A DNA stretch of 64,000 bases from Paludibacteraceae bacterium. GTDB lineage: Bacteria > Bacteroidota > Bacteroidia > Bacteroidales > Paludibacteraceae. Numbering within the stretch: the first letter of the stretch is position 1; each line of letters starts with the position of its first letter. The stretch covers positions 29,632 to 93,631 of the forward strand of contig JAFSTB010000007.1 in assembly GCA_017450685.1 (NCBI GenBank). The letters are read 5' to 3'. This document shows positions 1-64,000 of the stretch, piece by piece. The notes below the pieces were generated by a model. It was not told where the DNA came from, did not search any database, and saw nothing but the letters and a program-made list of their open reading frames with translations. A program made the translations under genes and the position numbers.

Positions 1-552
1 ATAGAAAGTGTTGGCAGAGATAGCATAGATACTATCGCCGATGATGGCTGTTTGCAGCACATTTTCTTCCTTACCATCCTCACCTATATAGTACACACCC
101 GTTATCTCTTGCCTCTTGAGGTTAAGCACCATTATACCAAAAGGCATAGAGCAATAAGCCAGTTCGGCTTTCATACTGACGCTATTTACTTTTTTATCCG
201 CACTCATATCTTTGAGTAACAGGTCGGTAAGTGCGGTGGTTGTGCCGTCTTCAGACATAAGGTCAATCAATCCGTCAGAATAAAAGATTGTCAGCACACC
301 CACCTTACGATTAGCGGCTATGTAAGAAATAGTGGAACCGTGAAGGCTGTTTTGTTTGTTATAGTAAGCCATACTGCCATCTTCGGTGTCTATTGAATAG
401 AGCGACCCGCCGGCAAGAGCAAAGATCTGTTCGCCCAACCGAGCCACCTGTGTCACATGGTTGTATGCCAAGTGTGATCTCCATTCGCCTATCTGAGCGG
501 CATATATAATGGTCGTCAAGAATAAGAATATGGCGGTAAGTTGTTTTCTCAT
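1..552 (-). CDS. porZ: PorZ-like two-beta-propeller surface protein, N-terminal part only
   Basis: An open frame of 184 codons runs leftward from an ATG at 552 off the window edge, so the 3' part is missing. It starts with a lysine/arginine-tipped hydrophobic signal peptide (MRKQLTAIFLFLTTIIYA). Blade-like repeats follow, with WRSHLAYNHVTQVA, FALAGGSLYSIDTEDGS and YNKQNSLHGSTISYIAAN. This order of motifs resembles the N-terminal propeller of PorZ, the type IX secretion component that takes part in attaching anionic LPS to cargo at the cell surface. The ATG overlaps the stop of the rdgB gene by four bases (ATGA), so it is the last visible gene of the greA-rdgB operon. Another two-component-regulator-type propeller protein is the main alternative. 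Confidence 0.7.
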   Translation of the reverse strand, partial: MRKQLTAIFLFLTTIIYAAQIGEWRSHLAYNHVTQVARLGEQIFALAGGSLYSIDTEDGSMAYYNKQNSLHGSTISYIAANRKVGVLTIFYSDGLIDLMSEDGTTTALTDLLLKDMSADKKVNSVSMKAELAYCSMPFGIMVLNLKRQEITGVYYIGEDGKEENVLQTAIIGDSIYAISANTFY

Positions 553-1145
553 AGCGTTTCTTTTAGTCGTTGCATAGCGCGTCCGCGATGACTGATACTG
601 TTCTTTTCTTCCTGGCTTAATTCGGCGAAGCACTTATTATATCCTTCGGGTATAAAGAGCGAATCGTAGCCAAACCCTTCCGTTCCCCTCTCTTCGCATG
701 CAATTGAGCCGTTCACTATACCTTCCACCTGAATTGTTTGGCCGTGCCTGATAAGCGTGACCACAGTGCGGAAACGTGCAGTGCGTTGGTTCACAGGAAC
801 GGCAGACATGACTTGCAATAGTTTGGCTCTGTTGCGTTGGTCGCTTACCGGTTCGCCGGCAAAACGAGCAGTATGGACACCGGGAGCATTATTAAGACAT
901 ACCACTTCTAAACCGGTATCGTCGGCGAAGACACCGTCAATAGAAGTAGAGTAGGGATGTTGTTGCAGCCAATGGCTGACGAATTGTGCTTTCAGTAGAG
1001 AGTTGGCTTCCAATGTCTCACCGGTCTCTTCTATCTCTTCGTGACAACCAATGTCGGCAAGCGATAAAACGGCATAAACTGAAGGAAGTATCTGCTTTAC
1101 TTCCTTCAGTTTATGTGCGTTGTTAGTGGCAAAAACCAGTGTCAT
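549..1145 (-). CDS. rdgB: RdgB/HAM1 family non-canonical purine NTP pyrophosphatase
   Basis: 198 residues, the usual size for the family. Hydrolyses dITP, XTP and related deaminated purine triphosphates to monophosphates, cleaning the nucleotide pool in the cytoplasm. The N-terminus MTLVFATNNAHKLKEV is the nucleotide-binding signature (T/S-x-N-x-x-K-x-x-E). FADDTGLEV, PGVHTARFAG and EGFGYDSLFIP are the other conserved blocks, and SHRGRAMQ lies near the C-terminus. Both ends overlap neighbours by ATGA (with aspA upstream and the porZ-like gene downstream), indicating translational coupling in one operon. Confidence 0.95.
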   Translation of the reverse strand: MTLVFATNNAHKLKEVKQILPSVYAVLSLADIGCHEEIEETGETLEANSLLKAQFVSHWLQQHPYSTSIDGVFADDTGLEVVCLNNAPGVHTARFAGEPVSDQRNRAKLLQVMSAVPVNQRTARFRTVVTLIRHGQTIQVEGIVNGSIACEERGTEGFGYDSLFIPEGYNKCFAELSQEEKNSISHRGRAMQRLKETL

Positions 1146-2572
1146 CGACGTGGTTTGATGTTCAGTTTAACCGGGCGAATCATATTTTCAGGTGAGAGTA
1201 TGGTGTCCAGTTCTTCTTTAGTCAGGATACCGTGTTCGAGTACGAGATCATACACACCCTTACCTGTTGCCATAGCCTCTTTGGCTATCTTCGTTGAGTT
1301 TTTATATCCGATGATGGGGTTCAATGCTGTTACTATACCGATCGAGCCGGTTATATAGTTGCGGCAACGCTCCTCGTTGGCTTTGATACCATCGATGCAG
1401 TATTTGCGCATCACATCGAAGCCGTTCATCATTATCTCTGCGCTCTCGAAGCAGCATTGAGCCATTGTGGGTTCCATAGCGTTCAGTTCCATCTGAGCAG
1501 CCTCGTTGCACATTGCCACGCATAAGTCGTTACCTATCACCTTGTAGCAAATCTGGTTCATCACTTCAGGAATAACGGGATTAACCTTACCAGGCATGAT
1601 ACTGCTACCGGGCTGACGGGCAGGAAGGTCTATTTCGTGCAAACCGCATTTAGGACCGCTACCAAGCAGACGCAGGTCATTGGCGATCTTGTTCATCTTG
1701 GTGGCAATACGGCGCAAAACGCTTGAATAGCCGACCATGCAACTGGTATCGCTGGTGGCAGCCACCAAGTCTTCTGCAAGAACAACGTTCCAACCTGTCA
1801 CTTGAGACATGGCTTTCACACATTTCTCTGAATAGCCGGGTTCGGAGCAGATACCGGTACCGATAGCGGTAGCACCCATATTGACGGTCAGGAACTCTTC
1901 GGCTGCATCGTTAAGATGTTTGACTTCATCTTGCAGTATTGAAGCAAATGCGCCGAAAGTTTGTCCGAGTGTCATAGGCACTGCATCTTCCAATTGGGTA
2001 CGACCCATCTTAAGCACGTTCTTAAACTCCTCTGCTTTTTTCCGGAAAGACTCGATAAGCAATGTATAATGCTTCATATACTCCATGTGAGTGGCATACA
2101 ATCCCATGTGAATAGCCGTGGGGTAGGCATCGTTGGTGGATTGCGAGCAGTTGACATGGTCGTTAGGCGAGCAGTATTGATATTCGCCTGCTTCATGCCC
2201 CATCAGCTGCAATGCACGATTGGCTATCACCTCATTGGCATTCATATTGGTGGTCGTACCAGCACCGCCTTGAATCATATCCACAGGGAACTGATCGTGG
2301 TGCTTACCTGCCAAAATCTCCTCACATGCCTGTTTGATACCACGGAACTGTTCATCGGTGAGCAAGCCAAGTTCGTGGTTTGCCATTGCTGCACCTAACT
2401 TAGTGTAAGCCAAACCGTTGATAAAAGCAGGATAATCCTGCAATTTGAACTTGGATATGGGGAAATTCTCCAATCCGCGTTGGGTTTGCACACCATACAG
2501 AGCCTCTACAGGAATCTGCAATTCACCAATCAGATCGCTTTCAGTGCGAGTCTTACCAGAAAATTTTTCCAT
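1142..2572 (-). CDS. aspA: Aspartate ammonia-lyase
   Basis: Aspartase/fumarase superfamily enzyme of 476 residues that reversibly converts L-aspartate to fumarate and ammonia, feeding the fumarate reductase branch common in anaerobic Bacteroidales. The superfamily signature GSSIMPGKVNP lies at about residues 322-332. Other conserved blocks are GGAGTTTNMNANEV (about 102-115) and SQSTNDAYPTA (about 143-153). The ATG at 2572 (MEKFSGKTRTESD) is chosen because an upstream in-frame extension would run into the HIT gene and has no family similarity. TxxEYDxxGEL-type spacing at the N-terminus fits aspartase better than fumarase, but a class II fumarase is the alternative. Stop overlaps the rdgB start by four bases. 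Confidence 0.9.
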   Translation of the reverse strand: MEKFSGKTRTESDLIGELQIPVEALYGVQTQRGLENFPISKFKLQDYPAFINGLAYTKLGAAMANHELGLLTDEQFRGIKQACEEILAGKHHDQFPVDMIQGGAGTTTNMNANEVIANRALQLMGHEAGEYQYCSPNDHVNCSQSTNDAYPTAIHMGLYATHMEYMKHYTLLIESFRKKAEEFKNVLKMGRTQLEDAVPMTLGQTFGAFASILQDEVKHLNDAAEEFLTVNMGATAIGTGICSEPGYSEKCVKAMSQVTGWNVVLAEDLVAATSDTSCMVGYSSVLRRIATKMNKIANDLRLLGSGPKCGLHEIDLPARQPGSSIMPGKVNPVIPEVMNQICYKVIGNDLCVAMCNEAAQMELNAMEPTMAQCCFESAEIMMNGFDVMRKYCIDGIKANEERCRNYITGSIGIVTALNPIIGYKNSTKIAKEAMATGKGVYDLVLEHGILTKEELDTILSPENMIRPVKLNIKPRR

Positions 2573-2619
2573 AAAGTAATAATTATTAAGTTGTGAAAGT
2601 TGTTTTGTCAGCCCTTTTC

Positions 2620-3033
2620 TCAATTTTCCATTCTCTCCATTGCCTCGGCTATGGAGTTGGCTATTTGACACATCTGTTCGGAAGTGAGTTGCAATTTAGG
2701 ATTAGAAAACAACATATCCGTCTCTTTCTTCAGCGGAACGAGATGGATATGCACATGATTCACTTCCATACCAAGCACAGCCATACCAACGCGTTTGCAG
2801 CCGGTAGCCTCTTTGATGCCTTTTGCCACTTTCTTTGCGAAGACAATAAGGTCTTGCAACTGTTCGTCGCTCAAATCAAAGATATAGTCTGCTTCCGGTT
2901 CGGGCAACTTAGGTACTACCAATGTATGCCCTTTCACCAATGGATTGATATCCAAAAAAGCATAACATGTATCTGACTCGGCTACCTTATATGAAGGTAT
3001 TTCGCCGTTGATGATTTTAGTGAAGATAGTCAT
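2620..3033 (-). CDS. HIT family nucleotide-binding hydrolase
   Basis: 137-residue histidine-triad protein. The triad HVHIHLVP occupies about residues 93-100, and the N-terminal block TIFTKIINGEIPSYKV is characteristic of the HINT branch. HINT proteins hydrolyse purine nucleoside phosphoramidates such as AMP-lysine; the physiological substrate is usually unknown. It lies 12 bases downstream of greA and 47 bases upstream of aspA, in the same orientation, as part of one operon. Length is normal for the family and no catalytic residue appears missing. Confidence 0.9.
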   Translation of the reverse strand: MTIFTKIINGEIPSYKVAESDTCYAFLDINPLVKGHTLVVPKLPEPEADYIFDLSDEQLQDLIVFAKKVAKGIKEATGCKRVGMAVLGMEVNHVHIHLVPLKKETDMLFSNPKLQLTSEQMCQIANSIAEAMERMEN

Positions 3034-3045
3034 GGTTTTGCGTTG

Positions 3046-3516
3046 TTAGATGCTTATTTCCAATATCTCAAACTCCATTATGCCGGCAGGCACTTGCACT
3101 TGAGCCGTTTCGCCCACTTTTTTGCCCAACAGACCTTTGGCGATAGGAGTGGTGACGGCTATCTTGCCTTCGCGGATATTGGCTTCACCTTCGGTCACTA
3201 ATTGATAGGTCTTTTCCGCACCTGTGTTTTTCACGCGAACACGCACTTTGGTCAGTATCTGCACTTCGTCGGTTTTGATGGTACTCTCGTCAATGATACG
3301 AGCCTCCATTATTTTAGCTTTCAAACGTGCAATACGACTTTCCAAATGACCTTGTTCTTCTTTGGCGGCATCATATTCCGCATTTTCTGATAAATCACCT
3401 TTATCTCGTGCCTCGGCTATTGCGGCTATCACGCGAGGACGCTCCGTTCCTTCAAGAAATTGAAGTTCGTCTTTAAGTTTCTGCAAACCTTCTGCAGTCA
3501 TGTAGGTTGTTGCCAT
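3046..3516 (-). CDS. greA: Transcription elongation factor GreA
   Basis: 156 residues. Binds the secondary channel of RNA polymerase and stimulates transcript cleavage in backtracked complexes. The N-terminal half (about 1-75) is the coiled-coil with the GDLSENAEYDAAKEEQ block carrying the acidic tip (D and E). The C-terminal half is the FKBP-like domain ending VPAGIMEFEILEISI. TTYMTAEGLQKLKDEL matches the usual GreA start in Bacteroidetes. It is the second gene of the leftward operon that starts near 3890. Confidence 0.95.
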   Translation of the reverse strand: MATTYMTAEGLQKLKDELQFLEGTERPRVIAAIAEARDKGDLSENAEYDAAKEEQGHLESRIARLKAKIMEARIIDESTIKTDEVQILTKVRVRVKNTGAEKTYQLVTEGEANIREGKIAVTTPIAKGLLGKKVGETAQVQVPAGIMEFEILEISI

Positions 3517-3530
3517 AATATATATAAGTT

Positions 3531-3794
3531 CTAATATTTGCGTTGAAAGATTTCTGATGCCACAAAAGCACGTTTCACTTCATCTATATTGCTCAAATCG
3601 GGAATAAGCGAAACATCTTCATTAGGTGCATCAATGTCTGTACCCTGCAAAACTTCCTCTTTTGAAGATGTTTGCATAGAAGGCTTAACATCAGGTTTTT
3701 CCGGCTGCGACTTCTCTTCCGTTGCTTGATGTGATTCCACAAACACTTCTGCTTGAGCGTTGAGCATTTCCAATAAGTCTTCTAAATTAAGCAT
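3531..3794 (-). CDS. Small acidic protein of unknown function
   Basis: Not recognised. The ATG at 3794 gives 87 residues beginning MLNLEDLLEMLNAQAEVF; a longer reading would need a TTG at 3824. The middle (about 25-55) is low in hydrophobics and rich in Glu, Lys, Ser and Pro, so it is probably disordered. The ends (LEDLLEMLNAQ and VKRAFVASEIFQRKY) look like short conserved helices. No signal peptide or membrane segment. It is the first gene after the leftward promoter at 3896-3927 and lies 14 bases upstream of greA, so it is probably co-transcribed with the greA-HIT-aspA-rdgB operon. Confidence 0.65.
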   Translation of the reverse strand: MLNLEDLLEMLNAQAEVFVESHQATEEKSQPEKPDVKPSMQTSSKEEVLQGTDIDAPNEDVSLIPDLSNIDEVKRAFVASEIFQRKY

Positions 3795-3895
3795 AAAAAC
3801 CTGATTTTTAATTTTAACAAGCAACAGGGGACTTCACAGCCACCTGTTGCATTTATCCTAAAAATTACCTATTGATAAGTCCGATTTTTCAGCGG

Positions 3896-3927
3896 CAAAG
3901 GTACGGCTGTTTTTTCTTTTGTGCAAA
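3896..3927 (-). promoter_or_regulatory. Sigma-ABfr-type promoter for the greA operon
   Basis: Reading leftward: TTTG (3927-3924), 20 bases, then TACCTTTG (3903-3896), an exact match to the Bacteroidetes -33/-7 consensus. The first leftward start codon is about 100 bases further on. Confidence 0.8.
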
Positions 3928-3953
3928 TTTATGCTCAAAAAAGTGTGCATAAT

Positions 3954-3984
3954 TTTGCGCAATCCGAGAATTGACTTACCTTTG
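3954..3984 (+). promoter_or_regulatory. Sigma-ABfr-type promoter for nadK
   Basis: TTTG (3954-3957), 19 bases, then TACCTTTG (3977-3984), eight bases before the nadK ATG at 3993. The implied leader is extremely short or absent. The -33 element is embedded in the 8-base palindrome TTGCGCAA (3955-3962). It diverges from the greA-operon promoter with 26 bases between the two. Confidence 0.8.
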
Positions 3985-3992
3985 CACTCGTT

Positions 3993-4856
3993 ATGACAAT
4001 AGCAATCTTTGGTAATGCAATGAAGTCGGAGACTCGCAGCGAGGTGGCACACCTGCTGGAGTTTATGGCGTTGCGCGGTGTACATATACTGCTCTCGCAG
4101 GAGTTGCGACAAGAATTGAACCTGCGCGAATATGATGTTTATCCTCGGGAAGACGAGAGTATTTTAGGTGAAGTCTATCCCGTGGATTTTGCTTTATCCG
4201 TAGGCGGTGACGGCACCTTCCTTACCACGGCTGCCGCTGTTGGGAAATACCACGTACCCATCCTCGGCATCAACTGCGGGCATCTCGGTTTTTTGGCTGA
4301 TGTACAGACACAGAACGTGGATATTATTATGGATCAACTCATTCGCGGCGACTACACCATCGAACAGCGAATGCTTCTCAATGTCTCGTGCGTTGGTGAC
4401 AGGCAGATAACTTCACCTAACGCTCTTAACGAGGTGGCTGTGCTTAAACAAGGTCTGAGCAGTATGATTACCATCGAGACCTTGCTCAACGGTGAACTGC
4501 TGCACTCATACGAAGCCGACGGACTGATTATAGCCACAGCCACCGGCAGCACGGCATATAACCTCAGTGTCGGCGGTCCGCTGATGATGCCGCAAGCCAA
4601 AGGCATACTGCTATCACCTATCGCCTCACACAGCCTCAATGTCAGACCGTTGGTTATACCCGATGATTGGAAAGTGGACCTGCGTATCAAAAGCCGTAAT
4701 GGCGGATATATGCTCAGCGTTGACGGCAGAAGTCATATCATAACCGACGATATGCCCCTGCACATTGAAAGAGCATCATACACCATCAAAGTGGTGCAAA
4801 TAGGTGCCAATAGTTTCCTCAACTCACTCAAAGCCAAACTCTACTGGGGAGCGTAA
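3993..4856 (+). CDS. nadK: NAD kinase
   Basis: 287 residues, normal length. Phosphorylates NAD to NADP in the cytoplasm. The diagnostic GGDGTFLTTA motif is at about 71-80, NALNEVAVLK (the NE motif) in the middle, and ATGSTAYNLSVGGP follows as the conserved substrate-binding block. The start is set by the promoter directly upstream (TACCTTTG ends at 3984). It diverges from the greA operon and is followed after 29 bases by lgt in the same direction. Confidence 0.95.
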   Translation: MTIAIFGNAMKSETRSEVAHLLEFMALRGVHILLSQELRQELNLREYDVYPREDESILGEVYPVDFALSVGGDGTFLTTAAAVGKYHVPILGINCGHLGFLADVQTQNVDIIMDQLIRGDYTIEQRMLLNVSCVGDRQITSPNALNEVAVLKQGLSSMITIETLLNGELLHSYEADGLIIATATGSTAYNLSVGGPLMMPQAKGILLSPIASHSLNVRPLVIPDDWKVDLRIKSRNGGYMLSVDGRSHIITDDMPLHIERASYTIKVVQIGANSFLNSLKAKLYWGA

Positions 4857-4885
4857 ATAAACGGAAAATTTGAATTTTAATTTGT

Positions 4886-5746
4886 ATGCTTGATTATATC
4901 GTTTGGGATGTCAACCCCGTCATCTTTGAGTTCGGACGACTGAGCGTCAGATGGTACGGTTTACTTTGGGCTATCGGCATATATCTGTGCTACCTTATCC
5001 AAATCAAACTATATAAAAACGAAGGTTGCCCCGCCGACTGGCCCGACAAGATCTTCACTTGGATGACCATAGGCGTTATCGTTGGTGCCAGATTAGGGCA
5101 TTGCTGGTTCTACGAATGGTACTACTACGATGACCCCATACAGGTCTTCGCATGGAATATCCATTATCGTAATCCCTACATAGAGAACCCGTTAGGTCTG
5201 CTTAAGATATGGGAAGGCGGGCTGAGCAGTCACGGCGGTGCCATAGGACTAATCATCGCGGCTTACCTACTTAATAAATACCACTTTTCCAAGCAAAAGA
5301 AGTTCCATACCTCGCTCATCTGGATCTTCGACCGATTGGTAATAGGCATAGCCGTCACAGCCACTCTCATACGCTTGGGCAACCTGATGAACTCAGAGAT
5401 ATACGGCAATCCCACCGACCTGCCTTGGGGTTTTATCTTCGTGCGTGACGGACAGACTGAACCTTGTCATCCGACGCAAATATACGAGATGATGTATTGC
5501 ATTGTGGCTTTTATCGTTACATGGCTTATGTATTGGAAAGGACAATGCTACAAAAAAGAAGGACTGATTTTCGGAGTCTTCCTTATCATCATCTTCCTTA
5601 CCCGTTTCCTATTAGAATTTATCAAACTTGACCAAGAAGCCTTCGAACAGAACCTATGGCTTAATATGGGTCAGTTACTCAGTATTCCATTTTTAATCTG
5701 GGGTATATACCTCATTGTCAAGTCATGCGTCAAATCCACACATTAG
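4886..5746 (+). CDS. lgt: Prolipoprotein diacylglyceryl transferase
   Basis: 286-residue polytopic inner-membrane enzyme that transfers diacylglycerol from phosphatidylglycerol to the lipobox cysteine of prolipoproteins, the first step of lipoprotein maturation. Conserved blocks: VRWYGLLWAIGIYL, VGARLGHCWFYEW, and the signature GGLSSHGGAIG at about 111-121. NLMNSEIYGNPTDLPWG and HPTQIYE follow in the second half. About seven hydrophobic segments are visible. It ends in TAG and overlaps the next gene by 22 bases. Confidence 0.95.
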   Translation: MLDYIVWDVNPVIFEFGRLSVRWYGLLWAIGIYLCYLIQIKLYKNEGCPADWPDKIFTWMTIGVIVGARLGHCWFYEWYYYDDPIQVFAWNIHYRNPYIENPLGLLKIWEGGLSSHGGAIGLIIAAYLLNKYHFSKQKKFHTSLIWIFDRLVIGIAVTATLIRLGNLMNSEIYGNPTDLPWGFIFVRDGQTEPCHPTQIYEMMYCIVAFIVTWLMYWKGQCYKKEGLIFGVFLIIIFLTRFLLEFIKLDQEAFEQNLWLNMGQLLSIPFLIWGIYLIVKSCVKSTH

Positions 5747-7047
5747 TTGCTCTGCTCTTTTCCGTGCTATTGGTCACTGCACAGGAAGTGGTACTCACGG
5801 ATACACCTCAAGTGAGTGTTGATACACCGCGCGTTATCATATACAAAGATACGTTCAAGGTGCAGGATGCCAATGTGTCGGAATGGACGGAAGAGGATAT
5901 GCTCTTTGAGATGCTGGCATTGCAGAGCAAAGACCGTGCCCGTCGCGATTCACTCTTCAACGATTCCATTGCCAAAAGAGAGATATTCGTTCACGACTCT
6001 TTGGTGGCTGATTTGCAATATCGTGACTCTCTATACAAGGTTTGGCAACAACAGATACGCGACTCATTGAATATACTCTTGGCTCATGAAAATGCACAAC
6101 GAGCCTTCCAAGACTCACTCACAAGAGACCGTTTAGCAAGAGACTCAGTGGCTAAACAGATAAATGCGGTCACCACCTTGCCGAAAATAGAACTGACACC
6201 CTCACTGCTCAAAGATCCGCAAGAAGATGAAAGAGAAAGCAGACGACTGCTCAAATATATATATAGTCCGTGGAGAACAGATGCCACCATACAGGTGCAG
6301 TTCGCTCAAAACTACATAAGTCCTAACTGGTATCAAGGCGGTAATAAACTCAACTACAACCTCTTATCATACATCAAAGCCAATGCCATCTATTCCAAAG
6401 ACAATATCCTTTGGGAAAACCTTGGCGAGTGGCGAACAGGTATAGCCAACGCCCCTAACGACACTCTGCGCGATTATACGGTGACTGACGACCTCTTCCG
6501 TATCTATTCCAAATTTGGCTACCAAGTGGTAAAGAACCTGTATGTGTCTGCCGCTGCAGAGTTCAAAACATCAATGTGGAACATCTATACACCTAATACA
6601 CACACACTCAAATCAATGTTCTTCACCCCAATGAGATATTCTATGGACTTCGGTATTGACTACAAACCGGTGAAGGACTTGAGTATAGTGGTAGCACCTT
6701 GCACCTACAAACTGATATATGCCTATTCAACCACCCAGGTGGCTGTCACCTCTTTGGGTATCAGTGAGGGCAAACGCTCACTGAACCAAGTAGGTAGCAG
6801 TTTGCGCGTCAAATGGAAATATACGCCTATAAGAGAAGTGGTGATAGATACGGAGTTCTATCTCTATACCAACTATAAAGAGGTGGAGATAGATTGGCAG
6901 ACGGATGTCAATTTTATTCTTAATCGTTTCTTCTCCGCCCGATTGTCGTTGCATCCCAGATACGACACCACTGTCAAAACAGACGGCAAAGCCAAACTGC
7001 AATTCAAAGAACTGCTCTCTATCGGTTTTGCACACAAATTCAACTGA
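5725..7047 (+). CDS. DUF3078-type outer-membrane beta-barrel protein
   Basis: 440 residues. A signal peptide (MRQIHTLVALLFSVLLVTAQ) is followed by a long charged region (about 50-150) rich in spaced DSL/RDSL motifs that should form a coiled coil or an extended helix. The C-terminal 260 residues contain NWYQGGNKLNYNLLSYIKAN and alternating aromatic strands typical of the DUF3078 family, which is predicted to be an outer-membrane barrel in Bacteroidetes. The last residues (SIGFAHKFN) end in an aromatic-x-asparagine, compatible with barrel insertion. The function of the family is not known. The gene overlaps lgt by 22 bases and its stop abuts that of the convergent aroE with no bases between. 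Confidence 0.75.
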   Translation: MRQIHTLVALLFSVLLVTAQEVVLTDTPQVSVDTPRVIIYKDTFKVQDANVSEWTEEDMLFEMLALQSKDRARRDSLFNDSIAKREIFVHDSLVADLQYRDSLYKVWQQQIRDSLNILLAHENAQRAFQDSLTRDRLARDSVAKQINAVTTLPKIELTPSLLKDPQEDERESRRLLKYIYSPWRTDATIQVQFAQNYISPNWYQGGNKLNYNLLSYIKANAIYSKDNILWENLGEWRTGIANAPNDTLRDYTVTDDLFRIYSKFGYQVVKNLYVSAAAEFKTSMWNIYTPNTHTLKSMFFTPMRYSMDFGIDYKPVKDLSIVVAPCTYKLIYAYSTTQVAVTSLGISEGKRSLNQVGSSLRVKWKYTPIREVVIDTEFYLYTNYKEVEIDWQTDVNFILNRFFSARLSLHPRYDTTVKTDGKAKLQFKELLSIGFAHKFN

Positions 7048-7767
7048 TTATCTCCATATCTGCCAAGCGGCTTTCGCCTGCTCAACCAACATCTCGTAGC
7101 CATTCACACAAGTGGCTTCGCGCTTTGCTCCCTCACTTAAAAACACAGTTTGTGAAGGATTATAAATGCAGTCAAACAGTATATGCCGGCTGCTGATGAA
7201 GTCGTATGGAAACGGAGGAAACGAATCTATGGCGGGATACATGCCAAGTGGAGTGCAGTTGATAATCAGCAGATGTTCTGACACCATCAACTCATCCAAA
7301 GCAGAGTAGGGGACACCGCGTTGCGATGAACGACTGACAAAATCACAACCTATCCCCATCGCTTTTAAGGCGTATGCAACGGCTTTTGCGGCACCACCCG
7401 TTCCTAAGATATATGCCCGTTGAGGCTTGTAAGATAGAGAGTTGAGAGTGTTACTTAATGAAACGCTGAAACCTATCCAATCGGTGTTGTAGCCTTTGTA
7501 TTTATTCTTACCTACGCGACAAACGGTATTAACGGCACCTATCTCTTGAGCCACAGCATCCACTTCTGATAACAAGGGCAGGATAGTTTGCTTATAAGGA
7601 TAAGTAACATTAAATCCGTCTAAATCTGCATAGGACAACACGTCTTCCGGGCTTTGTTCATATTCTTTATATTCAGCCTCTATCCCATGAGCCATAAACA
7701 AGGTATTAAACCACTTCGCGGAAAACGAGTGTTCCAAAGGTTGACCTATGATGCCATACTTGCTCAT
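7048..7767 (-). CDS. aroE: Shikimate dehydrogenase
   Basis: 239 residues, slightly short for AroE (usual 250-290). Reduces 3-dehydroshikimate to shikimate with NADPH in aromatic amino acid synthesis. The substrate site LEHSFSAKWFN (S14 and S16), FNVTYPYK with the catalytic lysine at about 59, and NTDWIGF with the aspartate at about 96 are present. The dinucleotide loop LGTGGAAKAV is at 121-130. The short interdomain region accounts for the size. Its start overlaps the tilS stop by four bases (ATGA). Confidence 0.93.
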   Translation of the reverse strand: MSKYGIIGQPLEHSFSAKWFNTLFMAHGIEAEYKEYEQSPEDVLSYADLDGFNVTYPYKQTILPLLSEVDAVAQEIGAVNTVCRVGKNKYKGYNTDWIGFSVSLSNTLNSLSYKPQRAYILGTGGAAKAVAYALKAMGIGCDFVSRSSQRGVPYSALDELMVSEHLLIINCTPLGMYPAIDSFPPFPYDFISSRHILFDCIYNPSQTVFLSEGAKREATCVNGYEMLVEQAKAAWQIWR

Positions 7768-8558
7768 TGCTTAGTCTGCTCATTCATCATTTCAGCGTTA
7801 GCAGCAAGCTCTTTTTCATATTCCTGCATTTGTTGTGCAGCAACACTTTGTTTGCCTTCGAGCCAATCGACATAACCTTGCATACGATAAGCCGTTTGGG
7901 CTATATGCTCTATCTCCGCTTTGGAATATGAGGACAACTCATAGCGAACGCTATTGCGCCGAATATTAGTGTCGGTGTTGGTGGAATCTTCCACCCAAGG
8001 TATATGTCTTATGTCTTGCAAGTAATGTTTGATATAGTCGTGAGTGGTGCATAGCAGCGGTCTTATGATAGGCACATCAGAATCGGGAACGCAAGGATTG
8101 GCACTTTTAGGTCTCATTCCGCACAGACCTCTTATGCCGGCACCACGACGCAAGTTCATTATCAGCGTCTCTGCCTGGTCGTTCTGGTGATGTGCCACCG
8201 CTATCGCCTGACACCCGTGCTCGTGAGCCACTTTGTCAAACCACTCATACCTCAACAGCCGAGCCGTCATTTCTATGCTCTTACCTTTTTCTTCTGCCTG
8301 CTTTATTGTTGCGAAGTGAGTATAGACAGCCTCAACACCTCTGTTCGCACATAAATCACGAACAGATTGTTCATCGCGGTCTGACTCCGCACCGCGAAGA
8401 TGAAAATTGCAATGAGCCACCAAACACTGATAACCGGAACGAAGCAGCACATCCAACAGTGCCACACTATCGGCACCACCACTCACACATACCAACACCT
8501 TGTCACCGAGTTGAAGCAGTGAGTTGTCACGAATATATTTCTTAACGCGGCGAAGCAT
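7764..8558 (-). CDS. tilS: Short tRNA(Ile)-lysidine synthetase (PP-loop domain only)
   Basis: 264 residues. Ligates lysine to C34 of tRNA-Ile(CAU) so that it reads AUA. The N-terminal ATP-pyrophosphatase core is intact: the PP-loop SGGADSVALLD starts at about 26, followed by AHCNFHLRGAESDRDE, AVAHHQNDQAETLIMNL, RGAGIRGLCGM and RRNSVRYE. The usual Bacteroidetes protein is more than 400 residues with two further C-terminal tRNA-binding domains, which are absent here. The end is a clean stop overlapping the aroE start by ATGA, so this is unlikely to be a recent frameshift. Short TilS enzymes lacking the last domain are known (for example in Aquifex), so function is plausible. Confidence 0.85.
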   Translation of the reverse strand: MLRRVKKYIRDNSLLQLGDKVLVCVSGGADSVALLDVLLRSGYQCLVAHCNFHLRGAESDRDEQSVRDLCANRGVEAVYTHFATIKQAEEKGKSIEMTARLLRYEWFDKVAHEHGCQAIAVAHHQNDQAETLIMNLRRGAGIRGLCGMRPKSANPCVPDSDVPIIRPLLCTTHDYIKHYLQDIRHIPWVEDSTNTDTNIRRNSVRYELSSYSKAEIEHIAQTAYRMQGYVDWLEGKQSVAAQQMQEYEKELAANAEMMNEQTKQ

Positions 8559-8559
8559 A

Positions 8560-9426
8560 CTATAAATCGGCTAAACCGTTTACTATGGCATAGATGGTCA
8601 GACCGGCAGCGGAATGGATATTCAGTTTGCGGGTTATATTCTTACGATGAGATATAACAGTATGAACAGATATAAAGAGAGCCTCTGCTATCTCTTTATT
8701 GCTCAAGCCTTTGACCACATGACGAAGCACCTCTTTCTCCCTTTCGCTCAACTCTTCATCCGTCTGTTCGGGTTCACGTTTGGCACGCTCTTTATATCCG
8801 GGCTGATGTTTGAGCGATGGAATAAGCATCTCATCCTCTATGGCACGGTGCAACATCAACTCCTCTTCCACCTCACATATATCGTGCAAGGCTGCAAACA
8901 GTTCGGCATTGGCTTGACCCGGGTAATACTTGATAATAAGACTCTTCAGTTCGGTCAGTTTGGCTGACTTATGAAGTTCATCGGTAGAGTGTTGCCGATA
9001 TTCGCTATCTATCTCTTGTTCAATATGTTTCCTCACCTCTTCTGCATACTCATCAAAAAAGCGAAGAATGAGCATCGGTATCTGACCACAAATACCTGAA
9101 ATGGCAGAAAGTAACTCTTGTCGTATGCGAGGAAACTGAAAATCAAGAAAATAGGTATGACCGTTCTTCACATAACGCAATAAAGTAGGGATATCATATA
9201 AAGTGGAAGACAATTTGTTATACTTATTAGAGACATTATGTTCGTGAAGGTCGATAGCATAGTTCATCACGCAAATAAAAGTCTCACTATCAACATCGTT
9301 TTCGCGGCACACTTCCTCTATCGTCTTTTCACCTACGCCCAATGGCAATTCAAAACGATTGATGATGGATAAGGCACGGTGCTCATCGCGCATCAATACG
9401 CTCATCTTGTCGTGAATAGTGTACAT
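8560..9426 (-). CDS. LuxR-type regulator with Ric/hemerythrin-like sensor region
   Basis: 288 residues. Residues about 225-285 form a LuxR/FixJ helix-turn-helix (LSEREKEVLRHVVKGLSNKEIA then HTVISHRKNITRKL). Residues about 18-58 resemble the DUF542/ScdA_N segment of Ric/YtfE proteins (IINRFELPLGVGEKTIEEVC). Residues about 85-205 are all-helical, with spaced H90, H134, H181, H193 and E197/E199 (LHDICEVEEELMLHRAIEDE), suggesting a di-iron hemerythrin fold. Inference: a cytoplasmic transcription factor sensing oxygen, nitric oxide or iron-centre state. Its target is not visible. tilS starts one base beyond its stop. Confidence 0.75.
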   Translation of the reverse strand: MYTIHDKMSVLMRDEHRALSIINRFELPLGVGEKTIEEVCRENDVDSETFICVMNYAIDLHEHNVSNKYNKLSSTLYDIPTLLRYVKNGHTYFLDFQFPRIRQELLSAISGICGQIPMLILRFFDEYAEEVRKHIEQEIDSEYRQHSTDELHKSAKLTELKSLIIKYYPGQANAELFAALHDICEVEEELMLHRAIEDEMLIPSLKHQPGYKERAKREPEQTDEELSEREKEVLRHVVKGLSNKEIAEALFISVHTVISHRKNITRKLNIHSAAGLTIYAIVNGLADL

Positions 9427-9470
9427 AGATATATGGATTTATATTTTTTATGGAACGTTTGAATCTTTCC

Positions 9471-11561
9471 TTAATGATCTAATCTCATAGTGAGTTGAAT
9501 ACGTTGCCGTTGTCGGTCGATATCCAACACTTTCACTCTCACTTTCTGATGCAGGCTGACCACCTCACTCGGTGAAGAGATACGGCGATTGACAAACTGC
9601 GATATATGTATCAGTCCGTCTTTATGCACACCTATATCCACAAAGGCTCCGAAAGCGGCTATATTGGTGATGATACCATTCAGTTCCATACCCACCTTAA
9701 CATCATCTATCGTTCGCACATTGTCAGCGAAATGGAACTCTTCGGCTTGTGTGCGAGGGTCGCGAGAGGGCTTATCCAACTCACGCATTATGTCTTGCAG
9801 TGTAGGCATACCCACTTCATCGGATAGATAACGCTGCAAATCAATCTGTTGCCGCAAGTCTTCGCGTTGCATCAATTCCGTCACCGTACAACCCACATCC
9901 TTTGCCATACGCTCCACCAAACGGTATCTCTCAGGGTGCACCGCCGAGTTGTCCAACGGATTATCCGAACCGGTAACACGCAAGAAACCGGCTGCCTGCT
10001 CAAACGTCTTGGTGCCCATCTTAGGCACTTTAAGTAGGGCTTGACGATTGGCAAACGGACCATTCTCCGAACGATAAGTGACAATGTTTTGAGCCAATGT
10101 CGGACCCAAACCGGAGATATAAGTCAAGAGATATTTGCTGGCGGTATTGACATCTACACCCACCTGATTGACAACCAATTCCACCGTTTGATTCAAACTG
10201 TCCTTCAGTCGTTTTTGGTCCACATCGTGTTGGTATTGTCCCACGCCTATCGACTTAGGGTCAATCTTAACCAACTCGGCAAGCGGATCCATCAGTCGTC
10301 TGCCTATAGAGACGGCACCACGCACTGTGACATCTTCCTCTGGGAACTCCTCTCTGGCTATCTGGCTGGCTGAATAGACGGAAGCACCACTCTCACTCAC
10401 CACAAAGACCTGCGGCTTATTGTCGGTCAAATCTTTTAATACGCTGCGCACAAACTCTTCCGTTTCGCGGGTGGCAGTTCCGTTGCCAATGGCTATGGCT
10501 TCAATCTGATATTTGGTTATGAGTTGGAGTAGTGTCTGTGCCGACTGTGCCATACGCAGGAAGATGACCGTATGTTGCAACAAATCGCCTTGCGCACTCA
10601 ATACCACCACTTTGCAGCCGGTGCGAAACCCCGGATCCAAGGCTAAGACACGTTTCTGCCCTAAGGGTGCGTCCAAGAGCAACTGCCTTAGGTTGTCGGC
10701 AAAGACGCGTATGGCCTCAGTGTCGGCTTTCTGTTTACTATCAGCCGCAAACTCAGTCTCTATGGCAGGTTTAAGCAAACGTTTGTACCCGTCTTCCATT
10801 GCTAACTCCACCTGATAGGATGCATCATTAGTGGCGCGAAGATAAAGACGGGCTAACTTATCCAAACTCTTCTCTGTGTCGGCGGAAATATCCACACGTA
10901 TAAACCCTTCATTTTCAGCACGACGAATAGCCAACAAACGATGGGAAGAGATATGTTTGAGCGGCTCATTGACAGAGAAATAGTCTTTATAGTGTTGTGC
11001 TTGTTCGCTGTCCTGCTTCTCTTTCACCGGTTTAGTGGTAAGCATGGCAGTATAGGTAAACTCACGTCTTATGGCTTGCCGTGAGCGTTCATCTTGTGCT
11101 ATCGTTTCGGCTATTATATCTCTTGCACCTTGCAACTCTTCCTCGGTGGCAGTCAGTTTTCCGGGTTTCTGTTGCAGAAGTTGCAGTGCCAATGGTTCTA
11201 ACCCTTTCTCACGAGCCACATCGGCGCGAGTCTTACGGTGCGGTTTATAAGGCAGGTAGATATCTTCTAACTCAGTAGCGTCCCAACAGTTGGTGATACG
11301 CTGTTGAAGAGCATCAGTCATCTTACCTTGCTCCTCAATGGTGCGCATTATCGTTTCTTTGCGTGCCGCCAACTCCAACATACGCTCGTGTTCCTCACTG
11401 ATACGAGCAATCTGCACCTCATCCAGTCCGCCTGTGCGCTCCTTACGATAACGGGCAATGAAAGGGATAGTAGCCTTCTGTTCAAGCAGTTGGATAGTAG
11501 CATCAACCTGCTTGGCAGATATACCAACCGAACGGGATATCAATTCACTATATTCAGTCAT
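9471..11561 (-). CDS. tex: Tex family RNA-binding transcriptional accessory protein
   Basis: 696 residues, close to the family norm. Cytoplasmic nucleic-acid-binding protein related to eukaryotic Spt6, implicated in transcription and in tolerance of toxin stress. The order matches Tex: N-terminal helical region, YqgF-like RNase H fold (VLALDPGFRTGCKVVVL), helix-hairpin-helix segment (NTASKYLLTYISGLGPTLA), and a C-terminal S1 RNA-binding domain at about residues 620-690 (GAFVDIGVHKDGLIHISQ). It lies 20 bases from the CBS-domain gene upstream and 44 bases from the LuxR gene downstream, all leftward. Confidence 0.93.
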   Translation of the reverse strand: MTEYSELISRSVGISAKQVDATIQLLEQKATIPFIARYRKERTGGLDEVQIARISEEHERMLELAARKETIMRTIEEQGKMTDALQQRITNCWDATELEDIYLPYKPHRKTRADVAREKGLEPLALQLLQQKPGKLTATEEELQGARDIIAETIAQDERSRQAIRREFTYTAMLTTKPVKEKQDSEQAQHYKDYFSVNEPLKHISSHRLLAIRRAENEGFIRVDISADTEKSLDKLARLYLRATNDASYQVELAMEDGYKRLLKPAIETEFAADSKQKADTEAIRVFADNLRQLLLDAPLGQKRVLALDPGFRTGCKVVVLSAQGDLLQHTVIFLRMAQSAQTLLQLITKYQIEAIAIGNGTATRETEEFVRSVLKDLTDNKPQVFVVSESGASVYSASQIAREEFPEEDVTVRGAVSIGRRLMDPLAELVKIDPKSIGVGQYQHDVDQKRLKDSLNQTVELVVNQVGVDVNTASKYLLTYISGLGPTLAQNIVTYRSENGPFANRQALLKVPKMGTKTFEQAAGFLRVTGSDNPLDNSAVHPERYRLVERMAKDVGCTVTELMQREDLRQQIDLQRYLSDEVGMPTLQDIMRELDKPSRDPRTQAEEFHFADNVRTIDDVKVGMELNGIITNIAAFGAFVDIGVHKDGLIHISQFVNRRISSPSEVVSLHQKVRVKVLDIDRQRQRIQLTMRLDH

Positions 11562-11581
11562 AACAATCTCAATGTTTCATT

Positions 11582-12631
11582 CTAAACCCCTTTTTGCAGC
11601 GGTTTATATCGTTTTTGTCGTTGTTGCCAGCGTTCGCGAGCATATTGTTGCATATCAGTCACTTGGTCGTTCTCGTCGATGATCTCCAAACCGAAAATCG
11701 TTTCTATCACATCTTCCAAGGTCAATATGCCTTGAAAACAACCGTATTCGTCAATGACAATACTTATTTGCGACTTTTGTTTAAGCAGTTGGTCGAAGAT
11801 ATCGCCAACGGTCATTTCTTCGTTGAACTGCGGAACGGGTCGTTTGATAGAGGCTAAGGTCTTGCGGAAGTGGTCTTCCGTGAGGTCTTCCAACACATCG
11901 TTACGCAGCACATATCCGGTGATATATTCAGGTGAATCGCCATAGACGGGGATACGCGAGAAATGGTCGAACTTATCCGTATCGTAGAACTCTTTGAGCG
12001 TCATCTTTTCCGGTGCTATACTTGCCACCACTCTGGGTGTCATCACATCGTAGGCTTTCACTTCGTCTAAACGCATCACATTGCGAATAATCTTATTCTC
12101 GTCCTCTTCTATCACTCCTTCTTCTTCACCTACGTTTGCCATTGCAATCACCTCTTCTCTGCTCACAGACGCATCTTCCGTTTCGGGGAAGAGACGTGTT
12201 ATCCATTGTATAAGCAGCACAAAAGGATAGAGTAGGATGATAAGAGCACGAATAGTGTAGGCAGTGAAACCCATCAGTCGTTTCCAATAAGTGGTGCCGA
12301 TGGTCTTTGGGATGATCTCAGCGAAGATGAGTATGAGCAGTGTGAAGGCGGCACTGACAACACCAAACCACACGTTTCCGAAGAGCAGTGTTGCCTGTTG
12401 TCCGACACCTGCCGCACCAATGGTATTGGCTATGGTGTTAAGCGACAGAATAGCAGCCAATGGTCGCTCAGTCTCGGTCTTGTAGTCTTTCATTAAGGTG
12501 GCAGGCTTATAACCTTCCTCCTCTCGAAGGTTGATATAACTAAGCGTGGTGGACATCAACACCGATTCAAGCGTTGAACAAAGGAAAGAAATAGATAAGG
12601 CTAAAAGTATATAAAAAATGAGTAGAGCCAT
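11582..12631 (-). CDS. CNNM/CorC-type membrane protein with CBS pair (hemolysin family)
   Basis: 349 residues. The N-terminal 150 residues form the DUF21 membrane region with several hydrophobic segments. The CBS pair follows (about 185-320), including DVMTPRVVASIAP and IVIDEYGCFQGILTLEDVIETIFG. Bacterial members are proposed Mg2+/Co2+ or Na+ transporters; older annotation calls them hemolysins. The C-terminal CorC/HlyC transporter-associated domain found in longer members is missing: the protein stops after a short basic tail. It is flanked by lon and tex, 21 and 20 bases away, in the same direction. Confidence 0.88.
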   Translation of the reverse strand: MALLIFYILLALSISFLCSTLESVLMSTTLSYINLREEEGYKPATLMKDYKTETERPLAAILSLNTIANTIGAAGVGQQATLLFGNVWFGVVSAAFTLLILIFAEIIPKTIGTTYWKRLMGFTAYTIRALIILLYPFVLLIQWITRLFPETEDASVSREEVIAMANVGEEEGVIEEDENKIIRNVMRLDEVKAYDVMTPRVVASIAPEKMTLKEFYDTDKFDHFSRIPVYGDSPEYITGYVLRNDVLEDLTEDHFRKTLASIKRPVPQFNEEMTVGDIFDQLLKQKSQISIVIDEYGCFQGILTLEDVIETIFGLEIIDENDQVTDMQQYARERWQQRQKRYKPLQKGV

Positions 12632-12652
12632 AATAAAATCAGATGAGTAGCG

Positions 12653-15082
12653 TTATAGCAGTGCAAAATCGAGTACTTCTTGTATTTCAGTCACATAGTG
12701 TATATTCAGTCCTTCGAGGTAATGAGTCGGTATTTCTGTTACGTCTTTTTTGTTATCTTTACACATCACCACATCCGTTATGCCGGCTCTTTTTGCAGCC
12801 AGCAGTTTTTCTTTCACACCGCCTATGGGCATTACTTTTCCGCGAAGGGTCATTTCGCCGGTCATTGCAAGCCGTTCGCGCACCTTTCGATGAGTAAAAG
12901 CAGAAACAAGAGCAGTGGTAATGGTGATACCGGCACTCGGACCGTCTTTAGGAACGGCACCTTCCGGTACGTGGATATGAACCGACAAAGTCTCTATATC
13001 CTTTTGTTTGATACCCAACTCTTTGGCGTGAGCACGGATATATCCCAAAGCGAGAGTGGCTGACTCTTTCATCACATCGCCCAGATTACCTGTAAGGGTG
13101 AGAGTTGGTTGTTTGGAAGGAGAAAGACTCGTCTCAATAAAGAGTATCTCACCGCCAACTTGAGTCCACGCCAAACCGGTGACAACACCAATATATTTAT
13201 TATTCTCATACTGATCGCGTGAGAAACGGGGCTGACCTAAATAATCAATGAGGTCTTGCTTCGTCACATTGGTGTTATAACTCTGATTAAGAGCCAATCG
13301 TGTCACCACTTTTCTGCACACTTTGGCTATTTGTCGTTCCAAGGAGCGCACACCGGACTCACGTGTATAATCGTCAATGAGTCGCGATAAAATATCTTTG
13401 CTGAAAGAGAGTTGTTCGTCACTCAAACCATGTTGTTTCAGTTCTTTGGGAATAAGGTGTCGTAAGGCTATCTCCACTTTTTCCTCTATTGAATAGCCGG
13501 TCATCTCTATCAGTTCCAAACGGTCGAGTAGGGGACGAGGAATAGTGTCAAGAGTATTAGCGGTGGCAATGAAAAGCACCTTACTCAAGTCGTAGTCAAT
13601 ATCCAAATAGTTATCGTGAAAGGTGTTATTCTGTTCGGGATCGAGCACTTCCAACAGAGCCGAAGTAGGGTCACCTTTGTAATCGGCTCCCACTTTGTCT
13701 ATCTCGTCTAAGACGAAGACGGGATTCGAACTCTGCACTTTTTTCAAGTTCTCTATTATTCGTCCCGGCAGTGCACCTATATATGTACGTCTGTGTCCGC
13801 GTATCTCTGACTCATCGTGCAGTCCGCCAAGCGAGATACGGGCATATTTGCGTTGAAGTGCAGTGGCAACCGACTTACCCAAACTTGTTTTGCCCACACC
13901 GGGAGGGCCATAAAGGCAAAGGATAGGAGCCTTAAAATCTGTTGTTTGGCGACCTTCGGCTGTGGCTTGATTGATTTGCCGAAGAACGGAAAGGTATTCC
14001 ACTATACGTTCCTTCACTTTTTCCATTCCGTAGTGTTCGGCATCCAACACTTCACCGGCGTGACGGATGTCAAAATTATCTTCCGTATATTCGTTCCATG
14101 GCAGGTCTAACAGCGTTTCCAAATAAGTCTGTTGAATACTGTAATCGGCTGAATGAGACGACATTCGCTGAAAGCGTTTGAGTTCTTTCTCAAACACTTG
14201 CTGCACTTGTTTTGGCCAATGTTTAGTTTTGGCTTTTTCTTCCAACTCATTGGCAATCTGCGCTCCCGTATCACCCAGTTCTTTCTGTATCATTTCCAAC
14301 TGGTGGTGCAGGTAATATTCGCGTTGCTCCTTATTTATTTCTTCTCTTGCTTTCGACTGTATATCAGCCTTCATCTCCAACATCTGCACCTCTTTATTCA
14401 GCATTTCGAGCAGACTGAAAGCACGTTCCGCTATTGTAGGCGATTGCAGAAGTTGCTGTTTATCTGATATTTGAATACCAAAATTAACACAAATATAATT
14501 GACAAGGGTAGGGGGATTGTCAATGCTTCGCAGCATCATTCCCGCTTCCGGAGCCATATTTTCAGTGTTTTGCAACACTTTGATGGCTTGTTCCTTTATG
14601 TTGCTGACAAGCGCAAGGAACTGTTTATCATTGCGTTGCGGGAATATTTCCGGCACAACGGTCACTTCTGCCTTTATCGTTTTTGTTCTTGTCGTACTGA
14701 AATGGTCAATCTGCACACGGTCTATGCCTTCAAGAATAACCATCAGGCTATGGTCAGGCATATCCATAGCGCGTACCACACGTGCTGCAGTGCCAAAGGC
14801 ATATAAATCATCAGCAGTCGGTTCCTGCTGATCTTTTTGCTTCTGGCAACACACAGCGAGCAACTTCTCGTCGCGATATGTTTTCAGCACAAGTTTTTGA
14901 GAAAGCGGTCGTGACACATTCACCGGCAGAAGAACGCCTGGAAAGAGTACCATATTGCGCAGTGGCAATACGTCTAATATGTCACCTGTCGTGAGCGTGT
15001 CCTTTTTTTGCGGCGCATCGTTGCCGTCTATAATAGGGATAATATTCGTCTCCCCGTCACTGTTATCCAATTGATATGTCAT
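12653..15082 (-). CDS. lon: ATP-dependent protease La (Lon)
   Basis: 809 residues. Hexameric cytoplasmic AAA+ protease degrading misfolded and regulatory proteins. Order: N-terminal substrate-binding domain (LPLRNMVLFPGVLLPV at about 39-54), coiled coil (about 225-310), AAA+ module with Walker A GPPGVGKTS at 392-400 and Walker B VFVLDEIDKVG, then the protease domain. That domain has the catalytic serine in PKDGPSAGIT and the lysine in GGVKEKLLAAKRAG. All catalytic elements are intact. The upstream 394-base gap carries tandem repeats and inverted repeats that could affect expression. No clear consensus promoter was found directly upstream. Confidence 0.97.
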   Translation of the reverse strand: MTYQLDNSDGETNIIPIIDGNDAPQKKDTLTTGDILDVLPLRNMVLFPGVLLPVNVSRPLSQKLVLKTYRDEKLLAVCCQKQKDQQEPTADDLYAFGTAARVVRAMDMPDHSLMVILEGIDRVQIDHFSTTRTKTIKAEVTVVPEIFPQRNDKQFLALVSNIKEQAIKVLQNTENMAPEAGMMLRSIDNPPTLVNYICVNFGIQISDKQQLLQSPTIAERAFSLLEMLNKEVQMLEMKADIQSKAREEINKEQREYYLHHQLEMIQKELGDTGAQIANELEEKAKTKHWPKQVQQVFEKELKRFQRMSSHSADYSIQQTYLETLLDLPWNEYTEDNFDIRHAGEVLDAEHYGMEKVKERIVEYLSVLRQINQATAEGRQTTDFKAPILCLYGPPGVGKTSLGKSVATALQRKYARISLGGLHDESEIRGHRRTYIGALPGRIIENLKKVQSSNPVFVLDEIDKVGADYKGDPTSALLEVLDPEQNNTFHDNYLDIDYDLSKVLFIATANTLDTIPRPLLDRLELIEMTGYSIEEKVEIALRHLIPKELKQHGLSDEQLSFSKDILSRLIDDYTRESGVRSLERQIAKVCRKVVTRLALNQSYNTNVTKQDLIDYLGQPRFSRDQYENNKYIGVVTGLAWTQVGGEILFIETSLSPSKQPTLTLTGNLGDVMKESATLALGYIRAHAKELGIKQKDIETLSVHIHVPEGAVPKDGPSAGITITTALVSAFTHRKVRERLAMTGEMTLRGKVMPIGGVKEKLLAAKRAGITDVVMCKDNKKDVTEIPTHYLEGLNIHYVTEIQEVLDFALL

Positions 15083-15247
15083 TATGTTTATTGTAGGGTC
15101 TTTTTTCTCTTTTTATTTTGTGTTAAAATCTCTTTTCAACTCTTTGCTATTTTACATAATCACAATTAGGCTGCAAGAGTAACATTTTCAGATTGTTTAT
15201 GTAAATTGTGGTTGTCGGAGTTTTTTATCGGAAACTTTGTATCATTT

Positions 15248-15359
15248 TTTACCTGCACTTATAAGCACTTAATTAATGTTGATAAGTGCTTATAAGTATC
15301 CGGTTTACCTGCACTTATAAGCACTTAATTAATGTTGATAAGTGCTTATAAGTATCCGG
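15248..15359. repeat. Two identical 56-bp tandem units, each a 15-bp inverted repeat
   Basis: Units 15248-15303 and 15304-15359 are identical by eye. Each contains ACTTATAAGCACTTA and its exact reverse complement separated by 11 bases (ATTAATGTTGA), a strong hairpin or operator-like palindrome. Each arm itself carries GCACTTA twice, three bases apart. There is no T-run after the hairpin, so it is not a standard intrinsic terminator in either direction. Confidence 0.95.
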
Positions 15360-15391
15360 TAATGTTAGTTATCAAAGTTTGATATATTAGA

Positions 15392-15425
15392 ACTATGTTT
15401 GTGGATTTACTATGTTTGTGAATTT
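15392..15425. repeat. 17-bp tandem duplication
   Basis: ACTATGTTTGTGGATTT at 15392-15408 is repeated at 15409-15425 with one mismatch (G to A). It lies between the 56-bp palindromic pair and the copies of the pepD 3' end. Confidence 0.85.
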
Positions 15426-15431
15426 ACAAAG

Positions 15432-15497
15432 ATTAAAGTTCTTTGAGTGTAGCATTAAAGTTCTTTGAGTGTAGCATTAAAGTTCTTTGAGAGTTGC
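15432..15497 (-). repeat. Three tandem 22-bp copies of the pepD 3' end
   Basis: Copies at 15432-15453, 15454-15475 and 15476-15497. Read leftward each encodes the end of pepD (Ala-Thr-Leu-Lys-Glu-Leu-stop). The copy at 15476-15497 lies inside the gene. The other two, which are identical to each other and differ from the first at two positions, follow the stop codon. The 22-base period changes frame at each copy, so only the first is translated. Confidence 0.9.
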
Positions 15498-16922
15498 GAG
15501 CAGATATTTATAGAATTTCTGAACGGTGGCGATATTAACGCGCTCGTCCGGTGAATGCGGGTGTTCGATAGTCGGACCAAAGGAGATCATATCCATACCG
15601 GGATAATTTCTGCCGATGATACCACATTCGAGTCCTGCGTGAATGGTGATAATACGTGCTTGAGTGTTAAACTCGCGCTCATATATTTGTTTCATTACAT
15701 TGAGGATACGGCTATTGACATTAGGTTTCCATCCGGGATAAGCACCTGAGAATTCAACCTCTGCACCGGCAAGCGAGAAAGTGCTCTGAATCATTTGTTT
15801 AAGTTCTTCTTTGCGGCTTTCCACAGATGAGCGTGTAAGGCAAAGGACTGTAATTTGGTTTCCTTCAGTGGTGATGGTTGAGAGGTTGTTACTTGTTTCC
15901 ACCACGTCCGGCATTTCGGGAATCATACGATAGACACCGTGCGGACAGATGGTGATAGCGTGAATGAGATAGTCTTGCACATCTTCGGGCATCTCGGTTT
16001 TAGGACATTCCACTTCTTCGGCGGTGAGATGGATATTATCTTCCACGCCGTCATATTCACGTATGAAGAGGTCTTCATAGTCATCAACGAGTTGCATTAC
16101 ATCCTCTTTGCTTTCAGCCGGTATAGTGATAACGGCAGATGCCTCTCTTGGTATAGCGTTGCGCAGAGAGCCGCCTTCAACAGTAGCCAGACGCGCTTCA
16201 TAGTTAGCGACAGCGTCTTTTAAGAATCTGAATAGCAACTTATTAGCATTGGCACGTTGAAGGTTGATATCCACACCGGAGTGACCGCCTTTCAGTCCTG
16301 TGAGGTTGATTTTGAGTGCTATATCACCTTCTTCTGTATCAACGGGAGTGAATTGGAATCGTGCGGTAGTGTCCACACCTCCTGCACAACCTATATATAA
16401 TTCGCCTTCTGTTTCGGAGTCCAGATTGAGCAGAATAGAGCCTTTGAGTACCCCACCCTTCAGGTCTTGTGCGCCATACATACCTGTTTCTTCGTCAACG
16501 GTGAAGAAAGCCTCTAATGGTGGGTGAACGACGTTTTTGTCAGCGAGGATTGCCATTGCAGTTGCCACGCCTATGCCGTTATCTGCACCGAGTGTGGTAC
16601 CATTGGCGGTTACCCATTCGCCATTATCTTCCATGTATGCTTCAATGGGGTCTTTGTCAAAATCGAACTGTTTATCTTTGTTTTTTTGCGGCACCATATC
16701 CATATGTCCTTGCAGAATGACACCCGGGTGGTTTTCATAGCCGGGAGAGGCAGGTTTGCGTATGATGACATTTCCTATTTCGTCTTGCATTGTTTCCAGT
16801 CCGAGACTGCGACCGTAGTCAGCAAGGAAGTTAGAGATTTGCTCTTTTCTGCCCGATGGACGGGGGATTTGTGTGAGGCTGTAGAAATGATTCCACAAAG
16901 CCGAAGGCTGAAGGTTTTTCAT
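15477..16922 (-). CDS. pepD: Aminoacyl-histidine dipeptidase (M20 family)
   Basis: 481 residues, normal for cytosolic non-specific dipeptidase of the M20/PepD type, which hydrolyses X-His and other dipeptides with a two-metal centre. The metal ligands are in VILQGHMDMVP (His, Asp), TLGADNGIG (Asp), the catalytic glutamates in FTVDEETGM, NLDSE, and a late His in GPTIEHPHSPDERV. LKGGHSGVDI is the dimerisation-domain histidine. It lies 40 bases downstream of ansA in the same direction, probably co-transcribed. Its last six codons are the template of a 22-bp tandem duplication downstream. Confidence 0.95.
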   Translation of the reverse strand: MKNLQPSALWNHFYSLTQIPRPSGRKEQISNFLADYGRSLGLETMQDEIGNVIIRKPASPGYENHPGVILQGHMDMVPQKNKDKQFDFDKDPIEAYMEDNGEWVTANGTTLGADNGIGVATAMAILADKNVVHPPLEAFFTVDEETGMYGAQDLKGGVLKGSILLNLDSETEGELYIGCAGGVDTTARFQFTPVDTEEGDIALKINLTGLKGGHSGVDINLQRANANKLLFRFLKDAVANYEARLATVEGGSLRNAIPREASAVITIPAESKEDVMQLVDDYEDLFIREYDGVEDNIHLTAEEVECPKTEMPEDVQDYLIHAITICPHGVYRMIPEMPDVVETSNNLSTITTEGNQITVLCLTRSSVESRKEELKQMIQSTFSLAGAEVEFSGAYPGWKPNVNSRILNVMKQIYEREFNTQARIITIHAGLECGIIGRNYPGMDMISFGPTIEHPHSPDERVNIATVQKFYKYLLATLKEL

Positions 16923-16962
16923 ATCGAAAAGGAATTTTAGTTGATAATAGACAAAGGTATAA

Positions 16963-17991
16963 TCAGTTGATAGTCATTTCCCCTGCAATGTCTTGTTGCA
17001 GGCGTTGCTTTATTTTCAGGTTGTTGCCGGCATACTCACCTAAGACGAGCATCATCTTAGCCAGCAGTGCTTCTGTGGTGATGTCATATCCGGATATGAC
17101 ACCGGCTTTGAGGAGGTTCATACTCACCTCATATCGTCCCATCTCGACGCTTCCGGTGCTGCATTGCGTTTTATTAACAATGACTATGCCTCTGTCAACA
17201 GCCGCTTTTATCTGCTCATAGAGCCAAGGGCAGGAAGGTGCGTTGCCGGCACCGTAAGTCTCAAGCACTACTCCATGCAGGTTAGGCGCATTAAGGATGG
17301 CATCCACCAGATGTTCGGTTATACCGGGGAAGAGTTTGATAACAGCCACATTAGGGTCGATATGTTGGAACAGAGTAAGAGAGGAATTGCCTTCCGGATA
17401 GCGAATCAGTCGTTTACGATAGTGTATGTGCACACCGGCTTTAGCAAGTGAGGGATAGTTGTTGCTCACAAATGCCTCGAAGTGTTCGGCATTATTTTTT
17501 GATGTTCTATTGGCTCTGAATAGTTTGCCGTTGAAATAGAGGCATACCTCCGGAACGAAACTATTGCCTTTTTCGTCTTTGGCTGCTGCTATTTCGATGG
17601 CGGTGAGCAGGTTTTCTTTAGCGTCGGAGCGCAATATACCCACCGGCAATTGGCTTCCGGTAAAGACGATAGGTTTTTGCAGGTTTTGCAGCATAAAACT
17701 CAGTGCGCTTGACGAATAAGACATTGTGTCTGTTCCGTGCAGAACGACAAAACCGTCATAGGCTTCATAGTTCTTATATATTATTTGCGCGATTCTGACC
17801 CAGTCGTTAGGGTTGACATCAGAGGAGTCGATAAGCGGCTCAAAGGGCAGCATATCAATGTCCATATCTGCGGCAAATAGTTCGGGAACGAAGGCTTTGA
17901 AAGTGTCTGTATCAGCGGGGCGAAGTGCTCCTGTTTGCGGGTTTCGCACCATAGAGATGGTGCCTCCGGTAAGAATGACGAGAATCTTCAT
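16963..17991 (-). CDS. ansA: Type I L-asparaginase
   Basis: 342 residues from the ATG at 17991. Two more codons upstream would need a TTG start. Converts asparagine to aspartate and ammonia. The first catalytic threonine is in VILTGGTISM (about residue 11) and the second in FVVLHGTDTMSYSSSAL. There is no signal peptide, so it is the cytoplasmic type I form. Its aspartate product links to the aspartase gene elsewhere in the window. It has a consensus promoter 35-65 bases upstream and is followed by pepD. Confidence 0.93.
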   Translation of the reverse strand: MKILVILTGGTISMVRNPQTGALRPADTDTFKAFVPELFAADMDIDMLPFEPLIDSSDVNPNDWVRIAQIIYKNYEAYDGFVVLHGTDTMSYSSSALSFMLQNLQKPIVFTGSQLPVGILRSDAKENLLTAIEIAAAKDEKGNSFVPEVCLYFNGKLFRANRTSKNNAEHFEAFVSNNYPSLAKAGVHIHYRKRLIRYPEGNSSLTLFQHIDPNVAVIKLFPGITEHLVDAILNAPNLHGVVLETYGAGNAPSCPWLYEQIKAAVDRGIVIVNKTQCSTGSVEMGRYEVSMNLLKAGVISGYDITTEALLAKMMLVLGEYAGNNLKIKQRLQQDIAGEMTIN

Positions 17992-18025
17992 AGGCAATCC
18001 TTTATCGCTTTTACATTTTGCGGGG

Positions 18026-18056
18026 CAAAGTTAGGCAAGATAATTGGATTTGCAAA
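18026..18056 (-). promoter_or_regulatory. Sigma-ABfr-type promoter for ansA-pepD
   Basis: Leftward: TTTG (18056-18053), 19 bases, TAACTTTG (18033-18026). The -7 element ends 35 bases before the ansA ATG. Confidence 0.8.
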
Positions 18057-18154
18057 ATATTGTTAGCATTTAATATGGATTTTTCAGTGAGTTAGGTGTT
18101 TTTTATGTCAATGGCACAAGATTTGTACAATTATCGAAGTAAAAAAAGCACTTT

Positions 18155-18838
18155 ATGGATAGGCGTAGTGATTCCTTATTGTTAGTAGAGAGTGATGTTT
18201 CTTTTGGTTCGTTGTTATCTGAGAACTTGCGCAGTGTGGGTTACACGGTGAGGCTTGTCTATTCGGCATTAGATGGTTTGCAAGAGTTGGCGAGGAACAA
18301 TATCGATGCCTGTTTGTATGACTGTTCGGTGTCGGATATGGACGCGTTGAATTGGGTTAATGAGGTTCGCTTGCGGGGTATAGATGTACCGTTACTCATT
18401 CTTTCCAATGAGAGTGACACTGATTTTCTGGTGCATAGTTATGAGGCCGGTATAGATTCTTATATTGTTAAGCCATTTTCTATCAAGTTGTTATTATGTC
18501 AATTGCAAGCGTTGATACGTCTATTTCACAGGCGTGATACCATCGTTCAGACCTTATTTGAAGTGGGCGGTGTAGTGTTTGACAGTGAGCACCAGATATT
18601 AGGTAAGACGAAGATGAGTACTCGCGAGAGTGAACTGATGCGATTGCTGTGTATGAGTAAAGGTCAGATTGTATCTCGTTCGTTGATACTGAGTAGGTTG
18701 TGGCAACATAACGACCAATTTGCCGCTCGTTCGTTAGCCGTTTTTATTTCTCATTTGCGTAGTTATCTTGTAAAAGAACATTCCCGTGCACTGATATTAT
18801 CCGTACACGGGAAAGGATATAAGATCATTGACAATTGA
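18155..18838 (+). CDS. OmpR-type response regulator, orphan
   Basis: 227 residues. N-terminal receiver domain (about 7-120) with acidic pocket residues E12/D14, phosphoacceptor D56 (LYDCSVSDMD) and the conserved lysine at 106 (YIVKPF). C-terminal winged-helix DNA-binding domain (about 135-225) contains STRESELMRLLCMSKGQIVS and SVHGKGYKI. It resembles the RprY group of Bacteroidetes. No histidine kinase gene is next to it, so the partner lies elsewhere. It is flanked by ansA (divergent) and the rhamnosidase gene (convergent). The last 12 bases of the gene are repeated two bases after its stop. The targets cannot be seen. Confidence 0.88.
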   Translation: MDRRSDSLLLVESDVSFGSLLSENLRSVGYTVRLVYSALDGLQELARNNIDACLYDCSVSDMDALNWVNEVRLRGIDVPLLILSNESDTDFLVHSYEAGIDSYIVKPFSIKLLLCQLQALIRLFHRRDTIVQTLFEVGGVVFDSEHQILGKTKMSTRESELMRLLCMSKGQIVSRSLILSRLWQHNDQFAARSLAVFISHLRSYLVKEHSRALILSVHGKGYKIIDN

Positions 18839-18852
18839 TAATTGACAATTGA
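18827..18852. repeat. Duplicated 3' end of the response-regulator gene
   Basis: ATTGACAATTGA at 18827-18838 is the last four codons of the response-regulator gene including its TGA stop. It recurs at 18841-18852 after TA, giving a 14-base period made of heptamer-like TTGACAA/TTGATAA steps. It fills the short convergent junction before the rhamnosidase stop. Confidence 0.75.
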
Positions 18853-18856
18853 CGAT

Positions 18857-21157
18857 TTATTTCAGCGTTACAATTATATCGTTGTCACCTTGTATTTCTT
18901 GTTTATTGCCATCGGGAGTTATGACGGTGGCTTTTATTTTTCCGGGTAAGGATATATGCCACTTAACGGTATTATCATTCTGTCTGACCCAATGTGAAGA
19001 AATTGGTCCGTCAACTGATTGATAAGTAGCATTTACGAAGTCCAATCCGGCGGGGAAATACGGTTGCATAGTCAAGTGTCGGTATGCTATATCGTCAGGT
19101 CGAATACCTGCAAGGTCTTCAAAGTACCACAGCAGTAAATCGCCGAGCAACATAACATGGTTGCCTGAGTTCATAGCCGGATTAGCTGTATCGCCGTTCC
19201 ATAGTTCCCAAATAGTAGTAGCCCCGTGAGTGAGCATATATCCCCAACTGGGATAGTCGGTTCTGGTGGCAAGCAAGTAAGCGATATCACCTCTGCCTCT
19301 GCGTGTGAGTGTTCGCATAAGATGCTGAATACCTATAACGCCGCAACTCACATGTCCGTGCCACAGGTTTTCCGTTGTATTGACTATTTGATTGAAAGTT
19401 TTTTCTTCTTCCCCTTCGGGTACTAATCCCAGAGCGAGACCAAGCAGGTTGGCGGTGAGTGTTTGATTGTCGTAGCCGCCGGTGTCATAGTGGTAGAATT
19501 TTTTATTGAAGGCGTTGCGTATGTTTTTCGCCAATTGTTGGTATTCCACCCTATCCTCTTCTTTGCCCAATAAAGAAGCAAAGAGTTGCATTTTTTCGAG
19601 CAATCCATAGAAGACGGCAGTTGACAGTACAGTGTCGTTAGTTATGCGCGAAGGGTCTTTACTATGAATTAGATACAGATCTTCGGGCGGCATACACCAA
19701 TCGCCGTATGTATCAACGGTGAGCAGACTATCGCGCATACTCTCTTTGAGGGTGTATTGCAACCATTGCCGCATAGAGGGATAATGGAGTCGGAAACCGT
19801 CTTCAATGCCGAAGCGTTCATAGAGCATATATGCTACACTTATATAGGTGCCGGTCCAAGTGACGTTGGCGTGTCGTAATCCGCCCCAATATTCGGGTGC
19901 GATATCTGCTATCTGTCCTTCTTCGTTTTGTGTCTCTTCGATATCTTGCAGCCACTTGAGGTAGAGGTTATGATTGTCGAAGATCATACTTTCACCGAAG
20001 CACCCAGTGAATCGGTCGCCGAGCCAACCGAGCCTTTCGTCGCGTTGCGGACAGTCGGTAGGGAAACCGTGATAATTGCCTTGAATACCATGTTTGGCAG
20101 CCTCAAAAAGGCGATTAAGGATAGTATCGGAGCAAGTAAAAGAGCCGGTTACAGGCATATCGTCGGCAATAACTATACCCTGTATATCAGCCGCTTGCGG
20201 AAGCGATGTCAGTCCCGTTATCTCTGCATAGCGAAAGCCTTGATAGACGGTGGAAGGGCAATAAGTGAAGGTATTATTGTCACGTGGGATGTAAGTATTA
20301 GTACATCTTGCATGACGCAGATTGTCGGTATAGACGGTTTGTTGGTCAGTGGTCAGTGTTTCGGCTAAGCGAATAACGACAGGTTGTCCTTCTTCTCCTT
20401 GCGCTTTTATTTGCAGCCAGCCTACTATGTTTCTACCTACATCAACCAAAACATTTCCTTTGTCGTTTAGCCAAACGCGCACTGCTTGCAGAGTGTCAAC
20501 AGGTACTATTCCTTTGTGTGTCTGTTCCTGAAGTGTTCCTTTAGGTGAAGGCAACTTATCGGCTTTTTTCCAATGAGTTATCTCTTCGTATCGTGCGTCA
20601 TAAGTCTCACCGTCATAGAGGTTATTTGAGCGAATAGGGCCTTGGTCGGATGCTTGCCATGATGTGTTGGTAGGTATGGTGATAGAGCCGTTGTCGGTTT
20701 TGATTACTAATGCCGCTTTCACTCTTGGCACTCCCCAATCTGGCATACGATATTTGCCGAGCATACCCGTGAAATAGCCGCTTGCGAGACGTATTTGAAT
20801 GGTGTTGGTATCTTTTTTCAGCAGAGATGTGACATCGTATGAGCGAAAGAGCAGAGAGCGGTCGTAGTTGGTAGGCAGCGGTCCAAAGACCTCATTAGTA
20901 ATAGGTTGAGAGTTGATAAAAGCGTCGGCATAACCTCCTACGGCAAGATAAAACTGCGCTTCTTGTACAGTTTGATCAATAACGAATGTCTGTTTGAGGT
21001 ATCTTGCGGGCAGGATAGCATGACCTAAGGTGTCTCGATACTCTTTTGTTTCAACGCCAATCCATTGCGCATTTTTTGTCCAATAGTGTTGTTTGTTTGA
21101 TTGGCAGGCAGTGAGCCACATACCAAAGCAAAGCAAGAGAAAAAGGTTATTCTTCAT
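18857..21157 (-). CDS. GH78 alpha-L-rhamnosidase, lipoprotein
   Basis: 766 residues from the ATG at 21157. A 45-residue upstream extension is rejected because it lies inside the antiporter gene, whose stop overlaps this ATG by ATGA. The N-terminus MKNNLFLLLCFGMWLTACQS is a lipoprotein signal with lipobox LTAC, so the enzyme is probably membrane-anchored on the periplasmic or outer face. Removes terminal alpha-L-rhamnose from pectin side chains or glycosides. GH78 features: N-terminal beta-sandwich domains, then the (alpha/alpha)6 barrel with DCPQRDERLGWLGD carrying the general acid, and WGYMLTHGATTIWELWNG with the proposed base. No SusC/SusD pair is adjacent, so it is not in an obvious polysaccharide utilisation locus. 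Confidence 0.9.
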   Translation of the reverse strand: MKNNLFLLLCFGMWLTACQSNKQHYWTKNAQWIGVETKEYRDTLGHAILPARYLKQTFVIDQTVQEAQFYLAVGGYADAFINSQPITNEVFGPLPTNYDRSLLFRSYDVTSLLKKDTNTIQIRLASGYFTGMLGKYRMPDWGVPRVKAALVIKTDNGSITIPTNTSWQASDQGPIRSNNLYDGETYDARYEEITHWKKADKLPSPKGTLQEQTHKGIVPVDTLQAVRVWLNDKGNVLVDVGRNIVGWLQIKAQGEEGQPVVIRLAETLTTDQQTVYTDNLRHARCTNTYIPRDNNTFTYCPSTVYQGFRYAEITGLTSLPQAADIQGIVIADDMPVTGSFTCSDTILNRLFEAAKHGIQGNYHGFPTDCPQRDERLGWLGDRFTGCFGESMIFDNHNLYLKWLQDIEETQNEEGQIADIAPEYWGGLRHANVTWTGTYISVAYMLYERFGIEDGFRLHYPSMRQWLQYTLKESMRDSLLTVDTYGDWCMPPEDLYLIHSKDPSRITNDTVLSTAVFYGLLEKMQLFASLLGKEEDRVEYQQLAKNIRNAFNKKFYHYDTGGYDNQTLTANLLGLALGLVPEGEEEKTFNQIVNTTENLWHGHVSCGVIGIQHLMRTLTRRGRGDIAYLLATRTDYPSWGYMLTHGATTIWELWNGDTANPAMNSGNHVMLLGDLLLWYFEDLAGIRPDDIAYRHLTMQPYFPAGLDFVNATYQSVDGPISSHWVRQNDNTVKWHISLPGKIKATVITPDGNKQEIQGDNDIIVTLK

Positions 21158-22140
21158 ATCTGTATCAATCTGTAGGTTAGATAGATGGCATAGACAATAA
21201 GCAGGATGAGTCCTTCCCAGCGTTTTATTTCTCTTTGGTGGTTGGTTTTGACGAACAGCCACACGAGCATACTTCCCACGGCAGCGCACCAAGCGTCAAG
21301 GATAATGCCATCGTATGCCGGCAGCGGACGAACGAGTGCACTGGAGCCCAAGATGAAGAAGACATTGAAGATATTAGAACCAATGACGTTACCTAAAGCT
21401 ATGTCGCAATTCTTTTTCCATGCAGCCATAACGGAGGTGGCTAATTCCGGCAGTGAGGTACCTAATGCCACTATGGTCAGTCCGATAACGGCTTGTGATA
21501 CACCAAGATTGGTGGCCACCTGTACAGCCGATTTGACTATCATCTCGCCTCCAATCACTAATCCTGCTAATCCCGCAATTATCAATAAGATGGCTTTACT
21601 TATTTTCATTGTATGTACTTCCATCACTTCATTTTCCTTGGGGTGGTCTTTGGCATGTCGCAAAGTATTATAGAGGAAGACGGAGAAGAGGATGAGAAGC
21701 CCTACTCCACCCAACCGTGTTATGCCTGACACTTCTTCTCCCAAGGGGGACTGAATAGCCACAGCAGCAAAGACGAGTACGCCGGCAATGATACTCATAG
21801 GGATATCGAAGTCGCGTGAGCGTTTTTGTGAGGCTATGGGATAGACTAATGCCGTGAGGCCTAAGATAACAAAGGTATTGATGATATTGGAGCCGAGGAT
21901 ATTAGTGATAGCGAGGTCGGTTGCACCGTCAGCCACCGACACCATATTAACCACAAACTCAGGCATCGAGGTGCCGAAAGCCACGACGGTGAGACCGATT
22001 ACCAAGTCAGATATACCGTGTTTTTTAGCGACGGCAGAAGCCCCATCCACGAGCCAGTCAGCACCTTTGACAAGGAGGATGAAGCCCACTATGAGCATCA
22101 GTATCAAGAGAAGCGGATGAGATAAAAGTGCTTGTATCAT
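21154..22140 (-). CDS. Calcium/sodium antiporter (CaCA family, YrbG-like)
   Basis: 328 residues with about ten hydrophobic segments in two inverted halves. Each half carries the alpha-repeat exchanger motif: GLTVVAFGTSMPEFVVN with NILGSNIINTF in the first, and GLTIVALGTSLPELATS with NVIGSNIFNVFF in the second. Predicted to exchange Ca2+ for Na+ or H+ across the inner membrane. It ends by overlapping the rhamnosidase start (ATGA), suggesting coupled translation although the functions have no obvious link. It is six bases downstream of ychF. Confidence 0.93.
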   Translation of the reverse strand: MIQALLSHPLLLILMLIVGFILLVKGADWLVDGASAVAKKHGISDLVIGLTVVAFGTSMPEFVVNMVSVADGATDLAITNILGSNIINTFVILGLTALVYPIASQKRSRDFDIPMSIIAGVLVFAAVAIQSPLGEEVSGITRLGGVGLLILFSVFLYNTLRHAKDHPKENEVMEVHTMKISKAILLIIAGLAGLVIGGEMIVKSAVQVATNLGVSQAVIGLTIVALGTSLPELATSVMAAWKKNCDIALGNVIGSNIFNVFFILGSSALVRPLPAYDGIILDAWCAAVGSMLVWLFVKTNHQREIKRWEGLILLIVYAIYLTYRLIQI

Positions 22141-22146
22141 AGTTGA

Positions 22147-23247
22147 TTACACATTAAATAAGAAGTGCATTATATCACCGTCTTGCACTATATAGTCCTT
22201 ACCTTCCACTCCCAGTTTGCCTGCGGCACGGCAGGCTGCTTCACCGCCGAGCGATATATAGTCGTCGTACTTTATCACTTCCGCCCGAATGAATCCTTTT
22301 TCAAAGTCGGTATGAATGACTCCGGCGCATTGAGGTGCTTTCCATCCTTGTCGGAAGGTCCAAGCGCGCACTTCGTCGGAGCCTGCAGTGAGGAAAGTGC
22401 GTAGGTTGAGCAGTGCGTATGCGGCTTTAATCAGTCGGTTAACGCCTGACTCTTTGAGTCCTATCTCTTCAAGGAACATCTGCCTTTCTTCATAGGTCTC
22501 CAGTTCAGCAATCTCAGCTTCCGTCTTAGCGGCTAAGACGAGAACTTGTGCGTTTTCTTGTGCTACAGCTTGTTTGACTGCTTCCACATATTTATTTCCT
22601 TTGACAGCCGATGCTTCATCCACATTGCAGACATACATAACAGGCTTATTAGTAAGCAGGAATAGGTCTTTGGCAGCCTCTTCTTCTTCCTTATTATTCA
22701 GTTCGACCGTTCTTGCCGATAGTCCTTGAGAGAGTGCTTGTTGGTATCTGAGCAGCAGTTCTAATGTCAGTTTGGCTTGTTTGTCGCCTCCCGCTTTGGC
22801 TTGTTTTTCTGTTTTTTGTATGCGTGCTTCCACTGTCTCAAGGTCTTTGAGTTGCAGTTCGGCTTCGATAACCTCTTTATCGCGAATAGGATCAACGGTG
22901 CCATCTACATGTACCACATTATCGTCGTCGAAACATCTGAGTACATGTATGATAGCGTCTGTTTCACGGATATTGGCGAGGAACTTATTTCCCAGTCCTT
23001 CACCTTTGCTGGCACCTTTTACTAATCCGGCAATATCGACTATCTCCACAGTAGTGGGTATGACACCGCGTTGTGGTTGGCACAGTTCGCCAAGACGGAT
23101 AAGTCGTTCGTCAGGAACGGTGATAACGCCTACATTAGGTTCGATGGTACAAAACGGAAAATTAGCCGACTGGGCTTTGGCATTGCTCAAACAATTGAAC
23201 AAGGTTGATTTGCCTACATTAGGCAACCCTACTATTCCACACTTCAT
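22147..23247 (-). CDS. ychF: YchF/OLA1 family P-loop ATPase
   Basis: 366 residues. Translation-associated, redox-responsive Obg-family protein that prefers ATP. Walker A GLPNVGKST at about 7-15, the switch region DIAGLVKGASKGEGLGN, and the altered G4 motif (NVDE) are present. The C-terminal TGS domain ends KDYIVQDGDIMHFLFNV. Length and order are those of a full YchF. Confidence 0.96.
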   Translation of the reverse strand: MKCGIVGLPNVGKSTLFNCLSNAKAQSANFPFCTIEPNVGVITVPDERLIRLGELCQPQRGVIPTTVEIVDIAGLVKGASKGEGLGNKFLANIRETDAIIHVLRCFDDDNVVHVDGTVDPIRDKEVIEAELQLKDLETVEARIQKTEKQAKAGGDKQAKLTLELLLRYQQALSQGLSARTVELNNKEEEEAAKDLFLLTNKPVMYVCNVDEASAVKGNKYVEAVKQAVAQENAQVLVLAAKTEAEIAELETYEERQMFLEEIGLKESGVNRLIKAAYALLNLRTFLTAGSDEVRAWTFRQGWKAPQCAGVIHTDFEKGFIRAEVIKYDDYISLGGEAACRAAGKLGVEGKDYIVQDGDIMHFLFNV

Positions 23248-23292
23248 ATAAATTGGTGATTTTTAGGGAACTTTTAACTGTCCCTTATTTTA

Positions 23293-24645
23293 TTATTTCA
23301 GTGGCGTGCCAAGTATATTATACAGGACACCGTTTTTCTCGATAATTATTTGTCCGTCAAGCATATATTTATTTGCTTTATATGCTTTTTGTTCTTTGAT
23401 GTCGTTTATAGCCGACAGTTGTTCTTCCGACAGGAAGTCACGCAGTCTTTTCTGAACACATTGTTTCTTTGAAGTGAGATTGATGCTGTGTCCTGTTTTT
23501 GATTGTCCTTCGCTCCATAATCCTCGGTTTGACCAGTTCTGTTCAATCATTCTGGGATCTGTTCCGTCCCATTTGGATATATAGTCGCCGTTTCCTGCAT
23601 CTTCGGGATACCAATAGTTGAGACCTTCCACTTGAGGATAAGCAGCAAGCAGGTCAACCAAATCAGACACTAATTGGTATTGTCCGTCCACGGAGATGGG
23701 CCATAAGGTAGAGGTGTCGTAGTTAGGACCATCAAAACTATATTGAAAATTGTAGGCGAACTCTACAATATGCACTTTTTTGTCGGGGAAAGTGGTAGCA
23801 AAATTGTCAAGACTCTGTTTGAGATTGACATTATTGGAATAACCGATACATGAAATGGCTTGTTGTGTGGTGAGTGTTCCGTGCCAGAAGGGATAATAAC
23901 TCAAACCGATGATATCGAAGTCCACACCGTATTGAATCACTTTTTGATACCAATAGTTATTATAAGTGATGTTGGTAGGTCTGTCGGTGTGAATTATTAT
24001 TTGTGCATTGGGGCATTTGTCTCTTACGGCTTCACTTCCTACTTTGAGCAGTTGCGCAAAGGCATCCCATTTATCGCCGTTGTAGTTGTAAGGATGTACG
24101 TTTCTTCCGCACATACCGTACATTATCTCATTGCCTATCTGTACGAAGTCGGGTGTGGCATTGTTGGCGATGAGAGTGTCTAACACCATTCTTGTGTACT
24201 TAGCCACGGAGTCTGCCATCTGTTCATCGTTGGCTGACTGCCAAGCCGTTGGAGCTTTAATCTTGCTGGCATCAACCCAAAAATCGGAATAATGAAGGTC
24301 AAGCATAAAGTTGGCACCTTTGTCTTTGATACGTCGTCCGAGGGCTTTGACATAGTCAAGGTCTTGAATGATGGTAATGTCGGTATTGACATTTTTGTAG
24401 TTGTTTTTTCCGAAGTCAGGGTCAGGGTTAACAAAGAGTCTGACGCGGAAGGTGTTCCAACCACATGAATCGACGAGCCAAGTGACAAGGTCGTTAATAC
24501 GTTTGCCGTTATCATCTTTATAATAAGAGATATTGGCTTCTATCTTCGGAAGCATACTGATGTCACCTCCAACAAATTTTCCTGAACCTGCCATTGCGGG
24601 CAAAAAGAGGGAAAGGGTCAGAACAGAAAGGATTATTTTTCTCAT
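23293..24645 (-). CDS. GH53 endo-beta-1,4-galactanase with possible T9SS tail
   Basis: 450 residues. Signal peptide (MRKIILSVLTLSLFLPAMAG), then a GH53 (alpha/beta)8 barrel cleaving beta-1,4-galactan of arabinogalactan type I and pectin side chains. FVGGDISMLPKIEA and FRVRLFVNPDPDFG are typical openings. The acid/base glutamate is in FVQIGNEIMYG and the nucleophile in KVHIVEFAYN. The last 25 residues (MLDGQIIIEKNGVLYNILG then TPLK) resemble the end of a type IX secretion sorting signal, in the short form seen in Bacteroidales enzymes. If so it is exported to the surface or medium. It is separated by 264 bases of uninformative AT-rich sequence from the decayed ATPase downstream. Confidence 0.9.
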   Translation of the reverse strand: MRKIILSVLTLSLFLPAMAGSGKFVGGDISMLPKIEANISYYKDDNGKRINDLVTWLVDSCGWNTFRVRLFVNPDPDFGKNNYKNVNTDITIIQDLDYVKALGRRIKDKGANFMLDLHYSDFWVDASKIKAPTAWQSANDEQMADSVAKYTRMVLDTLIANNATPDFVQIGNEIMYGMCGRNVHPYNYNGDKWDAFAQLLKVGSEAVRDKCPNAQIIIHTDRPTNITYNNYWYQKVIQYGVDFDIIGLSYYPFWHGTLTTQQAISCIGYSNNVNLKQSLDNFATTFPDKKVHIVEFAYNFQYSFDGPNYDTSTLWPISVDGQYQLVSDLVDLLAAYPQVEGLNYWYPEDAGNGDYISKWDGTDPRMIEQNWSNRGLWSEGQSKTGHSINLTSKKQCVQKRLRDFLSEEQLSAINDIKEQKAYKANKYMLDGQIIIEKNGVLYNILGTPLK

Positions 24646-24909
24646 AGTGTTAAAAATTTATGTCGTTTATGTTTGGGTCAAATCATATTTTTCGGAAAGA
24701 TAATTCCTATAACAAGTCTGAGTGTTAACTTTTTCCCTTTCTTCTTATATTTCATCAAATATTTGTTTGGCTTTATTTCGTTGCAATCCTATTTTTCTCG
24801 TCAAGGCAGGGGATATGAGTTTCTGTTCCCATTGACATATATATATCTATAACAACAGATAAGTGAAAAATATAGGTAATTAAGTATGTCACAATGTAAA
24901 TGTGTTATT

Positions 24910-25509
24910 CTATAATTTCAGGCAACCGATGGGGATGATGCATATACCGTCAGCGCGACGGTAGGCGAGTGTACCGACAGCGGTGATAACCGCTTTGAAG
25001 GCAGGTTTGGACATCTGTTCGGTATTGATCTTCTTTTCCAGCGCATTGAGTGTCTTCACGGCAGAGGCAATAGCCTCATCACCGCCGAGTTTGATTTCCA
25101 CCAAACCATACTTACCATTTTTGAGGTGCACGATGGCATCGCACTCCAACTCCGTCTTGTCCCGATAATGGAACACTCGTCCGTCAATGGCTTCCGCATA
25201 ACACGCGCAAGTCGCGCACACAAAGCGTTTCTAAGAGGAAACCAAACGTTTTCAGGTCGTTCATCAAATCATTTGGTCCTATATGCATAGCGGCAGCAGC
25301 AATGGCAGGATCCACAAAATAGCGTGTGTCTGACGTGCGTATGGCTGTTTTGCTACGCAGGTTCGGACTCCACGCCGGCATATCCTCCACCACGAACATC
25401 TTCCTAAGAGCAGTGAGGTAGTTCTCTACCGTTTGTACTGACAATGACTCGCTTGAGAGCGAAGCCCGCATATCGTCCAAAATCACTTTTGCTGATTATA
25501 CTGTTCCAT
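24910..25509 (-). pseudogene. Decayed DUF4143-type AAA ATPase
   Basis: Two overlapping frames together spell the C-terminal DUF4143 half of an AAA_14-type ATPase. LRKMFVVEDMPAWSPNLRSKT and TSDTRYFVDPAIAAAAM lie in the first. YAEAIDGRVFHYRDKTELE and GKYGLVEIKLGGDEAI lie in the second. The frames join at about 25200, where one extra T (GTG-T-TAT) breaks RDLRV-YAEAI. The P-loop ATPase half is missing. After the ATG at 25509 only seven further codons (MEQYNQQK) precede a stop, so an internal deletion of several hundred bases is likely. A consensus promoter and a short tandem repeat remain upstream, as at the two intact relatives. Confidence 0.85.
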
Positions 25510-25529
25510 AATGATTCTGATTTTCGCGG

Positions 25530-25560
25530 CAAAGGTACTACTTAATTTTCACTCAACCAA
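25530..25560 (-). promoter_or_regulatory. Promoter of the decayed DUF4143 ATPase
   Basis: Leftward: TTGG (25560-25557), 19 bases, TACCTTTG (25537-25530), 20 bases before the ATG at 25509. It is preserved although the gene is broken. Confidence 0.7.
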
Positions 25561-25571
25561 TTTTTTACGAT

Positions 25572-25611
25572 TTTTGTTTGAAAAACGGACACGGTTTTGT
25601 TTGAAAAACGG
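25572..25611 (-). repeat. 17-bp repeat in duplicate, 23-bp period, at a stop codon
   Basis: TTTTGTTTGAAAAACGG (plus strand) occurs at 25572-25588 and 25595-25611. The second copy ends at the base adjacent to the TAG stop of the FemAB-like gene (25612-25614). The array therefore fills the space between that stop and the ATPase promoter. Confidence 0.85.
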
Positions 25612-26709
25612 CTATTTGAAGTCGTGTTTTCCGCGTTTGGCTTGGCGGTAACGGCGGATAGCGAAATAGAGTTGTTTGGCTTTATCCTTGAGTCGTGTAA
25701 ACCAGCCGTATTTACTGAAAACGATATGTGGAATATAGGCATAATGACCGCCATATTTGAGTTTATAGTCCGCCATACCGCAGAAGTTAAGGTCGCCGCA
25801 TCCCTCTTGAGCCATTGTTTTGATGGCAGTCCATATCATCAGTTCGTTAGGGCAGTACTTCATATATCGTTGGAATGAAGCAGCTGTCCAAAACGAACAT
25901 TCACCTTTGTCGAGGGTCCAGATGGCGGTAGCCATTATTTGGTCGTTGCCGTTGTCGTCGTTACCATGCACTTCAAGCATCAGTATGCGGTGCGGGAAGA
26001 GTGCTTCACAGACGGCTTGCATCCGTTCGCGCTGTTGTGAGGGTTTAGGCACCGTACCTTTGCGTGCGCAAACTTCGGTTACCTGCTCGAAATGAATGCG
26101 TGTAAAGGCTTCTATGTATTCACGGCGGTCGATACGGTGAACGGTGAGACCCAGTTTAGTGGCTTTATTAACCGAGTATTTGGCTGATTTATAATGCAAT
26201 CCCGCCCACAACTCTTCCGTTGTCTTTTCATGCAAGGGCAGGTGCAAGGTAGCACGAGTGGTGTAAGGTATGGCAGCAAAATCCAACGCCGGTATTCTCA
26301 CTTCTTCGTAAGGCACCCAGTCTTGATTACCGGTGTCGAATCGTAGAGCCCAATCGTCCACTTGCAGATAGGAGGCTATATGGTCGCGGAAAAGCCAGTA
26401 GGCAAAGTCCTGATATACAGCCACTCGTTTGTCGGCTGACACGGGTTGGAAGAAGCACAGTCCTTGCGAATAGGTGCCAATGCCGTCCATTGGGGCGCAG
26501 ATCATAGTGATACCCATCCATACTTTTGTTCCGACAAAGAAACCTATATGTTGTTTGCCCTCAAAAACAGTGGTTATGAATGGTTTGCGCCCAATTCGGC
26601 GGGTATAGTCAGCCCACTGACGTGAATGGAAACAAGTGGAGTCGCAGCAAGACTCTATCATTTGCCAATCGGATGCATTGGGCTTGAGTATGGTGAAAGA
26701 ATAAATCAT
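25612..26709 (-). CDS. FemAB/GNAT-like acyltransferase
   Basis: 365 residues with no signal peptide. Two GNAT-like halves as in the FemAB/BioF2-type acetyltransferase group: an N-terminal half with FHSRQWADYTRRIG and a C-terminal half with LHYKSAKYSVNKATKLGLTV, MATAIWTLDKGECSFWTAAS and NELMIWTAIKTMAQEGCGDLNFCGM. Members in polysaccharide loci are thought to add acyl or aminoacyl groups to sugars or lipid-linked intermediates; the substrate here is unknown. It lies 13 bases after an intact ATPase gene at the distal end of the polysaccharide region. Confidence 0.75.
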   Translation of the reverse strand: MIYSFTILKPNASDWQMIESCCDSTCFHSRQWADYTRRIGRKPFITTVFEGKQHIGFFVGTKVWMGITMICAPMDGIGTYSQGLCFFQPVSADKRVAVYQDFAYWLFRDHIASYLQVDDWALRFDTGNQDWVPYEEVRIPALDFAAIPYTTRATLHLPLHEKTTEELWAGLHYKSAKYSVNKATKLGLTVHRIDRREYIEAFTRIHFEQVTEVCARKGTVPKPSQQRERMQAVCEALFPHRILMLEVHGNDDNGNDQIMATAIWTLDKGECSFWTAASFQRYMKYCPNELMIWTAIKTMAQEGCGDLNFCGMADYKLKYGGHYAYIPHIVFSKYGWFTRLKDKAKQLYFAIRRYRQAKRGKHDFK

Positions 26710-26722
26710 TAGTACAGATATA

Positions 26723-28069
26723 CTATAAGTTATTTATATTCAATTCTTCAAGTTCTGCTTGCGATTTTTTTATTTGATTTTCGAACCATGTACGCACCCT
26801 ATAGATAGGCATATTGATCAGTCCTTCGTTTTGCTTAAATGGTAGAAGACTTGTCTTTATTGCCAATTGTGGTGATTGTTCTTTTCGGTATGCGTTAAGT
26901 GACTGACTTCTAAGGTTAGTGCCTGATTTGGCTTCGATGGGAATAATCATATCATCAAACTGAACCAAGAAATCCACTTCTTGTGTAGATTGCGGTTTGG
27001 AATAATAAAAAATCGGCAAATCCAAACCTTGTAGAGACTGCAAAACATAATTCTCTACAAATGCTCCTTTATATTCAGTAAACACCTTATCGGACAGCAA
27101 CATAGCACGAGGACTTACACCGTTCATTGCTCCTAATAGTCCGACATCGGAAAGGTAGAGTTTATATGCAATGAAATCTTCATAAAACTTTAGCGGCATT
27201 TGTGGTTTTGTGACACGACTAACGGGCAGAACCAACCCGGCATCTATCAGCCATTGGACGGCAATCTCAAAATCTTTGGCTCTTGCTCCTTCTTTAACAA
27301 CGCCGTAAGTGAATTTTTTATTTTCTTTTGACAATTGAGCCGGTATGGAACGATAGACCATTGATATACGCTCAATTTGTTCTTTTGGAGCATGTTTGGA
27401 AAAATCTGACAAATAACTCTTAAGAATTGCCTCCTGCACTCTCCTTACACTTATATATGACTGTGTTTCTACGTATTTACTTATTGCTTCAGGCATACCG
27501 CCAATAAAGAAATACTGTTTTAGAAGTTCAATCAGCGTAGGATGTAATGCAGATAAAATGGGTTCATTTTCTGCTTGCAACGCATCCACCAATTGCTCTT
27601 TGCCAAGTGCTAACAAAAACTCAATAAAAGTGAAGGGATAGAGTTGCATCATATCCACTTTTCCTACAGGGAAGGAAGTACCCTCGTGCAACATCAATCC
27701 GAGCAGCGAACCGGCAACAGCAATGTGATATTCAGGTGCTTGCTCACAAAAATACTTCAAACAAGTTAATGCGCGAGGTATCTCTTGCACCTCGTCTAAC
27801 ACTATCAAGGTCTCTCCTGCCACTATGCGAGAATTAGTGTATGTCTCAAGGGCTTGAACAATATGAGAGGGAGAAAGATTGTCAAAAATATGTACCAGAT
27901 CTTCTTTTTTATCATCACAATAGACATAGACAGTATTCTTGAAATATGTTTTGCCAAACTCGTGCAATATCCATGTTTTTCCAACCTGCCGCGCACCATT
28001 CAGGATAAGAGGTTTCCTATCTGGTTTATCCTTCCACAGTGCTAATTGCCCTATTAAATATCTTTGCAT
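26723..28069 (-). CDS. DUF4143/AAA_14-type ATPase
   Basis: 448 residues. P-loop GARQVGKT at 25-32 and Walker B TLIVLDEVQEIPRAL in the N-terminal AAA_14 domain. A winged-helix-like middle (SMVYRSIPAQLSKENKKF) precedes the C-terminal DUF4143 domain with LPIFYYSKPQSTQEVDFLVQ and IPIEAKSGTNLRSQSL, a PD-(D/E)XK-like nuclease-type core (E..D..-x-EAKS). The family is abundant and multicopy in Bacteroidetes and its function is not established. It has its own promoter, preceded by a 33-bp tandem array starting at the stop of the upstream glycosyltransferase. It looks like an insertion in the polysaccharide gene order. Confidence 0.88.
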   Translation of the reverse strand: MQRYLIGQLALWKDKPDRKPLILNGARQVGKTWILHEFGKTYFKNTVYVYCDDKKEDLVHIFDNLSPSHIVQALETYTNSRIVAGETLIVLDEVQEIPRALTCLKYFCEQAPEYHIAVAGSLLGLMLHEGTSFPVGKVDMMQLYPFTFIEFLLALGKEQLVDALQAENEPILSALHPTLIELLKQYFFIGGMPEAISKYVETQSYISVRRVQEAILKSYLSDFSKHAPKEQIERISMVYRSIPAQLSKENKKFTYGVVKEGARAKDFEIAVQWLIDAGLVLPVSRVTKPQMPLKFYEDFIAYKLYLSDVGLLGAMNGVSPRAMLLSDKVFTEYKGAFVENYVLQSLQGLDLPIFYYSKPQSTQEVDFLVQFDDMIIPIEAKSGTNLRSQSLNAYRKEQSPQLAIKTSLLPFKQNEGLINMPIYRVRTWFENQIKKSQAELEELNINNL

Positions 28070-28094
28070 TTTTATATATTTTTATTAAACGGCG

Positions 28095-28124
28095 CAAAAG
28101 TACAACAAATCTTTTATTTACAAA
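28095..28124 (-). promoter_or_regulatory. Promoter of the DUF4143 ATPase at 26.7-28.1 kb
   Basis: Leftward: TTTG (28124-28121), 18 bases, TACTTTTG (28102-28095), 25 bases before the ATG at 28069. The repeat array ends 12 bases upstream of the -33 element. Confidence 0.75.
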
Positions 28125-28136
28125 AATATTTTACAT

Positions 28137-28252
28137 TTTTGTGAGCCAACTTTATGAAATGACTACACTTTTGTGAGCCAACTTTGGAAGAAAGACTACA
28201 CTTTTATGAGCCAACTTTGGAAGAAAGACTACACTTTTGTGAGCCATCTTTT
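28137..28252 (-). repeat. 33-bp tandem repeat array (3.5 copies) between a stop codon and an ATPase promoter
   Basis: Copies start at 28137 (32 bp), 28169, 28202 (33 bp each) and 28235 (partial). The plus-strand core TTTTGTGAGCCAACTTTGG is followed by a purine-rich half and CTACAC. Copies 2 and 3 differ at one base. Copy 1 differs in the middle, and copy 4 breaks off at the glycosyltransferase stop codon (28251-28253). There are no unique spacers, so it is not a CRISPR array. Confidence 0.95.
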
Positions 28253-29462
28253 AGTTTTTGTATAGTTGCAATATCTTGTCTGCGATAGTTGTCCAATTGT
28301 AGTATTGCGCCTCTTTTATGGCATTGGCTGATAGTCGTCCGTATAGTCCATCGGATGTGAGCAGGCGTACTATCTGCTCCGCCATTTGGGGTATGTTATT
28401 GAAGGTGCAGAGCAGTCCGGTAGGTTCGTTGCTTATGGCTTTTCTATGGTTCGGTTCATCATCGGCACTATTGATAACATATGGTACCCCCCCTACCCTT
28501 GTGGCAGCGACGGGCAGACCGGCAGCCATAGCTTCGGCGAAGACTATACCTTGACTCTCTTCTTGAGTATGAAGGGCGAAAAGATGCGCATCGGCGTAGA
28601 GTTGCAGCAGTTCGTCTTGGGGTATATCGGGATAAAGGGTGATACGCTCTTTGTTGGGTGAAGCAGATATATAAGAGAGCATTTGCCGGTAGGTGGTTTT
28701 GTCTTTGTTAACGCCGGCGATGACCAGTTCGGCATCAGGCACGGTAAGGCACACATGGTCGAAGGCTTGCAAAAGTTGCATTCTGCCTTTGCGGGTGGAC
28801 ATAGTGCCAACAGAGAGGATAATTTTGCGGTTGGCTCTTTTATCGGAAGGCTTAATATGAAAGAATCGGTCGTTAATACCTTGCGGGATGACATACATCT
28901 GCGGCACACGGTTCAGTCCATACTGCTCTATAGCCTCTTTCACATAGCCTGTATCCACTATGCATCGGTCGGCAAGAGTGAGTAGTCGGCGTTCGTAAAA
29001 AGACTGTCTTACATACTGGTAAAGGGCTTTCAATGAGAAACGGTGTTTGAGAGCGTTGCGTTTCTCCACGGCTGCAAGACCGTGAACGGTGAGCATCGTG
29101 CTTATATACTGCTTTTTGCACCATCGGTAGAGGTGATAGCAGAAGCGGTGAGTGCCGTGTATATGTACTGCGTCGGGACGGAAATCGGTTATCAGCCGTT
29201 GTATGTCTTTTAGTCGCGACACTGCATCTTCGTAGTGTTTGCCGTAGGTGCGGAAACGATATACTGTGAGTACGGGCGATGACCGCTTCGCTACCGCCGC
29301 TCCTTGTTCCTGTGCATCGTGTCCGTTCACACGCGGGTAGTCGATGACTACTACCTCGTGTTGCTTGGCAAGTTCGTTGGCCAAACCATAGACGGACGAC
29401 TCGGTGCCGCCTTTGATACAAGATATATCTTCCGGATATGGACCTACAAGTATAATTTTCAT
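28251..29462 (-). CDS. GT4-type glycosyltransferase
   Basis: 403 residues from the ATG at 29462 (MKIILVGPYPEDISCIKGG); an upstream extension overlaps the GT2 gene. GT-B fold of family GT4: N-terminal GGTESSVYGLANEL, DAVHIHGTHRF, and a C-terminal nucleotide-sugar site with ILSVGTMSTRKG, HLFALHTQEESQGIVFAEAMA and AAGLPVAATRVGGVP. Retaining transferase acting in the cytoplasm on a lipid-linked surface glycan. Its start overlaps the GT2 stop by four bases (ATGA), and its stop meets the 33-bp repeat array. Confidence 0.9.
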   Translation of the reverse strand: MKIILVGPYPEDISCIKGGTESSVYGLANELAKQHEVVVIDYPRVNGHDAQEQGAAVAKRSSPVLTVYRFRTYGKHYEDAVSRLKDIQRLITDFRPDAVHIHGTHRFCYHLYRWCKKQYISTMLTVHGLAAVEKRNALKHRFSLKALYQYVRQSFYERRLLTLADRCIVDTGYVKEAIEQYGLNRVPQMYVIPQGINDRFFHIKPSDKRANRKIILSVGTMSTRKGRMQLLQAFDHVCLTVPDAELVIAGVNKDKTTYRQMLSYISASPNKERITLYPDIPQDELLQLYADAHLFALHTQEESQGIVFAEAMAAGLPVAATRVGGVPYVINSADDEPNHRKAISNEPTGLLCTFNNIPQMAEQIVRLLTSDGLYGRLSANAIKEAQYYNWTTIADKILQLYKN

Positions 29463-30505
29463 CTTTTTAAGCGTAATAAAGTGCAATATAAAAGAGGAGA
29501 AATATTGGCTATATACATCTTCCACTTGTTGTGCATCTTAAAATGAGAAGTGAGTGGATAGACCTGTTTATCTTTTAGTTGTTGAAAGAGTTTATGTCGC
29601 TCGTTCCAAAAATCGCGTGCTATGAGTTGCAGAATAGACATTGTCACACCGGATATTTCACTTTTGAACCAGCGGTTATGTGATGATTGTTGTGCTGTGA
29701 GTTGCAGTGAGTCAATGAGTGACAGTTTATCGTTTAGGACTTTACGTCGTTTTTGTTCTGAAATGGAACGACTGATACTTCCCTCACGATATAAATAGTT
29801 ATATACAACATTTGTAGTAGCGTTCACTCTTTGAGCGGCGAGCATAATACGCGGAGTCCATTCCGTATCCTCGTAATATATACCATCTTTGAACAGAATA
29901 GGCGTTTTATTTGGTGATAGAAGCAGTTCTCTTCTCAAAACGAATTGAGTAGCATAACAAGCATATCCCAAGCGTTGGGCAAGATAGGTATCGCCTGTTA
30001 CTATATTAGTGTCGGTGTCAATAAGGTGTGGTGTCTTATTCACTTCAAACCGCTCAAAAACACGAGAAACGGGCGAGATATAACCGATATGATTGACATC
30101 AATATCGCTTAGTCGTGACTGATAGATAAGTCGAACATTCTGATAGTCGAACTTCAGTATATCCAAATTCTCATTCAGCATCTGTTCGACTAATATTTTT
30201 GCGGTGTTCGGCTCAATATAATCGTCTGAATCAACAAATTGCACGTACTTTCCTTCTGCTATTTCCAATCCTGAGTTTCGCGCTGCCGATAAGCCGCCGT
30301 TCTTTCGATGAATCACACGTATCAGATTAGGATAGGCTAATGCATAGTCATCACATATTTGAGGGCAACCGTCGGGTGAGCCGTCATCAACGAGGATAAT
30401 CTCATATTCATCTTGAGGCAGGTCTTGTTGCAAAAGACTGTCGATACATTTCTTGAGATATATCTCAACCTTATAGATGGGTACTATGTAACTGAGTTTC
30501 AGCAC
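29459..30505 (-). CDS. GT2 family glycosyltransferase
   Basis: 348 residues. GT-A fold, inverting. LSYIVPIYKVEIYLKKCIDSL, EIILVDDGSPDG, NGGLSAARNSGLEIA and the DxD-type FVDSDDYIEP are all present in the first 100 residues. The start is a GTG at 30505 (reading MLKLSYIVP); no in-frame ATG fits. It overlaps the next upstream glycosyltransferase by seven bases and the downstream one by four. It adds one sugar to the surface polysaccharide; donor and acceptor are unknown. Confidence 0.9.
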   Translation of the reverse strand: MLKLSYIVPIYKVEIYLKKCIDSLLQQDLPQDEYEIILVDDGSPDGCPQICDDYALAYPNLIRVIHRKNGGLSAARNSGLEIAEGKYVQFVDSDDYIEPNTAKILVEQMLNENLDILKFDYQNVRLIYQSRLSDIDVNHIGYISPVSRVFERFEVNKTPHLIDTDTNIVTGDTYLAQRLGYACYATQFVLRRELLLSPNKTPILFKDGIYYEDTEWTPRIMLAAQRVNATTNVVYNYLYREGSISRSISEQKRRKVLNDKLSLIDSLQLTAQQSSHNRWFKSEISGVTMSILQLIARDFWNERHKLFQQLKDKQVYPLTSHFKMHNKWKMYIANISPLLYCTLLRLKR

Positions 30506-31497
30506 AGTTGTTGGTATATTTGTATTATTCGTCTGGCTATGGCAGCAATCTGCAGTCCGTCTTTTTCTATTCTCTCTTTTCCTTTTGTGCGCTTGGCAAA
30601 AGCCAGTGCTTGTTGCAAAGACTCTGCCACCAAAGGTACGGCTTTATCTATCTCACTAAAGCGTATATTGTTATCTTCCACTATGTAACTGCCTTCTAAT
30701 CCTGTCAGTCTTTCTCTTACATCACCTACATCGGTGGTAACGATAGGGCAGTTGCAAGCCATCGCCTCTTTAATCACATTCGGACTGCCTTCTGTGTCGG
30801 AAGTGAGCAGCATACAGTCGGCAGCATTGATATAGGTTGCCACCTGTTCGGGTGTATGGTCATAGACAGGCACTAATATCACCGGCTTTTCGTTCTTTTC
30901 CTGTCTTTGGGCATTCAGTCTGTCCACCGCTTTTTCTGCCAAGAGCCAGTTCTTTTCCGGGCGTGAGGGGTTGGAACACCAAACGATATATCGTTTGTCG
31001 GTTTCAAAACCTACTTTCTCTCGTGCCTTACTCATCTCCATCGGGTGGAAGATATTGGTATTCACGCCGTTTGGGACGACAGGCAGTGGCAAACCTAACT
31101 GTGAACGTGTTCGTTCGGATTTGACCAATGCACCGTCCCATATATGTTTGATAAAGAACCGCACATAACGGTACTTGAAGTTATGTTTCGGAAAACTGCC
31201 AAGCAGTGAGACGAACACTTTGGGTCGGTTGCCGTTCTTATATCTCACTACGCAACAGGCTATTGAAGCCAATAAGCCACAGGTGGAATAATGAGCATGT
31301 ATGATGTCGGGTTCCTCTTTTTGTATAGTCTGCCTAAGGGCTTTAAGGTTGCTCATATAGCCTTTTAAGCCATGTCCCACAACAGGAAAAAGAAGCATCT
31401 GCTCACCTGCCTTAGCAAGCGAATCATACTGTGAGCGGACAAACGAATTGACCTGCCCCACTGCCTTATTACCCGATGCCACAAAGAGAATTTTCAT
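30499..31497 (-). CDS. GT4-type glycosyltransferase
   Basis: 332 residues beginning MKILFVASGNKAVGQVNSF. GT-B fold: PDIIHAHYSTCGLLASIACC in the acceptor domain, VPNGVNTNIFHP at the hinge, and YIVWCSNPSRPEKNW and LLTSDTEGSPNVIKEAMACN in the donor domain, including the E-x7-E-type pair of GT4. The upstream gap (31498-31583) is filled with heptamer-type repeats. Confidence 0.9.
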   Translation of the reverse strand: MKILFVASGNKAVGQVNSFVRSQYDSLAKAGEQMLLFPVVGHGLKGYMSNLKALRQTIQKEEPDIIHAHYSTCGLLASIACCVVRYKNGNRPKVFVSLLGSFPKHNFKYRYVRFFIKHIWDGALVKSERTRSQLGLPLPVVPNGVNTNIFHPMEMSKAREKVGFETDKRYIVWCSNPSRPEKNWLLAEKAVDRLNAQRQEKNEKPVILVPVYDHTPEQVATYINAADCMLLTSDTEGSPNVIKEAMACNCPIVTTDVGDVRERLTGLEGSYIVEDNNIRFSEIDKAVPLVAESLQQALAFAKRTKGKERIEKDGLQIAAIARRIIQIYQQLC

Positions 31498-31500
31498 TGG

Positions 31501-31580
31501 TAGTTTTGAGTTGAGAGTTTAGAGTTTAGAGAAGATTTTATAGTTTTGAGTTGAGAGTTGGGAGTTGGGAGTTGGGAGTT
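31501..31580. repeat. Heptamer-type short tandem repeats (GAGTT-based)
   Basis: The gap between the acyltransferase and glycosyltransferase genes is almost entirely GAGTTGA/GAGTTTA/GAGTTGG steps of seven bases. TAGTTTTGAGTTGAGAGTT occurs twice (31501-31519 and 31541-31559). It resembles the short tandemly repeated heptanucleotides described in cyanobacteria and common between genes in Bacteroidetes. A similar run lies at 49024-49082. Confidence 0.85.
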
Positions 31581-31583
31581 TGT

Positions 31584-32618
31584 TTACCACCAGCGTTTGC
31601 CGAAGAGTAAGAGGTTGAGCAACTTACTATGTCGGAAAATGTTTTGCACCGCTATCGAACAATAAGCAGCCACCAAAGCCGGCAACAAAGGTAACAATAT
31701 CTGCATTGTTATACAAGTCAGATGCAGCGAATCCCACGAATAGGATAAATGTAACAATTGACCAACATACGGACAATCAATAAGAAAAATGCTGCTAAAG
31801 AGGTAGATAGTGAGACTATGCCTTCCAAACAGTGCCAACTGACGATAAATGACGGAGTGGTGAGTAGTGGGTGACTGTGGATATGTGAAAGCAAAATAGA
31901 CTATGATAATAGCACTCAACGCAATCGGATATGCCAAAAGTTCATGAGGGTCGCTTATAGCATAATTCTCCAAATAGAACAGCCATCCATAGGACAATGC
32001 AGCAATGGTAAAGATGAGATTGTTAAACTTATTCTTAAAGTATTTCTCATAATGGAAGAAAGCGTATCCTGCTACGAAATACGGGTACGACTTCATTGCC
32101 CGATGAAAAGTGAAGATATAGTCTGCTCTTGTTTTAGTGACGAAATGTGTGACAACAAAAAGTAGTGCAAACACCAGTATATGTATAAGCAACTCTTTCC
32201 ATAGTGCGAGTGACTGACGTTGTGCGAGATAATGCAAAGAAACAAAAACAACGGTGATCCAGAACAATGACGACAGGAACCAAAGGGGATGAAAGATATG
32301 GAACAAAGCGTATAAAACCACCATATTAGACAGCCATGGCATCATCAGCGACATCGTCTTCTTGTAAACGGTTTTACCAATATAATGTTCAGGGAGTTGA
32401 GGCGGTTCGTTAGCAACGAACAGATATCCTGACAGGAAAAACAGCAAGGGCATATGAAAACTATAAATGATATGGAAAATAAACCGTACAGCGTATGGTT
32501 CATTACCATTGGGTGTTATAGGGAACAGATTGTTTGACAAAAAATGCCCGACAACCATTAAGAAGATTGCCACCCCTTTGAGAACATCTATATGTTCTAA
32601 CCTATTGATACTGTTCAT
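31584..32618 (-). CDS. Acyltransferase 3 family membrane protein
   Basis: 344 residues from the ATG at 32618; a GTG two codons earlier overlaps the carrier-protein stop and is the alternative. About ten hydrophobic segments. The N-terminal block RLEHIDVLKGVAIFLMVVGHF includes the conserved R-x-x-x-D and catalytic histidine of the family. LSGYLFVANEPP and a basic tail follow. Such enzymes O-acetylate or otherwise acylate sugars of surface polysaccharides. It is next to the carrier protein in the Dlt-like group. Confidence 0.85.
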   Translation of the reverse strand: MNSINRLEHIDVLKGVAIFLMVVGHFLSNNLFPITPNGNEPYAVRFIFHIIYSFHMPLLFFLSGYLFVANEPPQLPEHYIGKTVYKKTMSLMMPWLSNMVVLYALFHIFHPLWFLSSLFWITVVFVSLHYLAQRQSLALWKELLIHILVFALLFVVTHFVTKTRADYIFTFHRAMKSYPYFVAGYAFFHYEKYFKNKFNNLIFTIAALSYGWLFYLENYAISDPHELLAYPIALSAIIIVYFAFTYPQSPTTHHSVIYRQLALFGRHSLTIYLFSSIFLIDCPYVGQLLHLSYSWDSLHLTCITMQILLPLLPALVAAYCSIAVQNIFRHSKLLNLLLFGKRWW

Positions 32619-32620
32619 TA

Positions 32621-32860
32621 TCACAGTTTTCTTTCAATGCTATCCATTATCTCTCCCACATTCTGCCATCCCATCATCTCTCTCACGGAGAAATGGATGT
32701 TCATCTGATCCTCAATGTTGTTAATGAGTTGAGCATGAGTGAGAGAAGTCCAGCCATTGACATCCTCGGCGGTTGTTTCTTCGGTTAGGGTGATAGACTC
32801 ATCTTGCAGTTCTTGACGGAAGATATCCTGCAAACGGTTCAATAATTCGGTTCTATTCAT
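32621..32860 (-). CDS. Acyl/aminoacyl carrier protein (DltC/ACP-like)
   Basis: 79 residues. Four-helix carrier protein fold: acidic N-terminus (LLNRLQDIFRQEL), then DVNGWTSLTHAQLINNIED, where the serine of TSL is the expected 4'-phosphopantetheine site, replacing the usual DSL. VGEIMDSIERKL ends the protein. It lies 70 bases downstream of the AMP-ligase gene and touches the acyltransferase gene. Inference: it carries the group activated by the ligase, as DltC carries D-alanine. Confidence 0.85.
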   Translation of the reverse strand: MNRTELLNRLQDIFRQELQDESITLTEETTAEDVNGWTSLTHAQLINNIEDQMNIHFSVREMMGWQNVGEIMDSIERKL

Positions 32861-32930
32861 AGGGCTTTTATTTTATACTCGCCATTATATGGCGATGGTT
32901 AGACATTTTGGGAAGAATAATCTGCGATTC

Positions 32931-34445
32931 TTACAACATCTTTTTCAGTGCTGAACGGTCAATCTTATTGCTGGCATTGACGGGGAACGAGGGTACGAAA
33001 AGATATTTGGACGGCAACATATACGGTGGCAATATCGTTTTCAGATGTTCCGTTAGAGGTGTTATGTCTGTCTCTTTACTCTCAATGAACATAGACAGTT
33101 CGGTGTTGTTTTGACTATTGGTATAAGCCATCACAATGAGGTTGGTATTGTTAAGGAACAGTCTTGCGTGATGTTCTATCTCACCCAGTTCGATACGGTA
33201 GCCATTCACTTTCACTTGTGAGTCTTTTCTTCCGACAAAGAGTATATTTCCGTCGTCGGCATACATACAGAGGTCGCCTGAACGGTAATAGCGTGTGGAA
33301 AGACCTGTTTCAGGGTCAGTATAAAAGAAGAAAGCCTCGGCGTTCTTTTCCGGATTGTGCCAATAGCCTTGTGTCAGTTGTTCGCCCGACAGACAAAGTT
33401 CACCCACTCTGCCGTCTTTTATCTCGCCGTTGTTCTCGTCAAGGATAATAACCTTGCCGCTTGTCATTGAGGTGCCTATTGAGAGTACACCGTTATGCTC
33501 AATGTTGTTACCTTCACGTCGATAGCGGTAAGCGGTGCAGAAGATAGTATCTTCCGTCGGACCATACACATTGTCGATCTGTGCATTGGGAATACAATCA
33601 GCCCAAGCCTGTGTGTTATTGAGCGGTAATGCTTCTCCGCAGAACAGACTGTAACGCATTTCGGGCAGATGGATATCCTTCATATACGGCAAAAGGTACT
33701 GTATAGTGGAAGGGGTCATCAAAGCAAACGTCAGTTGGTAATCCTCAAGCAAGATATATGTATAACTCCACTTGATTTTATTATAAGGAACAGTGTAAGC
33801 GCAGGCACCTACGAGCATCGGCACGAGGTAGGACATCACGCTAAGGTCGAAAGTGAGGTCGAAACATTGCAAGCAACGGTCGTTCTTGTCCAACTGATAC
33901 CCCAAATTCCAAAAGGCATCAATAAAAGCGGAGAGGTTTTGACGGCTGAGCGGCACACCTTTGGGGACACCGGTACTACCTGATGTAAAGAGTACGTATG
34001 CCAACTCCTCTTCTGACACCTGTTTCCAATCGTGCAGGTTGAGTGCGAATGTTTGGGCTTTGGCTGTGGATATAACTACCACTTCGTTTTCATTTGCCCA
34101 ATCGCCGAAAGCAGAGTTGTCGGCGGAGTCTAAAACATAGTGTGTGCCTACTTGCTTTATGATATTGGCATTTCTTTCTATTGGTTGCAAGGGGTGCAGA
34201 GCCACGTATGCTTTGCCTTCCATCCACAGCGCAAAAATAGCGGCATAGGTATCTATATCATCGTGCAGAGCCAAGCCAAAGACCTGCTCTTTGGTGTCGG
34301 TGGAAAGTATTTGTTGTCTTATTGCTGATATGCGAAGAGCAAGTTGTGAATAGGTATAATACTTATTCGCAATACAAAAAGCACTGCAATCAGCAAAGTG
34401 TTCAAGCGAATGAACAAGCGGTGAAAGGATATTATTGCAGAACAT
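32931..34445 (-). CDS. AMP-dependent adenylation enzyme (DltA-like)
   Basis: 504 residues. ANL superfamily: core A3 YVLFTSGSTGVPKGVPLS at about 148-165, A5 NVYGPTEDTIF, A7 RYYRSGDL, A8 FVGRKDSQVKVNGYRIELGE and the A10 lysine in SNKIDRSAL. Size and order match stand-alone amino-acid adenylation enzymes such as DltA. The amino acid or acid used cannot be read from the sequence. It is immediately followed by a carrier protein, so it probably loads that protein. Its first 14 bases overlap the end of the DUF4143 ATPase gene, which appears inserted between it and the SGNH gene. Confidence 0.85.
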   Translation of the reverse strand: MFCNNILSPLVHSLEHFADCSAFCIANKYYTYSQLALRISAIRQQILSTDTKEQVFGLALHDDIDTYAAIFALWMEGKAYVALHPLQPIERNANIIKQVGTHYVLDSADNSAFGDWANENEVVVISTAKAQTFALNLHDWKQVSEEELAYVLFTSGSTGVPKGVPLSRQNLSAFIDAFWNLGYQLDKNDRCLQCFDLTFDLSVMSYLVPMLVGACAYTVPYNKIKWSYTYILLEDYQLTFALMTPSTIQYLLPYMKDIHLPEMRYSLFCGEALPLNNTQAWADCIPNAQIDNVYGPTEDTIFCTAYRYRREGNNIEHNGVLSIGTSMTSGKVIILDENNGEIKDGRVGELCLSGEQLTQGYWHNPEKNAEAFFFYTDPETGLSTRYYRSGDLCMYADDGNILFVGRKDSQVKVNGYRIELGEIEHHARLFLNNTNLIVMAYTNSQNNTELSMFIESKETDITPLTEHLKTILPPYMLPSKYLFVPSFPVNASNKIDRSALKKML

Positions 34446-35787
34446 ATTGGTTGTTTATTGGCTGATTGTTAAGGAACATAACATAATATATCGGAAGGTA
34501 GGTTATTTTGCCTTTGGTCTTAATCTCTCTGGCATTGGATAGGACAATACCTTCATTTATGTGATATTCGTTGTTGGTGGTGAAATGCGTTAAGGCACTA
34601 TGAATGGTATAGTCTCTACCCGACTTGACCTCAATGGGTAGTACAGAAAGGTTATTGAAGTCATCAATAAGGAAGTCCACTTCACCACGCTGCTTATTGT
34701 CATAGTAATAAAGTCGGTCAAAACCATGTGCTTTTAACTCTTGTGCAACCACCGACTCATACACCGTACCGAGGTTGATACTTTTCTGTTCGTTCATTAT
34801 GGCATCAACACTATATCGATATAGCAAAAAAGTCAATATACCTACATCATTGAGATAAAGTTTGAGGAGATCTTTAGTGGTTGATTCCATCAGAGGAAAT
34901 TTCGGATTGCGTATAGCCGACACGTCTAAAGCAATACCGGATTGGGTCAAATATTCAAATTCATTCTCGTAATCGGAATATTGTTTACCTTTTTTGTTTT
35001 CAATGTTCTTATACACCACCCTTTTTTTCTTGTTTTCAAGATTGGAAGGTATAAGGTCATATATCTTTCTTATTTTTAGGCTGTTCTCTTTGTCATATTG
35101 TGAAGCATCAATACCATAAAGAGTGTGTATATTGCTTTGTACCGTTCGAACATTGAACATATTTTTATCCTTAACGAAGTTGTTCACTGCTTCGGGTAGT
35201 CCGCCCACCAAAAGATAATATCTGAACAATTTCATTATATAATCATGCGTTGATATTGGCAGAGACTGACGCTTAATGAAGGCTTGACGCATAGTATATA
35301 TAGCCTCTTTGCCTACATTCATAGCCCACATAAATTCCTCAAAGTCAAGAGGATACATCTGCTGTATCTCAACGCTTCCCAATGGAACAGAAGTAGTTTG
35401 AGCAAGGGCAACACCCAATTGTGAGCCGCTGGCTATATATCTATATCTATGGTCTTGATTGAGAAATTTAAGTAGTGTAAGAAGGTGTGGATAGACTTGT
35501 ATCTCATCTAAAAAAATCAGCGTATCATGTTTGTTTCCAAGGTTATCACCTGCTATAACACCCAACTGAAAATAAAAGTCGTCTTTGCTTCTAACATTAG
35601 CAAAAATCTGCGCACTATCTTTGTCTGCCCGCAAATCAATCTCTACATAATGCTCAAATAATTGTTGTCCTACATAACGAATAATATATGACTTGCCTAT
35701 CTGTCGCGCACCGTTGAGCAACATTATCTTGTCAGACTTTTGTTCTAAAAAATCCCTTAAATATATTGAAAATTTACGCTCTAACAT
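34432..35787 (-). CDS. DUF4143/AAA_14-type ATPase
   Basis: 451 residues from the ATG at 35787 (MLERKFSIYLRDFLEQ). A longer in-frame reading to 36009 is rejected: it crosses the promoter and would translate a DNA tandem repeat as WKNDKN repeats. P-loop GARQIGKS at 26-33, Walker B TLIFLDEIQVYPHLL, and a C-terminal nuclease-like core FDRLYYYDNKQRGEVDFLID with LPIEVKSGRDYTIHS. The two intact DUF4143 proteins are clearly related but far from identical. It has its own promoter and is embedded between the SGNH and AMP-ligase genes of the Dlt-like group. Confidence 0.87.
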   Translation of the reverse strand: MLERKFSIYLRDFLEQKSDKIMLLNGARQIGKSYIIRYVGQQLFEHYVEIDLRADKDSAQIFANVRSKDDFYFQLGVIAGDNLGNKHDTLIFLDEIQVYPHLLTLLKFLNQDHRYRYIASGSQLGVALAQTTSVPLGSVEIQQMYPLDFEEFMWAMNVGKEAIYTMRQAFIKRQSLPISTHDYIMKLFRYYLLVGGLPEAVNNFVKDKNMFNVRTVQSNIHTLYGIDASQYDKENSLKIRKIYDLIPSNLENKKKRVVYKNIENKKGKQYSDYENEFEYLTQSGIALDVSAIRNPKFPLMESTTKDLLKLYLNDVGILTFLLYRYSVDAIMNEQKSINLGTVYESVVAQELKAHGFDRLYYYDNKQRGEVDFLIDDFNNLSVLPIEVKSGRDYTIHSALTHFTTNNEYHINEGIVLSNAREIKTKGKITYLPIYYVMFLNNQPINNQYVLQ

Positions 35788-35807
35788 CGTTCTGTTGAAA
35801 AATCGTG

Positions 35808-35837
35808 CAAAGGTACTAATAATTATTGAATTACAAA
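35808..35837 (-). promoter_or_regulatory. Promoter of the DUF4143 ATPase at 34.4-35.8 kb
   Basis: Leftward: TTTG (35837-35834), 18 bases, TACCTTTG (35815-35808), 20 bases before the ATG at 35787. Five bases separate the -33 element from the repeat array. Confidence 0.8.
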
Positions 35838-35841
35838 AACA

Positions 35842-35930
35842 TTTGTCATTTTTCCATACTTTTTCCTGGTGATTTTTGTCATTTTTCCATAGTTTTTTCG
35901 GGCGATTTTTGTCATTTTTCCATAGTTTTT
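35842..35930 (-). repeat. 33-bp tandem repeat array (2.7 copies) overlapping the SGNH gene end
   Basis: TTTGTCATTTTTCCATA starts at 35842, 35875 and 35908, an exact 33-base period, with variation in the second half of the unit. Read leftward, the first copy provides the last codons and TGA stop of the SGNH-like gene (Thr-Met-Glu-Lys-stop, stop at 35912-35914). The later copies lie between that stop and the ATPase promoter. Confidence 0.95.
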
Positions 35931-36943
35931 GGCTGTTCAATGAGCGTTGAGCCATAGATATCTTGCAGCATATACCAGCCGAGACGAGTACCGAAATGTA
36001 CGGGGTCAAAGAAGTCGTTATAGTCGGAAGTGAGTTGAGGGTCGGTGGTGAAATCCCACACGCGCTCCTTGCCGAAGATATGCTGCAACACCTCTAAGTC
36101 GGCAGTATTGAGATAAGGATGTACATATCGGTAAGCAGGAGTGATGATGATATGGTAGTCGGTATGCTGCTTGTCGAACACTGCTTTTATATCGCACAGT
36201 ATCTGTTGCATACGGCTGTTGATGACGGCTTTGGACATTTTCACATCCGCTTCAGTGCGATTATTCACCTCTGCGAAGAAAGTGCGTCGCGTGACTTCCG
36301 AACAGTTTTTCAGGCTGTCCTGTGGTGGTAGCACGTCATAGTGATAGCGGTTATAGGCAAAGAAATCGTTGGTAACGGTGTCGTTGTCGAACGGTTCTTT
36401 CACACCGTTTACAGTACGCTTGATATTGGTCCACCAGAATGACGGTCGTTGCAAGAAATTCAGATATTCGTGTGTATGGTAGAGCCATTCGGGTTCGCCT
36501 GACAGCCGCCAATGCTTCATACTGACCGCCTCATAACCGTACTGTCGGTTGCTGAAGAAGCCGGGTATGTCGATTAGAACGAGAGAATAGTCGATATGAG
36601 CATTTTGTTTATCAAGCCATTCCACTTTTTGTTTGACCCCTGTTATCGTTTCGGCGTATGCTTGAAAGAGGAAAGTGGATGCTGAGTCAGGCAAATACAA
36701 AGCCCATGTATAGGTGTTTAGTCCGCTGGCTTGCGAAGAGCCGAAAACGAAGGCATTATAATGATAAGTAGAGTGGTTGCGGCGGAAGAGTTCAGTGGAT
36801 GCATATTCGCGGTTGGTGGCATCGGTGTCGTTGATGTCGAAAGGATGCAAGGTACGGAACGGGTCGGTCCATAAGTACAGACCTAACGCAATGAGCATCG
36901 GAACACCGGCTATGACTAATATGGAAAGGAGAAATCGCTTCAT
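35912..36943 (-). CDS. DltD/AlgX-like SGNH-type protein, membrane anchored
   Basis: 343 residues. One N-terminal membrane segment (about 4-24), then a periplasmic SGNH-like domain. The nucleophile serine is in FVFGSSQASG (about residue 70), and a late NDFFDPVHFGTRLGWYML block supplies the D-x-x-H pair. Such proteins work with MBOAT transferases: DltD with DltB, AlgX/AlgJ with AlgI. It lies 37 bases after the MBOAT gene in the same direction. Its final codons are the first unit of a 33-bp tandem repeat, so the original C-terminus may have been changed. Confidence 0.75.
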   Translation of the reverse strand: MKRFLLSILVIAGVPMLIALGLYLWTDPFRTLHPFDINDTDATNREYASTELFRRNHSTYHYNAFVFGSSQASGLNTYTWALYLPDSASTFLFQAYAETITGVKQKVEWLDKQNAHIDYSLVLIDIPGFFSNRQYGYEAVSMKHWRLSGEPEWLYHTHEYLNFLQRPSFWWTNIKRTVNGVKEPFDNDTVTNDFFAYNRYHYDVLPPQDSLKNCSEVTRRTFFAEVNNRTEADVKMSKAVINSRMQQILCDIKAVFDKQHTDYHIIITPAYRYVHPYLNTADLEVLQHIFGKERVWDFTTDPQLTSDYNDFFDPVHFGTRLGWYMLQDIYGSTLIEQPKTMEK

Positions 36944-36980
36944 TATGGATTAGGAATAAATGCTACAAGTCAGGTGATTA

Positions 36981-38444
36981 TCAGAACTGAAAATAGATGA
37001 ACGACTGTGCGTCACCGGCATACTCTAAAATGCAGAATATCAGCACATAGATATAAATTATTCGGCACGCGAGCGGATGGTTTTGCACGGCAAACGGATG
37101 CGGTTTATCTCTCAACAGCCATTCGACCACTATCATTATCAGTGTAAATAGCAATGTTCTGGTGAGAGCCGATCTGACTAATGGCATAGTGAAGAGCGAC
37201 ATCTTGCACATTGATGTCAGGTACTGAGCGAAATGTGTGAGGCTATCGGCACGGAAGAGTATGAAACCGAGAGTGACGAGAAGGAAAGTGAGCAGAATTC
37301 GCCCAAAGTCTTTCGGTTTAGGCAGGTTAAGGTGTTCATATACTTGTATCTTCGGCATTTGATAGAATGCTCCGGAGAGGATAAGAGGAACAAAGAGCAG
37401 TCCGTGATACAAGCCATAGAGAGCAAAAATCCAACTATCTCCGTGCCACATACCCACGATAAGAAAATTGATGATGATAGCCATTATGATACCAGCCTTG
37501 CCATTTTTTCGGAATGAGAGGTTAAGCGGCATAAAGACATAGTCGGTCATCCATTGAGTTAGTGATATATGCCATCTGCGCCAGAAGTCGGCTATATTGA
37601 GTGCGAAGAATGGTGTGCGGAAGTTGTCGGTTATCTTCAGTCCGAGCCCTTTGCCCACTGCTATTGCCATATCCGAATAGCCTGAGAAGTCGGCATACAG
37701 TTCGAAGGCATAGAGAAAGGCGGCAAGGCAGAGTGTGGAAGCATCAGAGCCGTCAATGTTGTTCCACGCGGCATCAACGTAGGAAGCACAGTTGTCGGCT
37801 ATCACCACTTTTTTGAATAGTCCCCATAGGAACTGATAGACAGCATCTTGTGCCGTCTCGAAACGAAAAACGCGCAGTTTGCCCAACTGCTTGATAAACT
37901 GTGGTCGGTCGATAGGTCCGGAGAGGATACACGGGAAGAAAGACACATAGACGGCAAAGCGGACAAAATCGGTTTCGGCGTGTTGCTTGCCGTGATTGAC
38001 ATCAAGCACGTATGCCAATAGTCGGAAGGTGAAGAAAGAGATACCAAGAGGCATAATGATATGCAGTGTGTGCCAGTTGGATTGCAAGCCGAACAGCGAA
38101 AAGAGCGAAATAAACGACTCGATAAAGAAATTGAAGTACTTGAAATAGAGCAACACTCCTACACCTATTACAATGCCGAATGTTGTCCAACGCGAACCTG
38201 TTTTTTCGGCTTGTTCGCTATCAGGGTTATCGTAGGCGTGTTCAATCTTCAGTCCGATATAGTAGAAAAGGAGGGTGGCAATAAGTATAACCGGCAGCAT
38301 TTTGAGGCTGGCATAACCGTAAAAGAAACAGTTGGCAAGCAACAAAATCCAATTCTGCACTTTCACATTCTTTTCCCCTACAAACCAATAGAGGAAGAAT
38401 ACGACAGTGAAGAACAAAAGAAATGGTAAGGAATTAAATATCAT
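36981..38444 (-). CDS. MBOAT family O-acyltransferase (AlgI/DltB-like)
   Basis: 487 residues from the ATG at 38444 (MIFNSLPFLLFFTVVF), which is two bases after the epimerase stop codon. About ten to twelve membrane segments. The MBOAT signature includes the conserved catalytic histidine in GMWHGDSWIFALYGLYHG, together with FWRRWHISLTQWMTDYVF. It transfers acyl or aminoacyl groups across the inner membrane to an extracytoplasmic sugar acceptor. It is placed between the epimerase and the SGNH-like partner. Confidence 0.92.
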   Translation of the reverse strand: MIFNSLPFLLFFTVVFFLYWFVGEKNVKVQNWILLLANCFFYGYASLKMLPVILIATLLFYYIGLKIEHAYDNPDSEQAEKTGSRWTTFGIVIGVGVLLYFKYFNFFIESFISLFSLFGLQSNWHTLHIIMPLGISFFTFRLLAYVLDVNHGKQHAETDFVRFAVYVSFFPCILSGPIDRPQFIKQLGKLRVFRFETAQDAVYQFLWGLFKKVVIADNCASYVDAAWNNIDGSDASTLCLAAFLYAFELYADFSGYSDMAIAVGKGLGLKITDNFRTPFFALNIADFWRRWHISLTQWMTDYVFMPLNLSFRKNGKAGIIMAIIINFLIVGMWHGDSWIFALYGLYHGLLFVPLILSGAFYQMPKIQVYEHLNLPKPKDFGRILLTFLLVTLGFILFRADSLTHFAQYLTSMCKMSLFTMPLVRSALTRTLLFTLIMIVVEWLLRDKPHPFAVQNHPLACRIIYIYVLIFCILEYAGDAQSFIYFQF

Positions 38445-38445
38445 C

Positions 38446-39459
38446 TTATTTGAGGTTGTTGTAATACCATTCACACGCGCGTGCGAATCCTTCTTGTGCG
38501 TTATATAAGGGGTTGTAACCGAGTATGCGTTGTGCTTTTATTATAGAAGCCTGACTATGAGGTATATCTCCTGCTCTATTTTCACGATATACGGGTTCAA
38601 TCGCAGCCACTTGCGGGTCATATTTAGCGAGGTTGTCGCGCAGGCAACGAAAGAGGTCGTTAAGTGTGGTATTTCCGCCGTATGCCACATTGAAGACGAG
38701 GTCCAGTGGTGCATTCTGCGGCAGGTTCATATTATATAACTGAGCCTGTTTGACGATTGTATCGTGTGGCACAGTGGCAGCAAGCATATTGGCTTGTATA
38801 ACATTATCTATGTAGGTAAAATCGCGCGAATAGGAACCATCGCCATTGATAAACGGTGCTTCGTGCCTTAACAAAGCCTTTACCCATAACGGTATGACAG
38901 CAGCATACGCTCCGTTAGGGTCTTGGCGACGACCAAAGACATTGAAGTAGCGCAAGCCGATAGTCTCTATGCCGTAGAGGGAAGTGAAGACATTAGCATA
39001 CAGTTCGTTGACGAACTTTGTTATGGCGTAAGGAGAGAGAGGACGACCAATGTTATGCTCTATTTTCGGCAACTCTTTGCTATCGCCATAGGTGGACGAG
39101 GAAGCGGCATAGACGAAACGATTTACTTTCTCATCTCGTGCGGCTACGAGCATATTGAGAAAACCGGTTATATTATTGGCATTGGTATTGATAGGGTCGT
39201 TGATACTGCGCGGAACACTGCCTAAGGCGGCCTCGTGCAACACGACATCACGCCCTTTGACGGCATTGCGACAAGTGTCTAAGTCGCGTATATCGCCTTC
39301 AATGAAACGAAAATTAGGCTTACCGAGCAACGGCTCTATGTTATGGCGAAAACCGGTGGAGAGGTTATCGAGGCAAACGACATCATATCCTTCGCCTACG
39401 AAATACTCGCATAAGTTGCTTCCTATAAACCCGGCACCGCCGGTGATGAGAATATTCAT
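38446..39459 (-). CDS. NAD-dependent sugar epimerase (WbpP/GalE-like SDR)
   Basis: 337 residues. Rossmann motif GGAGFIGSN at 7-15, HEAALGSVPRSINDP, catalytic serine region AASSSTYGDS and the Tyr-x-x-x-Lys pair in SPYAITK. GLRYFNVFGRRQDPNGAYAAV is typical of UDP-N-acetylglucosamine or UDP-glucose 4-epimerases of the WbpP group. It supplies a UDP-hexose for the glycan. A short GAGTTGA-type heptamer run lies between it and the gene downstream of the exporter. Confidence 0.9.
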   Translation of the reverse strand: MNILITGGAGFIGSNLCEYFVGEGYDVVCLDNLSTGFRHNIEPLLGKPNFRFIEGDIRDLDTCRNAVKGRDVVLHEAALGSVPRSINDPINTNANNITGFLNMLVAARDEKVNRFVYAASSSTYGDSKELPKIEHNIGRPLSPYAITKFVNELYANVFTSLYGIETIGLRYFNVFGRRQDPNGAYAAVIPLWVKALLRHEAPFINGDGSYSRDFTYIDNVIQANMLAATVPHDTIVKQAQLYNMNLPQNAPLDLVFNVAYGGNTTLNDLFRCLRDNLAKYDPQVAAIEPVYRENRAGDIPHSQASIIKAQRILGYNPLYNAQEGFARACEWYYNNLK

Positions 39460-39479
39460 ATTAGTTTAGAGTTGATAGT

Positions 39480-40964
39480 TTAATAGCCACGGCCACGTAG
39501 TTTGATGTACTGCCAGCCGATACAGATGGCAAATATCACCACCAGCCACAACGACCACATCCATCTCTGTCGCGGCTTGAAATGTGTGAGACCATATGCG
39601 GCAAACAACATAGCAAAAGGTAATATCGGTTGGTGAAAGCGTTCAGAGTGAGCAAACTGCGAAAAAGTGAGAATAACCAGATATCCTAAATAAACGGCAA
39701 GAGGCAACACATGCTTACGCCACTCGGCATCCAAACTGCGTATATCACCGCCAAACAACATCATAAACATAGACAGAATAACCAAACCCGACATCACGTT
39801 CTTCACATAGTTACCGCCATGCATAAGCAGTTTCTGTTCTTGTCCGTCGGGGTTAACCATAGTGGGGAAAGGCAAAGTGAAAATAAGCGGTGCAAAAACG
39901 GCAGCACCGATATTATCCACGAACCTATTTCCTCCTGACCCTTTACCTGAACCATATCGCAACTGCATACTGGTTCTTTGCTGTCCGCGTATATCGGAAT
40001 TGACAATAGTCATCACCTCCTCTTTCAGTCGTCCGGAGAAAGCCGTCACGACAAAAATGAAAGAAAGGGCAATGAGCAATGTGCGCCGACCGCCTCGTAT
40101 CAGTCGGGTACTACTGAAAACCAACGCCATAGCGAAAGAAAGGAAAAGGGCTGCACCCAACACCGTTCGGAAAGAGAACAGACTCAAACCGATAAGTGCC
40201 ACATCTATCACCGTACGGAAAGAGAAATTACGGTTAATTATCAAAGCATCGGCTCTATCCACGAACCATAGCGTCAGGAAAGTCATAACCGTCTCTTTCA
40301 AGTGTAAACCGCAATAGATGACCATATTAGGCATGAACATACAGAAGATGGCAGCCAACCTTGCCGTAGGTTCTTCAAAATGTCGTTGCGCTATGCGATA
40401 GACGAAGAGACAGGTATAAGTGGACCATACACATTGTACAAGACGCGCTAAGAGTATAGACTTGTTGGTCAGTATATAAACGACACTCAAATACAACGGA
40501 TAGCCGCTATCGTCCAACCCCACTCTACCGCCTGTTACTATGTTAAACGTCTGCCATATATTCAAATTGCCGTTGTAGAACCATGTGGCAATATCTGAAG
40601 CCACTTCGTGATACCATTCCACATCTGCCGGTTCGAAGTCGAAAAAGCCATCGGTCATAACATAGAAGAAGCCGTAAAGCAGCGTCGTTATTGTTAGTCT
40701 GAGAGCCAATGCCGTCTGAAAGAGTTTTTTCTCGAAACGTTTGGGATGCAGGTATCGCCATTTAGCAGCTATCTGTTTGCTGCCATAGAAGAACATCATT
40801 ATGAATGCTCCACCTATCAGCACCCACATCAGACTCATCAAGTATGAGCGATAGAGCACAAACAGAGTTGCCACAGCAATGAAATAGACACCGATAGCCC
40901 CATTCAGTATATACTTGGGGATATTGTCTCTATAGATCGGTATTTTATGCCAAACTCTTGCCAT
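39480..40964 (-). CDS. Polytopic membrane protein, GT-C or Wzy-like
   Basis: 494 residues with about ten to eleven membrane segments and two cytoplasmic basic stretches. Not confidently recognised. A large loop after the third segment with FDFEPADVEWYHEVASDIATW resembles the acidic first loop of GT-C (PMT-like) transferases that use lipid-linked sugars. CMFMPNMVIYCGLHLKETVM resembles blocks seen in such proteins. An O-antigen polymerase is the alternative. It shares one base with the ABC exporter stop (TAATG), so the two are co-translated in the polysaccharide operon. Confidence 0.6.
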   Translation of the reverse strand: MARVWHKIPIYRDNIPKYILNGAIGVYFIAVATLFVLYRSYLMSLMWVLIGGAFIMMFFYGSKQIAAKWRYLHPKRFEKKLFQTALALRLTITTLLYGFFYVMTDGFFDFEPADVEWYHEVASDIATWFYNGNLNIWQTFNIVTGGRVGLDDSGYPLYLSVVYILTNKSILLARLVQCVWSTYTCLFVYRIAQRHFEEPTARLAAIFCMFMPNMVIYCGLHLKETVMTFLTLWFVDRADALIINRNFSFRTVIDVALIGLSLFSFRTVLGAALFLSFAMALVFSSTRLIRGGRRTLLIALSFIFVVTAFSGRLKEEVMTIVNSDIRGQQRTSMQLRYGSGKGSGGNRFVDNIGAAVFAPLIFTLPFPTMVNPDGQEQKLLMHGGNYVKNVMSGLVILSMFMMLFGGDIRSLDAEWRKHVLPLAVYLGYLVILTFSQFAHSERFHQPILPFAMLFAAYGLTHFKPRQRWMWSLWLVVIFAICIGWQYIKLRGRGY

Positions 40965-42829
40965 TACTTGCTATTTTGCATTTCCACGAGTCGTGTATAG
41001 TAACCGCCTAAAGCCAACAGGTCGTCATGTTTGCCTTGTTCCACTATCTGTCCTTCGTGCAAGACACATATAAGGTCGGCATTGCGGATGGTGGACAAGC
41101 GGTGAGCGACAACGAGTGTAGTGCGGTCACGCATCAGATGTTCGAGAGCCTCCTGCACCAGTTTCTCGGATTCGGTATCGAGGGCGGAAGTGGCTTCGTC
41201 CAATATTAGTATAGGCGGGTTTTTAAGTATGGCGCGTGCAATGGATATGCGTTGTCTTTGTCCGCCGCTCAGACGGCTGCCACGGTCACCGATAGAGGTG
41301 TTGTAGCCGTCAGGGGTCTGCATAATAAACTCATGCGCATTGGCTATCCGCGCCGCTTTCTCCACTGCCTGTTGCCAAGTCATACCATCGGGTGCAGGCA
41401 ATGAGGTGTCAACACCAAAAGTTATATTATTGTAGAAAGTGTCGTTGAAGAGGATAGCCTCTTGATTGACATTACCCATCAGTGCACGCAGGTCAAAGGT
41501 ACTCACCTCGCGTATATCTTTGCCGTCGATAGTAATACAGCCATCCGTCACATCATAGAAGCGCGGAAGGAGGTCTGCCAATGTTGTTTTGCCGCTACCA
41601 GACTGTCCCACCAACGCCACCATCTTACCTTTGGGAAGGGTGAGAGATATATGTTGCAAGACGGGTCGGTCAGAGTTATAAGCGAAGGATATGTCGTTGT
41701 ACTTAATTTCGTTATCAAAAGAGTTCAGTTTCAGAGGATTAGCCGGTTCGGTTATATTCGACTGCGTGTTGAGTATTCTATCTATTCGTTCCAGCGATGC
41801 TTGTCCGCGTCTGACACCGTAGGAGGCTTTGCTCAAGTCTTTAGCGGGGTTGATGATAGAATAGAAGATGACGAGATAATAGATGAAAGTGGGAGCATCA
41901 ATGGTGGAATGTTCGGCGAGAATGAGACTTCCCCCATACCACAGCAGTACGGCAATGAGAACCGTACCGAGGAACTCTGACATAGGGTGTGCGAGATAGT
42001 AGCGTCGGTTGATACGGTTGAAAGTGCGCCGTGTGGCATTTGCCAGTCGCTTAAACCGTTCACGCAGTTTGTCTTCTGCATTGAAAGCCTTGACCACTCT
42101 CAGTCCGCCGAGGGTCTCTTCTATCTGACTGAGTATATCGGCTGTCTGTTCTTGTCCAAGTGTGGAAGCGCGTTTGAGTGAGCGTCCGATACGACCGATG
42201 AGCAGTCCTGCCACAGGCAGCAAGATTAGCACGAACAGCGTCAGTTGCCAAGAGATAACGAAGAGTGTGGTCAGATAGACGATAATCATTATCGGGTCTT
42301 TGAAGATAATGTCGAGCGAGGACATGATGGAGGCTTCCACTTCATTCACGTCGTTGGTCATACGCGACATCACGTCACCTTTGCGTTCCTCGGTGAAGAA
42401 ACCGATAGGTAATGCCACCACTTTATTGTAGAGTTGCAGACGCAGGTCGCGAAGCACACCGGTGCGTATAGGCACCATAAAGAAATTGGCGAGCCATGCC
42501 GTGAGACACTTAAAGAAAGTCATTACCACAAGGAAAGCACCCATAACGAAAAGTACGTACCCTGCTCCGCTGGACTGAATCAGCTCTTGCAGATAGAAGA
42601 AGATATTGCTTTTGACGGCATCTATATAGTCTTGCAAGGACGTGATACTATCCAAAGGTGTATAGATGGCTTTTTGTTCGTTTATACCAAAGAGTATTTG
42701 CAACACAGGTATGATAGCTGCAAAAGAGAAAAGCGACAGTATGGTGGAAAGGATATTAAACAACAGGTTTAATGCCACTTGCCATTTATACGGGGGTATA
42801 AACCGTTTGAGTAGTGCTATTATATGCAT
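40964..42829 (-). CDS. MsbA-like ABC exporter (fused permease and ATPase)
   Basis: 621 residues. Six-helix transmembrane domain (about 1-330), then an ATPase domain with Walker A VGQSGSGKTTLADLLPRF, signature LSGGQRQRISIARA, Walker B ILILDEATSALD and the H-loop VVAHRLSTI. Half-transporter that functions as a homodimer. Its place between lpxK and sugar-assembly genes suggests flipping of lipid A-core or of a lipid-linked oligosaccharide. It could be MsbA itself. Confidence 0.92.
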   Translation of the reverse strand: MHIIALLKRFIPPYKWQVALNLLFNILSTILSLFSFAAIIPVLQILFGINEQKAIYTPLDSITSLQDYIDAVKSNIFFYLQELIQSSGAGYVLFVMGAFLVVMTFFKCLTAWLANFFMVPIRTGVLRDLRLQLYNKVVALPIGFFTEERKGDVMSRMTNDVNEVEASIMSSLDIIFKDPIMIIVYLTTLFVISWQLTLFVLILLPVAGLLIGRIGRSLKRASTLGQEQTADILSQIEETLGGLRVVKAFNAEDKLRERFKRLANATRRTFNRINRRYYLAHPMSEFLGTVLIAVLLWYGGSLILAEHSTIDAPTFIYYLVIFYSIINPAKDLSKASYGVRRGQASLERIDRILNTQSNITEPANPLKLNSFDNEIKYNDISFAYNSDRPVLQHISLTLPKGKMVALVGQSGSGKTTLADLLPRFYDVTDGCITIDGKDIREVSTFDLRALMGNVNQEAILFNDTFYNNITFGVDTSLPAPDGMTWQQAVEKAARIANAHEFIMQTPDGYNTSIGDRGSRLSGGQRQRISIARAILKNPPILILDEATSALDTESEKLVQEALEHLMRDRTTLVVAHRLSTIRNADLICVLHEGQIVEQGKHDDLLALGGYYTRLVEMQNSK

Positions 42830-43842
42830 GAGCGGATATATCTTTCTATTAGTTGTAAAACGTCATTTTCTTCTCTCACTTGTGCTTTGATTGGGATAGG
42901 GAAGATTTTTTGTCGGCATGTGTCCGACAGCGGCAATGATTCCAGTCGCGACCAATCTTTCTCTGTTGTGAAGACCACTGTTGCTTGTTGTGCTGCTTGC
43001 TCTATTTGTTTGCAATCGCTTTTTGAAAAACTGTGGTGATCGGCAAAAGCGAGGTGCTGCAAGTGGTGAAAGCGTTGTTGCAAGAAGTGCAGTAAGTCAT
43101 TGGGTTGTGCAATACCGGTGATAAGCAATACGGGTGTTTGTGGTGACAGAATATCTATATTTGGCGGCAGAGGGGCATACTGTGTCTGTGAGAAAAAGAT
43201 ATGTTGATAAGGCGGCAGGTGCAGTTGGTTGATTAGTGTTCGTCTGTCAAGGTCGGTCATCTGAGGCTGACATTTGGTGACGATAACCACATCAGCTCTA
43301 TGGCTTTGCTGTTTGTTGTCTCTCAATCGTCCCCAGGGTAACAGGTGGTCGTTGGTATAGAGGTTATCGGCGATGGTAAGCAGGATGTTGAATCCGCAAA
43401 TGAGTCGTCGATGTTGGAATGCGTCGTCCAAGAGAACCACTTGCAAGTCAGGCAGTTGCTCTTTAAGTCTCCTGACCCCTTCCACTCGGTCGCGGCAAAC
43501 GGCAATAGGCAGGTAGGGAAACTTACGGTGCAGTTGCATACACTCATCACCCAAGTCATTCACGGTGGAGTGAGCATTGGAGAGGACGAACCCTTTGCTC
43601 TTACGTTTGTAGCCGCGTGAGAGGACTGCCACTTGATATTTGTCGGTCAGAGCCTGTACGAGCCATTCTATATGCGGTGTCTTGCCTGTGCCGCCTACTG
43701 TGAGGTTTCCCACACAGACGGTTGGCACAGACATTTTGTATGAGCGCAACAAGTGCATATCATACAGTTCGTTGCGTATAGCCACCACCAGACCATAGAG
43801 CCAAGAGGCCGGTACACGCCATATTAACGACAACACATTCAA
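42820..43842 (-). CDS. lpxK: Tetraacyldisaccharide 4'-kinase
   Basis: 340 residues. Inner-membrane kinase adding the 4'-phosphate to the lipid A disaccharide. N-terminal membrane anchor region with ASWLYGLVVAIRNELYD, P-loop VCVGNLTVGGTGKTPHIEWL at about 43-62, and VVLLDDAFQHRRL with the Walker B-like acidic pair. No ATG fits the start: TTG at 43842 or GTG at 43836 are the candidates. It overlaps the ABC exporter start by ten bases and follows sppA by 42. Confidence 0.94.
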   Translation of the reverse strand: MNVLSLIWRVPASWLYGLVVAIRNELYDMHLLRSYKMSVPTVCVGNLTVGGTGKTPHIEWLVQALTDKYQVAVLSRGYKRKSKGFVLSNAHSTVNDLGDECMQLHRKFPYLPIAVCRDRVEGVRRLKEQLPDLQVVLLDDAFQHRRLICGFNILLTIADNLYTNDHLLPWGRLRDNKQQSHRADVVIVTKCQPQMTDLDRRTLINQLHLPPYQHIFFSQTQYAPLPPNIDILSPQTPVLLITGIAQPNDLLHFLQQRFHHLQHLAFADHHSFSKSDCKQIEQAAQQATVVFTTEKDWSRLESLPLSDTCRQKIFPIPIKAQVREENDVLQLIERYIRSCI

Positions 43843-43884
43843 TGGCTTACAGTTTTAGGTCTTGCTTATTGAAAGGATATATGC

Positions 43885-45636
43885 TTACTTGATGACCGGT
43901 GCATCCCACCAAGCCATTATGCGACTTTCGGCACACATTTGGCGAATCTTTTTCACTAAACGCTCTTCGGTAGTGGAGGTGTCGAAGCGTTCCATAAGTG
44001 TAGTCAGGAAGTCTTTTTTCTCTGGGTAATAGACCACTTTATAGTCGCTCAGTTCAGCCAAATCAGCGGCTTTGACTATGGCTTGTTCCATACCGCCCAA
44101 CTCGTCCACCAAACCTAAGTTGAGAGCATCTGTACCGAGCCATACTCGTCCTTCGGCTATCTGTTTGATCTCGTCTTGCGTCTTTCCGCGTCCTTCGGCA
44201 CAGCGACGTGTGAAGAGGTCGTAGCCGTTATCCACCATACGCTGCATCAAGGCATACTCGGTTTCGTTCATACCCTTATAGGTGGCATTAACCTCTAAGT
44301 CAGAGTGTTTATTTGTATTAACTCCATCAATATCCACTCCCAGTTTGTCTCTTAATTGAGCGAAGGAAGGTATCATTCCGAAGATTCCGATAGAGCCGGT
44401 GATGGTGTTCTCTTCTGCGAAGATATAGTCAGCACCTGAGGATATATAGTATCCACCCGAAGCGGCACAGTCACCCATCGAAACGATGACAGGTTTGTTT
44501 TTCTCTTTCAGTCTTGACAAGGAATACCAAATAGCCTCACTGGCACTGGCACTGCCGCCGGGACTGTTAACGCGAAGAACGAGTGCTTTGACGTTCTTGT
44601 CTTTATATATTTTGTATATCTGCTTGCGTATTTTTTTTGAACTGATGCCCTCATTACCTGAATCCACGATGTCGCCTTCGGCATAGAGAACGGCTATCTC
44701 ATTGTCGGCTTTATGTTCAACGCGTTCAACGCTAAGAAGCGAAGCAGTAGAGATCGTATTGTATTTCTTCACATCCATCTGTTTCTTCAATAGTGAGTCC
44801 ACTTGTTCGCGATATAGAAGTGTGTCCACTAATCCTGCCAGACGGCAATCGTCGGCTGTCTGCAAACCCATATATCTGTCGGCAAGGGCATCAAGGGTGG
44901 CTATTTCGATGTTTCGGTTTTGAGCGACACCTCTTTTCATCACGTCCCAAATACCTTGCATATAGCGCATTGTCTGTGCTTTATCGGCTTTGGACATTGA
45001 AGTGCGAATGAATGGCTCAACAGCCGACTTGAAAGTACCAACCTTCACTATTTGCATATCTATTCCCACTTTTTCCAGCAGACGTTTGTAATACATCTTC
45101 TCAGCAGACAGTCCGTTCCAATCAACCGAACCGACGGGGTTAAGCATCACCATATCAGCCACTGAGGCCACATAATAGTTCATCTGCGAATAGTTGTCGG
45201 CATAGGCATAGACGAACTTGCCTGACTGTTTGAAATCAGCAAGTGCGTCACGCAAGGCTTTAGCAGAGGCTTGACCCATCGACATTCCTTCCACATTCAA
45301 CATAATACCGCGAATACGCTTGTCTTCCTTGGCAAAAAGGATATTCTCTTTCAGGTCGTCCAATCCCACCACTTCATCGGAGTTCATATATGGCATATCT
45401 TCCAATACGCCGCCGAAAGGATCATCTTCCGGACCTTGCTCTACAAGCGTTCCTTTCATCTTTAATACATAAACGGTGTCATCTTCCAGTTTGACACTTG
45501 AGTCCATCAGCGAACCGAACAGTATGCCGCAAAGGACTGACAAACCCAAATAGACGACGAAACAGATTAAGCAAGAGCGTAAACAACCATAACGGCGTGG
45601 CTCTGCTGAAGGTTGATTTTTCTTAAACAAACTCAT
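43885..45636 (-). CDS. sppA: Signal peptide peptidase SppA, 67 kDa type
   Basis: 583 residues. Membrane-anchored serine peptidase that degrades cleaved signal peptides. One N-terminal membrane segment (about 18-42) is followed by two tandem S49 domains. The catalytic lysine is in VGTFKSAVEPFIRTSMS in the first domain and the nucleophile serine in SMGDCAASGGYYISSGAD in the second. LRVNSPGGSASASE is the oxyanion block. Length equals that of the long E. coli-type enzyme. It starts 15 bases after rnhB. Confidence 0.95.
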   Translation of the reverse strand: MSLFKKNQPSAEPRRYGCLRSCLICFVVYLGLSVLCGILFGSLMDSSVKLEDDTVYVLKMKGTLVEQGPEDDPFGGVLEDMPYMNSDEVVGLDDLKENILFAKEDKRIRGIMLNVEGMSMGQASAKALRDALADFKQSGKFVYAYADNYSQMNYYVASVADMVMLNPVGSVDWNGLSAEKMYYKRLLEKVGIDMQIVKVGTFKSAVEPFIRTSMSKADKAQTMRYMQGIWDVMKRGVAQNRNIEIATLDALADRYMGLQTADDCRLAGLVDTLLYREQVDSLLKKQMDVKKYNTISTASLLSVERVEHKADNEIAVLYAEGDIVDSGNEGISSKKIRKQIYKIYKDKNVKALVLRVNSPGGSASASEAIWYSLSRLKEKNKPVIVSMGDCAASGGYYISSGADYIFAEENTITGSIGIFGMIPSFAQLRDKLGVDIDGVNTNKHSDLEVNATYKGMNETEYALMQRMVDNGYDLFTRRCAEGRGKTQDEIKQIAEGRVWLGTDALNLGLVDELGGMEQAIVKAADLAELSDYKVVYYPEKKDFLTTLMERFDTSTTEERLVKKIRQMCAESRIMAWWDAPVIK

Positions 45637-45651
45637 AGTATCTTAATTTTT

Positions 45652-46269
45652 TTATTCTTTTACCAATTTGAATGACAGGCGATGAAAAGGTGTCGGTCCG
45701 TATTCCTTCAGAGCCTGATAATGGTCTTTGGTGGGATATCCTTTATTCTTATCCCAACCATATTGCGGGAAGCGTTGGTGCAGACGCAACATATAGTCGT
45801 CTCTATAAGTCTTAGCCAACACACTTGCTGCTGCTATAGACATATACTTACCGTCCCCTTTGACCACTGTTTGGTGCGGCACAGCCATACCTGTCGCATC
45901 AGATATATATGGTTTGAATCGGTTGCCGTCCACAATGATATGTTCGGGTTGTGGTTGCAACTGTCTCAGTGCCTTGTGCATTGCCAAAATAGCGGCATTG
46001 AGGATGTTTATTTGGTCTATCTGCTCCACTCCGCTCTCTGCCACCGCCCACGCCACGGCATTCTTTTCTATCCACGGCCGAAGGGTATAGCGTTGCTGTT
46101 CGGTCAGTTGTTTGGAGTCGTTAAGCAAAAGCAGCATCGGGTCTGCAGCATCTATACGCTTAATATCCCAGATGACGGTAGCAGCGAACACGCTACCTGC
46201 TAACGGTCCGCGACCGGCTTCATCGCAACCTGCCTCTATACGGTTCTCTATGTAGGACGGCAACAACAA
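45652..46269 (-). CDS. rnhB: Ribonuclease HII
   Basis: 205 residues. Cleaves the RNA strand of RNA-DNA hybrids and single ribonucleotides in DNA. The metal-binding signature AGCDEAGRGPLAGSVFAA starts at about 13, with aspartate/glutamate at 16-17, and HIIVDGNRFKP and VVKGDGKYMSIAAASVLAK follow. No ATG is available. A TTG at 46269 gives MLLPSYIENRIEAGCDEAG, which is where the family normally begins. Its promoter is at 46316-46347. Confidence 0.93.
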   Translation of the reverse strand: MLLPSYIENRIEAGCDEAGRGPLAGSVFAATVIWDIKRIDAADPMLLLLNDSKQLTEQQRYTLRPWIEKNAVAWAVAESGVEQIDQINILNAAILAMHKALRQLQPQPEHIIVDGNRFKPYISDATGMAVPHQTVVKGDGKYMSIAAASVLAKTYRDDYMLRLHQRFPQYGWDKNKGYPTKDHYQALKEYGPTPFHRLSFKLVKE

Positions 46270-46315
46270 TGCAATACGAATTCAAACGCTTAATCAATCG
46301 TTTATTTACGCCGCG

Positions 46316-46347
46316 CAAAGGTACGGCTTTTTCCGTTATTGTGCAAA
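46316..46347 (-). promoter_or_regulatory. Sigma-ABfr-type promoter for rnhB-sppA and possibly the downstream cluster
   Basis: Leftward: TTTG (46347-46344), 20 bases, TACCTTTG (46323-46316). The palindrome TTGCGCAA (46351-46358) lies three bases upstream of the -33 element. No other consensus promoter was noticed between here and the DUF4143 ATPase at 35.8 kb. Confidence 0.8.
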
Positions 46348-46359
46348 ACCTTGCGCAAT

Positions 46360-48426
46360 CTAATCACCTCTAAGCACTTGCAGACGGTCTTCCATGAGCA
46401 ACATCTCGTCGCGAAGCATAGCGGCTGTATTAAAATCGAGGTCTTTGGCGGCAGCCAACATCTGCTTACGCTTGTCCTGTATGGCTTTCTCCAACTGTTT
46501 GACACCCAGTTGCTGCCAAGCGGCATTCTTCCAACTATCGCGTATCTTGTCCTGCAACTGCTGTTTCTCTTCTTCTGCATTATGATAAAGAGCAGATAGC
46601 GGACTCGTCTGTTGACTTTTCTTCACAGCAGTAGGAGTGATACCATGCTCTTCGTTATAAGCCATCTGTTTGTTTCGGCGGCGTTCGGTCTCCTGTATGG
46701 TCTGCTGCATGGAATGTGTTATCTTGTCGGCATACATTATCACTTGTCCTTCCACATGTCGAGCGGCACGACCTGCAGTCTGCGTCAGTGAACGGGTGTT
46801 ACGTAAGAACCCTTCTTTGTCGGCATCCAAGATTGCCACAAGCGACACCTCAGGCAAGTCCAAACCCTCGCGCAACAGATTGACACCTACCAGCACATCG
46901 TATAGACCTTTGCGTAGGTCGTCCATTATCTTCACTCGTTCGATGGTGTCAATATCGGAGTGTATATACGCCGAGCGAATACCATATTTGCGCAAGTACT
47001 CGTCCAACTCTTCCGCCATACGCTTGGTGAGAGTGGTAACCAGCACACGTTGGTCTTTATCCACACGTTGCTGTATCTCTTCCATGAGGTCATCCACTTG
47101 GTTCTCGGTCGGTCGTACACTGATAGGCGGGTCGAGCAGTCCGGTGGGACGAATGACCTGATCAACCACTATTCCTTCGCTCTTAACCAACTCATAGTCA
47201 GCCGGTGTGGCACTAAGAAAGATAACATTGCGCCTACCTTCTTCGTTCGCCCCATCAGATGCCAATCCTACTTTCCTTTCCCACTCTTCGAACATCAGCG
47301 GTCGGTTGTCGCGTGCCGCCGGCAAACGAAAACCATATTGAACGAGGTTGTCCTTACGCGCTTTGTCGCCACCGTACATAGCATGAATCTGAGGCACGGT
47401 AACATGACTTTCATCGATGATAACCAGTCGATCCTTAGGGAAATAGTCGAGCAAGCAATAAGGTGGTGTGCCGGCAGGACGACCATCGAAATAGCGACTA
47501 TAGTTCTCCACACCCGAACAGTAACCTAACTCTTGTATCATCTCAAGGTCATACTTGACCCGCTCTTCTATACGCTTGGCATAGAGCGGTTCACCTATCT
47601 CTTGAAAGTGCATAACCTGATTGGCAAGATCCAGTTTGATCTGTTCGATGGAAGAGGCTATACGCTCTTTGGAGGTAACAAAGATAGTGGCAGGATAGAT
47701 ATTGATGTGGTCAAAAGTGTCTATATGGTTCATACTGACCGGCTCAAGCAACTCTATCTCATCCACTTCATTGCCAAAGAAAGTGAGTCTTATCACTTGT
47801 TCGGCATACGCTAAACGTATATCCACCGTATCACCTTTGACACGAAAGCGACCACGGTCTAACTCATTGTCGTTGCGTATATATTGTGCTTCCACCAATT
47901 GGTGGAGCAATGTGTCCATAAGTATCTCGTCGCCACGACTTACTGGTATGCACGACTGCGAAAAGTCCTGCGGATTGCCAATGCCATACAGACAACTGAC
48001 CGACGATACGACCACCACATCTTGCCTTCCGCTAAGCAAAGCGGCTGTGGCTGACAAGCGCAGACGGTCAATCTCTTCATTGATACTCAGGTCTTTCTCT
48101 ATGTAAGTGTCGGTTTGAGGGATATAGGCTTCCGGCTGATAATAGTCGTAGTAACTGACAAAATATTCGACGGCATTATTCGGGAAGAAGGCTTTCATCT
48201 CAGCATACAACTGTGCTGCCAATGTCTTGTTATGACTGAGGATAAGTGTCGGACGATTGATCTTACTGATAACATTGGCTATGGTAAAAGTCTTGCCCGA
48301 ACCCGTCACACCAAGCAACGTCTGTGCAGGCGCACCGGCTTGCACACCTTCCACCAATGAACAGATAGCCTGTGGCTGATCACCAGTCGGACTAAAATCT
48401 GATATTAACTCAAAACGGTCTTGCAC
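46360..48426 (-). CDS. uvrB: Excinuclease ABC subunit B
   Basis: 688 residues from a GTG at 48426, giving (M)QDRFELISDFSPTGDQPQA, the normal UvrB N-terminus. An ATG at 48516 would add 30 unrelated residues and overlap gmk by 71 bases. Damage-recognition helicase of nucleotide excision repair. Walker A LGVTGSGKTF at about 37-46, beta-hairpin YYQPEAYIPQTDTYIEKD, helicase motifs with LLREGLDLPEVSLV and QTAGRAARH. The C-terminal UVR domain ends the protein (LEKAIQDKRKQMLAAAKDLD). Confidence 0.95.
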   Translation of the reverse strand: MQDRFELISDFSPTGDQPQAICSLVEGVQAGAPAQTLLGVTGSGKTFTIANVISKINRPTLILSHNKTLAAQLYAEMKAFFPNNAVEYFVSYYDYYQPEAYIPQTDTYIEKDLSINEEIDRLRLSATAALLSGRQDVVVVSSVSCLYGIGNPQDFSQSCIPVSRGDEILMDTLLHQLVEAQYIRNDNELDRGRFRVKGDTVDIRLAYAEQVIRLTFFGNEVDEIELLEPVSMNHIDTFDHINIYPATIFVTSKERIASSIEQIKLDLANQVMHFQEIGEPLYAKRIEERVKYDLEMIQELGYCSGVENYSRYFDGRPAGTPPYCLLDYFPKDRLVIIDESHVTVPQIHAMYGGDKARKDNLVQYGFRLPAARDNRPLMFEEWERKVGLASDGANEEGRRNVIFLSATPADYELVKSEGIVVDQVIRPTGLLDPPISVRPTENQVDDLMEEIQQRVDKDQRVLVTTLTKRMAEELDEYLRKYGIRSAYIHSDIDTIERVKIMDDLRKGLYDVLVGVNLLREGLDLPEVSLVAILDADKEGFLRNTRSLTQTAGRAARHVEGQVIMYADKITHSMQQTIQETERRRNKQMAYNEEHGITPTAVKKSQQTSPLSALYHNAEEEKQQLQDKIRDSWKNAAWQQLGVKQLEKAIQDKRKQMLAAAKDLDFNTAAMLRDEMLLMEDRLQVLRGD

Positions 48427-48445
48427 TGCGTGTTGTGGAGTGAAA

Positions 48446-49009
48446 TTATTTTTCTTCTGGTAAGAATTGTTTGATAAGGGTTGATAGTTGTTTTTTTGCT
48501 TCTTCGAGGTTATCATTCACTATGATAGCGTCAAAGAGCGGAGCGTCAGCCATCTCTATTTCCGCTTTGGCAACACGCTCTTCAATCTTCTCCGCACTAT
48601 CGGTGGCACGTCCAATCAGTCGTCTGCGCAGTTCGTCCACCGATGGCGGTGCCACGAAAATAGACAAGGCTCTGTCACCAAAGATATGTTTCAGGTTAAT
48701 ACCACCTTTCACATCCACGTCAAACACCACATGATGACCGGCTTTCTCAATACGGTCAATCTCCTCACGCAGAGTGCCGTAATAAGTGCCGGAATACACG
48801 TTCTCCCACTCCACCAATGCATCATTCTCTATCAACTGCTTAAACTGCTCTTCGGTGAGGAAATAATACTCTTTGCCGTGTTGCTCTTGTCCGCGAGGAG
48901 CACGTGTGGTGGCAGAGATACTGAACTCAAGATCAGAACGTTGGGTGAGCAGATATTGCACTAACGTGGATTTGCCGCTGCCCGACGGCGCAGAAAAAAT
49001 AAGTATCAT
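48446..49009 (-). CDS. gmk: Guanylate kinase
   Basis: 187 residues. Phosphorylates GMP/dGMP to the diphosphate. P-loop SAPSGSGKST at about 6-15, SATTRAPRGQEQHGKEYYF as the GMP-binding region, and VDVKGGINLKHIF further on. Genes yicC-gmk are commonly adjacent; here 76 bases of heptamer-type repeats lie between them. The uvrB start codon is 19 bases beyond its stop. Confidence 0.96.
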   Translation of the reverse strand: MILIFSAPSGSGKSTLVQYLLTQRSDLEFSISATTRAPRGQEQHGKEYYFLTEEQFKQLIENDALVEWENVYSGTYYGTLREEIDRIEKAGHHVVFDVDVKGGINLKHIFGDRALSIFVAPPSVDELRRRLIGRATDSAEKIEERVAKAEIEMADAPLFDAIIVNDNLEEAKKQLSTLIKQFLPEEK

Positions 49010-49023
49010 AATCCGATATAATA

Positions 49024-49082
49024 AACTCTCAACTCTAAACTACCAAAACTTCTCTCAACTCTAAACTTTCAACTCTCAACTT
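49024..49082. repeat. Heptamer-type short tandem repeats (CAACTCT-based)
   Basis: The yicC-gmk gap is made of CAACTCT, AAACTCT and AAACTTT steps, for example TCTCAACTCTAAACT at two places. It has the same sequence class as the run at 31501-31580 but on the opposite strand, and it directly follows the yicC stop at 49086. Confidence 0.85.
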
Positions 49083-49085
49083 TTC

Positions 49086-49985
49086 TCACAGCACATTCAG
49101 CACCTGCTCTTTTATTTGTTCGAGTAAGTCTTTCATTTTCACCACTATAATCTGCATTTCCGATTGGTTGGATTTGCTACCGAGTGTGTTTATTTCCCGT
49201 CCCATCTCTTGTGCTACGAACCCCAGTTTTTTGCCCACACCGACACCGTCTGCAGCCATCGTTTGACGAAAATAACTGATATGATTGCGAAGTCGCACTT
49301 TCTCTTCGGTGATGTCTAATTTTTCCAAATAGTAAATCATCTCCTCTTCAAGGCGGTTCATATCTATGGCTTTTCTCGTTTCAGAAGCCAGTTTATCAAG
49401 GTTTTGCAACAAGTGTTGACGGATATTTTCCACTCTTGACGACTCATATTGTTCCACTTGTTCAAGCAGAAGACTGATGGCATCAAGTTTCTGCGTAAAC
49501 ATCTGTTGAAGAGCCGCACCTTCTTGCTCACGGAAATGTTTGAAGTCGTTGATAGCCAAACTGATAATCTCTTTTGCCAACAGCCAATCATTGTCAGAAA
49601 GCGGTTCGGCTTCCACTTCTTCGGTCACATCCTTAAAGCGCAAGATGGTATCAGTCATATTTTCAGGCAGTGCCAACCCCGTCTCTTGATGAAGTGACAC
49701 CAGTTCGTTATAGTGCCGCAAAAAAGCCTCTTTATTCAAAGTCACACGATTAGCCAAAGAAGAGGACAGATGACCGTCTGCAAAGTCAAGACGCATATCT
49801 ATCTTGCCTCTTTCCAAAGCTGATGCCAACCATTGACGTATCTCTATCTCTTTGTCTTTCAATTCAGTAGCAATACGCAAACTAACATCAGCCTGCTTGG
49901 AATTGACACTGCGCAGTTCCACTATCAAACGGCGTTCCCCAACCGAACCTTCGGCTCTGCCGAAACCTGTCATACTCTGTAACAT
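49086..49985 (-). CDS. yicC: YicC/RloC-type endoribonuclease family protein
   Basis: 299 residues. The N-terminal YicC domain begins MLQSMTGFGRAEG and contains VELRSVNSKQADVSLRIATEL. The C-terminal DUF1732 domain has RLEEEMIYYLEKLDITEE and ends EMGREINTLGSKSNQSEMQ, followed by a helix. YicC proteins are reported RNases acting in RNA decay. It is the first gene of the leftward yicC-gmk-uvrB operon, with a promoter 23-54 bases upstream of the start. Confidence 0.93.
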   Translation of the reverse strand: MLQSMTGFGRAEGSVGERRLIVELRSVNSKQADVSLRIATELKDKEIEIRQWLASALERGKIDMRLDFADGHLSSSLANRVTLNKEAFLRHYNELVSLHQETGLALPENMTDTILRFKDVTEEVEAEPLSDNDWLLAKEIISLAINDFKHFREQEGAALQQMFTQKLDAISLLLEQVEQYESSRVENIRQHLLQNLDKLASETRKAIDMNRLEEEMIYYLEKLDITEEKVRLRNHISYFRQTMAADGVGVGKKLGFVAQEMGREINTLGSKSNQSEMQIIVVKMKDLLEQIKEQVLNVL

Positions 49986-50007
49986 AAATTTTCATTTTTT
50001 CAACCCG

Positions 50008-50039
50008 CAAAGTTACGGCGAAATTTGCATATACACAAA
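50008..50039 (-). promoter_or_regulatory. Sigma-ABfr-type promoter for yicC-gmk-uvrB
   Basis: Leftward: TTTG (50039-50036), 20 bases, TAACTTTG (50015-50008), 23 bases before the yicC ATG. It overlaps the rightward promoter at 50024-50055 by 16 bases. Confidence 0.8.
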
Positions 50040-50055
50040 ACTTGCCATATCTTTG
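50024..50055 (+). promoter_or_regulatory. Sigma-ABfr-type promoter for the SpoU gene and nadD
   Basis: TTTG (50024-50027), 20 bases, TATCTTTG (50048-50055). The start codon of the methyltransferase gene is at 50121, giving a leader of roughly 60 bases. Confidence 0.78.
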
Positions 50056-50120
50056 TAGGGATTTTTCAGCAAGTTAGGTCTGAAAACACCAACATTTTTT
50101 TGAGCAAAAATAAGCGCAAA

Positions 50121-50864
50121 ATGTCAGAAATAGAGAACATAAGCAAAGCCGTCATCAAACGTATTGCCGGTCTCAAGCAAAAGAAAAACCGCGATGAAAC
50201 AGGACTGTTTGTAGCAGAAGGCGAGAAGTGTATTAACGAACTGAAAGAAGCCTTCCCTATTGTGCATTATCTAACACCCGACAACACACCTATGCGCGAT
50301 TTGGAACGGCTCAGTTCACTACGCACACCACAAGGCTTCATAGCAGTCTTTAAGCAACCGCTTTACCACTTGCAACAAATTGATTATAAGCAACTGATTG
50401 TAGTATTAGACGGCATACAAGACCCCGGCAATATGGGTACCATACTCCGCACTTGCGATTGGTTCGGCATACAAGATGTGGTCTGCTCCGCTCAAACCGT
50501 TGACTGCTTTTCCCAAAAGGTGGTGCAAGCCTCTATGGGTGCTTTGGCACACGTAAGAGTACACTATGTTCCGGCACTGACCGAATACCTGAATAATGTC
50601 CGCCTATCCCACCCTGACCTGCCTTTTTACGGCACTCTGTTAGACGGCAACAACCTGTACGAACAAGATGCCGTAGCACAAAAAAAGAAGGGCTTGATCA
50701 TTATGGGAAATGAAGGTAATGGCATAACGGAAGAGGTGCGAAGACAGATTACACATTCTCTTTATATCCCTTCGTACTCAAACAACCATATTGAAAGTTT
50801 AAACGTAGGTATCGCCACAGCCATCATTTTGGCATATTTCAGACTAAAGGAAAACGAGAAATAG
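50121..50864 (+). CDS. SpoU/TrmH family RNA 2'-O-methyltransferase
   Basis: 247 residues from the ATG at 50121 (MSEIENISKAVIKRIAGL). Upstream in-frame codons fall in the promoter. N-terminal substrate-binding domain (FVAEGEKCINELKEAFP) and C-terminal SPOUT knot with the three motifs: VLDGIQDPGNMGTILRTCDW, IIMGNEGNGI and IPSYSNNHIESLNVGIATAI. The RNA target (23S rRNA or tRNA) cannot be decided. It is followed 16 bases later by nadD. Confidence 0.93.
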   Translation: MSEIENISKAVIKRIAGLKQKKNRDETGLFVAEGEKCINELKEAFPIVHYLTPDNTPMRDLERLSSLRTPQGFIAVFKQPLYHLQQIDYKQLIVVLDGIQDPGNMGTILRTCDWFGIQDVVCSAQTVDCFSQKVVQASMGALAHVRVHYVPALTEYLNNVRLSHPDLPFYGTLLDGNNLYEQDAVAQKKKGLIIMGNEGNGITEEVRRQITHSLYIPSYSNNHIESLNVGIATAIILAYFRLKENEK

Positions 50865-50880
50865 AGATTTTCAAAGTCAT

Positions 50881-51501
50881 ATGTTTATCGGTATTTATGG
50901 AGGTTCGTTTAATCCCATCCATTTTGGTCATTTGGGTTTAGCCCGTTGGGTGGTGGAACACACAGAATTAGATGAAGTGTGGTTGATGGTTACACCTAAT
51001 AACCCGTTGAAAGACAGCACTATCCTTGCCCCTGAAAAGCAACGATTGGCAGAAGCCCAAGCAGCCGTTCAGCGGTCGCTAAAAGAGCAACCGCTAACCA
51101 ACGGAAAAATCATCAGAGTATCTGATTTAGAGTTTTCTCTGCCGCGTCCTTCTTTCACAGCACAGACATTGGCAGTCTTGCAACAGACCTACCCTAACGA
51201 CCGCTTTGCGCTTGTCATCGGTGAAGACAACTGGCAGATTTTCACACGTTGGCGTGATTGGGAAAAGATTCAGCTCAATCATCGCATCTACGTCTATCCA
51301 CGACACCAAGAAACAACCAATAAGCGCGATAATGTTTGTTCCTCACAACCAACATCGCCTCATAGTCAATTCCTTATTCGCGACGACCTTTCAAACAACA
51401 AACTATCATCCGACAACCTAATCGGCGATGTTCATTTTCTGCGCGGTGTTCCCTATTTCGACATCTCCTCCACGCAAATAAGAAATCAAAAAATCAATTA
51501 G
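50881..51501 (+). CDS. nadD: Nicotinate-nucleotide adenylyltransferase
   Basis: 206 residues. Converts nicotinate mononucleotide and ATP to deamido-NAD. Nucleotidyltransferase motif GGSFNPIHFGHLGL at about 7-20, VTPNNPLKD, VIGEDNWQIFTRW and the ISST motif in YFDISSTQIRNQ. It ends in TAG, showing that TAG is an ordinary stop in this genome. The PaaK-like gene converges on it, with 21 bases between the stops. Confidence 0.94.
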   Translation: MFIGIYGGSFNPIHFGHLGLARWVVEHTELDEVWLMVTPNNPLKDSTILAPEKQRLAEAQAAVQRSLKEQPLTNGKIIRVSDLEFSLPRPSFTAQTLAVLQQTYPNDRFALVIGEDNWQIFTRWRDWEKIQLNHRIYVYPRHQETTNKRDNVCSSQPTSPHSQFLIRDDLSNNKLSSDNLIGDVHFLRGVPYFDISSTQIRNQKIN

Positions 51502-51522
51502 AGTTAAACACTTCATATCGCT

Positions 51523-52860
51523 CTATTTTTCTATTATAATAAAGCGGCGTTTGTTGTTGTGCATAATGGGTATGCGATCTACTATTCGGATATCTACCTT
51601 TCCGCCGAACTGCTCCTGCCAATAGTCGGCTATCAATCGACCGATAGCATCAGTGTATCTGCCATTGACCACAAGTAGGAAAGTGGCTGATTGGTCAGTG
51701 TGCCGGATAACCTGAAACTGGTCGATACTATCTTGCAATGCTGGAGTTACCGTCGGTTCAAAATAAACGGTAAAATGGTGAACGATAAAGCGTTTACCGT
51801 TAGGTGCGATTAGCACTTCGTTGTCGCGACCCAGTATGCGTTTCACTAACTTGTGTGCTCGTCCGCACGAACAGCGTTTGTCTGTCACCTCCACTCTATC
51901 CTGCACATCGTATCGGATGAAAGGGTGTGCAAAGTTCCATAGGTCGGTGGTAACTACTCTGCCTTGACCATTAACGACAGGTATACCTTCTTCGTCAAGG
52001 ACTTCCGTTATACCATATTCTTCCGCTATATGGTAACCCTCGTGCGTATGGCACTCAAAGCATACGGCATTACCTTCGCTGGCGTAGGAGTCATAAACAG
52101 GACAGTGAAAAGCCTCTTCTATAGTACGGCGTATATGGTCGTGAAGGGTATTACCGGTGGTGATAGCCATAGGCTGCCAAACGAACTCAGGGTGTTGCAG
52201 CCTGAACTGCGCTATGATATACAGCGGATCGGGATAAGAACGAATAGCCACAGGACGATAACTCTCTATCTGCCGCATTATCTCAATTAGATGCCGGTCA
52301 CTGAGGTCGGCAGTGGCAATATACATATTGCGCGTAACTATATCCTGCAAACGCTTGAGAAAAGAGGAACGCGGGTTCTGACTTATCTTCACATACTTAT
52401 CTCCTAACCTCCACCCCATATCGTACCAACCGCGAAGGTTAGCGGCTATGTCCATTGAATAGTCCTCACGCGTTATATAATGTTTGAAGGGCTGACCCGT
52501 ACTACCCGAAGAGGACATCAGAATACGCTTATTAGCAGGAAAAGCAGTGGAGGTGAACCGCTCTATACCTTCTGCCCGCATTATCTCTTTGCTTACGACA
52601 GGCAGTTTATATAGGTCGGCTTTAGTCTGTATATCAGAGGCTTGCAGGTTATGTTCGCGAGCATAGTCCTGATAGAACGGCACTGAACGAAAGATATGCT
52701 CCACCAACAGCCTTAGCCGCTCATTTTGAAAAGCGTCTAACTGCTCACGCGACCAATAGCAACTCTTCATCAGGAAACGCAACTTGCTATGCACACTCTG
52801 ACCGGTGAGCATATCGCTTAGAGGTAAGACTAACTGTTCCTGAATGAAATGACGAAGCAT
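51523..52860 (-). CDS. PaaK/CapK-like adenylate-forming ligase
   Basis: 445 residues from the ATG at 52860 (MLRHFIQEQLVLPL); a longer reading would run into tRNA-Gly. Belongs to the phenylacetate-CoA ligase / CapK group: phosphate-binding loop MSSSGSTGQPFKHY, YDSYASEGNAVCFEC, TDLWNFAHPFIRYDVQDRVE and RILGRDNEVLIAPNGKRF. Cysteines around ECHTHE and RCSCGRAH may bind zinc, as reported for some relatives. The acid substrate is unknown. The gene stands alone between nadD and tRNA-Gly; anaerobic aromatic-acid metabolism or a polysaccharide role are both possible. Confidence 0.82.
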   Translation of the reverse strand: MLRHFIQEQLVLPLSDMLTGQSVHSKLRFLMKSCYWSREQLDAFQNERLRLLVEHIFRSVPFYQDYAREHNLQASDIQTKADLYKLPVVSKEIMRAEGIERFTSTAFPANKRILMSSSGSTGQPFKHYITREDYSMDIAANLRGWYDMGWRLGDKYVKISQNPRSSFLKRLQDIVTRNMYIATADLSDRHLIEIMRQIESYRPVAIRSYPDPLYIIAQFRLQHPEFVWQPMAITTGNTLHDHIRRTIEEAFHCPVYDSYASEGNAVCFECHTHEGYHIAEEYGITEVLDEEGIPVVNGQGRVVTTDLWNFAHPFIRYDVQDRVEVTDKRCSCGRAHKLVKRILGRDNEVLIAPNGKRFIVHHFTVYFEPTVTPALQDSIDQFQVIRHTDQSATFLLVVNGRYTDAIGRLIADYWQEQFGGKVDIRIVDRIPIMHNNKRRFIIIEK

Positions 52861-52884
52861 AACACCTTTTATACAAAAAAAAAG

Positions 52885-52955
52885 AGCGGCATAAGGGAGT
52901 CGAACCCTCCTCCTCAGCTTGGGAAGCTGATGCACTACCGATGTGCTAATGCCGC
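52885..52955 (-). tRNA. tRNA-Gly (anticodon CCC)
   Basis: Leftward, 71 bases. Acceptor GCGGCAT pairs with ATGCCGC, discriminator T, no encoded CCA. D-arm GCAC...GTGC, anticodon arm TCAGC-TTCCCAA-GCTGA giving anticodon CCC, and T-arm with GTTCGACTC. A run of ten T residues begins four bases after the acceptor stem and probably ends transcription. A consensus promoter lies 23-53 bases upstream. Confidence 0.95.
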
Positions 52956-52977
52956 ATTAGTCTATTGCATACTGGCG

Positions 52978-53008
52978 CAAAGGTACGGCGAAAAAACGAA
53001 CACACAAA
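52978..53008 (-). promoter_or_regulatory. Sigma-ABfr-type promoter for tRNA-Gly
   Basis: Leftward: TTTG (53008-53005), 19 bases, TACCTTTG (52985-52978). The palindrome TTGCGCAA (53013-53020) lies four bases upstream of the -33 element. Confidence 0.8.
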
Positions 53009-53011
53009 ATT

Positions 53012-53033
53012 ATTGCGCAAAAAAATGCGCAAT
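53012..53033. promoter_or_regulatory. Inverted repeat between tRNA-Gly and the OmpP1 gene
   Basis: ATTGCGCA (53012-53019), six A residues, TGCGCAAT (53026-53033). The perfect 8-base arms form a possible bidirectional hairpin or a regulator site between two divergent promoters. A second inverted repeat, GAGGCGA/TCGCCTC with an 8-T loop (53064-53085), lies just upstream of the rightward -7 element. Confidence 0.6.
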
Positions 53034-53097
53034 TTTGTTTTTCTATCGTTAAGGGTTATATATGAGGCGATTTTTTTTTCGCCTCGTAGATTTTTTG

Positions 53098-53105
53098 TAC
53101 CTTTG
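53098..53105 (+). promoter_or_regulatory. Promoter -7 element for the OmpP1/FadL gene
   Basis: TACCTTTG at 53098-53105. The expected -33 position falls in a run of T residues inside the GAGGCGA/TCGCCTC hairpin and has no TTTG. Expression may therefore depend on an activator. Confidence 0.55.
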
Positions 53106-53172
53106 CACGAATTTTGAGCAAGAATGGGGATGGATAAATAGGGAAAAATGTTTAATCAAAAATTTTTATGAA

Positions 53173-54633
53173 ATGAAGAAAAACTACTTAAATGAAACAC
53201 TTAGACGTGCGTTGCTTATTTGCGGAATGACAATGAGTACTCTTTCAATGATGGCAGGCGGTTTGGTCACCAACACCAATATGTCGGCTGCTTATTTGCG
53301 CAACCCTGCACGCGAAGGTGCAATAGACATTGACGGCGTTTATTTCAATCCTGCCGGCACCGCTTTCTTAACCAACGGAGTACACATAGGTGTATCCATC
53401 TAGACCGCTTTTCAGCAACGCATAAGCACAGTCAGTTTTGCACCATTTGCCATGAACAGAGATTATATGGGTCAAACCTCACGCAAGTATGTGGGCAAAG
53501 CCACAGCACCGGTTATACCAGCCATACATTTCACCTACAACTGGGATCGCTGGAATTTGCAAGCAGGCTTTAATATAATAGGTGGCGGCGGCAAATGCAA
53601 ATTCAACGACGGCTTAGGTATGTTCGAAGCCGCATTGGCAGGTAATGCTCTGCAATTAAAACAAGCCACAGGACAAAACGTGGCATACACATTATCGCAA
53701 AGCATAACCGGCGAATCGTATCAATATGGCATATATTTAGGCACCAGTTTTGAAGTGTGGAAAGAGCATTTGGCTATCAGCGTCGGTTTGCAAGGCAACT
53801 ACACTAATAATCGCTATAATGGCGGCTTACGCGATATGCAACTTTGGATGGGCGACGATTACTCCATTCCCGCATATAATTATCTTATCGGCGCAGCCGC
53901 TCAAAAAGAAGCTGCCGGTGATGTTACCACCGCCGCTCAACTCAACGCTGCTGCCGCTAAAGTGCAAAATATGCCGGATGTGGAACTTGACTGCCGCCAA
54001 ACAGGTTTCGGCGTAACACCCGTCTTAGGCATAGACCTTAGAGTGAACGAGATCTTCAACGTCAGCTTCCGCTATCAGTTCCAAACGGTGATGAAACTGA
54101 AAAACAAATCCTCCAACAGTGCCTCAGCCGATGCAATGACACAGTTGGCTAACTTCCTAGACGGCAAGAAGTTGCGCAGCGATGTTCCGGGTTATTTCTC
54201 AGTGGGTATGCAAGTGGCACCGATAGAAAAACTGCGCATCAATGCCTCATATCGCTACTTTGATGAGAAACATGCCAAACGTGATATGGTCAACGATGCT
54301 GCTAACGAAAAGAACGAAGGCACACACGAGCCTTGCGTAGGTATAGAATACGACATCTTCAAATACCTCACCTTCTCAGCGGGCTATCAAGCAGGCATCT
54401 ACAAACAGACTAACGACGAGCGTTCAGAATTGGATTTCCAAGTCAATAGCCACTCCATATTAGTAGGTTTCCGTATCAACGCCGGCTCACACGTCAATAT
54501 CGACTTAGGCTATATGCACTCTTTCTACGACAAGAAAGACAAAACACAAGATATGGGTAACGGACTGGAATACAAGACCAACTTCTGGCGCAAGAACGAT
54601 GTGTTCGGCGTAGGCGTAGGTCTGGCTTTCTAA
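53173..54633 (+). pseudogene. OmpP1/FadL-family outer-membrane transporter interrupted by an amber codon
   Basis: One frame of 487 codons from the ATG at 53173, interrupted only by TAG at 53401-53403. The stop sits in VSI-stop-TAFQQR, where a glutamine codon (CAG) would need a single change. Signal peptide MKKNYLNETLRRALLICGMT continues into a hydrophobic stretch, then LVTNTNMSAAYLRNPAREG and DGVYFNPAGTAFL, typical of the OmpP1/FadL/TodX group that imports hydrophobic compounds. The remainder is a 14-strand-type barrel ending NDVFGVGVGLAF with the terminal phenylalanine. TAG stops occur in lgt, nadD and the SpoU gene, so recoding is unlikely. Recent nonsense mutation or a sequencing error are the two explanations. 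Confidence 0.88.
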
Positions 54634-54710
54634 GATAAATAGCGCAGAATACCCGCCATGCGCTCGCAAATGAAAATAAACGCAATGGCATAAATAAAAA
54701 ATTATCGAAT

Positions 54711-55193
54711 ATGAAAAAAGCATTATTTGTATGTATGGCAGCCGTGATGTTGCTATGCTCATTTAACATCAAGAGTCTGTTCAAATCCAAATCCGCCGAG
54801 ACGACCACCGAAGCCACCTCTTCAACCGAAGGAAAAGCAGCCGGTAAGGCTCTCAAAGCCCTTTACACACAGTACAAAGCCGATGGCACTTTCGACTGCG
54901 CTAACCTGAGCAACATAACCAACACCATGGTTCTTATCAAGAACTGCAAGAACCTCAAGACACAAGGCAAAGACACTGACTATTGGACCAGTTTTGCTGC
55001 CGGTTTGGTACTGGGATCCGACAACCTCGTCACCGACAACCTCTCATCCTCTGTTATGGGACAGTTGAGCAACCTTATGGAGAACGTGGACACTTCCAAA
55101 ATAGAAAGTGAGAGCAACAACACCTTACAAGCTGCTTCTACAGTGAAAGAAGCAGCAGGAAGCATACAAACACTTCTCGGACTGTTCAACTAA
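54711..55193 (+). CDS. Small exported protein of unknown function
   Basis: 160 residues. Not recognised. Signal peptide [19 protein letters not shown], a Ser/Thr/Glu-rich linker (about 28-42), then a helical, polar domain with one cysteine pair (FDCANLSN and IKNCKNL) that could form a disulfide in the periplasm. A lipoprotein is possible if LLCS is the lipobox. It lies 77 bases downstream of the broken OmpP1 gene and may be co-transcribed with it. A weak AGGAT/ATCCT stem lies after it, before pepT. Confidence 0.7.
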
Positions 55194-55255
55194 ACATTAG
55201 TCGAATAGTTAAATATAAAAATGTTAGGATAACAAAGATCATCCTTATCACTGTT

Positions 55256-56467
55256 ATGAATCTGACAGATAGATTTTTAACATACGTGCATTATTGCACC
55301 ACCTCAGATGAGACCACTCGCATCACACCTTCCACTCCCGGACAGATGGTTCTTGCTCGGCACATCAAACAAGAGTTGGAAAAAATAGGTTTGCAAGATG
55401 TCGATTTAGACGAGCGCGGCTATATTATGGCGACCCTGCCTGCCAACACAACAGGCAAACCGGTCATCGGCTTCATAGCCCATTTAGACACTGCACCTGA
55501 TGCCTCAGGCGAGAACATCAAGCCAAGGATTGTTACTAACTACGACGGTGAAGACATTGTGCTGAATAAAGAGCAAAACATCATATTGGAAACGAGTCAA
55601 TACCCTGAAATCAAGCACTATATAGGTCAGGATATTATCGTTACCGACGGCACTACCTTGCTCGGTGCAGACGACAAAGCCGGTGTGGCTGAGATAGTGA
55701 CGGCAATGGAGTATCTCATTGCACATCCTGAAATCAAACACGGCACTATCCGTATCGGTTTCACACCCGATGAAGAGATAGGTGAAGGTGCCGACCATTT
55801 CGATGTGAAGAAGTTCGGTGCCGACTTCGCCTATACAATGGACGGCAGTGCTATCGGAGAATTGGAATTCGAGAACTTCAACGCCGCATCCTGCAAGATT
55901 GTAGTCAATGGCATCAATGTGCACCCGGGCTACGGATATAGGAAAATGAAAAACTCATTGCTCATAGCCGGTGAGTTGATGAATATGCTTCCTGCTCGAG
56001 AGACACCTGCCACCACACAAGGATATGAAGGTTTCTTCCATATCACCCAAGTCGCAGGTACAGTGGAACAAACCACTATCTCTATCATCATTCGTGACCA
56101 CGACCGTCAGCATTTTGAGGAGCGCAAACAGTTGGTAACAGACCTCGTGCAGTCGTTCAATTCACGCTACGGTGCTGGCACCATTGAAATTCAGATGCGC
56201 GACCAGTACTACAACATGCGCGAGAAAGTGGAATCCGTAAGACATATCATCACCTTAGTGGAGAACGCCATGAAAGCAGTGGGTGTCAAACCCAAAGTGC
56301 AACCCATTCGCGGTGGTACCGACGGAGCACGACTATCATTCGAAGGACTGCCCTGCCCTAATATATTCGCCGGGGGTGAAAACTTCCACAGCAGGTTTGA
56401 ATACGTCCCCGTGCAAAGTATGGAAAAAGCAATGGAAGTAATACTCAAAATAGTGGAAAACGCTTAA
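55256..56467 (+). CDS. pepT: Peptidase T (tripeptide aminopeptidase)
   Basis: 403 residues. M20B zinc aminopeptidase releasing the N-terminal residue of tripeptides in the cytoplasm. Metal and catalytic blocks: [50 protein letters not shown] and the late histidine in [11 protein letters not shown]. The start [19 protein letters not shown] is typical of the family. It is about 60 bases from the genes on either side. Confidence 0.95.
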
Positions 56468-56530
56468 CGTAATTACTCCTTGCACTTTAATAACTGAGGA
56501 ATAAAAGTACAATCTTAAAATAACACTGTT

Positions 56531-57607
56531 ATGTTAAAAGAGACTCCTTTCACCGCGACCCATATAGCGTTGGGTGCGAAAATGGCAGATTTTGCCGGGT
56601 TTAATATGCCTATTCAATACCCCACAGGCATCAATCGCGAACACTGTATCGTGCGTGAAGGTGTGGGCGTGTTCGATGTAAGCCACATGGGCGAGTTCTG
56701 GGTAAAAGGTGAAAAAGCCCTCGACTTTCTGCAATATATAACCACCAACGACGTAAGTAAATTAGAGGCAGGTAAGGCTCAATATACTTGCTTCCCTAAC
56801 GGCAAAGGTGGTATAGTAGATGACTTTATCGTCTATATGTACTCCACCACCAAATATCTGCTCGTGGTTAATGCCGGCAATATAGACAAAGACTGGGCTT
56901 GGGTCAACAAACAGAACACAGAGCGTTTCAATGTGCAGTTGGAGAACGCAAGCGACCAATATGGTCAGTTGGCTGTGCAAGGTCCGAAAGCCACCGAGAT
57001 GCTTCAGAAACTGACGGATGCTGAACTCAGCGCCATCCCTTACTACTGCTTCCGCGAATGGAGTTTTGCAGGTGTGCAGGGCGTTATCCTCAGTAACACA
57101 GGTTATACCGGCGCCGGAGGATTCGAACTGTACTTCAAAAAAGAGTACGGCAAACAGATATGGGACGCTCTCTTTGAAGTGGGCAAAGACTATGGCTTGG
57201 CTCCTATCGGATTAGGCGCACGCGACAGCCTCCGACTCGAAAAATGGTTCTGCCTCTATGGTCACGATATTGACGAAGAACACTCACCGATAGAAGCCGG
57301 ACTGGGATGGATAACCAAGTTCGACGCTAAAGACTTCATCGACAAAGAGTTCCTGCTCAAACAAAAAAAAGAAGGCGTACAGCGTAAACTCGTACATTTC
57401 ATTATGCAAGAGCGCGCTATCCCTCGCAATGGCTATGAGATATGCGACGAGAACGGCAATGTGATTGGTAATGTCACCTCCGGCATAATGCTACCCAACA
57501 CAAAAGAAGGTATCGGTATGGGATATGTCAAAACCGATTTCTCAAAGAAAGAAACCATCATTTATATTAAGATTCGCGAAAAACTGTGCGCTGCAAAAAT
57601 AGTCTGA
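56531..57607 (+). CDS. gcvT: Aminomethyltransferase (glycine cleavage T protein)
   Basis: 358 residues. Transfers the methylene group from the aminomethyl-lipoyl H protein to tetrahydrofolate. [33 protein letters not shown] with the catalytic aspartate, [15 protein letters not shown] and [23 protein letters not shown] are all present. Length is normal. No gcvH or gcvP is visible in the window. It overlaps the next gene by 22 bases. Confidence 0.95.
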
Positions 57608-60258
57608 ACAGATTCGTTATACTATGTCTTGTGGTGTCAAGCATAACTATGAGCGGTTATGCTTTGACACCACAATCGTTAAGTGATTCACTTAACGCGT
57701 ATGCTGCTCGCTATCAACGGCTTGACCCAATAAAAGTGAACAACATCCGCCAAAAAGGAAGGCAAGTAACCATCTTTGCCAATCCTGCTTTGAGCGGACT
57801 GGTATTAGACGAACAGCAACTGCTTTATTTGCGTCGGCATATCAGTATGTGGGTTTGGGGCGATAGTACAGGTACGGTTAAGATAATGACCGACGATCAC
57901 GAGATGGGGGAGTTGATTCCCTCACGCCTGCGACCACGACGAAAAGCCGACATGTTTATCATCGACCATTCGGCTCAACCTCTTATTCACAACCGCTCTC
58001 TCCCCTACTCCATCTCCTGCGGACTACAAGACAGACATATAGCCCTCTGGGCAAGTCACGGACTCTATTATAAGCAAAACGAACAATTATGGCATTGGCA
58101 AAGAGCCAGACTATGGACCACCGTTGAGGACCTCTATACCTCAAGTTACACTATGCCTTTTCTCGTGCCGATGTTAGAGAACGCAGGTGCCATTGTCATA
58201 CAACCACGAGAAAGAGACACTCAAACCAACGAATATATTTTCCCCCTTGACACCATTGATACCGACCACGGCTTCACATATCTCTCTGTACCAAAAAGCG
58301 GCGAATATGGTGTTTATATTAGCTTTAACTCATCTTCGCACAATACGCGCAGTGCCGTTTATTCAGTTACACACGGCGGCGAAACGACACAATATGAGGT
58401 TAATCAGCAGATGTATGCAGGCAAGTGGGTATATATAGGCAAGATGACTTTTACATCCGACACTGCGCTCAACTATGTACATCTGCATAAAGCCGGCAAT
58501 GGCTTACTGAGCATCGGTGCCGTTCGTTTAGGAGGCGGGATGGGCAGTATAGAGCGTGAAGGGCAAACAAGCGGTTTCCCGCGATGGATGGAGGGCGCAA
58601 GATATTGGCTCGAATATAACGGATTGCCCGACTCTATTTATAGTTATACTGAAGGTGAAAACGACTATTTGGACGACCTTGGATGCAGAGGCAGATGGGT
58701 CAACCATCTCAAAGTGCCGATAGATCTATGTTTGGCTCTACATTCGGATGCCGGTGTCACCAACGACTCAAGCAAGATAGGCACACTGGTTATCTATTCG
58801 GAGAAGAACAACGACAAGCAAAAGACATTCCCTTCCGGAGGCAGCAGGATGGTCAGTCGCGATATGGCTGACTTGATCCAGACACAGATAGTGAACGATA
58901 TACGCCTTACGATGGACACGTCTTGGTCGCGCCGAGCACTGAAACAAGCGTCCTATTCGGAAGCACGACTGCCTAATGTGCCGACAGTCTTGGTAGAGAT
59001 GCTCAGCCACCAAAACCTGGCAGATATGCAGTTGGGGTTAGACCCAAAGTTCAAGTTCATCGTCTCACGCGCTATATACAAAGGTGTGCTGCGTTTCCTA
59101 CATGAGCAGGACGAAACACCGTTCGTAGTGCAACCACTACCACCTCACTGCGTGGCTATTGACCATTACGGCGACGACAGTTTGCACCTCTCGTGGAAAG
59201 GCAGACAAGATAGCATAGAGCCTACTGCCAATCCCACTTTCTACGTTGTCTATACACGCGAAGAAGGCAAAGACTGGGATAACGGCATAGTGGTTGCAGA
59301 CAACAGTCTGTCAGGCATCTACTCGATGAAGATCACACGCGGTACACACTACGATTTTCGCGTCGTGGCAGGCAACACAGGCGGTGTCAGCCTCTTTTCA
59401 GAGACTGCCAGCGCACGCATCCTTTGGCATGAAGCACCTACAGCACTGATCATCAACGGCTTTATGGATGTGTCCGCACCGGAAACATTCAACAGCGACA
59501 GTTTGAGCGGTGGTATCGCACCGGGGTCATTGGCTATACCGTATGGTATCGATGGCTCATACATAGGTGCGCAGTGCGACTATAACCGTCTCCACGAGTG
59601 GGTTAATGATGACGAGTGCGGGTTTGGTATGTGCCATGCCGACCAAGCACAACAAATGACCGTAGGTAACACTTTCAACTACCCTACTCTCTATGCTAAC
59701 GCAATGCAAGAGAAAGGATTATCATATATAAGCCGAAGTATTGACGCACCGCTGCCTAAGTTGCCTTTTGACCTTGTCGTCATCATTATGGGCAAGCACA
59801 AAAGCCGGTCTGACTATTGGTCACCGGCAACGCGCGAGTGGCTCACCGCACATTTGCGTCGCGGTGGCAGACTGCTGCTCAGCGGTTCAAACATTGGCAG
59901 CGGACTAACCTCCGTCACCGAACGACAGTTTGCCGAACGGACATTGCACTATAAACCTTTCACCGCCAATGCCTCAGCAACAGGCATAGTGAGACTGAGC
60001 CTACCGTATAGCATCAACACCGACAACGGTCTTTATACCGTTGTTAACACACCCAACGACAGTATTATAGCCACTGAGTCACCCGACGGCATACGGCCTG
60101 CATCGGACGCTATGGTGGTGGCAAGATATACGGATAGTCAGGTATGTGCAGGAGTGGCATACAAAAAGCAAATAATAGCCTTGCCCTTTATGATGGAAAG
60201 CGTTACTCAGTTCCAATCTCTGCTCAAAAAATGCCTTGACTATCTCATTGAAAAGTGA
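57586..60258 (+). CDS. Golvesin-domain / amidase-like exported protein (often annotated xanthan lyase)
   Basis: 890 residues from a GTG at 57586 inside the end of gcvT, which gives a good signal peptide ([19 protein letters not shown]). Segments resembling an N-acetylmuramoyl-L-alanine amidase fold surround an inserted golvesin C-terminal-like beta domain (about 215-320). [37 protein letters not shown] and [19 protein letters not shown] carry the His/Glu-type pattern of Amidase_3. A fibronectin-type segment (about 530-625) and a C-terminal alpha/beta domain (about 630-890, [26 protein letters not shown]) follow. Function is not established; peptidoglycan or surface-polysaccharide processing is the inference. 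Confidence 0.75.
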
Positions 60259-60283
60259 TTAGCCTACAAAAAGTGAGCATAGA

Positions 60284-60315
60284 CTTGCACAATTGGCAAA
60301 AACACACTACCTTTG
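60284..60315 (+). promoter_or_regulatory. Sigma-ABfr-type promoter for the MBL-fold hydrolase gene
   Basis: CTTG (60284-60287), 20 bases, TACCTTTG (60308-60315), 27 bases before the ATG at 60343. Confidence 0.7.
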
Positions 60316-60342
60316 CGGCGTTAATGTAAACACATAGTGTCT

Positions 60343-61398
60343 ATGTCACACCACTACCTCTCATTGCCCTTCGGTATGAGACTTGCTTTTTTCACTATTC
60401 TGTCGCTTCTTCTGTTGCCATTGTCAGCACAAGAGCGTCCCGTAGATAATCCGCGGGAACAGTACTGTATCTTTTGGGGATATCCTGACAATTACCTTGA
60501 TAATCAGTCACGTGAGTGCTTCAAAAAGATAGATGAGACGTTAAAAGCCAACGCTCCTTCCAAGAAAGAGAACATCAATCGCGATATGGCTTTGATGGCT
60601 TTAGATATGCTCCTTCATGACACTCGCAACGACAACTCCGACGCTTTTCATTGGTTTATCAACACCCGACTGGAAACAATGTTGGCAGATATGAAGCAAC
60701 CCGTGAAAAAAGGTGTGAAGATATATAAGTTGTACAACGACGGGTTCATCATCAAGTCGAAAGAAGCCACTATCGCTATCGACCTTGTGCCGGGAGGAAA
60801 GAAAAACAGTCCTTTCATAGGTGATTCGCTTCTTATGGCTATTGCTCGTGAGTGTGATGCTATGTTCGTATCCCATTTTCACGGCGACCATGCCAATCTG
60901 CGTGTTGCCAAAGCCTTTGCTGCCGCAGGAAAAACGGTCATCGCTCCAAAAGGATTATGGGTGGATGTCGATCCTAATATCAAACAGTTGCTAACTGAGA
61001 ACGAACCGGTTACCGTGCCTTTTGCCAACTTGGGTATGACCCTGAAGATATTGCCCGGTCATCAAGACGACATCTACAACAATATCTATGTCTTGACCTT
61101 CAAAAACGGCATATCAGTGGCTCATACCGGCGACCAATATAACCAAGAAGACCTCAAATGGATTGACAATATACGCAATGAGATGCACATCGATGTGCTT
61201 CTTGTCAATTGTTGGATCAACAGTTTAGAGCGCACCGTTAAAGGCTTTAATCCGCGCCTTATCATCACCGGTCACGAAAACGAGATGGAACATACCATCG
61301 ACCATCGTGAAGCCTACTGGATGACTATGCGCAAATATGCTCCACTTCCCTACACCAACGTACTGATGACCTGGGGAGAAAATTACTTGTATAAATAA
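60343..61398 (+). CDS. Exported MBL-fold metallohydrolase
   Basis: 351 residues from the ATG at 60343. The internal ATG at 60376 gives an even more typical signal peptide (MRLAFFTILSLLLLPLSAQ) and is a serious alternative start. The metallo-beta-lactamase fold contains the zinc motif FVSHFHGDHAN, PGHQDDI, SVAHTGDQYNQ and a late ITGHENEMEH block. It resembles UlaG-type or YycJ-like hydrolases; the substrate is unknown. Location is periplasmic or outer surface. It has its own promoter and is followed 39 bases later by an ATPase gene. Confidence 0.85.
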   Translation: MSHHYLSLPFGMRLAFFTILSLLLLPLSAQERPVDNPREQYCIFWGYPDNYLDNQSRECFKKIDETLKANAPSKKENINRDMALMALDMLLHDTRNDNSDAFHWFINTRLETMLADMKQPVKKGVKIYKLYNDGFIIKSKEATIAIDLVPGGKKNSPFIGDSLLMAIARECDAMFVSHFHGDHANLRVAKAFAAAGKTVIAPKGLWVDVDPNIKQLLTENEPVTVPFANLGMTLKILPGHQDDIYNNIYVLTFKNGISVAHTGDQYNQEDLKWIDNIRNEMHIDVLLVNCWINSLERTVKGFNPRLIITGHENEMEHTIDHREAYWMTMRKYAPLPYTNVLMTWGENYLYK

Positions 61399-61437
61399 AA
61401 GCAACTTATTCACAGAAAACGCAATACCCTACTTTGT

Positions 61438-62622
61438 ATGTTAGAAAGTTTTTTCGCCACACACGACTATTTAGTATCCCACGTTGAAATTCCCATTCGT
61501 CGCGGCCTGATGGACGAAATAGAATGGAAAGATCGTCTTATAGCCGTCAAAGGCGGTAGAGGTGTTGGAAAGACAGATTTCCTCTTGGGCTATGCCAAAC
61601 AATTATATGAACAAGATCCGGCACACGCTCACGACACTCTCTATGTCAACTTCAACAACTTCTATTTCACAGAACATACACTTTATGAGTTTGCAGGTGA
61701 GTTTGTCAGACAAGGAGGTAAAACCCTGATCTTAGACCAACTATTCAAGTATCCCAACTGGTCTAAGGAACTGAAAGACTGCTATTTCCACTATACCTCT
61801 CTGCGTATCGTCTTCACCGCTTCACCTCTTATGCGACTCAATGACGGTAACCCCGATATAGGTCATCTGGTTAAAGTATATAACCTGCGCGGCTATTCCT
61901 TCCGTGAGTACCTGTGCATACAAACACACGCTGCTCTGCCAACCTGCTCGCTCGACGAAATCCTCAAAAACCACGTTGACATAGCACGCTCGGTTTGCGC
62001 TAAAGTTAAACCTCTGTGGTATTTCCCCGATTATCTCAAACAAGGCTACTACCCCTATCGTGAAGTGAGTCGCGACTTCTCGGAAACACTGCTCAAGACT
62101 ATGAACATGATGCTTGAAGTGGACATACTGCTAATCAAGCAAATAGACGTATCTTATCTTACAAAAATACGACAACTGCTCTATCTGTTGATGATGCAAG
62201 TGCCTTGCGGACTGAATATATCCGAGATGGCAGAAAAGATCGATACTTCGCGCGCTACTATAATGAACTATATCAAATGCTTAAAAGACGCTCGTCTGCT
62301 TAATCTGCTCTATCAGGACGGCAAAGAGTTTCCTATGAAGCCCTCGAAGATATACCTGCAGAACCCTAACCTCTGTTACGCCCAACCTACACGCGAAGTG
62401 GATCCGCAAGCCGTGGCTGAGACGTTCTTCTATTCGGCTCTGCACGGTTCGCACAAAATCAATGTGGCTGAAAATGCTACCTTCCTCGTCAATCGAAATA
62501 TGAAGATGGATATCTATGCCACTAAACCGACACGAGATGTGTTCCGCTATAGCGCCGTGGCAGATATGGAGATGGGAAAAGATAAACTGATTCCGCTGTG
62601 GCTCTTCGGCTTCCTCTATTAA
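61438..62622 (+). CDS. AAA_14-type P-loop ATPase
   Basis: 394 residues. Walker A GGRGVGKT at 39-46 and Walker B-like KTLILDQLFKYPNWSKEL, where the usual aspartate-glutamate pair is DQ. The sensor FTASPLMRLND and the block LVKVYNLRGYSFREYLCIQ are diagnostic of the AAA_14 group. A winged-helix segment follows (LNISEMAEKIDTSRATIMNY). The C-terminus has no clear nuclease-type E/D-x-EAKS motif, unlike the two DUF4143 proteins in this window, so the subfamily differs. No tandem repeat lies upstream. Function is unknown. Confidence 0.82.
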   Translation: MLESFFATHDYLVSHVEIPIRRGLMDEIEWKDRLIAVKGGRGVGKTDFLLGYAKQLYEQDPAHAHDTLYVNFNNFYFTEHTLYEFAGEFVRQGGKTLILDQLFKYPNWSKELKDCYFHYTSLRIVFTASPLMRLNDGNPDIGHLVKVYNLRGYSFREYLCIQTHAALPTCSLDEILKNHVDIARSVCAKVKPLWYFPDYLKQGYYPYREVSRDFSETLLKTMNMMLEVDILLIKQIDVSYLTKIRQLLYLLMMQVPCGLNISEMAEKIDTSRATIMNYIKCLKDARLLNLLYQDGKEFPMKPSKIYLQNPNLCYAQPTREVDPQAVAETFFYSALHGSHKINVAENATFLVNRNMKMDIYATKPTRDVFRYSAVADMEMGKDKLIPLWLFGFLY

Positions 62623-62641
62623 GGGAGTCTGTTCTCGTTTT

Positions 62642-62682
62642 CCTATTCACCCTAGTTCCCCTAGTTCCCCTAGTTTTCCTAG
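62642..62682. repeat. 9-bp tandem repeat (CCTAGTTCC)
   Basis: CCTAGTTCC at 62651-62659 and 62660-62668, CCTAGTTTT at 62669-62677, then CCTAG. It is preceded by a related TCCTATTCAC. It starts about 20 bases after the ATPase stop and ends just before the 3' end of rnpB. Confidence 0.8.
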
Positions 62683-62698
62683 CCCCCACAAAAAAATC

Positions 62699-63002
62699 AA
62701 CGCAGCAGGTCTATAAGCCGGGTTCTGTCGAGGTCTGTCATTTATCTTGACAAGTATATTACTATACTGTTCCTACGCTCCCTACCCTCCAACTTGGGCG
62801 AGCCACCCTCAATCGTCGGTTTACATGGGATTGCAACCCATAGTGTAGCCGTTTCATCACCTTCCTCAAGAAGATGCCATTCGTCGCTGTTCCATTGACC
62901 AAGCATCGCTGCCTGTAGGTCGTTAACCTATATGGTGCTCTGTGTTGCCCGGACTTTCCTCCCGCTGTCTTTCAAGCGAGCGACAGACCAACCTGCTGCG
63001 TT
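62699..63002 (-). ncRNA. rnpB: RNase P RNA (bacterial class A)
   Basis: Catalytic RNA that matures tRNA 5' ends. Leftward 5' region contains the conserved GGAGGAAAGTCCGGGC (P4/CR-I) and the 3' region ACAGAACCCGGCTTATAG (CR-V). The ends pair perfectly in P1: CAACGCAGCAGGT at 62698-62710 with ACCTGCTGCGTTG at 62991-63003. Ends are taken from that helix and may be a few bases off. About 300 bases, somewhat compact for Bacteroidetes. Confidence 0.97.
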
Positions 63003-63167
63003 GTTTTAAGATAGAATATCACTAATTCTATAAGAAAATGTTATTCTATTCTTCCGAATAATAAACTTGTTATTCTATTCTTTCGTATTACAATTATTAC
63101 AATACTTGTTATCCTCCGTGTTGTGGTTGAAGTAGCGAACTGGAACATTCTTGCTTCAAGCACACTG

Positions 63168-63200
63168 CAAAGGTACGGCATTTTTAATCATTTTTGCAAA
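63168..63200 (-). promoter_or_regulatory. Probable rnpB promoter
   Basis: Leftward: TTTG (63200-63197), 21 bases, TACCTTTG (63175-63168). It is about 165 bases upstream of the mature rnpB 5' end, so either a long leader is removed or another, non-consensus promoter is closer. Confidence 0.6.
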
Positions 63201-63617
63201 AATATTTCTTTTTTTGTTAGTTTTGCCTTTATCTTTTATAGCCTGCGAATTGTATTCGCAGCCCTTTCGTCTATTATCTCACACGCTTTAAACGCTACCT
63301 TTCCTCGCTTTTCCCTGCAATCAAATTGCCGCCGCCCCACTCTACTTTAACATTGCAGATTATCGGTTTCGTCTATTGCGTGCGGATATTAACAGACCAT
63401 CACCTCTGCCGAAAGACGTAAAGAGAGATTTCGGATATAGAAGAGTGGTGGAAAATCCATTTTAAATTGACCCACGAACAAACAAGCCCAAGCGTTACCT
63501 CCAACTCCCCACCTTCATCCGTGCCATGATTTACCAAGAGCTAAAAACAACTCAGTAACAATAAAAAGCACTAAGACCAACTAAAACCATTAAAAATTCA
63601 AGAAACTTAACCATTTA

Positions 63618-63649
63618 TTTGCAAATATGCCAAAAAAGTCGTATATTTG
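63618..63649 (+). promoter_or_regulatory. Promoter of the antitoxin-like gene
   Basis: TTTG (63618-63621), 20 bases, TATATTTG (63642-63649), 53 bases before the ATG at 63702. Confidence 0.75.
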
Positions 63650-63701
63650 CAGCGTTATTTAATTAGCAGTATTGTACTTAAATACATCGGAGTATAAAAC
63701 C

Positions 63702-63884
63702 ATGGCACGCCCAATCAAAGAAACACCGACACTCTATGGCGAAGACGCACGCCGTTTCGCATACGCAGTAGAGCACCCGAAACCCTTTTCAACAGAAGAT
63801 GTTAAACGAGCACAGAAAGCATACGAATGGTGTAAGTCTATTGCTAATTTTGATTTCGGATCATTAGTGTCCACTAAAAATTAA
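63702..63884 (+). CDS. Small antitoxin-like protein (MARPIKETP family)
   Basis: 60 residues from the ATG at 63702 (MARPIKETPTLYGEDARRF); an upstream in-frame ATG at 63672 would add ten residues with no family likeness. The body is helical and basic-acidic (EDVKRAQKAYEWCKSIANFD). Proteins with this opening are common in Bacteroidetes, usually directly before a GNAT-family acetyltransferase gene, an arrangement resembling toxin-antitoxin pairs. The function is inferred from that context only. Confidence 0.65.
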   Translation: MARPIKETPTLYGEDARRFAYAVEHPKPFSTEDVKRAQKAYEWCKSIANFDFGSLVSTKN

Positions 63885-63930
63885 GATAGAGTTCTTTGAC
63901 TTATTGAAAATTAGTTCGTTATACGGATCA

Positions 63931-63962
63931 TTTGTGCGAACGGATTTGAATTGATAACTTTG
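63931..63962 (+). promoter_or_regulatory. Promoter before the gene at the window edge
   Basis: TTTG (63931-63934), 20 bases, TAACTTTG (63955-63962), 21 bases before an ATG at 63984. Confidence 0.7.
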
Positions 63963-63983
63963 TGGATAAAAACATATCTACTT

Positions 63984-64000
63984 ATGAATCAAATCAAATA
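63984..64000 (+). CDS. First codons of a gene cut by the window end
   Basis: ATG followed by codons for Asn-Gln-Ile-Lys and then the edge. It has a consensus promoter directly upstream and lies 99 bases after the antitoxin-like gene. By analogy with other Bacteroidetes loci it could be the GNAT-type partner, but five codons cannot show this. Confidence 0.35.

What the first reader, a model, noticed from the sequence alone, without database searches (positions are those of the whole stretch)
25530..35930. Three DUF4143 ATPase loci share one architecture: stop codon, tandem array, promoter, ATPase
At 25.5, 28.1 and 35.8 kb a tandem array begins at or within a few bases of the upstream gene's stop codon. 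It runs to within 5-12 bases of a TTTG-N18/19-TAnnTTTG promoter, and a DUF4143-type ATPase gene (one now decayed) follows 20-25 bases later. The repeat sequences are different at each locus (periods 33, 33 and 23 bp) but all contain an ACAAAA core on the transcribed strand. The arrays cannot be simple paralogous copies, since the unit changes while position and period are kept. Possible explanations: the ATPase gene arrives as a module that duplicates local DNA, the arrays are operators read by the ATPase or a partner, or they buffer read-through from the host operon. I know of no described mechanism linking this family to tandem arrays.
Basis: partly seen in the sequence, partly recalled or inferred. 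Interest (0 to 1): 0.78.

Follow-up and report, generated by a model that had tools for sequence, protein, structure and literature searches.

The report
Defence-candidate ATPase genes carry operator-like arrays
A very common family of bacterial ATPase genes, suspected of fighting phages, often carries its own row of short DNA repeats in front of it; repeat spacing and sequence follow the protein family across bacterial phyla, which suggests a private control switch that travels with the gene.

Summary
Among 190 non-redundant AAA_14/DUF4143 genes, 139 have an upstream tandem array of period 22-24 or 32-34 bp; 18 of 365 control genes do. The period follows the protein subfamily: 22/23/46 bp in 54 of 62, 32-34 bp in 72 of 95, also outside Bacteroidota (20 of 29 loci; 9 of 14 plasmids examined). 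Within arrays a core of about 15-19 bp is conserved while the rest varies. Unit sequence tracks the protein; flanking DNA hardly does. Arrays lie against or over the core promoter, on either side. Close relatives share array, promoter and gene but often little beyond; two filled/empty site pairs show insertion between operon genes. The proteins match PADLOC's phage-defence candidate PDC-S01. Best explanation: a transferable single-gene defence candidate with a private operator array, probably read by the ATPase itself (inferred, untested). "Array starts at the stop codon" is local (12 of 72), not a rule.

The parts
25568..25611 (-). 23-bp tandem array, two imperfect copies, starting directly after the stop codon of the FemAB-like gene (25612-26709)
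   Evidence: the orthologous site in G570 (L284) has about five 23-bp units and an intact gene
25530..25537 (-). TAnnTTTG (-7) box of the decayed locus
   Evidence: by eye
24910..25509 (-). decayed 23-bp-class AAA_14/DUF4143 ATPase: start region kept, ATPase part deleted, frameshift in the DUF4143 part
25612..26709 (-). FemAB/GNAT-like gene, host operon, downstream neighbour of the 28-kb module
26723..28069 (-). 33-bp-class AAA_14+DUF4143 ATPase (448 aa), PADLOC PDC-S01
28095..28102 (-). -7 box TACTTTTG; -33 TTTG at 28121-28124, spacing 18
   Evidence: by eye
28132..28251 (-). 33-bp array, 3.7 copies; core GGCTCAnAAAAnTGTA; four copies here, elsewhere in the genome only two places with 2 mismatches (reversed-pattern control also two)
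28251..29525 (-). glycosyltransferase, upstream gene whose stop abuts the array
34432..35787 (-). 33-bp-class AAA_14+DUF4143 ATPase (451 aa from the ATG), PADLOC PDC-S01; its end overlaps the start of the next gene
35808..35815 (-). -7 box TACCTTTG; -33 TTTG at 35834-35837, spacing 18
   Evidence: by eye
35842..35930 (-). 33-bp array, 2.7 copies; the stop codon of the upstream gene lies inside the first copy
35912..35953 (-). last 13 codons and stop of the 343-aa upstream gene, not matched by its closer homologues; probably brought or created by the module
   Evidence: eight fetched homologues align only to residue 330-332; two remote ones (31-33% identity) align to 337-338

Best explanation
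Each locus is a self-contained single-gene module of about 1.5 kb: tandem array + promoter + AAA_14/DUF4143 (ATPase with a PD-(D/E)XK-like domain) gene, the candidate phage-defence family PDC-S01. Modules spread horizontally; in operons they sit at the junction between two genes. The array is a row of head-to-tail protein-binding sites: a core of about 15-19 bp repeated every 23 bp (about two helical turns) or every 33 bp (about three), set against or over the core promoter, on either side of it. The most likely reader is the ATPase itself, lining up along the array as a head-to-tail oligomer and keeping its own gene shut (autorepression) until an event such as infection changes its state. SHOWN: association, clade-linked period, conserved core, unit-protein co-inheritance, promoter-adjacent position, co-transfer of array and gene in close pairs, two empty sites. 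INFERRED: binding by the ATPase, oligomer, repression, release, defence role.
For: Association 139/190 v 18/365. Period linked to protein clade: 54/62 and 72/95. Adjacent copies mismatch at 0.05-0.22 of core positions (one at 0.37) and 0.23-0.44 of linker positions in the 33-bp class, and at 0.03-0.17 (one at 0.27) against 0.15-0.36 in the 23-bp class; the spread over positions exceeds all 60 random-phase draws and the profile persists with majority-letter phasing. Unit similarity tracks protein identity on the same strand only (rho 0.385 and 0.640; 0 of 999 permutations each), also for a single copy (0.308, 0.514), the upstream flank much less (0.129, 0.165). The unit follows the protein, not the host: both classes sit in G000, and related proteins in Lachnospiraceae and Bacteroidales share a TCGnnnGAAAAAGTG-like core. 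Arrays lie directly upstream of the promoter, span it, or fill the stretch from the -7 box to just before ATG; repression by occlusion works from both sides, classical activation does not (general knowledge). On Collinsella and Acinetobacter plasmids the last unit reaches the region just before a TATACT -10-like hexamer (by eye). The own core is rare outside the own 320-bp upstream region: 143 hits inside, 15 outside in 848,515 bp of 57 loci, nine of these being further copies of the own array (L207, L213, L113); reversed-pattern control 2.
Against: No binding or expression data. Structure prediction was off and no solved relative covers the protein, so a DNA-binding domain was not shown. Sliding-window covariation did not localise a recognition region. 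Paralogues in one genome do not avoid similar units (23 pairs), so no selection for insulation was seen. 22 of 95 in the 33-bp clade and 6 of 62 in the 23-bp clade have no array over threshold; one 33-bp subclade (L061, L073, L098, L115, L118) shows none at all, so the array is not indispensable.
Confidence: 0.55

Rival explanations
1. The array is the recognition end of a minimal self-mobilising element: the ATPase-nuclease binds its array and promotes its own copying or integration, so that array + gene is a selfish single-gene mobile element.
For: In DUF4143 pairs at 80% identity or more, upstream homology has medians of about 99-129 bp and downstream homology has median 0 (under 50 bp in 46 of 56 pairs; 66 of 76 counting pairs down to 70%). 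At empty site B the right edge is at the ATPase stop codon. In L213, L214 and L217, and in L113, a second copy of the array lies downstream of the gene.
Against: Arrays are normally on one side only. Control gene pairs contrast clearly only at 88% identity or more; below that many controls also have short downstream homology (22 of 42 control pairs overall are under 50 bp). No target duplication was seen by eye at sites A and B, although the flanks are diverged. A position over the promoter is better explained by regulation.
Confidence: 0.2
2. A separate host DNA-binding protein, for example a silencer of foreign DNA, reads the arrays.
For: Units are mostly A+T-rich and lie on genes that appear to be transferred.
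Against: Unit and period follow the ATPase clade across hosts and phyla, and two classes coexist in one genome.
Confidence: 0.1
3. The array acts in RNA or buffers read-through from the upstream operon.
For: 27 of 55 scorable 33-bp loci have the array between promoter and ATG, so it is transcribed there; in operons it sits between genes.
Against: In 37 of 43 scorable 23-bp loci and 18 of 55 scorable 33-bp loci the array lies upstream of the -7 box. No Rfam match in 24.5-37 kb. Inverted repeats reach p<=0.05 in only 14 of 77 (33-bp) and 1 of 55 (23-bp) units.
Confidence: 0.08
4. Neutral slippage arrays that hitch-hike in AT-rich upstream DNA.
For: Copy number varies between near-identical genes (L213 against L214 and L217).
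Against: Two discrete clade-linked periods, conserved core with variable linker, and occurrence across phyla.
Confidence: 0.04

Closest known systems
PDC-S01, phage-defence candidate family (PADLOC; ATPase fused to a PD-(D/E)XK-type domain)
   Same: Window proteins match PDC-S01 models over nearly their full length (E 1.4e-170 and 4e-176). PMC12988326 (passages read) calls it the fourth most common defence across prokaryotes, an ATPase fused to a PD-(D/E)-X-K member, with experimental validation pending for most PDCs.
   Different: No upstream array is mentioned in the passages read of PMC12988326 and PMC13356809. The defining preprint (Payne et al. 2024) is not held; only its reference entry was seen.
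Iteron arrays of plasmid Rep proteins and other direct-repeat operator arrays (recalled, no call)
   Same: Head-to-tail repeats of about 20 bp near the gene of the presumed binder, spaced near whole helical turns.
   Different: Also on chromosomes, several different arrays per genome, no replication role indicated, two discrete periods linked to protein clades.
Archaeal Orc1/Cdc6 with origin recognition boxes (recalled, no call)
   Same: AAA+ protein gene next to repeated binding sites.
   Different: Many copies per genome, in single-gene modules; nothing points to an origin.
Homing endonucleases and other single-gene mobile elements (recalled, no call)
   Same: A nuclease-like single gene found alone at many sites.
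   Different: At the two empty sites it inserted between genes; carries a cis array; no recognition site or homing shown.

Membership tests
AAA_14 + DUF4143 ATPases (Pfam PF13173, PF13635) | both domains over the curated cut-off | tested here: met
   100.4 and 110.3 bits (26723-28069); 77.9 and 87.2 bits (34432-36009)
PDC-S01 (PADLOC) | near full-length match to PDC-S01 models | tested here: met
   E 1.4e-170 and 4e-176; a 23-bp-class protein (L072) E 1.9e-63
PDC-S01 (PADLOC) | anti-phage activity | not testable with these tools
   needs phage challenge
operator / iteron array | head-to-tail repeats with a conserved core at constant spacing beside the promoter | tested here: met
operator / iteron array | site sequence co-inherited with the presumed binder | tested here: met
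   (correlation only; pairs not independent; residue level inconclusive)
operator / iteron array | bound by the gene's product, with effect on expression | not testable with these tools
   bench only
CRISPR array | repeats separated by long unique spacers | tested here: not met
   units repeat head-to-tail; the variable part of the unit is only about 8 bp (23-bp class) or about 13 bp (33-bp class); no Rfam match in 24.5-37 kb; cas genes were not searched for
insertion sequence / transposon | terminal inverted repeats, target-site duplication, transposase | tested here: inconclusive
   no target duplication seen by eye at empty sites A and B, but flanks are diverged; terminal inverted repeats not searched for systematically
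element flanked by att-like direct repeats | same repeat on both sides | tested here: inconclusive
   seen in the L213/L214/L217 group and in L113; in the own-core search of 57 loci, hits within 300 bp after the gene end came from very few loci (5 hits in all)

The most novel reading that the evidence does not exclude
One of the most abundant candidate defence genes in prokaryotes is a single-gene mobile element whose cis array is both its private operator and its mobility or recognition end: the ATPase-nuclease forms a helical, helix-phased oligomer on its own array, which represses the gene and marks the DNA it mobilises or spares as self.
Probability: 0.17. Interest if true: 0.93.

Novelty: new variant of a known kind. 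Interest (0 to 1): 0.82.

Why it matters
PDC-S01 genes are counted in tens of thousands (9,986 archaeal and 29,494 bacterial systems in PMC12988326, passages read) and experimental validation is said to be pending for most such candidates. A cis array that names its own presumed binding site gives an immediate biochemical handle: cores of about 15-19 bp, predicted spacing, and natural variants for specificity swaps in laboratory strains. It could show how a very common candidate defence gene is kept silent and how it travels alone, and the array can serve as a marker for annotating intact, decayed and lost copies.

Tried and rejected
Solved-structure search: only Midasin segments for the 33-bp class and nothing for the 23-bp class. 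Sliding-window covariation of protein segment with unit: no consistent peak. Avoidance of similar units among paralogues in one genome: no sign (23 pairs). Palindromic operator as a general rule: rejected, 14 of 77 and 1 of 55 units at p<=0.05. 'Array begins at the stop codon' as a rule: rejected, 12 of 72. Local-DNA duplication: not supported. RNA family: no Rfam match in 24.5-37 kb. A search of fetched loci for further empty sites gave sites A and B and the mixed site C. The 28-kb module is also missing in G570, but its two neighbours lie apart there, so that is no clean empty site. Papers: 'DUF4143' is in 1 held paper; with 'tandem repeat' 0. Two combined-term searches gave 0. Searches for COG1373, AAA_14, PDC-S01, phage defence candidate and guilt-by-embedding were judged from the listings, and passages of three papers were read; none of what I saw mentions upstream arrays. 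Subscription papers and preprints are largely not held, so this says nothing wider.
Full report
WHAT WAS CHECKED. The window holds arrays at 28132-28251 (33 bp, 3.7 copies) and 35842-35930 (33 bp, 2.7 copies) and a weaker 23-bp pair at about 25568-25611. Each stands before a TAnnTTTG promoter box and an AAA_14/DUF4143 gene; the one at 24.9-25.5 kb is decayed.

THE SAME GENOME. DUF4143 matches at 12 places and AAA_14 at 17 in G000 (fragments and weak hits included). L016, L017 and L019 (other contigs) also carry 33-bp arrays in front of the gene, and L155 carries a 23-bp array. Shorter DUF4143 proteins such as L013 and L018 show none. Not every copy was examined: the C35 copy (L009/L015) was not.

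SURVEY. Loci and stretches came from 61 same-genus genomes (57 with DUF4143 matches), 200 and 150 same-family genomes (124 and 42 with matches at the limits set), 296 same-phylum genomes (26 with matches), 49 named loci from one protein scan of genome contigs and two plasmid loci. I fetched only part of the listed matches: 60 stretches and at most 30 loci per search. The choice was by protein match; within the genus I mostly chose matches of about 420 aa or more, so shorter DUF4143 subfamilies are under-sampled. Kept were ORFs of 330 aa or more with at least 150 bases upstream; after removing proteins at 95% identity or more, 190 genes remained. A lag scan (15-60) of the 250 bases upstream, with the threshold at the 99th percentile of 950 dinucleotide shuffles, gave 145 positives: period 22 (5), 23 (51), 32 (18), 33 (64), 34 (1), 46 (3) and single cases of 15, 25 and 31. 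Of 365 control genes from the long loci (44 near a DUF4143 start were excluded), 46 were positive, 18 of them at 22-24 or 32-34 (13 at period 22). Many of the 25 top controls listed are runs of short units; one is an array just downstream of an ATPase (L214) and one an array without ATPase (L096).

CLADES. In a FastTree tree the period follows the protein. The clade starting M..Y..RIAD...GAVLIEGPKWCGKT has 22, 23 or 46 in 54 of 62 (six below threshold, two other periods); the clade M..R.I...L..WK..RKPL...GARQVGKT has 32-34 in 72 of 95 (22 below threshold, one at 31). The decayed 25.5-kb gene matches the 23-bp clade, which explains why its period differs from its two neighbours. A more distant group (L171-L179) shows 22-bp arrays in some members. 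A subclade of the 33-bp clade (L061, L073, L098, L115, L118) has none.

OUTSIDE BACTEROIDOTA. Counting only period 32-34: 20 of 29 non-Bacteroidota and 14 of 16 Bacteroidota named loci are positive (four further loci could not be counted). Many are metagenome assemblies, so some labels may be wrong. Complete plasmid records are firmer: of 60 matching records I examined 14, chosen for taxonomic spread; 9 are positive: Fusobacterium, Collinsella, Vibrio, Acinetobacter towneri, Criblamydia, Segatella (two), Prevotella and Agathobacter. Glaesserella, Ruminococcus, two Parabacteroides and Acinetobacter sp. PK01 (start codon uncertain) are below threshold. Archaea were not sampled.

ANATOMY OF THE UNIT. 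Phasing the units, starting from motifs seen by eye, gives AAnTnnnnnGAAAAAGTGT for the 33-bp class and GCCAAATTnCnnAATAAA for the 23-bp class. In the 33-bp class adjacent copies mismatch at 0.05-0.22 at positions 1-19 (0.37 at position 10) and at 0.23-0.44 in the remaining 13; in the 23-bp class at 0.03-0.17 at positions 4-18 (0.27 at position 11) and at 0.15-0.36 elsewhere. The spread over positions (0.114 and 0.091) exceeds the largest of 60 random-phase draws (0.054 and 0.052), and the profile persists when only majority letters are used for phasing. So the conserved core is about 19 or 15 bp, and the two periods differ by about one helical turn (inference). Among loci with a TAnnTTTG box in 300 bp, the array is upstream of it in 18, downstream in 27 and spanning in 10 of 55 (33-bp class), and upstream in 37, downstream in 5 and spanning in 1 of 43 (23-bp class). 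In L077, L087, L099 and L103 the last repeat runs up to the ATG.

CO-INHERITANCE. Unit similarity rises with protein identity on the same strand (rho 0.385 in 2,926 pairs, 0.640 in 1,485 pairs; 0 of 999 permutations each) and not on the opposite strand. A single copy gives 0.308 and 0.514, the stretch just upstream of the array 0.129 and 0.165, the first bases of the gene 0.475 and 0.366. These pairs are not independent. The 28-kb unit occurs elsewhere in G000 only twice, each with two mismatches, as often as the reversed-pattern control.

CO-TRANSFER AND EMPTY SITES. Among 76 DUF4143 pairs at 70-100% protein identity from different loci, upstream homology has medians of 129, 119, 99 and 62 bp in the bands 95-100, 88-95, 80-88 and 70-80%, and downstream homology is under 50 bp in 66. 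The 42 control pairs contrast at high identity (medians 999 and 998 bp at 95% or more; 975 and 209 at 88-95%) but less below that (274 and 0 at 80-88%; 0 and 0 at 70-80%); 22 of 42 are under 50 bp downstream. Seven of the 18 DUF4143 pairs at 95% or more keep 50 bp or more of downstream homology, so not all are moved copies. Site A: in relative G570 the genes on both sides of the 34.4-35.9 kb module are adjacent, with no ATPase and no array. Of 11 other genomes with a homologue of the upstream gene I fetched eight; none of the eight stretches has this ATPase, and all eight homologues align only to residue 330-332 of the 343-residue window protein; two of the three not fetched are remote (31-33% identity) and align to 337-338. 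So the last 11-13 codons probably come with the module. Site B: L102 has a module where L092 has none; the right junction is two bases after the ATPase stop codon, and by eye the upstream ORF has a new tail. Site C: L059 and L074 share flanks; L074 keeps the array, promoter and start of the L059-type module but not its gene, and has another module nearby. The decayed window locus has an intact orthologue with a longer array in G570. In L213, L214, L217 and L113 a second array copy lies downstream of the gene.

IDENTITY. Window and related proteins match PADLOC's PDC-S01; NCBIfam and PHROGs give nothing specific. PMC12988326 (passages) calls PDC-S01 the fourth most common defence and an ATPase fused to a PD-(D/E)-X-K member; PMC13356809 (passages including part of the abstract) reports it as the most frequent individual locus in its rumen set; PMC10782964 (passages) lists COG1373, a predicted AAA+ ATPase, with 19 in its table of horizontally shared genes. 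That COG1373 is this family is recalled.

MECHANISM. A row of conserved core sites at near helix-phased spacing, tied in sequence to the gene it precedes and placed over or beside its promoter, is most simply an operator read by the gene's own product. Position on both sides of the promoter favours repression. Steps not shown: binding, oligomer, repression, release by phage. The strongest alternative is that the array is also the end of a self-moving gene; the flanking arrays and short shared flanks fit this, the usual one-sidedness does not.

Noticed in passing
L213, L214, L217 (after the ATPase stop); L113 (about 220 bp after the stop): A second copy of the module's own array lies downstream of the gene, so the gene is flanked by direct repeats.
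   Followed up: partly
L074 around 8770-8860: Relic of a 23-bp-class module: array, promoter and start codon nearly identical to L059, gene gone, with a different (33-bp-class) module nearby.
   Followed up: partly
L096, about 13600-13960 (+ strand): A 23-bp array in the intergenic region of two divergent genes without an adjacent ATPase.
   Followed up: no
L102, upstream of 9847 (+): A different ATPase gene (FGRDDECRRIDSLL...GRRRVGKT) has about three copies of a 54-bp unit upstream; arrays may extend to other ATPase families.
   Followed up: no
window 31508-31580 and 49022-49081: Arrays of about 7-bp units (GAGTTGA / TAAACTCTCAACTC type); similar ones occur near other genes in the genus.
   Followed up: no
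window 15248-15360 and 15432-15491: An exact 56-bp tandem duplication, and a 22-bp array of 2.7 identical copies, between the 809-aa and 481-aa ORFs.
   Followed up: no
stretches fetched: Several contigs end soon after a module, as if assemblies break there (contig lengths in those calls); not tested.
   Followed up: no
L110, upstream of 14982 (-): A 20-bp-period array (10-bp sub-units, AACGATTCTA type) fills about 290 bp upstream of a membrane-protein-like gene.
   Followed up: no
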